Assembly: GCA_030038015.1 (NCBI GenBank)
Contig: JASHPR010000608.1
Location: 1 to 36,301 of the forward strand
Direction: 5' to 3'
Source: Streptosporangiaceae bacterium
GTDB lineage: Bacteria; Actinomycetota; Actinomycetes; Streptosporangiales; Streptosporangiaceae
Length of the DNA: 36,301 nt
Positions 1-36,301 of the stretch are shown here, one piece after another (the stretch's first letter is position 1; each line of letters begins with the position of its first letter). A program made the position numbers and the translations under genes. Under the pieces are notes generated by a model. That model saw only the letters and a program-made list of their open reading frames with translations, ran no database searches and was not told the DNA's origin.

Positions 1-59
1 GCTCTCCGGCTGCCGGGCAGATACACCGGGGCACATCTGTTATTCAGCGCTGCCCGGGC

Positions 60-611
60 ATGAACAGCGCGAGGCTTGCCCGCGTATCACCTGTCGTGAA
101 GCCTGCGGAATGCGATGACCGCGCTAAGACCTGGATGGCGCGGTATCGCCGGCCACTTGTCGGGTTCGTGCTCCCGCTCGTCAACGGCGATGTCCACGCT
201 GCCGAGGACGTGGTCCAGGAGACTATGCTGCGCGCCTGGCAGCATGCGCCGCACCTGTCGCCCGACGGCGCCGGATCCTGGCTGCATGCGGTCGCCCGCA
301 ATATCGCCATCTCAGCCCACCACCGCCGGCGACGGGCCCGGCCTGCGGAGACGTTCCTTGACGAAAGTGCCCTGCCGGTGACCGACGACGGGCTGGACCA
401 GGTGTTCGACGCCTGGATGATCGCGGCCGCCCTGGATAAGCTCAGCCCAGAGCACCGGTCGGTGATCGTCGCGCTGTTCTACCAGCGGCGCTCAACTGCG
501 GAGGTGGCGCAATTGCTGGCCATTCCGGAAGGGACCGTGCGGTCGCGCTGCTTCTACGGCCTGCGGGCACTTCGCAAATTGCTCAGCGAACAAGGCATGA
601 CGGGGCCATGA
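60..611 (+). CDS. ECF-type RNA polymerase sigma factor (SigL-like)
   Basis: This 183-residue protein is a group 4 (extracytoplasmic function) sigma factor. It would direct core RNA polymerase to a small regulon when released by its anti-sigma factor. Region 2 spans about residues 30-95 and contains the typical DVVQETMLRAWQ helix. Region 4 spans about 125-178, with LDKLSPEHRSVIVALFYQRRS followed by the helix-turn-helix AEVAQLLAIPEGTVRSR. Sigma-70 regions 1 and 3 are absent, as expected. The ATG at 60 has a weak ribosome-binding site. A shorter start at 135 (MARYRRPLVG) would still keep region 2, so the start is uncertain. Its stop overlaps the start of the next gene (ATGA, 608-611), which indicates translational coupling to the anti-sigma gene. 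The regulon is unknown. Confidence 0.92.
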   Translation: MNSARLARVSPVVKPAECDDRAKTWMARYRRPLVGFVLPLVNGDVHAAEDVVQETMLRAWQHAPHLSPDGAGSWLHAVARNIAISAHHRRRRARPAETFLDESALPVTDDGLDQVFDAWMIAAALDKLSPEHRSVIVALFYQRRSTAEVAQLLAIPEGTVRSRCFYGLRALRKLLSEQGMTGP

Positions 612-1288
612 ACTGTCCAGTAACGATGTCGCTCAGCGCCTACGTGCTCGGCGGGGCAGACGCCAGGGAACAGCTGCTCCTGGCGGACCATATTCCCGGT
701 TGCCCAGCGTGCCGCGAGGAACTGGCCCGCCTGGCGCCGATTCCGGGGCTGCTGGCCCGGCTGCCGTCGGCGATGGTCCCCGGCGGCGTGCTGCCAGGCC
801 CGGCCGCGGGCCCACGCGGGCTGACGCGGCTGCTGCCGGGCAGAGCATGGCGGGCCACGGCGCTGACCGCGGCGGCCCTCGCCGTCGGTCTCGTCGCGGG
901 GTTTTCGCTGGCCGCTCCGGGCACCAGCCCGTCCGCCGCGCCGGGCGCCAGCGTGGCCGCCGCGCATGGCGTCACGTTCTCCGGTAACAACCCTGCGGCT
1001 CACGTGCGGGCCACGGCGGTTCTGACCGCGACATCGTGGGGAACCCGCATCGAGCTGCAGCTGAGCGGAGCCCCCCTCGACGAGCAGTGCAGCCTGATCG
1101 TCGTCACCCGCGCCGGGGCCAGCGAGCAGGCCGGCATCTGGAGCGCCTGGAGCGACGGCCCCATCAAGGTGCCCGCCAGCGCCTCGTGGCACCTCTACGA
1201 CATCACCAGGCTGACGATAATGTCCGGCGCGCGCACGCTGGCCATCCTCACTGCACGCCGCCCCGGGCCGCCAGATCCCGCAGGCTGA
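608..1288 (+). CDS. Zinc-binding membrane anti-sigma factor
   Basis: This 226-residue protein is the likely cognate anti-sigma factor of the upstream ECF sigma factor. The N-terminus carries the ZAS-type motif His28-x3-Cys32-x2-Cys35 with an additional Cys3. One membrane segment lies at about residues 83-104 and is followed by an extracytoplasmic domain of about 120 residues. That domain contains two cysteines but no recognisable enzyme motif and probably senses an envelope signal. The start is fixed by the ATGA overlap with the sigma gene. In this family the cytoplasmic ZAS helix bundle holds the sigma factor inactive until conformational change or proteolysis. The C-terminus overlaps a short opposite-strand reading frame at 1248-1403. 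Confidence 0.88.
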   Translation: MNCPVTMSLSAYVLGGADAREQLLLADHIPGCPACREELARLAPIPGLLARLPSAMVPGGVLPGPAAGPRGLTRLLPGRAWRATALTAAALAVGLVAGFSLAAPGTSPSAAPGASVAAAHGVTFSGNNPAAHVRATAVLTATSWGTRIELQLSGAPLDEQCSLIVVTRAGASEQAGIWSAWSDGPIKVPASASWHLYDITRLTIMSGARTLAILTARRPGPPDPAG

Positions 1289-1403
1289 CGTGGCCGAAAA
1301 CGGCGGTGGCATTAGTGAGGCGGCCCGCGGCTCCCCCGCCCAATCCCGGCGTCGCGAGGTCATACACCGGAAACGCCACGAACAGCCCTGCCTGCACCGT
1401 CAC
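1248..1403 (-). pseudogene. Possible C-terminal fragment of an unidentified minus-strand gene
   Basis: Read on the minus strand from about 1403 to the TGA at 1248-1250, this frame encodes about 51 residues with normal high G/C third positions. It begins VTVQAGLFVAFPVYDLATPG and contains GRLTNATAVFGHVSLRDL. The composition looks protein-like, but the family was not recognised. It overlaps the 3' end of the anti-sigma gene by about 40 bp and would be cut off on its 5' side by the ISAs1 remnant. It may be the tail of a gene lost to the IS event, or a chance frame. Confidence 0.22.
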
Positions 1404-1405
1404 CG

Positions 1406-1765
1406 GCAGGCGCCGCCCAGGTCGCCCAGGTCGCGCAGGTCCGCCGCACGGTCATGAAGAAGGGAAAGAAGACCGTCGACGTCGTTTATCTCATCACCGG
1501 CGACTCCGGTGCCGACCCGGCCACCCTGGCGGCCTGGATCCGCAGCCACTGGGAGATCGAGCGCAAGCTCCACTGGGTCCGCGACGTCACCTACCGGGGA
1601 GACGGGTCCCTGGTCAGAACCGGGAACGCAACCCGTCTCATGGCATCGCTGCGCAGCCTGGCCATCAGCCTGCCGCGCCTGGACGGCCACGCCAATATCG
1701 CCGCCGCCAACCGCCACCACGCCCGCGACCCCAACGCACGCTCACGCTGCTTCAGACCCGCATAA
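1406..1765 (+). pseudogene. ISAs1-family transposase, C-terminal fragment
   Basis: The frame encodes the C-terminal part of an ISAs1-type DDE transposase. Recognisable family segments are VDVVYLITGDSGADPATLAAW, the SHWEIERKLHWVRDVTYRGD block (the conserved glutamate-containing region) and SLAISLPRLDGHANIAAANR followed by HHARDPNA. Homology extends upstream of the ATG at 1454 to about 1406 (AAQVAQVAQVRRT), so that ATG is not a true start. A complete ISAs1 transposase is roughly 350-400 residues, so the N-terminal two thirds, including the first catalytic aspartates, are missing. The element is therefore inactive. Its right end is preserved immediately downstream. Confidence 0.85.
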
Positions 1766-1766
1766 A

Positions 1767-1785
1767 CGACTTTGCCGGGTCCCTG
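1767..1785. repeat. Right terminal inverted repeat of the ISAs1-type element
   Basis: The 19-mer CGACTTTGCCGGGTCCCTG starts one base after the transposase stop. Read outward-in it is CAGGGACCCGGCAAAGTCG, which has the look of ISAs1-family ends (CAGGG...GGCAAAG). The base after it, 1786, is the first base of an in-frame GNAT codon on the minus strand, so 1785/1786 looks like the exact insertion junction. No matching left repeat is visible near 1406. Confidence 0.6.
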
Positions 1786-1914
1786 GTCGGTGAAGTGCTC
1801 GAAGAATAGCCGCGGAAGCTTGCCGCCCATCGGGCGGCCGCCCCACCATTGGTCGATGACCGAGATCACCAGCGGGTAGTCGGCCGGGCTGAGATGGCGG
1901 ATTAGGAACGTCAT
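1786..1914 (-). pseudogene. GNAT family N-acetyltransferase, N-terminal fragment cut by an IS
   Basis: The minus strand from the ATG at 1912-1914 encodes about 43 residues typical of the start of a GNAT acetyltransferase: MTFLIRHLSPADYPLVISVI, DQWWGGRPMGGKLPRLFFEH, then FTD. A GGAGG ribosome-binding site lies about 11 bases upstream on that strand, so this was once a real start. Homology stops at Asp43, precisely where the IS terminal repeat begins. The frame then reads into IS sequence, giving a meaningless tail. The acetyl-CoA-binding half of the protein is not found on the other side of the transposase fragment, so the gene is dead. Confidence 0.72.
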
Positions 1915-2474
1915 TGGTGCAACAGCCTCCACTGATGCGGCCGGCAAGGCCTCCCGGTGATCATTACAGGCTCCGCGTCTCAGCGACAGCTGAATACCGG
2001 CCAGTGCCTCGGCGATGGGCGGCAAGATCGCGGCCGCCGGTTACCTGTTCAGTGAATACGGATTCGTTCTTCTTGCACAGGTACCGGGCGAGACCAGGGC
2101 AACAGGCATCGAGCTGGCCGTGGCCGCTGGCGGTGCGTCCGCCAGGGTACGTTCACCCGGCTCCTCAGTTGCCAGCAGTGGAATGAGTCCTTGCGGAGGG
2201 CGCAAGGTTCTCAGTACCGGCCAGCCCGGTGATCCCGGGCGGATCGCCGCCTGGTGCGCGGCGGGGAATTCGCTGGCGTCGCAGCAACCCGGCGCGACGG
2301 CACCCCGCCGTTACGCACGGCTCCGGGACGACATGTACTCGCCGCGCCATCACACGCAGCGTGGCTTGGGCAGCACATTTTCGGCGGCGCGTAGCGGGCC
2401 GGCCGTGCCCGGCGGATCCCGCTCAGCTCGTGAGGCACCGCCTGGCCGGTCATGGTTGCTGGCAGACTGGCGGG
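1915..2474. other. Intergenic stretch with no supported gene
   Basis: These 560 bp lie between the broken GNAT gene and the methyltransferase. Long open frames exist on both strands, but their products are rich in Arg/Pro/Gly without family motifs and look like shadows of GC-rich DNA. The leftmost bases hold the GNAT ribosome-binding site. No tRNA, terminator or clear promoter was seen. Confidence 0.5.
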
Positions 2475-3251
2475 GTGGAGCCAGTCGCGGAGGTCCCGGC
2501 GGCCGGCCGCGGTGGCCGGGCCGGCCAGCGGGGCAGGTACGGCATCGACGGCGGGTTCGCTGGGCTGGGGGTGTTCGCCGTGATTGAGGCGGGGCTGGCG
2601 GGCACCGTGGCCTGGGCGGTGCGCCATCGCAGGCCGGCCGCCGCCGCGCTGGCTGCGGTGGGCGGCGCGGCGGTGGCGGGATCAGCGGCAAGTTACCTGT
2701 ACTCCACCGGGCCGGGCAAGCGGGCGATCTGGACGCAGCTGCTGGATGAGCTGGACCTGCGGGGCGATGAGCACGTCTTGGATGTGGGGTGCGGCCGCGG
2801 CGCGGTGCTGATGCTGGCGGCCCGCCGGCTGCCCGCCGGCCGGGCGGTGGGAGCGGACGTGTGGCGCCGCCGCGACCAGAGCGGCAACAGCCGCGCCGCC
2901 GCTGAGCGCAACGCGGTGGTCGAGGGCGTAGCCGACCGGGTAGAGCTTGTCGACGCGGACGCGCGTGACCTTCCCTTTGCGTCAGCGTCGTTCGACGTGG
3001 TGGTCAGCAGCCTGGCGATCTCCAACATCCGGGACGCCGGCGGGCGGGCGCAGGCGCTGCGCGAGGCGGTGCGGGTGCTGCGGCCCGGCGGACGGCTGCG
3101 CATCGTCGATGAGGGCGCGGAGCGCTACGCCACCGTGCTGCGGGACGTCGGCTGCGCTGACGTGGCCGTGCGGCAGCTGGACTGGCGGACCTGGTACGGC
3201 CTGCCGGGTCATCACTTCCCCCTGGTCACGGCCGCCCGGCCACCCGGCTGA
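2475..3251 (+). CDS. Membrane-anchored class I SAM-dependent methyltransferase
   Basis: This 258-residue protein (from the GTG at 2475) has two N-terminal hydrophobic segments (GVFAVIEAGLAGTVAWAV and AAAALAAVGGAAVAGSAASY). They are followed by a Rossmann methyltransferase domain. Motif I is VLDVGCGRGAVLMLAARRLP, then GRAVGADVW. DADARDLPFASASFDVVVSS marks motifs II and III, and EAVRVLRPGGRLRIVDEG marks the post-III region. The family transfers a methyl group from S-adenosylmethionine, but the substrate cannot be told from sequence. An in-frame ATG at 2229 would add 82 low-complexity Arg/Pro residues and is less likely. The ribosome-binding site is weak for either start. It stands alone between decayed regions. 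Confidence 0.82.
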   Translation: MEPVAEVPAAGRGGRAGQRGRYGIDGGFAGLGVFAVIEAGLAGTVAWAVRHRRPAAAALAAVGGAAVAGSAASYLYSTGPGKRAIWTQLLDELDLRGDEHVLDVGCGRGAVLMLAARRLPAGRAVGADVWRRRDQSGNSRAAAERNAVVEGVADRVELVDADARDLPFASASFDVVVSSLAISNIRDAGGRAQALREAVRVLRPGGRLRIVDEGAERYATVLRDVGCADVAVRQLDWRTWYGLPGHHFPLVTAARPPG

Positions 3252-4090
3252 CGTCCGCCAGCCATGGCTGGCAAGCGCGCACCTGCCGCCAGCCGCAGGC
3301 GTCTCCGATCGCCGGGGCGTCCGCGCCGACGCGGTCAGGACGGGTACAACCTGGGCGTATGAACGCACAGCCGGCCGATCCAGCGGCCACATTTCAGGCG
3401 GCCGTTTATCACGCGTTGTCACTGCTAGGAGCCGCGCCGGGCCGCGACTATCTGCCGTTATCTGGAGCCCGGATCTGGGTGTCTCCGCTGTAGCTGCCGA
3501 AGGCGTTTTGTGGCTTTTTGCTGCGTCCTGGACGCATTACCTGGACAGTGTCTCCGCAGACCCCGTGCAAATCCCCTTGTCGCTAATGCTTTTCGAACTA
3601 AGCGGTGACCACGCGAACGAGTGTTCAGCTACATGTCCACGCCGCAGACGTCCTGGTCAGGCGCGGCATAAACAGGGAGGGCTCCAGATAACCCGCCGTT
3701 CGGTATTCGCGATTAACGCTCGGGGCGCGCCGCTGGCGACGTGCCGGGATGCTGGTTCTGGCGCCGGAGGGCCCGGGCCGGGTGGCGCCCCCGGCTTTTC
3801 CCGATTTCGTCTCAGGCGAGCCCGCGTTGTCCGGGCTGTTCCGCATGGTCGGCCCCGGACCGGGCTTGGTCAGGCTGCCTGGGCAGGCGGCAACCGCGGG
3901 GCGGGAATGAACCGGGCACTGGATCGGTTGCGCCAGGTGGTCGTAGTTGTCTTGTGTGTTCGTGTCACCTGCACGCTCGCGGAGAACGATGTTGCGGGCG
4001 CGCCGCTTCAGGGATCTGGGGAAGTCGCGTCGAGAACCGGCCCGGGGACCGCACCGTGCGGACCCGTATCCAGCCCCTGTAAGGAGCGAC
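3252..4090. other. Long intergenic region upstream of the cold-shock gene
   Basis: About 840 bp without a secure gene. Two short plus-strand frames look slightly protein-like. One is 3359-3493 (44 residues, MNAQPADPAATFQAAVYHAL...). The other is 3749-3910 (53 residues, MLVLAPEGPGRVAPPAFPDF...). Neither has a good ribosome-binding site or a recognised family. Base composition at 3480-3720 is less GC-rich than the neighbours. The last 100-150 bp may be the 5' untranslated leader of the cold-shock mRNA, since leaders of that gene class are often long, but no specific element could be identified. Confidence 0.45.
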
Positions 4091-4291
4091 ATGGCACAGG
4101 GAACCGTCAAGTGGTTCAACGCGGAGAAGGGCTACGGCTTCATCTCCCGCGCCGACGGGCCGGACGTCTTCGTGCACTACTCCGAGATTGACGGCTCCGG
4201 CTTCCGCAGCCTCGAGGAGAACCAGCGCGTGGAGTTCGAGGTGACTCAAGGCCCGAAGGGCCCGCAGGCCACCCGCGTCCGCGCCGCCTGA
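4091..4291 (+). CDS. cspA: Cold-shock domain protein (CspA family)
   Basis: This 66-residue single OB-fold protein binds single-stranded RNA and DNA as an RNA chaperone in the cytoplasm. It has both RNA-binding motifs: RNP1 KGYGFI at residues 13-18 and RNP2 VFVHY at 26-30. The family N-terminus ([15 protein letters not shown]) and the C-terminal strand ([18 protein letters not shown]) are also present. Length is exactly typical. The start is supported by AAGGAG four bases upstream of the ATG. A perfect hairpin follows 37 bp after the stop. Actinomycetes usually carry several paralogues, so the symbol denotes the family rather than a specific orthologue. Confidence 0.96.
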
Positions 4292-4328
4292 GCCACGGCA
4301 GGCCAGACCTGCCAAGGGATAACAGCCA

Positions 4329-4366
4329 GACGTGGGCCCGGCACCTGTTGGTGCCGGGCCCACGTC
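4329..4366 (+). terminator. Perfect 17-bp hairpin after the cold-shock gene
   Basis: GACGTGGGCCCGGCACC (4329-4345) is followed by the 4-base loop TGTT and the exact reverse complement at 4350-4366. No T-run follows, which is common for actinobacterial intrinsic terminators. ISL3 homology begins about 20 bp to the right. Confidence 0.65.
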
Positions 4367-4385
4367 ATGCCCGTCGCGACGGCGC

Positions 4386-5186
4386 GGCCTCGGCGAAGCC
4401 GTACGGAAGGAGGTCGCGGCGCACTGCGCCTGCTGGGCGAAGGGCATGCCCCTGCAGGAAGGAAAGCGGGCCGCCGCCACCCGGGAGCGCTGGCAGCAGG
4501 TCCACAACCTGCGTGCCCAGAACGTCGGCCTGCCCGGCTGCGCCCGCCGCCTGAATCTCTCGCTCAACACCGTCAAGCGCTACGACCGCGCCAGCGAACC
4601 GGAGCGGCTTCAGCGCGTCCCGAAGCACCGCCCCACCCTCGTCGACCCGCACCGCGACTACCTCCGCAAGCGCCGGGCCGAAGAGCCCGGCGTCCCGGTC
4701 CAGCAGCTGCTGCGCGAGATCCGCGAGCGCGGCTGCCAGGGCAGCTCCAACCTCCTCGTCCGCTACATCAACCAGGGCCGCCTGGAGGGCAGTCGCCCCC
4801 ACCTGTCACCCCGCCGGGCAGCCCGCATCCTGCTAACCAAGCCCGAACGCCTCACGGCCGGCCAGCAAGAGACGCTCGCCAGCCTCGAACGCGCCTGCCC
4901 GGAGATGACCGCCCTGGCCGGACTGATCCGCTCCTTCGCCGGCCTGCTGGCTCCCGGCCCGGGCAACGACACCAGGCTCAGGCGGTGGATCACCGGCGCG
5001 CGCGCTGCGGACCTGCCCCGCGTGCACTCATTCACCCGCGGCCTGGACCTGGACATCCAGGCCGCCACGGCCGCGCTCACGATGCCGTACCACAACGGCC
5101 GCACCGAAGGCGTCAATACCAAAACCAAGATGATCAACGGACGCGCCGGATTCGCCCTCCTGCGCCACCGGATCCTCCTCGGATGA
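4386..5186 (+). pseudogene. ISL3-family transposase, C-terminal half
   Basis: The frame matches the C-terminal half of a large actinobacterial ISL3 transposase. LGEAVRKEVAAHCACW corresponds to the helix after the second catalytic region. Next comes an HTH-like segment (LNLSLNTVKRYDRASEPERL), the LVDPHRDYLRKRRAEEPGVP spacer, LLTKPERLTAGQQETLASLE, and the terminal PYHNGRTEGVNTKTK glutamate motif. Full-length relatives have about 500 residues with an N-terminal zinc finger and two more catalytic aspartates, all missing here. The final motif also lacks about four residues compared with the usual TKRIxRQMxGRAGF form. In-frame ATGs exist at 4332 and 4446, but no functional protein is expected. Confidence 0.83.
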
Positions 5187-5285
5187 GGTTACGATCCGTC
5201 ACCACCGAAAGTGCGACAGACCCGTTGATCAGGCACTCCCGCTTATATCAACCAGTTCTGGCAGTTACGAGGATATCGTCGGAGC
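5187..5285. other. Probable right-end remnant of the ISL3-type element
   Basis: The 99 bp between the transposase stop and the next gene begin with a segment (CCGTCACCACCGAAAGTGCG, 5196-5215) that resembles the non-coding right end found after actinobacterial ISL3 transposases. The exact end and any inverted repeat partner could not be fixed, because the left part of the element is gone. The promoter of the next gene must lie here or within the IS remnant. Confidence 0.35.
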
Positions 5286-6956
5286 ATGAGGGGGGGCATG
5301 CTGGTCAAGCAGGGGCGGGTCCGGGTGCTCCTCTCCCTGGGAGCAGTGATCCTTGCTGCCTGCGTGGCAGTAGTGGTCGTGGTAACGCAGTCGGCCCCCG
5401 CGTCGGGCGGCCATTGTTCGGCCAGCTACAGCGTGAGTAAGCAGTGGGGGACGGGGTTCACGACACGAATCACGGTTACCGGGGGAAGTCCGGGAGTCCG
5501 GTCCTGGGCGCTGCGTTATAGCTACCCGGGCGCCCAGCGGCTCGATGAGGGCTGGGACGGGTCGTGGTCGCAGTCCGGCCAGGCCGTCATGGTCACCAGC
5601 GCGAGCTGGAACGGCACGCTCGCGCCCGGGGCCTCCACGGCCGTGAAGGCAACGTTCACCGGCCCTGCCGCGGCGCCGTCCGCCATCAGCTGCTCCGGCG
5701 CTGCCGCCGGGCCCGGGGGACCCTCGCCGTCCAGGGGGGCGGCGTCCCCCGTGAGCACGCCGGGGGCCGGGCTGGGCCCCGGCGTCGGTCCCGGTACCGG
5801 CTTCGGCCAGGTGCTGATCGACTCCGCTGTCGCGGCGCCGCTGATCGGGTTCAGGGCGCCGTCCGCGTCCGACCATCGTCCCGGCACCAGCCCGACGGCG
5901 GTCAGGGAAGCCGCCGTGCTGTTCTTTCTGGCCCTGGTCGAGAAGGAGGATCCCCGCGCCGCGGGCAGCAACGGGAGGACCGTGGACAGCGCCCTGCTCG
6001 CCCAGGTCGGCCACCTCGTTGCGGGCGGGAACGAGCCGGATGCGGACGGCGGGCTCGAAGGGTGGTCGCACGGCCTGGTGGCGGACGCCTTGGTGCTGCT
6101 GAAGAACGGCCCGGCGTGGGCGCAGCTCCCGGCTGCCGAACAGGCCAAGGTGGCGCTGCTGGAGGAAGCGCTCGGACTGGCCGGGAACTACACCTACAAC
6201 GACGCGAACAACTTCTCGTCCGGGCTGTGCGGCTACGGTGACTTCGGGAAGGACTACAACCCGAACTACCAGGACGGGTACGTGGGTGTCGAGCTGGCGG
6301 CGATCCAGTTCTTCGGCCCGGCCGCCTGGGACACCATGCTGACCAGGTTCGACTACACCGCTTTTATTGCGCGCCTGCGCGCCGCCGGGTTCACCAACGC
6401 CTGGCGGTGCTACCAGGCGGCGGGGCCGGCGGCCGGCCCGGCGATCGCCCGGCCGTTCGTGTGGATGGGCCACCAGGCCAGCGACCTGGTGGGGATATGG
6501 AACCAGCTCGCCGCGGACACCTTCGACAAGCCGGTCGCCAGCTCGGTGTCCGGCACCTGGCAGGGCGCGCCGGTCACGGCGCGCATCGCCGGCGGCAGCA
6601 CGTCGCCGGAAGAGGGCAATTGCTGCATGGGCCGCGAGTTCGATTCCCGTGACGACTCGGGTCTGCGCAGCTCCGCGCTATATGTTTTCGAGGGCTGGAT
6701 GAACGTCACCGCCAGCCGGATCGTGCTTTCGGTCCTCGGCCACTTCAGCTGCGCCAGCGCTCCGGCCGCCGCGAGGTACGAGGTGGGCAGCCAGGACCTG
6801 ATCTACAAGCTGGCGCGCGGCTACGTTAGCTATGCGCTCAACCAGGACGGCATCCTCGTCAACGGCTCCGGCGACCCGCGCGGCGATGGGCCGCTGGCGA
6901 AGGGCTACCCGTACGACCTCGATGCTTACTACGCACTCGCCGATTCGTCCTGCTGA
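5286..6956 (+). CDS. Membrane-anchored CBM2 protein with uncharacterised helical domain
   Basis: This 556-residue protein has a signal/anchor helix at residues 13-33. A family 2 carbohydrate-binding module follows at about 44-136, bounded by the typical cysteine pair Cys44 and Cys136, with exposed-type tryptophans Trp54, Trp74, Trp90/94 and Trp108. After a Pro/Gly/Ser linker (137-170), residues 175-556 form a large, largely helical domain. It contains EGWSHGLVADALVLLKNG, NYTYNDANNFSSGLCGYGDF, a tyrosine-rich NPNYQDGYVG and GREFDSRDDSGLRSSALYVF. The domain resembles an alpha/alpha-toroid, but no known glycoside hydrolase or lyase signature was recognised. CBM2 modules bind cellulose, chitin or xylan, so a polysaccharide-targeted extracellular role is inferred. 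ATG 5298 is an alternative start. Confidence 0.8.
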   Translation: MRGGMLVKQGRVRVLLSLGAVILAACVAVVVVVTQSAPASGGHCSASYSVSKQWGTGFTTRITVTGGSPGVRSWALRYSYPGAQRLDEGWDGSWSQSGQAVMVTSASWNGTLAPGASTAVKATFTGPAAAPSAISCSGAAAGPGGPSPSRGAASPVSTPGAGLGPGVGPGTGFGQVLIDSAVAAPLIGFRAPSASDHRPGTSPTAVREAAVLFFLALVEKEDPRAAGSNGRTVDSALLAQVGHLVAGGNEPDADGGLEGWSHGLVADALVLLKNGPAWAQLPAAEQAKVALLEEALGLAGNYTYNDANNFSSGLCGYGDFGKDYNPNYQDGYVGVELAAIQFFGPAAWDTMLTRFDYTAFIARLRAAGFTNAWRCYQAAGPAAGPAIARPFVWMGHQASDLVGIWNQLAADTFDKPVASSVSGTWQGAPVTARIAGGSTSPEEGNCCMGREFDSRDDSGLRSSALYVFEGWMNVTASRIVLSVLGHFSCASAPAAARYEVGSQDLIYKLARGYVSYALNQDGILVNGSGDPRGDGPLAKGYPYDLDAYYALADSSC

Positions 6957-7607
6957 TGCCGCGCTTGCTGGAGACGCGGCGATAAGTACGCGGCTGATCC
7001 GCAGCGACACCGCAGGCCACATCGCCCAGGCAGACGGCCTGGCCCCGTTAGTTAGTTAGCCAGCATGTGGATTGCCACCCGCCTCTCCGTCACGGTTCCG
7101 GGGCAGGCAGGTACCGCACCTGGGATTGCTGCCGACTGCGGGACCCGCGACAAGCCAGCAGCAAGCGACAGAAGCCCGCCGTCGGCTATCTTCGGGCAGC
7201 GCAGCAAGCCCATTTCTGCGCGGCACCGACGATAAAACGTCATGACTGTCCGGAGCGGGCCGAACGGCGGTTATTCGCGCACGGGCCGCAGGCCAGGCCT
7301 GGTCACTGAGCGTAATCTGAGCTCCCGCTTGGCGTGCGACCGGATCGAATCGGCGCGCTTGCTCAAGCCGTGACGGTCTGGCGGATGAGCACACCGGTCA
7401 TCCGGTTCTGTCGCCCAGTCTGACTAGGCAATATTGAGGGGGAGCCACGGAGTCATCATGAGGCCGGGAAGCGACGGCGTCCGGTTCGGGGTGCCCCTCT
7501 TCAGGATTTTCGCAGGTTAGGGCGGAATTATCGGCGCAGGGTAGCAGTAGCTCTGGATTAACGTAGATTCTGGCTGAGGTAGAGGCCGGGGTCGGGGGAG
7601 TTTGGGC
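6957..7607. other. Intergenic region with no supported gene
   Basis: About 650 bp between the CBM2 protein and the LCP gene. Short frames on both strands lack motifs. A block of stop-rich TTAGTTAGTTAG occurs near 7048-7060. The final 15 bp hold the ribosome-binding site GGGGGAG (7594-7600) of the LCP gene. The stretch from about 7490 to 7575 is relatively AT-rich and is a reasonable place for that gene's promoter, but no clear -35/-10 pair was found. Confidence 0.45.
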
Positions 7608-9416
7608 GTGCGTGGTTTGAAGCTCGGTCCGATCACCGCAGGCAGGGTCGGCTACGCGGTCGCGTGCGTGGCCTCTGCTATCACCCTGGTGGTGGCCGGC
7701 TACGCCCACGAGGTCGTTGGCCTGGCCGACGTGCTCGGCGGCGGCGTCGGGCTCGGCAGCGCTCCGTCTGTCGGCGCGATGAACATCCTGGTGATGGGGC
7801 TGGAGAGCCGGACCACCTTCCAGGGGCAGGATCTGTCGGTCCGGCAGCTCACCGAGACGCACTCGGGCAGCGAGTCGGCGGTCGAGGCCGGCCTTGAGGG
7901 CTCGCAGGACACTGACACGCTGATCCTGATCCACATCTTCGCCGGCGGGCAGAAGGCGGTCGGCTTCTCGATCCCCCGTGACGACGTCGTCAACTACCCG
8001 CACGCCACCTACGACGGGCTCACCGAGGGCAAGATCGACGCGGCCTACGCCTTCGCCTACGACGCGTCGCTCGACCAGACATACGACTCCAGCATGACCC
8101 AGGCCCAGCGGTACCTGGCCGCCAACCAGGCGGGCCAGCTGTTCGAGGTCCAGACCGTCGAGTCGGTGACCGGTGTGCACATCGACCATTTCGTCGAGTC
8201 GAACATCATCGGCTTCTACGAGCTGGCCCAGCAGTTCGGCGGGCTGGAGGTCTGCATCCAGCCGGCCCCGGCCCAGGGCGGCCTGCCCGCCGGGGCGAAC
8301 CTGACCGACAACGATCCGCTCACCGGCACCGACAACTCGGGGTTCGACGCCTACGCCGACGGCTACAACGCGAAGAAGGGCGGCAGGCAGTACCTGCACC
8401 TGCCGGCGGCGCAGTCACTGGCCTACGTCCGGTCGCGCGACACCCTGCCGGGGGTCGACATCGGCCGTACCGCCCGGCAGCAGGCCGCCATTGAGTACAT
8501 CGTGTGGAAGCTGAAGACCAGCGGCGTGCTGAGCGACGTCGGCGCGCTCACCACCCTGCTGAGCAACGCGCAAAGCTACCTCATGTACGACAGCGGCTGG
8601 AACCTGATCGGGTTCGCGCAGGCCATGCGCGCGCTGTCCCCCACCAACCTCAGCCTCGGCACGCTGCCCGAGATATCGACGAACGACGTCTACATCCCCG
8701 GCTACCCGGGCCTGCAGAGCGCGAACTACATCGACGTGCCGCAGATCCAGCAGCAGGTCTACGAGGCGTTCTACGGGTCGTCGGTGATCCCGTCGACGGC
8801 CTCGTCGGTGACCGTGGATGTCTACGACGGCAGCGGCACCGACGGGCTGGCCGCGGACGTCTCGCAGGACCTCGTCGCGATGGGCTACAAGGCCGGCGCC
8901 GCCCAGAACTCCTCCTCCCAGTCGCAGCCGGTCGGCGACGACACCGAGGTCTTCTACGGTGCGGGCAGCGCCGCCGACGCGAACGCGCAGGTGATCGCCG
9001 ACGTCATGGGCGTGCAATCCGCCACCCCGCTGTCGTCGCTGCCGGCCGGCCATGTGGAGGTGCTGCTCGGCTCCCAGGTCACCGCGCAGGCACCGGGGCT
9101 GGAGATGTTTGGCGCGGACAGCGTCAACGCCTCGGACTACGTCAGCGCCGCAGAGCAGAACGACCAGTCCGTCCCGGCGAACGCGCAGGCCGCTGCCAAC
9201 GCCGGCTCGCAGTCGGATGTGCCCGCCTACTCCCAGGCGCAGAGCACGCCTTCCGCGTCCGCGTCGTCCGGCTCTGCTGCCCCGTCTGGCTCCCCTGGCT
9301 CGTCCAAGCCGGGCTCCGTTCCCGAGAATTCCTCGTCAAGCCCTGCAAAGAAGCCGGCCAGCAGCTCGTCCTCGACCCCGAACCCGCCGTACGGCCTCAC
9401 GACCTGCCCGTACTAG
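7608..9416 (+). CDS. LCP (LytR-CpsA-Psr) family protein with LytR_C domain
   Basis: This 602-residue protein is anchored by one N-terminal membrane helix (about 14-33). The LCP domain follows, with MNILVMGLESR, DTDTLILIHIFAGGQKAVGF then SIPRDD, and the RSRDTLPGVDIGRTARQQ block. These hold the conserved Asp/Arg residues that bind the pyrophosphate of a polyprenyl-linked polymer. LCP enzymes transfer wall teichoic acid, arabinogalactan or capsule-like polymers to peptidoglycan on the outer face of the membrane. A LytR_C domain (about 398-455, SVTVDVYDGSGTDGLAADVS) is followed by a second ALPAGHVEVLLG-type segment and a long Ser/Ala/Pro tail. GTG 7608 was chosen because GGGGGAG lies seven bases upstream. 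The TTG at 7602 is too close to it. Confidence 0.9.
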   Translation: MRGLKLGPITAGRVGYAVACVASAITLVVAGYAHEVVGLADVLGGGVGLGSAPSVGAMNILVMGLESRTTFQGQDLSVRQLTETHSGSESAVEAGLEGSQDTDTLILIHIFAGGQKAVGFSIPRDDVVNYPHATYDGLTEGKIDAAYAFAYDASLDQTYDSSMTQAQRYLAANQAGQLFEVQTVESVTGVHIDHFVESNIIGFYELAQQFGGLEVCIQPAPAQGGLPAGANLTDNDPLTGTDNSGFDAYADGYNAKKGGRQYLHLPAAQSLAYVRSRDTLPGVDIGRTARQQAAIEYIVWKLKTSGVLSDVGALTTLLSNAQSYLMYDSGWNLIGFAQAMRALSPTNLSLGTLPEISTNDVYIPGYPGLQSANYIDVPQIQQQVYEAFYGSSVIPSTASSVTVDVYDGSGTDGLAADVSQDLVAMGYKAGAAQNSSSQSQPVGDDTEVFYGAGSAADANAQVIADVMGVQSATPLSSLPAGHVEVLLGSQVTAQAPGLEMFGADSVNASDYVSAAEQNDQSVPANAQAAANAGSQSDVPAYSQAQSTPSASASSGSAAPSGSPGSSKPGSVPENSSSSPAKKPASSSSSTPNPPYGLTTCPY

Positions 9417-9810
9417 TACCGTCGCCGCGCCCGCACGACCGACAACGCCAATGGGCAGCCAGCCTCGTTATCCGAGGCCAAGGCACGCCGACCAGCCAGC
9501 AGCCATGGCCGCGCGATCCGGGGCTGCTTCCTTTTTCGGCCAGGCGCTTGTCACCTCACCAGCCAGGCATGCCACTTTGCCGGCCGCTCTGGTGATGACA
9601 TCCCGATCCTGACCGCGGCCCCCTACACGGCGATCACCAGGGTGGACATGGCCGACGACGACCGTGGCGTGCCCCTGGGGGGTGCGGCACCGGGCTGCCT
9701 GAAGCTTGCCAGGCTCACCTTGGAGGAATCCGGACGGTCCAGCGGCGCATCGGCGGCCGGCCGGCCCGGCCCTGCGCGGCGCGCCAGCCGGTGGGGTCGC
9801 GCCAGATGTG
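9417..9810. other. Intergenic region between convergent genes
   Basis: About 390 bp between the ends of the LCP and DUF6542 genes. No family-like frame, tRNA or strong hairpin was found. A minus-strand frame at 9623-9919 mostly overlaps the DUF6542 gene and has no motif. Confidence 0.4.
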
Positions 9811-10317
9811 CTACGGCGAGGAGCGCTCGCCCAGCGTGCTGAGCAGCCGCCGGGCTATGGCGATCAGTACCGCCAGCGCGGTGGCGGCGGTCATCGCGGG
9901 GAACCCGCTGGCGAGCCACTGCACGGCGCTGAGCGTCAGCGCGGTCCGCGAGGTATCGACCGCGTGGTCGTGGATGAGCCCGGCGATGGCGGCCGCTGCC
10001 GCGTACGCGAGTGCGGGCACCGGGATGATCGCGTAGGCCGAGCGAGCCCTGACGCTGGTCCCGGCGGCCACCGTGCCCCCGGCGATGAAGATGCCCAGCG
10101 CCCGGCCGGGGTCGCGGTGGGAGGCCACCGTGAACGCCGCGCCGAGCAGGGCGGCGGCCAGCACCATCAGCACGCCGGCCCAGGCCGGGTGGCGGCCCCA
10201 GCCGAGCATCCTCCTGGGCTCGCCAGCACCGGCTTCGGGCTTGCGCGTACCCAAGCCAGCCTGGTCACCTCGGTCAGCGGCCTGGCTTGCCCTGCTCTGG
10301 CCCGGTGGCTCCAGCAC
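9811..10317 (-). CDS. DUF6542-like integral membrane protein
   Basis: Up to 168 residues. An Arg/Pro/Gly-rich cytoplasmic N-terminus is followed by four predicted membrane helices: WAGVLMVLAAALLGAAFTV, LGIFIAGGTVAAGTSV, AYAIIPVPALAYAAAAAIAG and ALTLSAVQWLASGFPAMTAA extended by TALAVLIAIA. The pattern of a variable basic tail, four helices, a short periplasmic loop before the last helix and a basic RRLLSTLGE end matches the actinobacterial DUF6542 family, whose function is unknown. The start is uncertain. GTG 10317 has GGGGAGGG almost adjacent, and ATG 10209 has AGGAGG directly abutting, so neither spacing is ideal. It is convergent with the LCP gene. Confidence 0.7.
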   Translation of the reverse strand: MLEPPGQSRASQAADRGDQAGLGTRKPEAGAGEPRRMLGWGRHPAWAGVLMVLAAALLGAAFTVASHRDPGRALGIFIAGGTVAAGTSVRARSAYAIIPVPALAYAAAAAIAGLIHDHAVDTSRTALTLSAVQWLASGFPAMTAATALAVLIAIARRLLSTLGERSSP

Positions 10318-11349
10318 CCCTCCCCGGCATCCTTCTGCCTGCCTTGCCGGCCAGGAACATCCAGGCGGGTCAGGCGGCTCGCCTTGCGGATGCGCTCAGG
10401 CTTTCTTCAGGCCTGGCAAGTACTTGCCCGCAAGCCTAATAGCCGGCCGAAGCAGGACAGGCCGAGCGGGAAGTATGCCGGATCGTGACCCAGGATCTCC
10501 GCCGGCCTAGCCGCCTGCACGAGTCCCCGAAGGCGCCGCTGGGCCATGCGCGCGACCAAGCAGCAAGGCAGCCCGCGAAGCCAACGCAGATTTCCCGGAT
10601 CTGCGCGCAGCGAACGGTGACTCCCGTGCCAGCGGAACTACTCCAGATCGGCGGGTACGCGCGCGCCCTAGGCCTCGCCGTCCGTTACGCTAAGTGGTCG
10701 GTTTGCCTGCGATCCTCGCCGAACTGTGCCGAATCGTCCTCAGTTAATTCAGCCGTTGGATGTTCAAATAACGGGGACGGTAACAGTTATCCACAGCAGG
10801 AGCCTGCGGTCCGTTCCGAAGATCCGCCGGAGCGCCGGCCATCTCCGTGGTCAGTCCGGTTATCGCGTCCCTGAGCCGGCGTTCCATCTCCATTTTGAAT
10901 AACCGGCTCCAGAAAGCCGGAGGCCCTGGTTGCCAGCTCAGCGCCGCTGAGGTGCAGGCGCTGGCAGATGCTGTGCAAGTGCTGTGTGCCGGCTCTCCCA
11001 ACGGCCGCGTCGATGTCCCCGGGCTCACGTCGAGTTCCCTGGCGAGGTGCCTGTCGCCTGTCCGGCTGGCATCACCCAGGTTGGCTGCCCGACCGGCCGG
11101 GCGCATCACCCTCCAGGAGGGTGACCGCCCGCATGCCTTCCAGGGCCTCGCACAGGGCCTGCCGCCTCGCGCTGGACGGTGCCTTGCTGGCGATCACCCC
11201 GCCTGGGTGATGCGGCACTGACCTTCTGGATGCGAGCGTGGCGGGTGCGCCGAGCGGGAACACGCGACCAGCCGAGCGGGAAGGCACGAGCGGCCGAGCG
11301 GGAACGCACGAGCGGGAGCGCATCTGACCAACCGAAATGAGGGGCAACT
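10318..11349. other. Long intergenic region upstream of the GH15 gene
   Basis: About 1 kb. Open frames on both strands (for example 10744-11109 minus and 10847-11221 plus) contain no recognised family and contradict each other, so none is called. One perfect DnaA-box-like TTATCCACA is at 10787-10795, within a locally AT-richer stretch (about 10735-10795). The 12-mer GCCGAGCGGGAA occurs once at 10461 and three times at 22-bp spacing at 11249-11304. The region may once have held a gene now decayed. Confidence 0.4.
11249..11304. repeat. Three 12-bp boxes at 22-bp spacing upstream of the GH15 gene
   Basis: GCCGAGCGGGAA is present identically at 11249-11260, 11271-11282 and 11293-11304, a strict 22-bp period (about two helical turns). 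A partial copy CGAGCGGGA lies at 11309. The array ends 46 bp before the GH15 start codon and is oriented toward it. Such phased direct repeats often serve as operators or activator sites, but that role is inferred. An isolated identical copy lies at 10461-10472. Confidence 0.6.
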
Positions 11350-13221
11350 GTGGACCGCTACCCTGACATCAGTAATCACGGCCTCATCGGTGACCTGCAT
11401 ACGGCAGCGCTGGTGGCCACGGACGGCACGGTCGATTTCTTCTGCTGCCCGCGGTTCGATTCGCCGAGCGTGTTCTGCTCGCTGCTGGATGCCGACAAGG
11501 GCGGCTATTGCCGCATCTCGCCTGCGACCGATAGTTACGTGTCGAAGCAGCTGTACTTCCCGAACACCGCGATGCTGATCACCCGGTTTATGACCCCGGA
11601 CGGCGTCGGTGAGGTTCTCGACTTCATGCCAGTCATCGAGGGGCCGCCGACCGACCGGCACCGGCTGGTCCGGCATCTGCGGGTGGCTCGCGGCACCATG
11701 AAGTTTGTGGTCGAGATCGAGCCGCGGTTCGACTACGGCCGCGCCAGCCACACCGTCGAAGTAAGCGACGCGGGCGCGGTGTTCCGCACCGCGAGTGGCA
11801 TGGAACTGACGGTGCACACCGCGGTACGGCGGGAGGCGGACGAGGGCCGGGCCAGCATCGAGCGCACCGAGAACGGGCTGCGCGCGACGATTACCATGCG
11901 CGAGGGCCAGAGCGGCCGCGGCGTCGTGCTGGAGTCCATGGGGGGCCAGCCGGAAGTGCTGCAGCCAGCCGAGCTGCAGCGGCTCGCGGACGACACCGCC
12001 GCCTACTGGAAGAACTGGCTGAACCAGTCCACTTACACCGGCCGGTGGCGGGAGATGGTGACCCGGTCGGCGATGACCCTCAAGCTGATGACCTACCAGC
12101 CCACCGGCGCGCCGGTCGCGGCGGCGACGTTCGGGCTGCCCGAGCAGGCCGGCGGCGAGCGGAACTGGGACTACCGGTTCACCTGGATCCGGGACGGGTC
12201 GCTGACCATGCACGCCCTGTCCAACCTGGGATACCTGGAGGAGGCCGCCCGGTTCGGCGCCTGGATGCGGGACCGGGTGACCGAAGGCGCCGCCGCGGAC
12301 GGCGCCAGCCCGCTCAAGATCATGTACCGGGTGGACGGTTCGTCCGACCTGACCGAGGAGATCCTCGACCACTTCGAGGGCTGGCGCGGATCCCGGCCAG
12401 TGCGGATCGGCAACGGCGCGGCCGACCAGCTCCAGCTCGACATCTACGGCGAGGCAGCCGACACGATCCTGGCCGGCGATGACGCTGGGCTGCCGATCGC
12501 CTACGAGGGCTGGCTGGCGCTCACCAAGATCGTCGACTGGGTCGCCGACAACTGGGACCAGCCTGACGAGGGTGTCTGGGAGACCCGCGGCGGCCGCAAG
12601 GACTTCACCTACGGCCGGTTCCAGTGCTGGGTCGCCCTCGACCGGGCGATCAAGCTAGCCCAACGGCACGGCCGCCCGGCGGACACCGCGAAATGGACAG
12701 CCGCCAGGGACCAGCTGTACAAGCAGGTCATGACCCGCGGCTGGAAGGACAAGATCAAGGCGTTCACCCAGCACTATGACACCGATGTGCTGGACTCTTC
12801 GCTGCTGCTCATGCCGCTGGAGGACTTCATCTCGCCCACCGACCCGCGGTGGCTGTCCACCCTGGACGCCATGAACAAGGAGCTGGTTTCCGACAGCCTG
12901 GTCTACCGCTACAACCCGGCCGCCTCGCCCGACGGCCTGCACGGCGACGAGGGGACGTTCTCCCTCTGCACCTTCCTGTACGTCGATGCCCTCGCCAGGG
13001 CAGGACGGCTCGACGACGCCGTGCTCATCTTCGAGAAGATGTTCACCTACGGAAACCACCTCGGCCTGTACTCCGAGGAGATCGGGTCCACCGGCGAGCA
13101 GCTTGGCAACTTCCCGCAGGCCTTCACCCACCTGTCGCTGATCAACTCGGCCATCACCCTCAACCGTGAGCTCGACCGGCGCGCACGCCTGCGCGAGCCG
13201 GCAGCGGCGGTAGCGCGCTAG
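11350..13221 (+). CDS. Glycoside hydrolase family 15 protein (glucoamylase/trehalase-like)
   Basis: This 623-residue cytoplasmic protein has the bacterial GH15 layout. An N-terminal beta-sandwich (YPDISNHGLIGDLHTAALV, GTVDFFCCPRFDSPSVFCSL) is followed by an (alpha/alpha)6 barrel with NWDYRFTWIRDGSLTMHAL, GVWETRGGRKDFTYGRFQCW and GLYSEEIGSTGEQLGNFPQA. The likely acid and base glutamates are Glu411 (VWETRGG) and Glu576 or Glu577 (LYSEEI), by position in the family. Relatives hydrolyse alpha-glucosidic bonds in starch-like oligosaccharides or trehalose, and the exact substrate is not predictable. There is no signal peptide. GTG 11350 is supported by GAGGGG about six bases upstream. The phased repeats at 11249-11304 may regulate it. 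Confidence 0.93.
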   Translation: MDRYPDISNHGLIGDLHTAALVATDGTVDFFCCPRFDSPSVFCSLLDADKGGYCRISPATDSYVSKQLYFPNTAMLITRFMTPDGVGEVLDFMPVIEGPPTDRHRLVRHLRVARGTMKFVVEIEPRFDYGRASHTVEVSDAGAVFRTASGMELTVHTAVRREADEGRASIERTENGLRATITMREGQSGRGVVLESMGGQPEVLQPAELQRLADDTAAYWKNWLNQSTYTGRWREMVTRSAMTLKLMTYQPTGAPVAAATFGLPEQAGGERNWDYRFTWIRDGSLTMHALSNLGYLEEAARFGAWMRDRVTEGAAADGASPLKIMYRVDGSSDLTEEILDHFEGWRGSRPVRIGNGAADQLQLDIYGEAADTILAGDDAGLPIAYEGWLALTKIVDWVADNWDQPDEGVWETRGGRKDFTYGRFQCWVALDRAIKLAQRHGRPADTAKWTAARDQLYKQVMTRGWKDKIKAFTQHYDTDVLDSSLLLMPLEDFISPTDPRWLSTLDAMNKELVSDSLVYRYNPAASPDGLHGDEGTFSLCTFLYVDALARAGRLDDAVLIFEKMFTYGNHLGLYSEEIGSTGEQLGNFPQAFTHLSLINSAITLNRELDRRARLREPAAAVAR

Positions 13222-13385
13222 CTGGCGGCGCTGTCCGCAGGCACGTCGGCGGCTGGCGGTGCGGCTGACCCGGGCAGCGTCGACGGCAGCGCACTCCACG
13301 CGTGACGGCGCTCCGGGGCACACGGGCGCAGGCCTGCAGCGGCGGGCGCGGCGACCGCCGGCCGCTGGCAGGCCGGCTCGCGGTG

Positions 13386-14270
13386 CTAGGCGGCAGGCAG
13401 GGCGTGAGCGACGTGATGGATAAGAGCCCCGGCTGCCGGGCTGTGGCTCCGCCCGGGTGACCAGACGAGGTCGAGACGGGACCGGACCTCGGGGCTGAGG
13501 CCGATCGCACGCAGCGTCTCCGCGGAGGCGTCGGCGACCGAGGACGGAAGGATGGCGACGCCCAGTCCCTCAGCGGCCAGCTGAGCGACCATGGAAAGGG
13601 CGCTCGCCTCGAAAACGACGTTCGGGCGGACGCCCTGGCGTGCGCAGGCAGCATCGAACGCCGAGCGGACACCGGTGCCGCCGGGGAGGCTGATGACCGG
13701 CACCCCGTCCAGTGCCGCCATGCCGATGGTGCGGCGGGGAGCCAGCGGGTGGGAGAGCGGGACCGCGGCCACAAGGGCCTCGTCCACCACGGGGAAGGAC
13801 GCGACGTCGCCCGCGCGCTCTCCGGTCACTCCTGCCAGCGCCAGGTCCAGGCCGCCCGTGCGGACGCCTTCCATGAGCCGCTCGGAGGTGTCCTCGCTGA
13901 GGCCAATCCGGATACCCGGGTAACGAGCGTGGAAGCCAGCGAGCAATCGGGCCAGGACCGGCAGCGAACAGCCGCTCACCATCCCGATGGCCACGCTGCC
14001 CCGGACCAGGCCCGTGAGCTGATCGACCGCGAGACGGGCGCCTCTTGCGGCGTCAAGCGCTGCCCGGGCGTACGGCAGGACGGCAGCACCCACAGCGGTC
14101 AGGCGCACGCTCCGCCCGGAGCGGTCGAACAGCGGCTGGCCGAGCTCCCGCTCCAGCTGGCGCACCTGGGCGCTGATCCCCGGCTGCGTCACGTTGACCC
14201 GCGCCGCCGCCCGGGTGAAGTTCGCCTCCTCGGCGACGGCCACGACGTACTCAAGCTGACGCAGCTCCAT
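13386..14270 (-). CDS. LysR-type transcriptional regulator
   Basis: This 294-residue protein has a winged helix-turn-helix at residues 1-60 (MELRQLEYVVAVAEEANFTR, then AAARVNVTQPGISAQVRQLE). A LysR substrate-binding domain covers about 88-290, with SVAIGMVSGCSLPVLARLLA and LAAEGLGVAILPSSVA. It would bind a small effector and act on its own promoter and the divergent gene. It is transcribed away from the NTF2-like gene across a 101-bp AT-rich spacer, the classic LysR arrangement. The start follows the family N-terminus exactly. The effector is unknown. Confidence 0.94.
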   Translation of the reverse strand: MELRQLEYVVAVAEEANFTRAAARVNVTQPGISAQVRQLERELGQPLFDRSGRSVRLTAVGAAVLPYARAALDAARGARLAVDQLTGLVRGSVAIGMVSGCSLPVLARLLAGFHARYPGIRIGLSEDTSERLMEGVRTGGLDLALAGVTGERAGDVASFPVVDEALVAAVPLSHPLAPRRTIGMAALDGVPVISLPGGTGVRSAFDAACARQGVRPNVVFEASALSMVAQLAAEGLGVAILPSSVADASAETLRAIGLSPEVRSRLDLVWSPGRSHSPAAGALIHHVAHALPAA

Positions 14271-14371
14271 AACTGTTAATCATAGATCGGAACATTATCA
14301 ATTGTTAGACTTCTGACGATGGAGCGTCCAGACTGGCGGCAGCGGACCTCTCACCACCATGGAGAACTGAA
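14271..14371. promoter_or_regulatory. Divergent promoter/operator region between the LysR and NTF2-like genes
   Basis: The 101-bp spacer has a sharply AT-rich core (14271-14310). It contains an ATA-N11-TAT dyad at 14282-14298 and the palindrome CAATTG at 14299-14304, next to two related AA(C/T)TGTTA motifs. LysR proteins bind AT-rich interrupted dyads in such spacers, so this is the probable operator. GGAG before the ATG at 14372 gives the NTF2-like gene a ribosome-binding site. Confidence 0.5.
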
Positions 14372-14758
14372 ATGCCGGATCGCCAGAAGGCGGCCACCCC
14401 CGAAGACCTGACCCGGCTGTTTGTCGAGCGCTCGAACGCCAAAGACGCAGACGGGGTGGCCAGCCTCTATGAGGAAGACGCCGTCATCGCCTACCCGCCA
14501 GGGGGCATGACCGCCGGGCGTGACGCGATACGCCAGCTCTGGTCGCAGGTGCTCGCCAGCGCACCGCGCTTCGAGCCGGAGGAGCCCCTGCCTACCTTGC
14601 TGCTCGGCGACATCGCCCTTACGGCGACGATCGCCAAGGATGGGGCGGGCGCACGCGCCCAGGTTGCCCGCCGCCAGGCCGACGGATCGTGGCTTCGTGT
14701 CCTCGACCGGCCAGAGTTCCTTCCCGTCGAGATCCCGGCTGCGCGGCCTTCGACGTAG
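14372..14758 (+). CDS. NTF2-like / SnoaL-like domain protein
   Basis: This 128-residue single-domain protein has the NTF2-like cone fold pattern. An N-terminal helix (PEDLTRLFVERSNAKDADGV) is followed by SLYEEDAVIAYPPGGMTAGR, the helix DAIRQLWSQVL, and antiparallel strands ending GSWLRVLDRPEF. This matches the DUF4440/SnoaL-type group that includes small polyketide cyclases, steroid isomerase-like proteins and many binding-only members. No catalytic residue set was confirmed, so the reaction is unknown. Its divergent LysR neighbour probably controls it. GGAG eight bases upstream supports the start. Confidence 0.8.
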   Translation: MPDRQKAATPEDLTRLFVERSNAKDADGVASLYEEDAVIAYPPGGMTAGRDAIRQLWSQVLASAPRFEPEEPLPTLLLGDIALTATIAKDGAGARAQVARRQADGSWLRVLDRPEFLPVEIPAARPST

Positions 14759-14992
14759 CCGGTGCCCGGATCGCCGGCTGCCGGCGACGGGGAAGCCGCA
14801 CGCCGGCCGCGGCCGCTTCGGCCGTGCCGCCCCGCTTCCGGCAGCCGGCCGTGACAGATGTCACCTTCGGCTCATGACATCGCGGCGTCGCGCCCGCGCC
14901 CCCCGCCGGCGAGACTGGGTTGCAGGCAAACGGACTGCCCCGGCCTGCAGCGGTTCCGGCGCCCCGGCAGGCAGGAGAACGGCAGGTGGCTG

Positions 14993-15421
14993 ATGAACAC
15001 GGCGCAGGACAGCCAGCAGGCCCCGCAGATGAGGGCCTCCGACACCGACCGTGACGAGGTCGTGGCGGCGCTGAGCGAGCACTTCCAGGCGGGCCGGCTG
15101 ACATCGGACGAGCTAGACGAGCGGACCGGGCGCGCCCTGGCCGCGCGGACGCTGGGCGAGCTCGGCGAGCTGATGGCCGATCTTCCCGCCCTGGCGCGTG
15201 CCGTGCAGGGTCCCCCGCCGGCCCGGCCTCGCGGGCCCGGGCACCCGGGGCCGGCGCTGATCGTCCCGCTGCTGGCGGCCGTGGCCGTGGTCGCGCTGGT
15301 GGCCAGCGCCGGCCCCGGCCATCACAGCTGGGCGGCCTGGTGGATCGTGCCCGTCGCGCTGCTGGTGGCGCGGCGGCTGGCGGGCGGGCGCGGCGCCCCG
15401 CGCGGCCCGTGGCGGAACTGA
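14993..15421 (+). CDS. DUF1707 (SHOCT-like) domain membrane protein
   Basis: This 142-residue protein has the DUF1707 domain at residues 13-65: MRASDTDRDEVVAALSEHFQ, then AGRLTSDELDERTGRALAAR and TLGELGELMADLP. A proline-rich linker and two membrane helices follow (ALIVPLLAAVAVVALVASA and AAWWIVPVALLVARRLAGG), with a basic C-terminus. DUF1707 is a common actinobacterial module, usually N-terminal to membrane segments. Its biochemical role is not established. ATG 14993 was chosen because the family domain starts close after it and AGGTGG lies just upstream. In-frame extension to 14858 adds unstructured Arg/Pro residues. Confidence 0.83.
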   Translation: MNTAQDSQQAPQMRASDTDRDEVVAALSEHFQAGRLTSDELDERTGRALAARTLGELGELMADLPALARAVQGPPPARPRGPGHPGPALIVPLLAAVAVVALVASAGPGHHSWAAWWIVPVALLVARRLAGGRGAPRGPWRN

Positions 15422-15633
15422 CCGCGGTGGGTCCATCCTGGTGCGCAGGCACGTGCCAGCGCGGGAGCGGCCACGAACAGAGTGGTCACCGGCTACGACG
15501 AGAATGGCAGCCCGGCGGTCATCCGGCAGGGGGAGCCGCCGGTCGTCGCCCGCGCCGGGAGGCAGGCGGGACCGTCACCGCCGGGACATCGCGTGCGCGA
15601 TGCCGATGAGCCGCCCGGCCCCGGGGACAGGGT

Positions 15634-16689
15634 GTGACCGGCGGTCCCCGGCTGAACTGGGGCCTGGCGGCAGCGTTCGACCCGGAGCGCGCTGGGGGCG
15701 TGCCGCCGGATCTCGCGCGGGTGTTCCAGGTCGCCGGGGAGTCGCTCAATCTGGTGGCCCGGCCGGTGGAGCGCTTCGAGCTCGCGGGCACCCTGAACGG
15801 TCATCAAGGCCACGTGCGATCCGACCGGGCGAAGCAGAACTTTCCCGCCATCTTCGCCCTGGCCGCCGCCGGCCGCTGGGCACGCGAGCCGCTGCGCTCC
15901 CACAGCCGCGCCGCCGCCGCCTCGGCCCTGATCTCGTGGGCCGAGGCCTACCGGCCGGCCGGGAACCCGGTCGACGAGTGGTTCTTCGTCCCGCTGCTGC
16001 AGGCGGTCGACCTGGTGGCGGGCTCGCTCCCGGCGGGAGCGCAGTCCACGCTGCTGAACTGGGCAAAAGAGTTCGCGGCCAGCGGGGACCGTTTCTTTGA
16101 ACGGGTAGCCGGCAACAGCCCGAGCAGGGCCAGCAACTGGACCGCCCGCCGCCTGCTGATCCGCACCGTGGCGTGCACGGTGGCCGGGGAAGGGGCGGCA
16201 CGGGCGGCGGTGCCGGGGCTGCTGCGGGGCTTCGTGGCGCGGAACTACCCGGCCGGCCCGTCCGGCGAGCCGGACGGCCGGACCTTCGACTTCGTGCAGC
16301 GCGACGCCCTGCACTACCACGCCGCCGCCGTGCAGCCGCTCGTCGAGGTGGCGCTGTACGCGCCGGACCTGGTCGGCCGGGACGTCCGGGCGGCGGTGCT
16401 GGCCGGGCTGGAGTTCCTCCGGCCGTTCTTCCTCGGCCAGAAGGAGCATGTCGAGTTCGCCCGCACCTCGGTGGCGTTCGACCGGGAGCGGCGCGACGAC
16501 GGCAACCCCGTGTTCCGGAACGCGCCCTGGGATCCCGCCCGTTCCCGGGTGCTGCTCCGCCTGGCCCGGGCGGCGTTCCCGGAGATCCGCGGCTGGACCG
16601 AGCAGGTCGTCGACGCCCGGTACGATCCCCGGGTCAAGCTGCTGGCGGCCATCTACGGCGAGCCGCAGCGCCGGGCCGGCTGGCCCTAG
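15634..16689 (+). CDS. Alginate-lyase-like (PL5-type) alpha/alpha-barrel protein
   Basis: This 351-residue protein starts at GTG 15634 with GGGGAC upstream. The strongest signature is RDALHYHAAAVQPLVEVALY (from about residue 223, with His227 and His229). It matches the conserved RxxALHYHxxALxPLVxxA motif of PF05426/PL5 alginate lyases. An SNWTARR segment (Asn168, Trp169) sits where the family has its substrate-cleft Asn and aromatic residues. PL5 enzymes cleave polymannuronate by beta-elimination in the periplasm or outside the cell, but no signal peptide is seen here. The enzyme may act on intracellular oligosaccharides, or secretion may be non-classical. The true substrate is unknown. It is convergent with the substrate-binding protein gene, 24 bp away. 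Confidence 0.68.
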   Translation: MTGGPRLNWGLAAAFDPERAGGVPPDLARVFQVAGESLNLVARPVERFELAGTLNGHQGHVRSDRAKQNFPAIFALAAAGRWAREPLRSHSRAAAASALISWAEAYRPAGNPVDEWFFVPLLQAVDLVAGSLPAGAQSTLLNWAKEFAASGDRFFERVAGNSPSRASNWTARRLLIRTVACTVAGEGAARAAVPGLLRGFVARNYPAGPSGEPDGRTFDFVQRDALHYHAAAVQPLVEVALYAPDLVGRDVRAAVLAGLEFLRPFFLGQKEHVEFARTSVAFDRERRDDGNPVFRNAPWDPARSRVLLRLARAAFPEIRGWTEQVVDARYDPRVKLLAAIYGEPQRRAGWP

Positions 16690-16713
16690 CGCCGCGCCCC
16701 GGCCCCGCCCAGC

Positions 16714-17685
16714 TCAGGCGCCGGGGGCGATCATCTGCTGGACCGGGTACGCCTTTCGGAGCAGCCCGAACTCCACCATCAGGTCGGAGATCCGCTGGAT
16801 CAGCACGGGGTCGGTGTCCAGCGGAAAGTCCGGTTGCGCCATGACCGCCGCTGCCGTGGCCGACACCCCGGAATAGGCCACCATGGCCTTCTCGACCGCG
16901 GCGGGGTCGGTGTCCGCGATCCGCTGCGCCTCGACCAGCGCCTTGCGGAAAGCCGCGGCGGTCTTCGGGTACTTCTGCAGCCAGGTCTTGGTGACGACGT
17001 ACCCGGCGATCGGGAGGTTCTGGGCGGCACCAATATCAAGGTCGGCGAGCGGCTCGGCGCCAACCGTCTCCTCCGCGCCCGTGATGAACGGCTCAGGCAG
17101 CCATGCGGCGTCCACCTGGTGCTTCTTCAGCGCGCCAGCCATCGCAGGGAACGGGATGGGAACGAGATGCACGTCACCAGGCGAGACCCCGTAGGCCCTG
17201 AGCGCCGCGTCGACCAGCACCGTGCCGATGTTGTTCAGCACGTTGACGCCGATCCGCTTCCCCCGCAGGCCGGCGATGCTCGTGATCGACGAGCCGGCCG
17301 GGATCAGTACTTCCTGGCAGCGCGGCTCCATGATGGATCCCGCGGCCAGTACCTCCAGGTCGGCGTGCTGCTGGGCGTTCGCGAGGATATAGGAGACATA
17401 GTTGCCGTCCGTGATGTCAAACTTGCCGGCCAGCTGTTCCTGGATGACCTCCGCGCTGCTGATGGCCGGAACGATCGTCACGTGCAGCCCCTCGGCAGCG
17501 AACAGCCCGCGCTGCTGCGCGATATACAAGCCGGCCGAGTCGTCCGCCGGGACGGCCGCGATCGTCAGGTTGTGCAGCTCAACGCCGGATGATGACGCCG
17601 AGGAGCCGTCCGCACCCGCGCAGCCCGCAGCGAGCAGGGCAGTCACCGCCAATGCCGCGGGAACGCGGAAAAGCCGACGTCTCAT
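16714..17685 (-). CDS. ABC transporter substrate-binding lipoprotein (NMT1/SsuA-like)
   Basis: This 323-residue protein has a lipoprotein signal peptide: an RRR n-region, a hydrophobic core and the lipobox LAAGC with Cys22. It is followed by a type 2 periplasmic-binding fold of the NMT1/THI5-SsuA group. Recognisable parts are LTIAAVPADDSAGLYIAQQR, FAAEGLHVTIVP, the LRGKRIGVNVLNNIGTVLVD block and VDAAWLPEPFI. Family members bind sulfonates, taurine, nitrate or thiamin precursors for ABC import. The ATG at 17685 has GGGGAGA seven bases upstream and fits the signal peptide. A longer frame to 17739 adds 18 unneeded residues. No permease or ATPase gene is adjacent, so it is an orphan binding protein. 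Confidence 0.87.
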   Translation of the reverse strand: MRRRLFRVPAALAVTALLAAGCAGADGSSASSSGVELHNLTIAAVPADDSAGLYIAQQRGLFAAEGLHVTIVPAISSAEVIQEQLAGKFDITDGNYVSYILANAQQHADLEVLAAGSIMEPRCQEVLIPAGSSITSIAGLRGKRIGVNVLNNIGTVLVDAALRAYGVSPGDVHLVPIPFPAMAGALKKHQVDAAWLPEPFITGAEETVGAEPLADLDIGAAQNLPIAGYVVTKTWLQKYPKTAAAFRKALVEAQRIADTDPAAVEKAMVAYSGVSATAAAVMAQPDFPLDTDPVLIQRISDLMVEFGLLRKAYPVQQMIAPGA

Positions 17686-17947
17686 GATATGTTCTCCCCT
17701 GGAGCTTTCACCGTCGTGCGTCGCTGACCACCCTGCCACGAGCCGGCCTGCCAGGAGCCAGAATCGCCCATCTTGCCCGGCTCTGGCCTCCCATGGCTCC
17801 GGCCATGCTATGCGTCCGGCCGGCCCGGAGGCCAGACGAGTCCCGGCAGCAGCCGGCCGGGAGCACCACCGCGGCAGGCGGCAATCGCGTGCACATGCTC
17901 GGGTTCTTCCGGGCGGGACCGCGGCGGCTCATCTAGACTCGGCAGGT

Positions 17948-18241
17948 GTGATCTTCAAGCAGGTCGGGGAGGGGCGGCCCTACCCAGACCATGCGCGGAA
18001 CTCGCGCGAGTGGGCAGAGATACCGCCGCGCCCGGTTCGCCTCGACCAGCTCATCACCACGAAGAACGTGCTCGATCTGCACACCGTCCTGGCGAAGGAC
18101 TCCACGTTCTACGGCGACCTGTTCCCCCACGTGATCCGCTGGAAGGGCGAGCTCTACCTCGAGGACGGCCTGCACCGGGCGCTGCGGGCTGCACTGCACC
18201 AGCGAACCGTGCTGCACGCGCGGGTCCTCGAGCTGGACTGA
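17948..18241 (+). CDS. Small conserved ParB-like-fold protein of unknown function
   Basis: This 97-residue protein starts at GTG 17948: VIFKQVGEGRPYPDHARNSR, followed by EWAEIPPRPVRLDQLITTKN. The C-terminal YLEDGLHRALRAALHQRTVL recalls the DGxHRxxAAxxxG core of the ParB/sulfiredoxin fold, a nucleotide-binding module. The protein appears to be a widely kept actinobacterial hypothetical, but no activity is known. GGCAGGT just before the start is a weak ribosome-binding site. It is convergent with the esterase gene and separated from it by a hairpin at 18256-18293. Confidence 0.78.
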   Translation: MIFKQVGEGRPYPDHARNSREWAEIPPRPVRLDQLITTKNVLDLHTVLAKDSTFYGDLFPHVIRWKGELYLEDGLHRALRAALHQRTVLHARVLELD

Positions 18242-18255
18242 GCGGCGGCGGCACC

Positions 18256-18293
18256 GGCGCGGCGGACCTGGCCCGACAGGGCCGGGTCGCGCC
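18256..18293. terminator. GC-rich hairpin between convergent genes
   Basis: ACCTGGCCC (18266-18274), loop GACA, and GGGCCGGGT (18279-18287) pair over nine positions with one G-U. GGCGCG (18256-18261) and CGCGCC (18288-18293) extend the stem past a 4-base bulge. Lying between two convergent stops, it could end transcription from both sides. Confidence 0.5.
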
Positions 18294-18307
18294 GGGCTGC
18301 GCCGGCC

Positions 18308-19519
18308 CTAGCTGTGATGCCCCGTCTGCAGCGCGGCCTTCTGGTGCTTAGCCGCGGCGGCCCGCGCGGCCGCGTGCGTCTGCCGGGCCTGCTGCGCCGC
18401 GGCCTCCCCGGCGAGCTGCGGCGTCATCCATTCGAGCAGCGGCGGCATCAGGGAGCGCCAGGTGAACATCGTGTGGCCGCCCCCGGGCACGACCTTGAGC
18501 ACCACGCCGGGCTGGCGGGTCTGCAGCAGCTGCTCGAAGATCTGGGCGTTCTTGTAATCGGAGTGGTCGGCAGCACCGACGCCGAGCCAGAACTGGGGGA
18601 TCTTGCTCCCCGGTGGCAGGGAGAGGACCAAGTCGTCGGGAGTGTTCTCGCGGCGCACCTTGACGTTCCCGCCGAACGGATTCACCAGCCGCGGCGGGTC
18701 GCCGAGCTGGTTGTCTGACGGCTGGAAGTAGCCGCTGAGCACTCCGGAGAAGCCGAAAAAGTTGCCGTACTTCAGGCCCAGGTTCGCGGCGCAGAAGCCA
18801 CCCTCGGAATAGCCCGCGATGCCCCACGCCTGGCCGGGCGGCTGCACCCGGAGCCTCTGCGAGATGTACTGGGGCAGGTCCTCGGCGAGGTAGGTCGCGT
18901 CCTGCGGGCCGCGGAACTGGTTGAGGCACTGCAGCGAGATCGTCCGGCCGCCGTTGGCGTCGGGCATGACCAGGACCGCCGGCTTGGCCTGGCCGGTGCT
19001 GATGAGCTGCTGCATCATCGAGGTGACGCCGACAACGGTGATCCAGTCCTCGGGCGTGCCGGGGAAGCCGTGCAGCAGCTCGATGGCCGGGAAGCGGTAG
19101 TCACGGTAGGAGGGCTGGAAGTACTGCGGCGGAAGGTAGACGTAGACGCTGCGCGTGATGTGGCTGAGCCGGCCCGGCACGTCCAGGTGCACCGTGTAGC
19201 CGAACTGCGCCGCGACCGCCTGGTCGATGGTGCTGCCCAGGAAGTTACTGAACTTCGCGCCCGTGCCCGTCGCGGTGGTCGGCACCTCCGCCGCCTGGTT
19301 GCTCTGGCCGGTGAAGTCCGAAATAGCGGAGTTCCAGTTCTGGTAGTAGTCGTAATACTTGTTCACGGCCGCCACGCCGAAGGCCATCGCGGGGATGAAC
19401 GCCAGGCAGGCAGCGAGAACACGGAACACCACCTGCTTCGCGACGGCCATCCACCACATCAGGCCTGCGAACACCACGATCAGCAGCAGGAAGAACGCCG
19501 TGCTCTGCGGTTCAGGCAA
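18308..19519 (-). CDS. Membrane-tethered alpha/beta-hydrolase esterase (esterase D/Ag85-like)
   Basis: This 403-residue protein starts at TTG 19519, where GGAG lies six bases upstream. An alternative TTG at 19555 lacks a ribosome-binding site. Two N-terminal membrane helices (about 5-24 and 29-50) precede an extracytoplasmic esterase domain. This has RSVYVYLPPQYF, PAIELLHGFPGTPEDWITVV, the nucleophile elbow GIAGYSEGG (Ser238) and a histidine in VVPGGGHTMFTW (His349). The layout matches the PF00756 esterase family, which includes esterase D and the antigen 85 mycolyltransferases. The substrate is unknown but probably lies at the cell surface. The C-terminus is an Ala/Gln/His-rich tail. Confidence 0.87.
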   Translation of the reverse strand: MPEPQSTAFFLLLIVVFAGLMWWMAVAKQVVFRVLAACLAFIPAMAFGVAAVNKYYDYYQNWNSAISDFTGQSNQAAEVPTTATGTGAKFSNFLGSTIDQAVAAQFGYTVHLDVPGRLSHITRSVYVYLPPQYFQPSYRDYRFPAIELLHGFPGTPEDWITVVGVTSMMQQLISTGQAKPAVLVMPDANGGRTISLQCLNQFRGPQDATYLAEDLPQYISQRLRVQPPGQAWGIAGYSEGGFCAANLGLKYGNFFGFSGVLSGYFQPSDNQLGDPPRLVNPFGGNVKVRRENTPDDLVLSLPPGSKIPQFWLGVGAADHSDYKNAQIFEQLLQTRQPGVVLKVVPGGGHTMFTWRSLMPPLLEWMTPQLAGEAAAQQARQTHAAARAAAAKHQKAALQTGHHS

Positions 19520-19609
19520 GGGACACTCCGGAAGCCCGGTTCGGTTCGCTCTCAAAGATCATTGCGCCGCGCACCACACGGGTGCGCCCGACCCCGTCAG
19601 GTGCGCTCG

Positions 19610-19696
19610 CGGTGGAGGTGGGATTTGAACCCACGGAAGGCTCGCACCTTCACACGCTTTCGAGGCGTGCGCCCTCGGCCGCTAGGCGACTCCACC
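19610..19696 (-). tRNA. tRNA-Ser (anticodon CGA)
   Basis: On the minus strand from 19696 to 19610 the sequence folds as a class II tRNA. The acceptor stem GGTGGAG pairs with CTCCACC. The D-arm is GCCTAGCGGCCGAGGGC. The anticodon arm is CACGC-CTCGAAA-GCGTG with anticodon CGA. A long variable arm AAGGTGCGAGCCTT is followed by the T-arm GTGGGTTCAAATCCCAC, and the discriminator is G. It reads UCG codons. CCA is not encoded. It lies between the esterase and tadA. Confidence 0.96.
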
Positions 19697-19768
19697 GCCG
19701 TTGAGCCTACCCGACTCGGCGGCCCGCCCGCCGCACAGAGCCGATGCGCCCGGGATCTGCTGGATTGG

Positions 19769-20242
19769 TCAGCGGCGGCGGCCGAAGAACCCCCGCAACA
19801 GCTCGGCGCACTCGTCCTCCAGGACGCCGCCGATCACCTCGACGCGATGGGGGAGCCTCCGGTCACGCAGCACGTCCCACAGCGAGCCGGCGGCCCCAGC
19901 CCTGGGATCGGCGGCACCGTACACCAGCCGGCCCAGCCGGGCGGCGGTGACTGCCCCCGCGCACATGGTGCACGGCTCGAGCGTGACCACAATCGTGTAG
20001 CCGTCCAGCCGCCAGCGGCCCCTGGCCCTGGCGGCCTGGCGGATAGCCACGATCTCCGCGTGCGCGGTGGGGTCGCTGTCCGCTTCCTGGCGGTTGCGCC
20101 CGGCCCCGGCCACGGCACCGGCGCCGTCCAGGACGACGGCGCCGACCGGGACGTCGGTGTCCCCCTCGCCAGGCGAGCCGGCCGCCTGGCCGAGCGCCAG
20201 GCGCATCGCCGGCTCGAACGATGCAAGGTAGCCCGGAATCAC
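19769..20242 (-). CDS. tadA: tRNA adenosine(34) deaminase TadA
   Basis: This 157-residue zinc deaminase converts A34 to inosine in tRNA-Arg(ACG), the wobble modification required to read CGC and CGA. The active site is complete: His61-Ala62-Glu63 (TAHAEIVAIRQA) and Pro90-Cys91-x2-Cys94 (LEPCTMCAGAV), which bind zinc and supply the catalytic glutamate. The C-terminal helix ECAELLRGFFGRRR is typical. The GTG start at 20242 overlaps the stop of the upstream gene (GTGA, 20239-20242), so the two are translationally coupled. A tRNA-Ser gene follows 73 bp downstream on the same strand. Confidence 0.95.
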   Translation of the reverse strand: MIPGYLASFEPAMRLALGQAAGSPGEGDTDVPVGAVVLDGAGAVAGAGRNRQEADSDPTAHAEIVAIRQAARARGRWRLDGYTIVVTLEPCTMCAGAVTAARLGRLVYGAADPRAGAAGSLWDVLRDRRLPHRVEVIGGVLEDECAELLRGFFGRRR

Positions 20243-20733
20243 GGGCCGAGCGCGCCGTCAAGCGCGCGCTTCAGCGCCGGCCCGAACCCCAGCCTCCGGG
20301 CGATGCTCTCCAGGGCCTCGTCCGGGAACATGTCCAGGTCCCCGGAGAGCGCGCCGAGGTCCATCTCGTCGATGCCCAGGTCGGCGAAGATGGACAGGTC
20401 CCCCGCCGGGAGCACCTGGTCCAGGTCGTCGTCGTCATCGGGCACCGGGATGTCCAGGTAGTCCAGCACCTGGCGGGCCAGGGGCCAGTCAACCGAGGCG
20501 GTCAGGTCGGAGAGGAACACCGAGACCTGGCTGCCGATGATGCGCAGGGCCACGAAGAAATCGTCCCCCACCGCGACCAGCCCGATGGTGCCGCCGATGC
20601 TCGGCTGCTGGCGCAGGGCATGGATGAGGCCTTCCAGGTTCCCCGTCAGGGCCGTCGGCAGGAGCTCCGCCTCCCAGGCGTCATCCTCCCTGTAAACGAC
20701 GACGGCAAAATCGGTACTGCTCACATCGGTCAT
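20239..20733 (-). CDS. tRNA adenosine deaminase-associated protein
   Basis: About 164 residues, very acidic. It matches the actinobacterial protein family (TIGR03941) that is routinely encoded just upstream of tadA. Typical segments are DFAVVVYREDDAWEAELLP, VGDDFFVALRIIGSQVSVFL then SDLTASVDWPLARQVLDYL, a poly-Asp stretch PVPDDDDDLDQV, and a C-terminal EALESIARRLGFGPALKRAL. Its function is unproven. Coupling to tadA by a 4-base overlap suggests it acts with or on that enzyme. ATG 20733 was chosen; GTG 20739, two codons upstream, is equally possible. Confidence 0.88.
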   Translation of the reverse strand: MTDVSSTDFAVVVYREDDAWEAELLPTALTGNLEGLIHALRQQPSIGGTIGLVAVGDDFFVALRIIGSQVSVFLSDLTASVDWPLARQVLDYLDIPVPDDDDDLDQVLPAGDLSIFADLGIDEMDLGALSGDLDMFPDEALESIARRLGFGPALKRALDGALGP

Positions 20734-20739
20734 CGTCAC

Positions 20740-21108
20740 CCCAACGGCGCGGCTCCAGGAGGGAATGGTGTCAGATTCCGGCAGCCTGTGCTGCTTGATC
20801 GCAGGCCGGCGATGCCCGGCTGTGACCTAGCCGAACGGCGGATGCGACCTGTCGCAATAGGTCATGACAGATCGGCATCACGCAGGCACCGACCGCAGCC
20901 AAGCCGGGCACACCGCTCCGGACCAGCACGAAGACGCGACATGCCGTCTCGATCGGCGTGGGACGGCGCGGATCCTCCGCTGATCCTCTAAGGTGGATCT
21001 TGGGTTCGACGTCATTGGTCGGTGGATTGCCCTGGGCTATCCTGGGAATATAGGGCGGCAACGGCCGCCAGGCGCCGCCTGCAATGAGAGGCGCTGGGAG
21101 GTGATCAG
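20740..21108. other. Divergent intergenic region
   Basis: This 369-bp spacer separates the tadA operon (leftward) from the small membrane peptide (rightward). A minus-strand frame at 20771-21061 has no motif. A promoter candidate for the rightward genes is at 21015-21043, and a strong Shine-Dalgarno (GGGAGGTGATC) is at about 21096-21106. Confidence 0.45.
21015..21043 (+). promoter_or_regulatory. Candidate sigma-70-type promoter for the peptide/PH-domain genes
   Basis: TTGGTC (21015-21020) and TATCCT (21038-21043) are separated by 17 bp and keep TTG at -35 and TATxxT at -10. The predicted start would leave a leader of about 55-60 bases before the GTG at 21109. This is a pattern match only. 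Confidence 0.35.
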
Positions 21109-21261
21109 GTGCTGAGAAAGATCATCACGTGGGCGATCGTGCTGTTCATCCTTTTCTATCTCGCCACCCAGCCCGCGGGGGCAGCCGGCCTCGTTCATCA
21201 CCTCTACAACGGCCTTCATGATGCTGCCAGCTCCATGGCGCAATTCGTGAACTCCCTCTGA
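21109..21261 (+). CDS. 50-residue single-pass membrane peptide
   Basis: The GTG at 21109 is preceded by a strong GGGAGGTGATC. It starts a 50-residue protein beginning VLRKIITWAIVLFILFYLAT and ending MAQFVNSL. One membrane helix (about 5-19) is followed by a short amphipathic segment (AAGLVHHLYNGLHDAASSMA). Similar peptides with a VxNxxxGAAGxxHHxFxGL-like pattern accompany bacterial PH-domain genes in actinomycetes, as here with only 4 bp between the stop and the next start. It probably acts with that membrane protein. The role is unknown. Confidence 0.75.
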   Translation: MLRKIITWAIVLFILFYLATQPAGAAGLVHHLYNGLHDAASSMAQFVNSL

Positions 21262-21265
21262 GCCG

Positions 21266-21817
21266 ATGCCCGCCCGCGGAGTCACTGGCCCGGCTGCGGT
21301 CAGCAAGTACCTCCTACCCAACGAGCAACAGGTCATCCACACGCGCCGGCACCCGGCCGTCCTCATCGGCCCCGGCGTCCTCACGCTCGCCGGCCTGCTG
21401 GCCGCCGCGCTGCTCAGCACGACCGTCCTGCGCGGGTACGGGGCGGTCGTCACCGTTGTGTGGCTCGCCTGGCTCGTGCTCTTCGGCTGGATGATATGGA
21501 AGGTCCTCAACTGGGCCGTTGACTACTTCGTCGTCACCTCGCACCGGATTCTGCTGACCTCGGGGGTGCTTACCCGGAAGGTCGCGATGATGCCGCTCAC
21601 GAAGGTGACCGACATGAGCTTCCAGCGCACGTTTGCCGGGCGGATGTTCGGCTTTGGCGAGTTCATTGTCGAGTCGGCCGGCCGGGACCAGGCGCTGAGG
21701 ACTATTGACCATATTCCCTACCCCGAGCAACTTTACCTAGAGGTTTGTGGGATGCTCTTCGGCAGTAGCGACGACCAGGGAGGCGGAGGCGGAGGCTCGG
21801 ACTCGAGCGACGACTGA
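21266..21817 (+). CDS. PH domain-containing membrane protein (bPH2, YdbS-like)
   Basis: This 183-residue protein has a cytoplasmic N-terminus and two membrane helices (about 31-54 and 59-80). A bacterial pleckstrin-homology (DUF304/bPH2) domain lies at about 84-160. Family features are WAVDYFVVTSHRILLTSGVL, the VAMMPLTKVTDMSFQRTFAG block and FGFGEFIVESAGRDQALRTI. The C-terminus is a glycine-rich, acidic tail. Proteins of this family are linked to membrane-stress or envelope functions, but no precise activity is known. It forms an operon with the 50-residue peptide upstream and ends near a bidirectional hairpin. Confidence 0.88.
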   Translation: MPARGVTGPAAVSKYLLPNEQQVIHTRRHPAVLIGPGVLTLAGLLAAALLSTTVLRGYGAVVTVVWLAWLVLFGWMIWKVLNWAVDYFVVTSHRILLTSGVLTRKVAMMPLTKVTDMSFQRTFAGRMFGFGEFIVESAGRDQALRTIDHIPYPEQLYLEVCGMLFGSSDDQGGGGGGSDSSDD

Positions 21818-21848
21818 ACCCTCCCTGGCCTGTCCCCTTCCCCGGGGT

Positions 21849-21889
21849 TCCTGCGGCCGGACGACCATGCCAGACGCCCGGCCGCAGGA
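21849..21889. terminator. Bidirectional hairpin between convergent genes
   Basis: TCCTGCGGCCGG (21849-21860) and its exact reverse complement (21878-21889) form a 12-bp stem with a 17-base loop. It lies between the stops of the PH-domain and DMT transporter genes, and no T-run is present. A role as terminator for both genes is inferred. Confidence 0.6.
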
Positions 21890-21917
21890 GCCTGCCCGGA
21901 TAACGGCGGCGTCCGGT

Positions 21918-22790
21918 TCACGTCGTGACCAGCAGGATGCCGATGGCGGCCAGGGCCAGGCCCGCCCGCCGCGCCCAGCGCATGCGCTCGCCGAGCGCAA
22001 ACCGCGCCAGCAGCACCGTCACGCCCGGGTACAGCGAGGTCAGCACCACCGCCAGGCCGAAGAGGCCGGCCCGGGTGGCAAGCACGTAGCAGACGTTCGC
22101 GCTGGCGTCGAGGACGCCAGCACCGAGCGCGGCCGCAAACAGCCGGCCGTCGCGGCGCCACCGCACCGGGCCGGTTCGCAGGCCGGCCGCGGCCGCCAGG
22201 AAGATGAGCGTCCCGGTGAGACGGCCCGCGACCACGGGCCACAGCGCTCCGGACTCGCCGCCATTGCGGATGAACAGGAAGAACATCCCGAACGCCGCAC
22301 CTGACGCGATCCCGTAGCAGATGCCACGGGCCTGGCTCCGGCGGAAGCCCTGCGACCCGCCGGGCCCGCCGGGCGCCCCGGGCTCGCCGCCACCGGAGCT
22401 GACCAGCACGATCGCGGCGACGCAGACGAGCGCGCCCGCGTAGACGCGCAGGCCAGGCCGTTCGCCGCCGGCCAGCGCCGCCGCGACCGGGAGCACCGTG
22501 GACACCAGCGCGGAGACCGGCGCGACCACGCCCATGGGGCCGGCCGCGAGGCCGGCGTAGAAGAACATGAAGCCCACCCCGCCCGCCGCCCCCGCGCACG
22601 CCCCCCACGCGATGCCCGCCGGGCGCGGAGGGCCGCCCGCGATCAGCGCGGCAAGCCCCACCACCGCGACACCCGCCGCGCCGGAGACCAGCAGCACGGA
22701 GAGCACGTGAGCGCGCCGGGTCGCCGCGCCGCCGAGGAAGTCGGCGCTGCCGTAAAGTAGCGCAGCAGCCAGCGCGAAGACCGTGACCAT
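21918..22790 (-). CDS. EamA/DMT superfamily transporter
   Basis: This 290-residue integral membrane protein has ten predicted helices in two EamA repeats (about 3-130 and 155-289), joined by a Gly/Pro-rich loop (GGGEPGAPGGPGGSQG). Characteristic positions include LLYGSADFLGGAATRRA at the start, GPMGVVAPVSALVSTVLPVA at the end of the first repeat and LTSLYPGVTVLLARFALGER in the second. DMT carriers export metabolites such as amino acids or drugs. The substrate is not predictable. It is divergent from an XRE-cupin regulator, a common pairing in which the regulator controls the exporter. Confidence 0.88.
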   Translation of the reverse strand: MVTVFALAAALLYGSADFLGGAATRRAHVLSVLLVSGAAGVAVVGLAALIAGGPPRPAGIAWGACAGAAGGVGFMFFYAGLAAGPMGVVAPVSALVSTVLPVAAALAGGERPGLRVYAGALVCVAAIVLVSSGGGEPGAPGGPGGSQGFRRSQARGICYGIASGAAFGMFFLFIRNGGESGALWPVVAGRLTGTLIFLAAAAGLRTGPVRWRRDGRLFAAALGAGVLDASANVCYVLATRAGLFGLAVVLTSLYPGVTVLLARFALGERMRWARRAGLALAAIGILLVTT

Positions 22791-22877
22791 GAGCTCGCCC
22801 GGACTAGACGTTCGGTCAGAATATTAGAATTTGCAGTTCACTATACCGACCGGCCCAGGCGGTAAGCGGAGGGCACG
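22791..22877. promoter_or_regulatory. Divergent promoter with candidate operator
   Basis: The 87-bp spacer holds an AT-rich core, TAGAATTTGCAGTTCACTA (22825-22843). It is flanked by the inverted pentamers CGGTC (22813-22817) and GACCG (22848-22852). The core is the likely binding site of the adjacent XRE-cupin regulator and must contain both promoters. Confidence 0.4.
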
Positions 22878-23453
22878 ATGCCGGAACCGGCCGATCTCAC
22901 CAGCGCGCTTGCCCGGATCCTGCAGTCGCTGCGATCCGAGCGCGGCTGGTCCCTGGACCAGCTCGCGCTCAGGTCCGGGGTGAGCAAGGGCGTGCTCGTG
23001 GCGCTGGAGCAGGGGCGGTCCAACCCGAACCTGGCCACCCTGGCCAGGATCGGCGACGCGTTCGGGGTCCCGGTCACCCGCCTGCTCGACGTGCCGGACG
23101 AGCCGGCCGTGCGGATCACCGGCCCGGAGAACGCCAGGACGCTCTGGCACGGCCATGCGGGCGGGACCGGCACGATCATCGCCGCGACGGATCCGCCGTG
23201 GGCGGTCGAGCTGTGGCGCTGGACGGTGCAGCCCGGCGAGCGGTTCGGCGGCGACGCGCACTCGCCGGCCAGCAGGGAACTGGCCTGGGTCGAGTCAGGC
23301 ACCGTGACGCTGACCGTGTCCGGCCGCAGCTACCAGGTGGGACCGGGCCAGTGCGCCCGGTTTCCCGGCAGCCTCCCGCACTCCTACGCCAACGGGGGCA
23401 CCGCGCCAGCGCTGATGACGATGCTCTTCGTGGTCCCGCCGGCGCCCGCCTAG
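22878..23453 (+). CDS. XRE-family regulator with C-terminal cupin domain
   Basis: This 191-residue regulator has an HTH_3 domain at about residues 8-65 (ILQSLRSERGWSLDQLALRS then GVSKGVLVALEQGRSNPNLA) and a cupin sensor domain at about 108-185 (WTVQPGERFGGDAHSPASRE, VGPGQCARFPGSLPHSYANG). The layout is that of small-molecule-sensing XRE-cupin repressors. Divergence from the DMT exporter suggests it controls that gene in response to the exported compound. A GGAGGGCACG sequence just upstream of the ATG serves as the ribosome-binding site. Confidence 0.92.
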   Translation: MPEPADLTSALARILQSLRSERGWSLDQLALRSGVSKGVLVALEQGRSNPNLATLARIGDAFGVPVTRLLDVPDEPAVRITGPENARTLWHGHAGGTGTIIAATDPPWAVELWRWTVQPGERFGGDAHSPASRELAWVESGTVTLTVSGRSYQVGPGQCARFPGSLPHSYANGGTAPALMTMLFVVPPAPA

Positions 23454-23595
23454 CCGCCGGCGGCCCGCACGCCGCCGGGACCGCGCACCGACGCAGGACC
23501 GCACGCCCGGGGCGCCCGCATGCTGCGCCAGCGCCCCGCGCGGACAACCCCGTAGGGGGGTTGACCGCGGCCGGCGAAAATGTTTTGAGTTAGTC

Positions 23596-24081
23596 ATGAG
23601 CGACAACTGGGCCGCGGACGCACGGGTGGGCGTGCCCATGATGCAGCTGATCGCCAAGCAGATAAGCCAGTGCAAGGACAAGCCCAGGGCGATCCGCCGG
23701 ATCATCGACCAGCAGTGGCTGGACGAGGAATCCAAGCAGCAACTGCGCGAGACGTTTCACGTCACCGACGCCGACCTGCTGGTGCACGAGCGGGAGGCGG
23801 CGGACAAGGCCAGGCTCAGGACCCGGGAGCGCTACGGCATCCCGCTGCCCACGGGGCCGTGCAGCTGTGACGCCGACCCGGTCGTGCACGCTTCGGGACG
23901 CATCGAGTGCCAGAAGTGCGGCGCCGAGTGGCCCGCCGCCGAGGTGCGCAGGCTCATTGACCTGCAGTGGCTGGACGAGGAATCCAAGCAGCAACTGCGC
24001 AAGGCGTTCCGCGTGACCGATGCGGAACTCGCGGCCAGGGAAGACGCGGAGGCGCAGCACCGCAGCCCGCGGGCCTCCTGA
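23596..24081 (+). CDS. Unknown protein with duplicated helical module around a CxC/CxxC pair
   Basis: This 161-residue protein carries the same 26-residue helical module twice: residues 36-61 (IIDQQWLDEESKQQLRETFH...) and 120-145 (LIDLQWLDEESKQQLRKAFR...). Between them lies a zinc-ribbon-like segment with Cys89-x-Cys91 and Cys105-x2-Cys108 (GRIECQKCGAEW). The modules are charged and predicted helical. There is no signal peptide or membrane segment. The DNA repeats include a 37-bp stretch that is identical even at third positions, so the duplication is recent or homogenised. No family was recognised. A cytoplasmic, nucleic-acid- or protein-binding role is a guess. A ribosome-binding site is not obvious before ATG 23596. 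Confidence 0.78.
   Translation: MSDNWAADARVGVPMMQLIAKQISQCKDKPRAIRRIIDQQWLDEESKQQLRETFHVTDADLLVHEREAADKARLRTRERYGIPLPTGPCSCDADPVVHASGRIECQKCGAEWPAAEVRRLIDLQWLDEESKQQLRKAFRVTDAELAAREDAEAQHRSPRAS
23712..24000 (+). repeat. 37-bp perfect direct repeat inside the unknown zinc-ribbon-like gene
   Basis: Positions 23712-23748 and 23964-24000 are identical over 37 bases and are offset by 252 bp (84 codons), so both copies are in frame and encode QWLDEESKQQLR. Flanking bases diverge quickly. Confidence 0.85.
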
Positions 24082-24652
24082 ACGCCCGCAGGCCTGCCCT
24101 TTCCCAGACCCGGCCTTCGCATCCGCGCATCATCCGGCCCTTGGCATCCCGCCCGCGCCCGGTCCCGAGCCGCGCACCGGCCCAGCGGCCGATGCTCACC
24201 TGCAGATCCGGCCCGGCGCCAGGGGTATCACAGGCACATCACTGGTGAGCTTTAGGCTCCCCGAACATGAGGGACGGAAGCCCGAAAATCCGGTCATACA
24301 GGGAAACCGCTCAGGTCCGCTGGTGCCTGGGTGCCGCGGCAGGACAGCCCGCATCCGCCGGGCGCGCTTCGCCTGGCCGGTACGCCGGAAGTGCCGGCGC
24401 GACACGCGGTCGGGAGGCCGCCGCTGACGGCCCGGCGGGGTTGCAGGCTGATCCCGGCCAGCCCGCGGCTGACCGGATGCGGACAGAGCGCCGCGCTGCC
24501 GCCGATGAGACCGCGTGGGTCCACGCATTGGACGCCGTCGAGCTGTGCCAGCGAGTCGCCGAGCTGGCAGCCCGCAGATAGCCGGTGGCGAGAGGGCGCT
24601 GTGGGGACCTTCGGCCCTGTTGGCATGGCGCGGCGGCGCGCAGTCTGGACGG
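24082..24652. other. Intergenic region before the GMC oxidoreductase
   Basis: About 570 bp. A plus-strand frame at 24267-24581 (104 residues, ending ETAWVHALDAVELCQRVAEL) has a helical C-terminus but no recognised family, and overlapping minus-strand frames are equally open. No gene is called. No hairpin or tRNA was seen. The oxidoreductase promoter probably lies in the right half. Confidence 0.4.
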
Positions 24653-26425
24653 ATGCCAGGTAATGCGGAAGGGCGGGGAGCGCCCACGTCTGCTGGCCAG
24701 CATGACTACGACGTGCTTGTGATCGGCTCGGGTTTCGGCGGCTCGGTCGCCGCGCTGCGGCTCACCGAGAAGGGCTACCGGGTCGGTGTGCTTGAGGCGG
24801 GGCGCCGGTTCGAGGACGCCGATCTCCCGAGGACGTCCTGGGACGCCCGCAGATTCCTCTGGGCGCCGAAGCTCGGGTGCAAGGGCATCCAGCGGATTCA
24901 CCTGCTGCGGAACGTGATCATCCTGGCCGGCGCGGGCGTCGGCGGCGGGTCGCTCGTGTACGCCAACACGCTCTATGAGCCAAGCGACGCCTTCTACCAA
25001 GACCGCCAGTGGGCGCACATCACCGACTGGCGGGCTGAGCTCGCACCCTACTACGACCAGGCGAAACGGATGCTGGGCGTGGTGCCCAACCCGACGATGA
25101 CCCCGTCGGATGAGGTCATGAAGCAGGTCGCCGACCAGATGGGGATCGGGCGCACGTTCGGCATGGCCCCGGTCGGGGTGTTCTTCGGCCGGGACGGCCG
25201 CAAGGAGCCAGGCGTGGAGGTCAGCGACCCGTTCTTCGGCGGCGCGGGCCCAAGCCGCCGCGGCTGCCTGGAGTGCGGGGAGTGCATGACCGGCTGCAGG
25301 CACAACGCGAAGAACGCGCTCGTGAAGAACTACCTGTACCTGGCCGAACGGGCCGGCGCGACAGTGCATCCGGAAACGACGGCGGTCACGGCACGGCCGC
25401 TGGGGACCGGAGGGTACGCGGTGGACACGGTGCGGACCGGTGCGTGGCGGGCCAGCCGGGCCACGCGCACCTTCACCGCCGAGCACGTGGTGTTCGCCGC
25501 CGGAACGTGGGGAACGCAGCAGCTCCTGCACCGGATGAAGGCCCAGGGCTGGCTGCCGGGGATCTCCGCCCGGCTCGGCGTCCTGACCCGCACGAACTCG
25601 GAGGCGCTCGGCGGGGCGCTGACCACGATACGCAACAGGAAAAACTACGACTTCACCCGCGGGGTGGCCATCACCTCATCCATCCACCCGGACGAGGACA
25701 CCCACATCGAACCCGTCCGTTACGGCAAGGGCTCGAACGCGATGGGGCTGCTGAGCACGCTGATGACCGACGGCGGCGGGCGGCTGCCGCGCAGCGTGAA
25801 GTGGCTTGCCCAGGCGGCACGCCATCCGGGGCGGCTCACATCGCTTTACGCGGGCATCAATCACTGGTCCGAGCGGGCCGTGATCGGGCTCACCATGCAG
25901 CCGCTGGACAACTCGATCACGATCCGGCCCAGGCGCACCCGGCTCGGCCGGATCAGGCTGACCTCGGAGCAGGGGCACGGCGCCCCGACGCCGGCCTGGA
26001 TACCTGTCGCCAACGAGACAATGCGCCGGATCGCATCCGGGATCGGCGGGTTTCCCCTGGGCAGCATCGGCGAGATAGTCAACATCCCGATGAGCGCCCA
26101 TTTCATCGGGGGCTGTGCCATCGGCGACGGCCCGGACAGCGGCGTGGTCGACGCCTACCACCGCATGTACGGCCATCCCGGGCTGCACGTGGTCGACGGC
26201 TCCTCGATCCCCGCGAATCTCGGTGTCAACCCGGCGCTGACGATCACAGCCCAGGCCGAACGCGCGATGGCCCTGTGGCCCAACAAGGGCGAGGCCGACC
26301 CCCGCCCCGCCCTTGGCGCCGCCTACCGGCGCCTGGCCCCCATCGAGCCACGGACTCCGGCCGTGCCGCCGTCCGCGCCCGCGGCGCTGCGGCTGCGCGT
26401 CACCAGAACCGCCAGACCCGGGTGA
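24653..26425 (+). CDS. GMC-type FAD oxidoreductase, ChoD-like
   Basis: This 590-residue flavoprotein has the FAD-binding motif VLVIGSGFGGSVAALRL (Gly25-Ser-Gly-Phe-Gly-Gly30), the AGAGVGGGSLVYANTLYEPS segment and the C-terminal GMC block HVVDGSSIPANLGVNPALTI. A cysteine cluster, GCLECGECMTGCRHNAKN, followed by VKNYLYLAERAG, is the hallmark of the mycobacterial ChoD (Rv3409c)-type cholesterol oxidase subgroup. The reaction would be oxidation of an alcohol, possibly a sterol-like or other hydrophobic one, with FAD. The substrate is not proven for the subgroup. ATG 24653 gives the expected short N-terminus, but its ribosome-binding site is weak. The SSADH gene follows after 40 bp and is probably co-transcribed. 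Confidence 0.9.
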   Translation: MPGNAEGRGAPTSAGQHDYDVLVIGSGFGGSVAALRLTEKGYRVGVLEAGRRFEDADLPRTSWDARRFLWAPKLGCKGIQRIHLLRNVIILAGAGVGGGSLVYANTLYEPSDAFYQDRQWAHITDWRAELAPYYDQAKRMLGVVPNPTMTPSDEVMKQVADQMGIGRTFGMAPVGVFFGRDGRKEPGVEVSDPFFGGAGPSRRGCLECGECMTGCRHNAKNALVKNYLYLAERAGATVHPETTAVTARPLGTGGYAVDTVRTGAWRASRATRTFTAEHVVFAAGTWGTQQLLHRMKAQGWLPGISARLGVLTRTNSEALGGALTTIRNRKNYDFTRGVAITSSIHPDEDTHIEPVRYGKGSNAMGLLSTLMTDGGGRLPRSVKWLAQAARHPGRLTSLYAGINHWSERAVIGLTMQPLDNSITIRPRRTRLGRIRLTSEQGHGAPTPAWIPVANETMRRIASGIGGFPLGSIGEIVNIPMSAHFIGGCAIGDGPDSGVVDAYHRMYGHPGLHVVDGSSIPANLGVNPALTITAQAERAMALWPNKGEADPRPALGAAYRRLAPIEPRTPAVPPSAPAALRLRVTRTARPG

Positions 26426-26465
26426 CAGTGCCTTCGCCCGGTCCTGCCCGCGAGGAGTGCCAGCC

Positions 26466-28058
26466 ATGACGACATCGGTGGATTCTCCGGCCGGACCCGG
26501 GCTGCTCGGCCCGCGGATCACCGGCGCCCTGCTCAGCCGGCTGGCGGCGCGCGCCGTCACGGCGGGACCCAGGGAATCGGTCCCGGTCGAGATGCCAGCA
26601 ACCGGCAAGATACTCGGGCACGTCCCGCACGGCACCCCTGACGATGTCGCGGCGGCCGCTGACACAGCACGCAGCGTGCAGCCCGGCTGGGCGCGGATGC
26701 ACGCCGGCGACCGTTCGAAGGTGCTGCTGCGCTTCGCCGAGCGCGTGCTCGGCGCGCAGGATGAGGCACTCGACCTGATCCAGCTGGAGAACGGCAAGGC
26801 CCGCCAGCATGCCTTCGAAGAGATCCTCGACGTCGCGCAGGTGAGCCGCTACTACGCCCGCACGGCCGAGCGCTACCTGCACCCGCACCGCCGTGCGGGC
26901 GCCCTTCCCGCGCTGACACAGACCTGGGAGTGTCACCACCCGAAGGGCGTGGTCGGGGTGATCTCCCCGTGGAACTACCCCCTGACGCTGGGCATCAGTG
27001 ATGCCCTTCCGGCACTGGTCGCCGGTAATGCGGTCATCAGCAAGCCGGACCGGCAGACGCCGTACACGGCGCTGTGGGCCGCGGAACTGCTCGAGCAGGC
27101 CGGCCTGCCCCCGGGTGTCCTGCAGGTGGTGACCGGCTCAGGACCGGAGCTCGGGACGCCGCTGATCGAGCACTGCGACTTCTTGATGTTCACCGGCAGC
27201 ACCCGGACCGGGCGGATTGTCGCTGCCCAGGCGGCCGCGCGGCTCACGGATTACTCGATGGAACTCGGCGGGAAGAACGCGATCCTCATCCTCGCCGACG
27301 CCGACCTCGCCAGGGCTGTCCCCGGGGCCGTGCGGGCGGCGTTCTCCAGCAGCGGTCAGCTGTGCATCTCCATGGAGCGGATGTACGTCGACGCCGCGGT
27401 GTGGGACGAGTTCGTCCCGCGCTTCGCCAAGGCCACAACGTCGCTTCGGCTAGGCCACTCACTCGCCTACAAGGCGGACATCGGCTCGCTGATTTCGGCG
27501 GAGCAGCTCGACACCGTCGTCCGCCACGTCAACGACGCGGTCAGCAAGGGCGCGACGGTGCTGGCGGGCGGCAAGGCGCGGCCGGACATCGGCCCCTACT
27601 TCTACGAGCCCACCGTGCTGACGGACACCTCCCCTGACATGGCCGTCTATGCGGACGAGACGTTCGGGCCGGTCATCTCCCTGTACCGCGTCAGCGGAGC
27701 GGATGAGGCCATCGAGCGGGCCAACGACAGCTGTTACGGCCTGAACTTCTCGGTCTGGACCCGCGACGTCCGCGAGGGCCGCCGGGTCGCCGCCCGGCTG
27801 GAGGCCGGATCCGTCAACGTCAACGAGGGCTACGCGGCCTCCTGGGGGTCCGTCGACGCGCCCATGGGCGGCTGGAAGGACTCGGGCGTCGGCAGCAGGC
27901 ACGGCGAGCACGGGATCCTCAAGTACACCAACGCCCAGACCATCTCGGTCCAGCGGCTCATGCCGATCGCCCCGCCGGGTGCGATGCCGCCGGCCATGTA
28001 CGCCAGGGCAATGACCGCCGCGATGCGGGCCCTGCAGCGGCTGCCCGGCCGCAAGTAG
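26466..28058 (+). CDS. gabD2: Succinate-semialdehyde dehydrogenase (GabD2-type)
   Basis: This 530-residue NAD(P)+-dependent aldehyde dehydrogenase has PWN (Asn170), the general base Glu266 in MELGGKN, the nucleophile Cys300 in SSSGQLCIS, and ETFGPVISLYRV near the coenzyme site. The N-terminal extension and overall sequence (TLGISDALPALVAGNAVISK, MGGWKDSGVGSRHGEHGIL) fit the actinobacterial GabD2 group. These oxidise succinate semialdehyde to succinate in GABA and related catabolism, though members also accept other aldehydes. GAGGAG eight bases upstream supports ATG 26466. It lies 40 bp downstream of the GMC oxidoreductase, which could in principle supply an aldehyde substrate. Confidence 0.9.
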   Translation: MTTSVDSPAGPGLLGPRITGALLSRLAARAVTAGPRESVPVEMPATGKILGHVPHGTPDDVAAAADTARSVQPGWARMHAGDRSKVLLRFAERVLGAQDEALDLIQLENGKARQHAFEEILDVAQVSRYYARTAERYLHPHRRAGALPALTQTWECHHPKGVVGVISPWNYPLTLGISDALPALVAGNAVISKPDRQTPYTALWAAELLEQAGLPPGVLQVVTGSGPELGTPLIEHCDFLMFTGSTRTGRIVAAQAAARLTDYSMELGGKNAILILADADLARAVPGAVRAAFSSSGQLCISMERMYVDAAVWDEFVPRFAKATTSLRLGHSLAYKADIGSLISAEQLDTVVRHVNDAVSKGATVLAGGKARPDIGPYFYEPTVLTDTSPDMAVYADETFGPVISLYRVSGADEAIERANDSCYGLNFSVWTRDVREGRRVAARLEAGSVNVNEGYAASWGSVDAPMGGWKDSGVGSRHGEHGILKYTNAQTISVQRLMPIAPPGAMPPAMYARAMTAAMRALQRLPGRK

Positions 28059-28286
28059 CAGGCTGGCTTCCTGGGGCTGGCCCGGCGCCACAACCGCACT
28101 GGCGCGCGCCGCCCCCTCGGTAACCGCGACGGCGGGGCTCCAAGCCAGCGGCGCCAGGCACAATCCGCATGCGTGAAGGCAGCAGACGTCCCGTGTTAAT
28201 GGCGTTTCAGGCGGTAAGAGAGTATAAACGACTCTGCCTGGTCCAGCAGGACGCAGGCCGCGTCCTGCGGCAGCGGGAGTCTCTTC

Positions 28287-29951
28287 ATGCTGCATCGCTA
28301 CCGCCTGCCCGGCTCCCCGGGCGTTGCGCGCATGGGGAGGATCCGCCGCCGGAAAGGCCGCGGCCGGATGTGGCGCCCGTGGGCGGCGCTGGCAGTTACG
28401 CTGGCTGCCGCCGTCGGCGTAACGTCGTGCACCGGGGCTGCTTCGCCGCCGCCGCAGCGGGTGACCACCCCCTCGGCCCCGCGAACCCGGCTGCCGGCCT
28501 CGGCCGCGACGGTGCTCTCCGGGCCGCCGGAGATGGTCGCCGCCGCTGCGGCACACAGCTTCCTCGCCTCGGCACCCGTGGTGGTTCTGGCCGACCCGAG
28601 CCGTCCGGCTGCCCTGGCGGCGGCCGCCGCTGACGCCGTGCGTGTGCACGCGCCCTTGCTGCTCACGGCGGCCGGGGGCCTGGCCGGCGGGGAAGTGAGG
28701 ACCATGGCGGCCTGCACCGCCCGCGGGCCAGGGGGCGGGCGGCCGTGCGTCACGGCTGCGCTGGTCGGCCGGGCGCTGCAGGCGCAGATTCACGCCCTGG
28801 AGCCCCGCGCCGTGCTCGCCGTCGGCGTGGCCGGCAACGCGCTTGCGGCCTTGCTGCCGGGGATCCGCGTGGTGACCGGCCTGGCGATGCTGCCCGCCAC
28901 AAAGGCTCCCCCGCCCCTGGACCAGGTGGCGCTGCTCGTTAGCCAGGGCGACTGGAGTGCAGGGACGCTGGCGGCGGTCACCACGGCGCGGGTGGCGGGC
29001 GTGCGCGTGATCGGCGTCACCGGCGACGACCCGCAGGCCGACCCGGCCGCGATCGCAGCGCTCGCGGCTGCGGATCCGCGGCAGGTCGTGGCCATCGGCG
29101 CCGGGTTCGGGCCGGCCGGGCAGCTGGCATCACGGGTCGCCGTCGCCGAGACCGGGAGGCAGTTGCCCGGCGGTGGGCAGGTCCTCTTCCCCTTGCACCG
29201 CCTGGTCGCCCTCTACGGGCACCCCGGCACCCCTTCCCTCGGGGCCCTGGGTCAGCAGGGCCTGCGGGCCAGCATCGAGCGCGCCCGGAGGCTCGCCGCC
29301 GCCTACCGGCCGCTGAGCACGGTGCCGGTGGTGCCCGCGTTCGAGATCATCGCCACCGTCGCCGAGGCCTTTCCCGGGCCGGACGGCGACTACTCGTACG
29401 AAACGCCCGTGGCGTCGCTCCGCCCTTGGGTCCGGCAGGCGAATGCCGCGGGGCTGTACGTGATCCTGGACCTGCAGGCCGGGCGGGCCAGCCTGCTCGC
29501 CCAGGCCAAGGCATACCAGCCGCTGCTGAGGATGCCCGACGTCGGGCTGGCCCTGGACCCCGAGTGGAAGCTGGAGCCAGGCCAGTTGCCGCTGCAGCAG
29601 ATAGGCAGCGTCAGCATCGGGCAGGTCAACAGCGTCGTCAGGTGGCTCGCGGCGCTGACCGCCCGGTACCGGCTGCCGCAGAAGCTGCTGGTGCTGCACC
29701 AGTTCAGGCTGTCGATGATCAGCAACGAGCAGCGGCTCGACACCAGCCACAGCGATCTGGCGATCGTGATCCACATGGATGGGCAGGGCACCCCGCAGGA
29801 CAAGGACCAGACCTGGGACGCGATCACCGCCGCCGCACCCGCGGGCGTGTTCTTCGGGTGGAAGAACTTCTTCGTCAAAGACGACCCGATGATGACCCCC
29901 CAGCAGACGATGGCCCGGACCCCACAGCCCGTCATGATCTCCTATCAGTGA
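28287..29951 (+). CDS. Lipoprotein with CWB2-like N-terminal region and unknown C-terminal domain
   Basis: This 554-residue exported protein has a basic n-region, a hydrophobic core (WRPWAALAVTLAAAVGV) and a lipobox-like VTSC with Cys48. Residues about 70-290 contain three repeats of a Rossmann-like module (TVLSGPPEMVAAAAAHSFLA, SAPVVVLADPS and APLLLTAAGGLAGG). This resembles cell-wall-binding repeat 2 (CWB2/PF04122), which anchors proteins to anionic wall polymers. The C-terminal 220 residues (PVVPAFEIIATVAEAFPGPD, GLYVILDLQAGRASLLAQAK, LALDPEWKLEPGQLPLQQIG) look like a beta/alpha-barrel and are unassigned. GGGAG seven bases upstream supports ATG 28287. It is convergent with the molybdenum hydroxylase operon. 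Confidence 0.78.
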   Translation: MLHRYRLPGSPGVARMGRIRRRKGRGRMWRPWAALAVTLAAAVGVTSCTGAASPPPQRVTTPSAPRTRLPASAATVLSGPPEMVAAAAAHSFLASAPVVVLADPSRPAALAAAAADAVRVHAPLLLTAAGGLAGGEVRTMAACTARGPGGGRPCVTAALVGRALQAQIHALEPRAVLAVGVAGNALAALLPGIRVVTGLAMLPATKAPPPLDQVALLVSQGDWSAGTLAAVTTARVAGVRVIGVTGDDPQADPAAIAALAAADPRQVVAIGAGFGPAGQLASRVAVAETGRQLPGGGQVLFPLHRLVALYGHPGTPSLGALGQQGLRASIERARRLAAAYRPLSTVPVVPAFEIIATVAEAFPGPDGDYSYETPVASLRPWVRQANAAGLYVILDLQAGRASLLAQAKAYQPLLRMPDVGLALDPEWKLEPGQLPLQQIGSVSIGQVNSVVRWLAALTARYRLPQKLLVLHQFRLSMISNEQRLDTSHSDLAIVIHMDGQGTPQDKDQTWDAITAAAPAGVFFGWKNFFVKDDPMMTPQQTMARTPQPVMISYQ

Positions 29952-29982
29952 CCGCCAGGCTCCCGCCGCAGCTGGCGTGAAC

Positions 29983-32331
29983 TTATTGAGCCGGGTCCGC
30001 CGCGGCAATGAGTTCCAGGATGCGAGCCGGAGGCAGGTGCTGCTCGTAGATCCGCACGCCGAAGGGCGAGAGCGCGTCCTCGATTGCGTTCACTACCGTG
30101 GGCGGCGCGACGATCATGCCGCCCTCGCCTACGCCGCGGAAGTTGACGTCCGCGTCGAGCGGCACGGTCTCGAGGTGCTCTATCTCGATGCGGGGGACAT
30201 CGCAGGCGGTCGGCAGCAGGTAGTCCATGAACGTGGCCGACTGGCAGTTGCCATCCTCGTCATACGCCGATCGTTCGAGCAGCACCGCGCCGATGCCCTG
30301 CGCGACCCCGCCCCGGATCTGGCCCTCGACGATGGCGGGGTTGATCAGCGCGCCGCAGTCCTCGGCGACGACATACCGCTCCACCGTCACGATGCCCGTC
30401 TCCGCGTCGACTTCGACGATGGCGCAGTGACTGCCGCCCGACCATCCTCCTTCGCCGCCGTCGAACACGGCCTCGACTTCGAGATTCGCGTCCACGCCGT
30501 CGCCGAACTGGCCCGATGCCGCACGCCGCGCGACCTCGCCCACGGGGATGGCACTCGCCGGGTCGCCGCGCACCCAGACCCGGCCATCGGTGATCTGGAG
30601 GTCCTGCGCGCTGGCTTCCATGAGATGCGACGCGAAGTCGAGCACCTTGGCCCTGAGCTGCCGGGCGCCGTGCAGGGCCACGCCCCCGGTCATGGTGGCC
30701 GACCGGCTTCCGCCGGTCAGCCCGAACGGGACGACGTCGGTGTCGCCGACCACAACGCGGACCTGCCCGAACGGCACGCCGAACTCGTCGGCGGCGATCT
30801 GGGCCAGGGTCGTCTGGTGGCTCTGGCCGTGCGGCATCTGGCCGGTGAACAGCGCGACGATGCCGTCTTCCTCGAGCCGGAGGCGCATGGACTCAGTGCC
30901 CATCGGGCCGCTGGGCCCGCCCGGCTCGCGCGGGCCGGGGGCGGCCTCGATGAACGTCGCGACGCCGATGCCGAGGTAACGGCCCCGGCCCCGTGCTTCG
31001 GCCTGCCGGCGCCGGAACGCGGGGAAGTCCACGAGCTGGGCGATCCGCTCCAGCGACTCCCGCGTTGTGACTCCGGCCAGCGGCCGCCCGGTGATCATGA
31101 CGGCCGGCGGGTCGGTGCGCGGGGCGACGTTGCGCAGCCGGATCTCGACCGGATCGAGGCCGAGATCCTTCGCGATGAGGTCAAGGATGCGTTCCCGCAC
31201 GAACGTCTCGGACGCCCACGGGCCGCGGTAGGCGACGTACGACGCCTTGTTTGTGATGGCCGCGGTCGACTCGAAACCCAGGGCCGCGAGCTTGTACGGG
31301 CCCGGCAGCATCGCCTCGACGATTCCCGGGACCATCGTGCCCATGCCCGGGTACGCGCCGGTGTCGATGACCATCTTCACGTCCAGCCCGAGCAGGTCGC
31401 CCTCGTTGCTGACCGCAGCCCGGACGTCGAAGCTTTCCTCGCGTGCCTGGCCTGACGTGGTGAGGTTCTCGCCGCGGTCCTCGACCCACTTGACCGCCCG
31501 GCTGAGAGCACGCGAAGCAGCGGCAACGGCGAGCTCTTCCCGTGACGCCCCGATCTTCAGGCCGAACGAGCCGCCGATATCGCCGGCCAGGACCCGCACC
31601 TTGCCCTGCTCCATGCCCAGGCGCATGGCGACGGCGATCTTGCTGACGTGAACGCTCTGCGTTGCCGCGTATACCGTCATGACACCAAGGTCGGCGTCAT
31701 AGCTCGCGACGCAGCCGCGTCCCTCCATGGGCACGTTCTGGTGCCGGTGCACGCTGATGCGGAAGTCGGCAACCCGGTCGGCATCGGCGAAGGTGGCCGG
31801 GACGTCACCGAATTCGCTGCGCGAGTGCGGGCGGGCGATGTTGTCACCCAGGTTGGCGAACAGCGGCGGGCTGCCCGGGTCGAGGGCGAAGGACGCGTTC
31901 GTGACTGGAGGCAGTTCGTCGTACTCCACCTCCACAAGCTCGCAGCCGTCCTCGGCGAGGTAGCGGCTCTCGGCGATGACGACCGCCACGGGGTCGCCCG
32001 CGAAGCGCACCTTGTCCGTCGCGAGCAGGGTGAACTCCGGGGTGGGCCCTCCGCCGCCCATCAGGGCCATGAGCGCATCGGGCCCTGGGACCGTCATCGC
32101 TTCCAGTTCCGCCCCGGTGAGCGCCGCCACGACTCCCGGCAGCGCCCGCGCAGCCGAGACATCCACCGAGAGCACACGGGCGTGGGCCAGCGGCGAGCGC
32201 ACGAACGCGGCGTGCAGCATCCCCGGCAGCTTGATGTCGTCGACGTAGCGGCCCGCGCCGGTGAGGATGCGCGGGTCCTCCGAGCGCTTGATGCTGGCGC
32301 CGGTGTAGCGCTCAGCCGCAATTGCTGCCAT
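29983..32331 (-). CDS. Molybdenum hydroxylase large subunit (CoxL/XDH family, AYRGPW type)
   Basis: This 782-residue molybdopterin-cytosine-dinucleotide subunit belongs to the xanthine dehydrogenase/CO dehydrogenase large-subunit family. It has RRSEDPRILTGAGRYVDDIK-type N-terminal residues, GDIGGSFGLKIG, the FEAAPGP-like IEAAPGPREPGG loop, GQMPHGQSHQTTLAQIAADE and the C-terminal GVGEGGMIVAPPTVVNAIED with the conserved active-site glutamate. The active-site loop is AYRGPW at residues 367-372. Form I CO dehydrogenases have AYRCSFR with the Cu-binding cysteine, and form II proteins have AYRGAGR, so this is neither. It probably hydroxylates a different, unknown substrate. GAGGGAG upstream supports the start. 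It is the third gene of the operon, 14 bp after the 2Fe-2S subunit. Confidence 0.92.
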   Translation of the reverse strand: MAAIAAERYTGASIKRSEDPRILTGAGRYVDDIKLPGMLHAAFVRSPLAHARVLSVDVSAARALPGVVAALTGAELEAMTVPGPDALMALMGGGGPTPEFTLLATDKVRFAGDPVAVVIAESRYLAEDGCELVEVEYDELPPVTNASFALDPGSPPLFANLGDNIARPHSRSEFGDVPATFADADRVADFRISVHRHQNVPMEGRGCVASYDADLGVMTVYAATQSVHVSKIAVAMRLGMEQGKVRVLAGDIGGSFGLKIGASREELAVAAASRALSRAVKWVEDRGENLTTSGQAREESFDVRAAVSNEGDLLGLDVKMVIDTGAYPGMGTMVPGIVEAMLPGPYKLAALGFESTAAITNKASYVAYRGPWASETFVRERILDLIAKDLGLDPVEIRLRNVAPRTDPPAVMITGRPLAGVTTRESLERIAQLVDFPAFRRRQAEARGRGRYLGIGVATFIEAAPGPREPGGPSGPMGTESMRLRLEEDGIVALFTGQMPHGQSHQTTLAQIAADEFGVPFGQVRVVVGDTDVVPFGLTGGSRSATMTGGVALHGARQLRAKVLDFASHLMEASAQDLQITDGRVWVRGDPASAIPVGEVARRAASGQFGDGVDANLEVEAVFDGGEGGWSGGSHCAIVEVDAETGIVTVERYVVAEDCGALINPAIVEGQIRGGVAQGIGAVLLERSAYDEDGNCQSATFMDYLLPTACDVPRIEIEHLETVPLDADVNFRGVGEGGMIVAPPTVVNAIEDALSPFGVRIYEQHLPPARILELIAAADPAQ

Positions 32332-32345
32332 GGTCGCTCCCTCGC

Positions 32346-32816
32346 TCAGCGTTCACGGTTGCGCTTGGCGGCCAGCAGGACGCCATCGATGATGCTCTGG
32401 TAGCCGGTGCACCGGCAGATGTTGCCGGACAGCGCTTCGCGGATCTGCTGCTCGTCGGCGTCGGGGTGGCCGCGGAGGAACGCGGCGGCCTGCATGACCA
32501 TCCCGGGGGTGCAGAAACCGCACTGGAAGCTGTGCGCATCCCACATCGCCTGCTGCAGTGTGCCCAGCCCGCCGTCAGGTGCCAGCCCTTCGATCGTCGT
32601 TACCTCGCTGCCGGCGGCCTGGACCGCCAGCATCAGGCACGAGCGCACCGCGCGGCCGTCCACGATGACCGTGCACGCCCCGCAGACCCCGTGCTCGCAG
32701 CCGAGATGGGTGCCGGTGAGGTTGAGGTCATCCCGCAGGAAGTCCGCCAGCGTCTTGCGCGCCTCCGGCGAGCCCGTGCACGTCGCGCCGTTGACCCTCA
32801 GGGTGATGTCCACCAT
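32346..32816 (-). CDS. Molybdenum hydroxylase 2Fe-2S subunit (CoxS-like)
   Basis: This 156-residue electron-transfer subunit has both clusters of the family. The plant-ferredoxin-type cluster is in HLGCEHGVCGACTVIVDG with a distal RSCLML cysteine. The second cluster uses CGFCTPGMVM and GNICRCTGY. It passes electrons from the molybdenum site to FAD. The start follows the stop of the FAD subunit by 3 bp, and GAGAGG upstream gives the ribosome-binding site. Its length and the SGNICRCTGYQSIIDGV end are standard. Confidence 0.95.
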   Translation of the reverse strand: MVDITLRVNGATCTGSPEARKTLADFLRDDLNLTGTHLGCEHGVCGACTVIVDGRAVRSCLMLAVQAAGSEVTTIEGLAPDGGLGTLQQAMWDAHSFQCGFCTPGMVMQAAAFLRGHPDADEQQIREALSGNICRCTGYQSIIDGVLLAAKRNRER

Positions 32817-32819
32817 CAG

Positions 32820-33692
32820 TCACTGCCTCTCGTAGGCGTTGTCCGCAGCCGCCCGCAGGCCGCGGCGCACCAGGGCGGCCGCGACCTTCTTCCGGTAATC
32901 CGACGACCCGTGCAGGTCGGCTGGCGGGTCGATATCGTCGGTCGCACGGCGGGCTGCCTCATCGAACAGCTCGGCCGACGGCCTCTCGCCAACCAGGAGG
33001 TCCTCCGCGCCGGCTGCCCGGGCCGGCACATCAGAAATGCCGGCGAACGCCAGCCGGGCATCGCTGATCAGGTCCCCGGAAAGCGTCAGTGATGCCGCCA
33101 GGCCAACAATGGCGAAGTCGCCGTGGCGGCGGGCGACCTCCTGGAAGCTGGTCCCCGTGCCCCGCCCTGCGGCCGGGAAGCGCACCTCTGTGAGGAGCTC
33201 GTCGGGACGGCGTGACGTCGTGAGGTAACCCTCGAACCACTCCGCCGCCGGGACAATCCGTTCGCCCAAGGGGCCACGCACCACGAACTCGGCATCGAGC
33301 GCCCGGGCGACGGCCGGCAGCTCGGCTGCCGGATCGGCGTGCGCCAGGCTGCCTCCTACGGTGCCGCGGCTGCGGATTGCCTCATGACCGATCAGTGGCA
33401 GAGCAGCCGCCAGCAGCGGCACGGCATCGGCGACGGTCTGGGACTCCTCGGCAACGTACTCCCGCGTCATGGCGCCTATCGCCACCCACCCGTCTGCCGC
33501 CGACACCCCGGACAGTTCGTCTATGCCGTTGATGTCGATGAGCACCGCCGGGTGGGCCAGCCGCAGCGCCAGCAGCGGGATCAGACTCTGGCCGCCGGCG
33601 AGCACGCTCGCCTCGTCCAGATGCTCAGCCAGCAAGTCCACAGCTTCGGAAACGGTTTCAGGGGCCTCGTAGTCAACGTGAGGCAGTTTCAT
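32820..33692 (-). CDS. Molybdenum hydroxylase FAD subunit (CoxM-like)
   Basis: This 290-residue flavoprotein has AGGQSLIPLLALRLAHPAVL near residue 40 and SRGTVGGSLAHADPAAELPA near 110, the two FAD-binding motifs of the CoxM/XDH-B family. A C-terminal CO_deh_flav_C domain follows (GISDVPARAAGAEDLLVGER). It is the first gene of an M-S-L operon with gaps of 3 and 14 bp. ATG 33692 (MKLPHVDYEAPETV) matches the usual family start. ATG 33728 would add 12 residues. No MoxR-like, CoxD/E/F/G maturation or regulator genes lie within the window. Confidence 0.93.
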   Translation of the reverse strand: MKLPHVDYEAPETVSEAVDLLAEHLDEASVLAGGQSLIPLLALRLAHPAVLIDINGIDELSGVSAADGWVAIGAMTREYVAEESQTVADAVPLLAAALPLIGHEAIRSRGTVGGSLAHADPAAELPAVARALDAEFVVRGPLGERIVPAAEWFEGYLTTSRRPDELLTEVRFPAAGRGTGTSFQEVARRHGDFAIVGLAASLTLSGDLISDARLAFAGISDVPARAAGAEDLLVGERPSAELFDEAARRATDDIDPPADLHGSSDYRKKVAAALVRRGLRAAADNAYERQ

Positions 33693-33907
33693 CGGCGCGC
33701 CCTTCGATCCGGCCGGGAGTGCTTCCATAGCGTTCCAGGCTCACTCAGATTGCCCCGACAACCATGCCGACGGCAACCACGGTCACTGCACCCGGCTGTC
33801 TATCTATGCCACGGCTGACCACAAGCGCCGCCGTAGCCGCTGCCCGGTGAGGGTCTTCGGGGCCGGCTGGACCAGCTGACCGGCATCGTCCGGCCCGCGA
33901 TTGACAG

Positions 33908-34370
33908 GAATGCCAGACGCTGCTCGCCGAGGCGCAAGCGCTGTACGACGCGATGCCCGCGCGTTCGCCAATGCGCCCCGGCATTGAGACCGGCATGCTC
34001 GCCTCGTACGCCATGACCGCCTGCCCGGCGTCGTGCTATGTGTGGCTCGGCGAGTACGGGAAGGCCAGGAGCTACGCCGAGGGGGTCACCGTGCACGAGG
34101 CCGCGCCGGCCGCGAGCCGGTCGCCGAGCCGGGAAGCGATCGCGCGCATCGACCTGGCTATGGCCTTGGCCGGTCTCGGTGTCCCCGGCGAGGCGGCAGC
34201 TGTCGGCCTGCAGGCCCCCGGGTCGTCGCAGGTTGCCGACTCGGTGCAGTCGCGCGCCGCGGACCTTGACGCCACTCATGGCCCGGTACCCGGATCAGGC
34301 CGAGGTGCGCAGCTTCCATGAGCGGTACCGCAGCACAGCGACGCCGCACCTGGCCGTCACGGAGGGATAG
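33908..34370 (+). pseudogene. Remnant of an XRE-family regulator, C-terminal part, frameshifted
   Basis: Plus-strand residues ECQTLLAEAQALYDAMPARS, MRPGIETGMLASYAMTA, then ARSYAEGVTVHEAAPAASRS and PSREAIARIDLAMALAGLG resemble the helical, TPR-like C-terminal region of Streptomyces-type XRE regulators. Homology then continues in a different frame after about 34270 (LMARYPDQAEVRSFHERYRS), so a frameshift has occurred. The helix-turn-helix half is absent upstream. The remnant is not expected to make a working protein. It ends 3 bp before the ASCH gene. Confidence 0.65.
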
Positions 34371-34373
34371 GCA

Positions 34374-34757
34374 ATGAGCAGCGGGTCACCGGGCCAGCCG
34401 GAAAGGGAACTGAACATCCGCGCGCCCTACCTGGAGCTGATCGCGAACGGCACCAAGACCGTCGAAGTGCGGGTCGGCTATCCGCGGATGCGGTCCATCC
34501 AGGCCGGGCAGGAACTGACGTTCGTCTCCGGTGACCGGCGCGTCCCCACCCGGGTGCGCAGGGTCACCGAGTACCCGTCGTTCGAGGCCATGCTCGACCG
34601 CGAAGACCCGCGGTCGATCGGCGGCGACCTCGGCGAGAACCGCGGTGAGCTGCTGGCGGTGATCAGGAGCATCTACCCGCCGGAAAAGGAGCGGCTCGGC
34701 GTGCTCGCGATCGAGATCGAGAGGCAACCCGGCGGGGGCGCAGGATCCGCTAAGTGA
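34374..34757 (+). CDS. ASCH domain protein
   Basis: This 127-residue protein has the ASCH (PUA-like) fold pattern LNIRAPYLELIANGTKTVEV, then RVGYPRMRSIQAGQELTFVS, with later strands TRVRRVTEYPSFEAML and LGVLAIEIE. The family shows the G-x-K-x-x-E/V-x-R core (NGTKTVEVRV) and is related to RNA-binding and deaminase-like proteins, some of which act on modified nucleosides. The specific role is unknown. The gene seems intact although flanked by two broken genes. GGAGGG-like bases lie just upstream of the ATG. Confidence 0.85.
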   Translation: MSSGSPGQPERELNIRAPYLELIANGTKTVEVRVGYPRMRSIQAGQELTFVSGDRRVPTRVRRVTEYPSFEAMLDREDPRSIGGDLGENRGELLAVIRSIYPPEKERLGVLAIEIERQPGGGAGSAK

Positions 34758-34918
34758 CGGTGTCTGTGAGGCCCGGCGAAGCGCCATCGTGCGCAGGGCT
34801 CAGCGCTGGAGGTTCTCCACAGCGTCGGCGAGCCCGTCGATGGCGGCCAAAGCGGGTTACCCGCATAACCCGCATCGGCTGCAGGCCTGGGTTGCGGGGA
34901 GTTTCAGCCTGGTATCGC

Positions 34919-35275
34919 ATGACCAATGCCGGGGATAACGGGCACGTGACCGCCAGGACAGAGCTTCGCCGCTATAACGTGCGCGTCGACATCCCCCACA
35001 TCAGCGGCACGCGCGGATGGAGTGCCGCAGCCACGGCTTTCCAGCAGGGGCTGGCGGCGCAAGCCAGTCTCCTGGTGACCGAACGGCAGATCGAGTTTGT
35101 GACGCGCGAGCGCCGGGACTACGTCCGCGTATCGGTAACGGTGGAGGCCGCCCACGTCGCGGAGGCGGCCGTGATCATGTGGGCCGTGCTGCAGCAGGCA
35201 GCGGGTGAGGAGATCGGAGGCTGGGACATGGCCGGAGCCTCAGCCGAGATACGGCCCGCGAGACCTCGCGGATAA
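34919..35275 (+). CDS. Small hypothetical protein
   Basis: From ATG 34919 the frame encodes 118 residues: MTNAGDNGHVTARTELRRYN, then VRVDIPHISGTRGWSAAATA. It also includes EFVTRERRDYVRVSVTVEAA and HVAEAAVIMWAVLQQAAGEE. The alternating strand/helix pattern and typical codon use suggest a real protein, but no family was recognised. The frame extends upstream to 34754 with Arg-rich, unlikely sequence. GTG 34946 is another possible start. No membrane segment or metal motif is seen. Confidence 0.5.
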   Translation: MTNAGDNGHVTARTELRRYNVRVDIPHISGTRGWSAAATAFQQGLAAQASLLVTERQIEFVTRERRDYVRVSVTVEAAHVAEAAVIMWAVLQQAAGEEIGGWDMAGASAEIRPARPRG

Positions 35276-35414
35276 ACAAGGGCACCGGCCGGCGCCATGA
35301 CGCAATGGCGGTGCGTCCTGTTGCTGTGAGGATCGCCCGCGCCGCAGGCCGGCACGGAAGCGTTCCGGTCGTGGTTATCCCTGCCAGTACTGGCAGACCG
35401 CCAAAACACTGGCC

Positions 35415-35794
35415 GGCTCTGGGTCGCAGCCGGCCAGACCGATGACCTGTCGCCTTCTTGATGGCTGACCTGGTGGACGGCTGCCTGCACGTCGAGCAGA
35501 TCAGCGTCCACTGTGACAGCGCCCGCCGCGGGCCGGCGCAGGCTGCTGGATCACGCCGCGAGCTTGGCAGCAGCTGATGGTCTTCCCGCACTGACCTTGA
35601 CCACGTTCGCCCATGTGCCCTGGAACGCTCCGTACTATGCCAGGTGCGGGTTCAGGGTTCTTGCCGATATCGAGCTGACCCTCGGCCTGCGGGCGATCCG
35701 CCGGCGCGAAGCCGCGCTCGGGCTCGACTGGTGGCCACGGGTGTGCATGCGCCACGACCTGGCAGGCCACCAGAAGGCGCAGACCCGGCACTAA
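35415..35794 (+). pseudogene. GNAT acetyltransferase remnant with at least two frameshifts
   Basis: Three reading frames together resemble one GNAT protein. TGRLWVAAGQTDD is encoded at about 35410-35448. [20 protein letters not shown] then VHCDSARRG is in a second frame at about 35446-35535. [40 protein letters not shown] and [12 protein letters not shown] are in a third frame to the stop at 35794. The third part contains the acetyl-CoA-binding helix and the typical [11 protein letters not shown] end. The ATG at 35513 is not a true start. Sequencing error could create such shifts, but two within 100 bp favour decay. Confidence 0.7.
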
Positions 35795-36120
35795 CCCAAA
35801 CTTCGCTCTGAGCAGGGCGCGTTGGAACGGCTGCCTGCGGAACGCGGTGATCCGGTTCGTGGTCACTACTCGGTTCCGGCCTCACGCTCAGTGATGCAAA
35901 GGATTAGACAGAGCACTCGCCCAGCCGCCCATATGGGCGGCAGTGTATTAGCCCGCGCGGTAAGTCGAGTTGTGCCCGAACGGGCTGATCTGTGCGGGCA
36001 GCTCACGCGTCGGATGCGGGCTCCGCGCGCCTGCCCGGCTGCAGTACGTGCCGGGCGAGCTGGGTGGCGTCCGGAATCCGGTGTAAATCGGCGGGCGCGG
36101 GTTCCGGCTTCATGGTCAGG
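35795..36120. other. Intergenic region with a perfect palindrome and probable IS end
   Basis: About 325 bp between the GNAT remnant and the transposase stop. It holds the 18-bp palindrome at 35924-35941. The right half (about 36055-36110) resembles the non-coding end of actinobacterial IS256-type elements when read on the minus strand (CCGATTTACACCGGATTCCG). The element boundary could not be fixed. Confidence 0.4.
35924..35941. repeat. 18-bp perfect palindrome
   Basis: GCCGCCCATATGGGCGGC reads the same on both strands, with an AT-containing centre (CATATG). It could be a repressor site, a recombination or IS target, or part of a former promoter. No gene start lies close by. Confidence 0.6.
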
Positions 36121-36300
36121 TTAGGCGGTGGCTCTGACAGTTTCGGGACTGTCAGGGATCTGAGCGGCGGTCACGGTGCGTGGTCGCAGCTGGGCGGGTG
36201 GGTCGAGTAGCGAGCGGCGCAGGTCCTGGAGCTGGCGGAGCCCGGCGGCGGTCATGGTGAAGCCGCGCCAGCCGCGGGAGGCCCGGTCGAGCACGGCCCA
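36121..36300 (-). CDS. IS256-like (mutator-type) transposase, C-terminal fragment at the window edge
   Basis: The minus-strand frame enters from the right edge and ends at TAA 36121-36123, giving 59 residues. WAVLDRASRGWRGFTMTAAG, LRQLQDLRRSLLDPPAQLRP match the C-terminal tail seen in actinobacterial IS256-family transposases, which often end with WAVLDRASRGWRG(F/V)TMT. The catalytic part would lie beyond the window, so it cannot be judged whether the element is complete. An 8-bp hairpin occurs within the last codons at 36134-36155. Confidence 0.65.
   Translation of the reverse strand, partial: WAVLDRASRGWRGFTMTAAGLRQLQDLRRSLLDPPAQLRPRTVTAAQIPDSPETVRATA
36134..36155. repeat. 8-bp inverted repeat near the transposase stop
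   Basis: CTGACAGT (36134-36141), loop TTCGGG, ACTGTCAG (36148-36155). The perfect stem with a TTCGGG loop lies inside the last 12 codons of the IS256-like gene. It may slow or end its transcription. Confidence 0.55.
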
Positions 36301-36301
36301 G

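Follow-up and report, generated by a model that had tools for sequence, protein, structure and literature searches.

The window analyzed here, the whole 36,301-nt stretch (positions 1-36,301, forward strand) of contig JASHPR010000608.1 from Streptosporangiaceae bacterium assembly GCA_030038015.1, carries on its minus strand a tight M-S-L operon (29983-33692) that probably encodes a soluble, copper-free member of the xanthine oxidase family, a molybdenum hydroxylase of three subunits that acts on an organic substrate. The active-site loop of the large subunit reads AYRGPW and marks a separate, apparently unstudied branch, whose hosts are soil actinobacteria (Streptosporangiaceae, Acidimicrobiaceae and others). 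Trebonia kvetii 15TR583, isolated from soil, has an orthologous operon whose L subunit shares 82% identity with that of the window.

Open reading frames and their translations showed that M and S are separated by 3 bases and S and L by 14 bases. The M gene (32820-33692, 290 aa) encodes the FAD-binding subunit, with the domains FAD_binding_5 (150.4 bits) and CO_deh_flav_C (90.5 bits) and the motifs AGGQS at residue 32 and TVGG at residue 111; an alternative in-frame ATG lies 36 bases upstream, at 33728. The S gene (32346-32816, 156 aa; Fer2_2, 106.7 bits; Fer2, 32.6 bits) encodes eight cysteines that fit two [2Fe-2S] clusters (residues 40, 45, 48 and 60; 99, 102, 134 and 136) and an additional Cys13. 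The L gene (29983-32331, 782 aa) encodes the molybdenum cofactor-binding subunit (MoCoBD_2, 263.5 bits; MoCoBD_1, 214.1 bits; Ald_Xan_dh_C, 104.3 bits). In all three subunits the Pfam domains scored above their cut-offs, save for one minor ferredoxin model. The Mo-binding, two-[2Fe-2S] and FAD subunits of a three-subunit xanthine oxidase family enzyme are thus all present with their cofactor residues, and the gene order and intact cofactor motifs described in an earlier note on this DNA were borne out. An AlphaFold2 model of L (mean pLDDT 85.0, pTM 0.87) matched xanthine-oxidase-family large subunits over its whole length in structure comparison. The Z scores, 37.7 to 45.8 across CO dehydrogenase, xanthine oxidase, Qor and Kdh, confirm the family fold but do not separate the subfamilies, and the comparison of pockets that the same note had proposed was made through the alignment.

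Translation of L places A367-Y-R-G-P-W372 at codons 31216-31233 (minus strand, as are all codons below), where the loop had previously been read. The place of the catalytic glutamate is taken by Glu736 (30124-30126), which aligns with Kdh Glu748 and CO dehydrogenase Glu763, and that of the Mo-side glutamine by Gln225 (31657-31659), which we take to be the Gln beside the apical ligand of Mo. Gly540 (30712-30714) aligns with Kdh Trp551, Qor Tyr545 and CO dehydrogenase Tyr568. In one alignment, Glu occupied the 736 column in 78 of 79 motif-bearing proteins, and Gln the 225 column in 78 of these 79 and in 61 of 63 other proteins. An aromatic residue at position 540, on the other hand, was found in none of the 79 motif-bearing proteins versus 51 of the 63 others in that alignment. 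The loop itself aligns with 381-AYRAPG-386 of Kdh, 369-AYRGVG-374 of Qor and 385-AYRCSF-390 of CO dehydrogenase, with the reference enzymes numbered as in PMC8305194. The same paper puts the Kdh loop about 4 Å from Mo and has P385 and W551 lining the substrate site, with the W551A and E748A variants inactive. As judged from the aligned residues, the pocket is remodelled throughout the lineage, with Pro371-Trp372 in the loop and the aromatic residue of the facing wall, at the Gly540 position, gone. Trp372 may replace the lost residue as the aromatic wall. The residue of the shortened loop that faces the substrate was assigned from the alignment and not from model coordinates.

The DNA pattern coding AYRGPWxxE was searched in 396 Actinomycetota genomes, with the pattern read backwards as the control. 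It occurred at 14 places in 13 genomes, whereas the control gave 0 matches; since 13 of the 14 places also fall in large subunits of the AYRGPW-operon family, the motif occurs beyond chance. FastTree set the motif-bearing proteins on one side of a branch with support of 99, in a labelling that counted two AYRGPW loci, L073 and L075, outside the motif group. With the loop columns left out they remained on one side (label support 92, branch support 78), so the separate grouping that a tree was meant to look for was recovered. A single clade of all motif-bearing proteins is supported by these reduced sequences, but not at the highest level, a point against our preferred explanation. The characterized references in the trees were QorL, pAO1 NdhC, KdhC and the CoxL proteins of 1n5w and 8uem; the trees did not include 4zoh or the caffeine, picolinate, furoyl-CoA and 3-succinoylpyridine enzymes. 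None of these references fell inside the AYRGPW lineage, and placement in a characterized clade, which the earlier note had named as grounds for refutation, was not observed among them. In the open-licence PMC texts, AYRGPW was not mentioned, and YRGPW appeared only in an unrelated context.

The M-S-L order is that of form I coxMSL, but the loop is not that of a CO dehydrogenase. The form I motif had been given as AYRCSFR; its cysteine is indeed the copper ligand, but the motif is the broader AYXCSFR in PMC13203968. L, with AYRGPW, does not carry this cysteine, and a loop without the copper ligand therefore does not belong to a Cu-Mo CO oxidizer. Both NCBI CO dehydrogenase models scored L far below their cut-offs (TIGR02416, the equivalog, 514.9 bits versus 991.15; NF040766, 562.9 bits versus 950), contrary to the expectation that automatic annotation might call it a CO dehydrogenase. 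Additionally, a common clade with form I CoxL was rejected by the AU test (p-AU 0.00012). Neither of the form II (CoxSLM-type) features, the AYRGAGR loop and the S-L-M order, was found here. CO dehydrogenase identity was rejected at the sequence level, on loop motif, family scores and tree, and the sequence evidence supports the previous claim that the known CO chemistry is absent. The host genome encodes two further large subunits of form I type (L002, AYSCSFR; L006, AYRCSFR), which group with CoxL of 1n5w and 8uem in the tree and have CoxE and CoxD on the same contigs.

The lack of an adjacent maturation gene, also claimed previously, held for the window by tblastn (upstream of M, 2.6 kb are covered, to the contig end) and for 31 of 33 related loci, but not for two Acidimicrobiaceae relatives (L066 and L079), in which genes for CoxD, CoxE, XdhC, CoxG, MoeA and MoaC lie divergent from the operon. 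Missing neighbours are weak evidence because these two orthologous loci have the complete cox-type accessory set. CoxE and CoxF are described as copper suppliers in PMC4240915, and the presence of this set at two orthologous loci fits oddly with a copper-free site, which counts against our preferred explanation. Among 31 further loci of lower similarity, 5 also have CoxD/CoxE as neighbours, and every one of these 5 reads AYRGAG(R/K); the two genes therefore neither prove nor exclude CO oxidation. That the enzyme oxidizes CO or another trace gas without the loop cysteine would agree with the shared gene order and with the accessory set at L066 and L079, but we consider it highly improbable given the absent copper ligand, the position of the lineage apart from form I, the CoxD/CoxE genes flanking AYRGAG(R/K) loci as well, and the two form I large subunits already present in the host.

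For organic substrates, one narrower form of the main reading makes the enzyme a diverged hydroxylase of N-heterocycles, of the quinoline 2-oxidoreductase/nicotine dehydrogenase kind. In the PDB, QorL ranks second (498.3 bits), and its 39% identity is the highest of any row in the structural alignment. In the FastTree tree, QorL, pAO1 NdhC and T. roseum branch immediately outside the lineage, and one clade with QorL/NdhC was not rejected (p-AU 0.471). The mixture-model tree, however, has Qor/Ndh across a weak root branch (support 49), the A[YF]RGVG loop of these enzymes is replaced by AYRGPW, Qor Tyr545 is a glycine here, and no recurrent ring-degradation genes adjoin the operon in the 34 loci compared. 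We regard this version as tentative. An aldehyde dehydrogenase, for example of the glyceraldehyde type, seems unlikely: glyceraldehyde dehydrogenase is the top NCBIfam model for all three subunits, but NF041018-020 all score below their cut-offs (565.2 versus 790, 207.6 versus 290 and 267.3 versus 350 bits), and the semialdehyde dehydrogenase gene 1.9 kb away on the opposite strand (26313-28058) is convergent and not conserved.

Still less probable, in our judgement, is a hydroxylase for lipophilic, steroid- or terpenoid-like compounds. Several sister-group loci have genes for Mce uptake, cytochrome P450, SDR, acyl-CoA dehydrogenase, MMPL and GMC oxidoreductase, and a cholesterol-oxidase-like GMC gene (24515-26425; 563.2 bits, below the cut-off of 850) lies 3.6 kb from L in the window. 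Such neighbours are not shared across the group to which the window belongs, though, further annotated sister-group loci have XdhC, permease, Hsp70, cell-wall and other genes instead of Mce, and these genomes tend to be rich in P450 and SDR genes. The Mce/P450 link was confined to some sister loci and is not general. Gene context was rejected as a substrate guide: every gene family other than M, S and L recurs in a few of the 34 loci at most, and no neighbour names the substrate. Loci that share neighbours are close relatives (e.g., L064/L065/L084 and L076/L077/L083/L090), and the shared neighbours annotated there are housekeeping-like genes.

Altogether, the earlier proposal of a substrate other than CO was supported, and hydroxylation of an organic compound is the best reading of these sequences. 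In the copper-free hydroxylase that we favour, a Mo-OH group activated by Glu736 would attack an electron-poor carbon of the substrate, possibly an N-heteroaromatic ring, an aldehyde or similar, with water as the predicted oxygen source. Two electrons would then pass from Mo through the two [2Fe-2S] clusters of S to FAD in M and on to an acceptor. Maturation probably occurs in trans here, by CoxD/CoxE/XdhC-type proteins coded elsewhere in the genome. More tentatively, the AYRGPW subfamily might be distinct in having its pocket aromatic wall shifted from the Tyr/Trp position to the loop, which would bring a substrate or regiochemistry new to molybdenum hydroxylases, and in CoxD/CoxE maturation without copper in part of the lineage.

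Metagenome surveys infer CO oxidation from counts of coxL-like genes, and a one-line motif helps to exclude AYRGPW look-alikes. The exchange of pocket residues offers a mutational test of substrate choice in these enzymes. In addition, CoxD/CoxE beside loci without the copper ligand call into question a CoxE role limited to copper insertion.

Of the known systems, QorMSL (1t3q) and pAO1 NdhABC are like the operon in their three subunits, molybdenum hydroxylase fold and cofactor residues, but differ in the loop (AYRGVG and AFRGVG) and at position 540, with a best identity of about 39%. KdhLMS (7dqx), the 6-hydroxypseudooxynicotine dehydrogenase, shares the loop proline, the catalytic Glu and the Phe of GGSFG; at about 30% identity, its essential Trp551 is Gly540 here and a Trp stands in the loop instead. 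Kdh sits on a long branch in the trees. Form I CoxMSL (1n5w, 8uem) shares gene order, fold and cofactor residues, and 8uem is the best phmmer match of L (513 bits), but the operon differs in the absent copper-binding Cys, in Gly for CO dehydrogenase Tyr568, in its separate clade and in family scores below the cut-offs. Form II CoxSLM-type enzymes, for which CO oxidation is unproven according to PMC13240472 and PMC13203968, likewise have no loop Cys, but their AYRGAGR loop is one residue longer, their order is S-L-M and they branch opposite the AYRGPW lineage in the trees. The Sulfolobus-type glyceraldehyde dehydrogenase (4zoh) provides the best NCBIfam model, with scores below cut-off, and shares 33% identity in the structural alignment.

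The molybdenum hydroxylase operon is encoded on the minus strand as M (33692-32820), S (32816-32346) and L (32331-29983), with a gap of 3 bases between M and S and of 14 bases between S and L. M, the FAD subunit, matched Pfam FAD_binding_5 and CO_deh_flav_C over the cut-off and carries the AGGQS and TVGG motifs; S matched Fer2 and Fer2_2 over the cut-off and contains the eight Cys that two [2Fe-2S] clusters require; L, the Mo-cofactor subunit, matched Ald_Xan_dh_C, MoCoBD_1 and MoCoBD_2, likewise over the cut-off. The loop residues A367-Y-R-G-P-W372 of L are encoded at 31216-31233 (minus strand). The gene coordinates and AYRGPW motif described in an earlier note are correct. In NCBIfam, each of the three subunits matched a glyceraldehyde dehydrogenase model best, and L also matched models of CO dehydrogenase (CODH), but every score was below its cut-off.

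The possibility that the motif arose by chance was addressed with a DNA pattern for AYRGPWxxE, which was found at 14 places in 13 of 396 genomes of the window's phylum, while the reversed pattern used as control gave 0 matches in the same genomes. These places include the window itself and one in genome G031 (locus L014); the 12 others were read individually, and 11 of them are large subunits of the same family (38.5-52.2% identity to the window's L), so that 13 of the 14 are real members. The remaining one (AYSGPW, in G540) lies outside the family. In another phylum, that of Proteobacteria bacterium Centralia_MAG_33, the single match in 395 genomes fell in a frame of 63 residues that has no relation to L.

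Close orthologues (at least 82% identity) were present in 16 of 341 genomes of the window's family, the window's own genome and fragments included. A genome scan yielded 79 loci from the best 80 of 569 candidates, and those with at least 55% identity include members of Streptosporangiaceae (Trebonia kvetii, 82%), Acidimicrobiaceae, Leekyejoonella antrihumi, Blastococcus sp. and one Dormiibacterota MAG; [AS]YR[GA]PW occurs in every one whose sequence covers the loop. A second motif-bearing group (Acidimicrobiales/Ilumatobacter) has the loop [AP]YRGPW and an insert of ~60 residues in L, which sits directly before the GG[SAG]FG segment (L087, L089, L091, L119 and others), and a third, more distant group, in actinomycetes, has [AS]YR[GA]PW. 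The remaining loops read AYRGAG(R/K), AYxCSFR or others. Amongst 34 loci compared, the order M-S-L was seen in 27, and also in L064 and L079, where just an early open frame masks it; Blastococcus has L-M-S. In the four others M, S or both are missing, and in three of these the compared stretch ends at L or shortly beyond it.

Form I CODH is described with AYXCSFR and the order MSL, and form II with AYRGAGR, the order SLM and an unclear function (PMC13203968, PMC13240472, PMC6794299); CODH-like large subunits "with alternative motifs" are also reported (PMC4735515). AYRGPW was not found printed in the open-licence PMC texts searched. A FastTree phylogeny of 131 large subunits, collected by similarity to the window and with loop columns included, set the motif-bearing proteins apart by a branch (support 99). 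L153 and L154 adjoin them, followed by QorL (quinoline 2-oxidoreductase), pAO1 NdhC (nicotine dehydrogenase) and a T. roseum protein, and form I and AYRGAGR proteins lie on the opposite side. In a second tree (70 rows, mixture model, loop columns removed) the 38 motif-bearing rows again lay on one side, but the branch was not starred because its support was 78 to 92, varying with how L153 and L154 were counted. These two loci (L153:9623-12007, L154:9610-11994; loop TLRAPM) are the nearest relatives without the motif; a 3-hydroxyisobutyrate-dehydrogenase-like gene adjoins both large subunits, and an ABC transporter is annotated in L154.

A single clade of motif-bearing proteins with form I was rejected (p-AU 0.00012), and a constraint with Qor/Ndh was not (p-AU 0.471). 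Together with the CODH models falling below cut-off, the former result supports the main proposal of the earlier note, that the enzyme is no CO dehydrogenase and probably acts on a different substrate.

As had also been noted, no maturation gene adjoins the operon in the window. The genome has two XdhC and two CoxE genes, all on other contigs; CoxD- and CoxE-like genes lie on C168 and C489, the contigs of two other large subunits, L006 (AYRCSFR) and L002 (AYSCSFR) respectively; these subunits group with form I CoxL in FastTree. Of 33 related loci, 31 likewise have no such genes near the operon. Two loci from Acidimicrobiaceae MAGs, L066 and L079 (L ~62% identical), differ: a full cox-type accessory set of AAA ATPase, VWA_CoxE, two XdhC-type genes, CoxG, MoeA and MoaC (L066:133-6656; L079:152-6646) is divergent from the AYRGPW M-S-L operon. 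CoxD/CoxE also stand beside 5 of 31 other loci, all five with AYRGAG(R/K). Among 37 loci from the more distant motif-bearing groups and their neighbours, 15 have CoxG homologues and 7 have XdhC homologues. In O. carboxidovorans, sulfuration is attributed to CoxD and copper supply to CoxE/CoxF (PMC4240915). That CoxD/CoxE genes adjoin operons with no copper ligand in L points to a broader role for them, or else the set may serve another enzyme beyond the stretch compared.

Gene-family comparison revealed no recurring substrate-indicating neighbours among loci of the window's group. Some third-group loci (L142, L141, L151, L140, L148 and others; AYRGPWQ) adjoin Mce4-like uptake, P450, SDR, MMPL and acyl-CoA dehydrogenase genes; the Mce, P450, SDR and acyl-CoA dehydrogenase neighbours were not seen in further annotated loci of that group. 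On a plasmid of Streptomyces sp. NBC_01707, an AYRGPW relative (L133:13559-17337) seems to carry S and L as a fusion within a single 2.9-kb gene, near asparagine synthase-related, condensation-domain, tRNA-ligase-related, adenylation and P450 genes, surroundings that look like a biosynthetic cluster. Elsewhere the window encodes a cellulose-binding-domain protein (5286-6956, plus), a trehalase-like glycoside hydrolase 15 (11350-13221, plus), two unassigned genes flanked by those of a LysR regulator and an NMT1/THI5-like substrate-binding protein (13386-17739, minus), a cholesterol-oxidase-like GMC oxidoreductase and, after it, a succinic semialdehyde dehydrogenase (24515-28058, plus; the first scores below its NCBI cut-off, the second above), and an ASCH-domain protein (34374-34757, plus).

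An AlphaFold2 model of L (mean pLDDT 85.0) matched the family over its whole length, and its comparison with known structures did not separate subfamilies. In 6-hydroxypseudooxynicotine dehydrogenase (Kdh), the loop 381-AYRAPG-386 lies ~4 A from Mo, and Qor, xanthine dehydrogenase and CODH have equivalent loops; P385, F269 and W551 surround the substrate, E748 is the base, and the W551A and E748A mutants are inactive (PMC8305194). Alignment of the window's L to Kdh, Qor and CODH gave R369, G370 and F256, with P371 at P385, E736 at E748, and Gly540 where Kdh has Trp551, Qor Tyr545 and CODH Tyr568; W372 aligns with Kdh G386 and CODH F390, in a register that is uncertain because one residue is absent shortly after the loop. 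Of 142 aligned large subunits, 79 bear the motif. Glu736 and Gln225 are each retained in 78 of these, and Tyr, Phe or Trp occupies position 540 in 0 of the 79 vs 51 of 63 others, a contrast that represents one or few events and no statistical correlation, because the proteins are kin and some nearly identical. We infer that the aromatic wall has shifted across the pocket, from the position 540 side to the loop. The operon represents an orphan branch, marked by a distinctive pocket, within an enzyme family that is itself well known.
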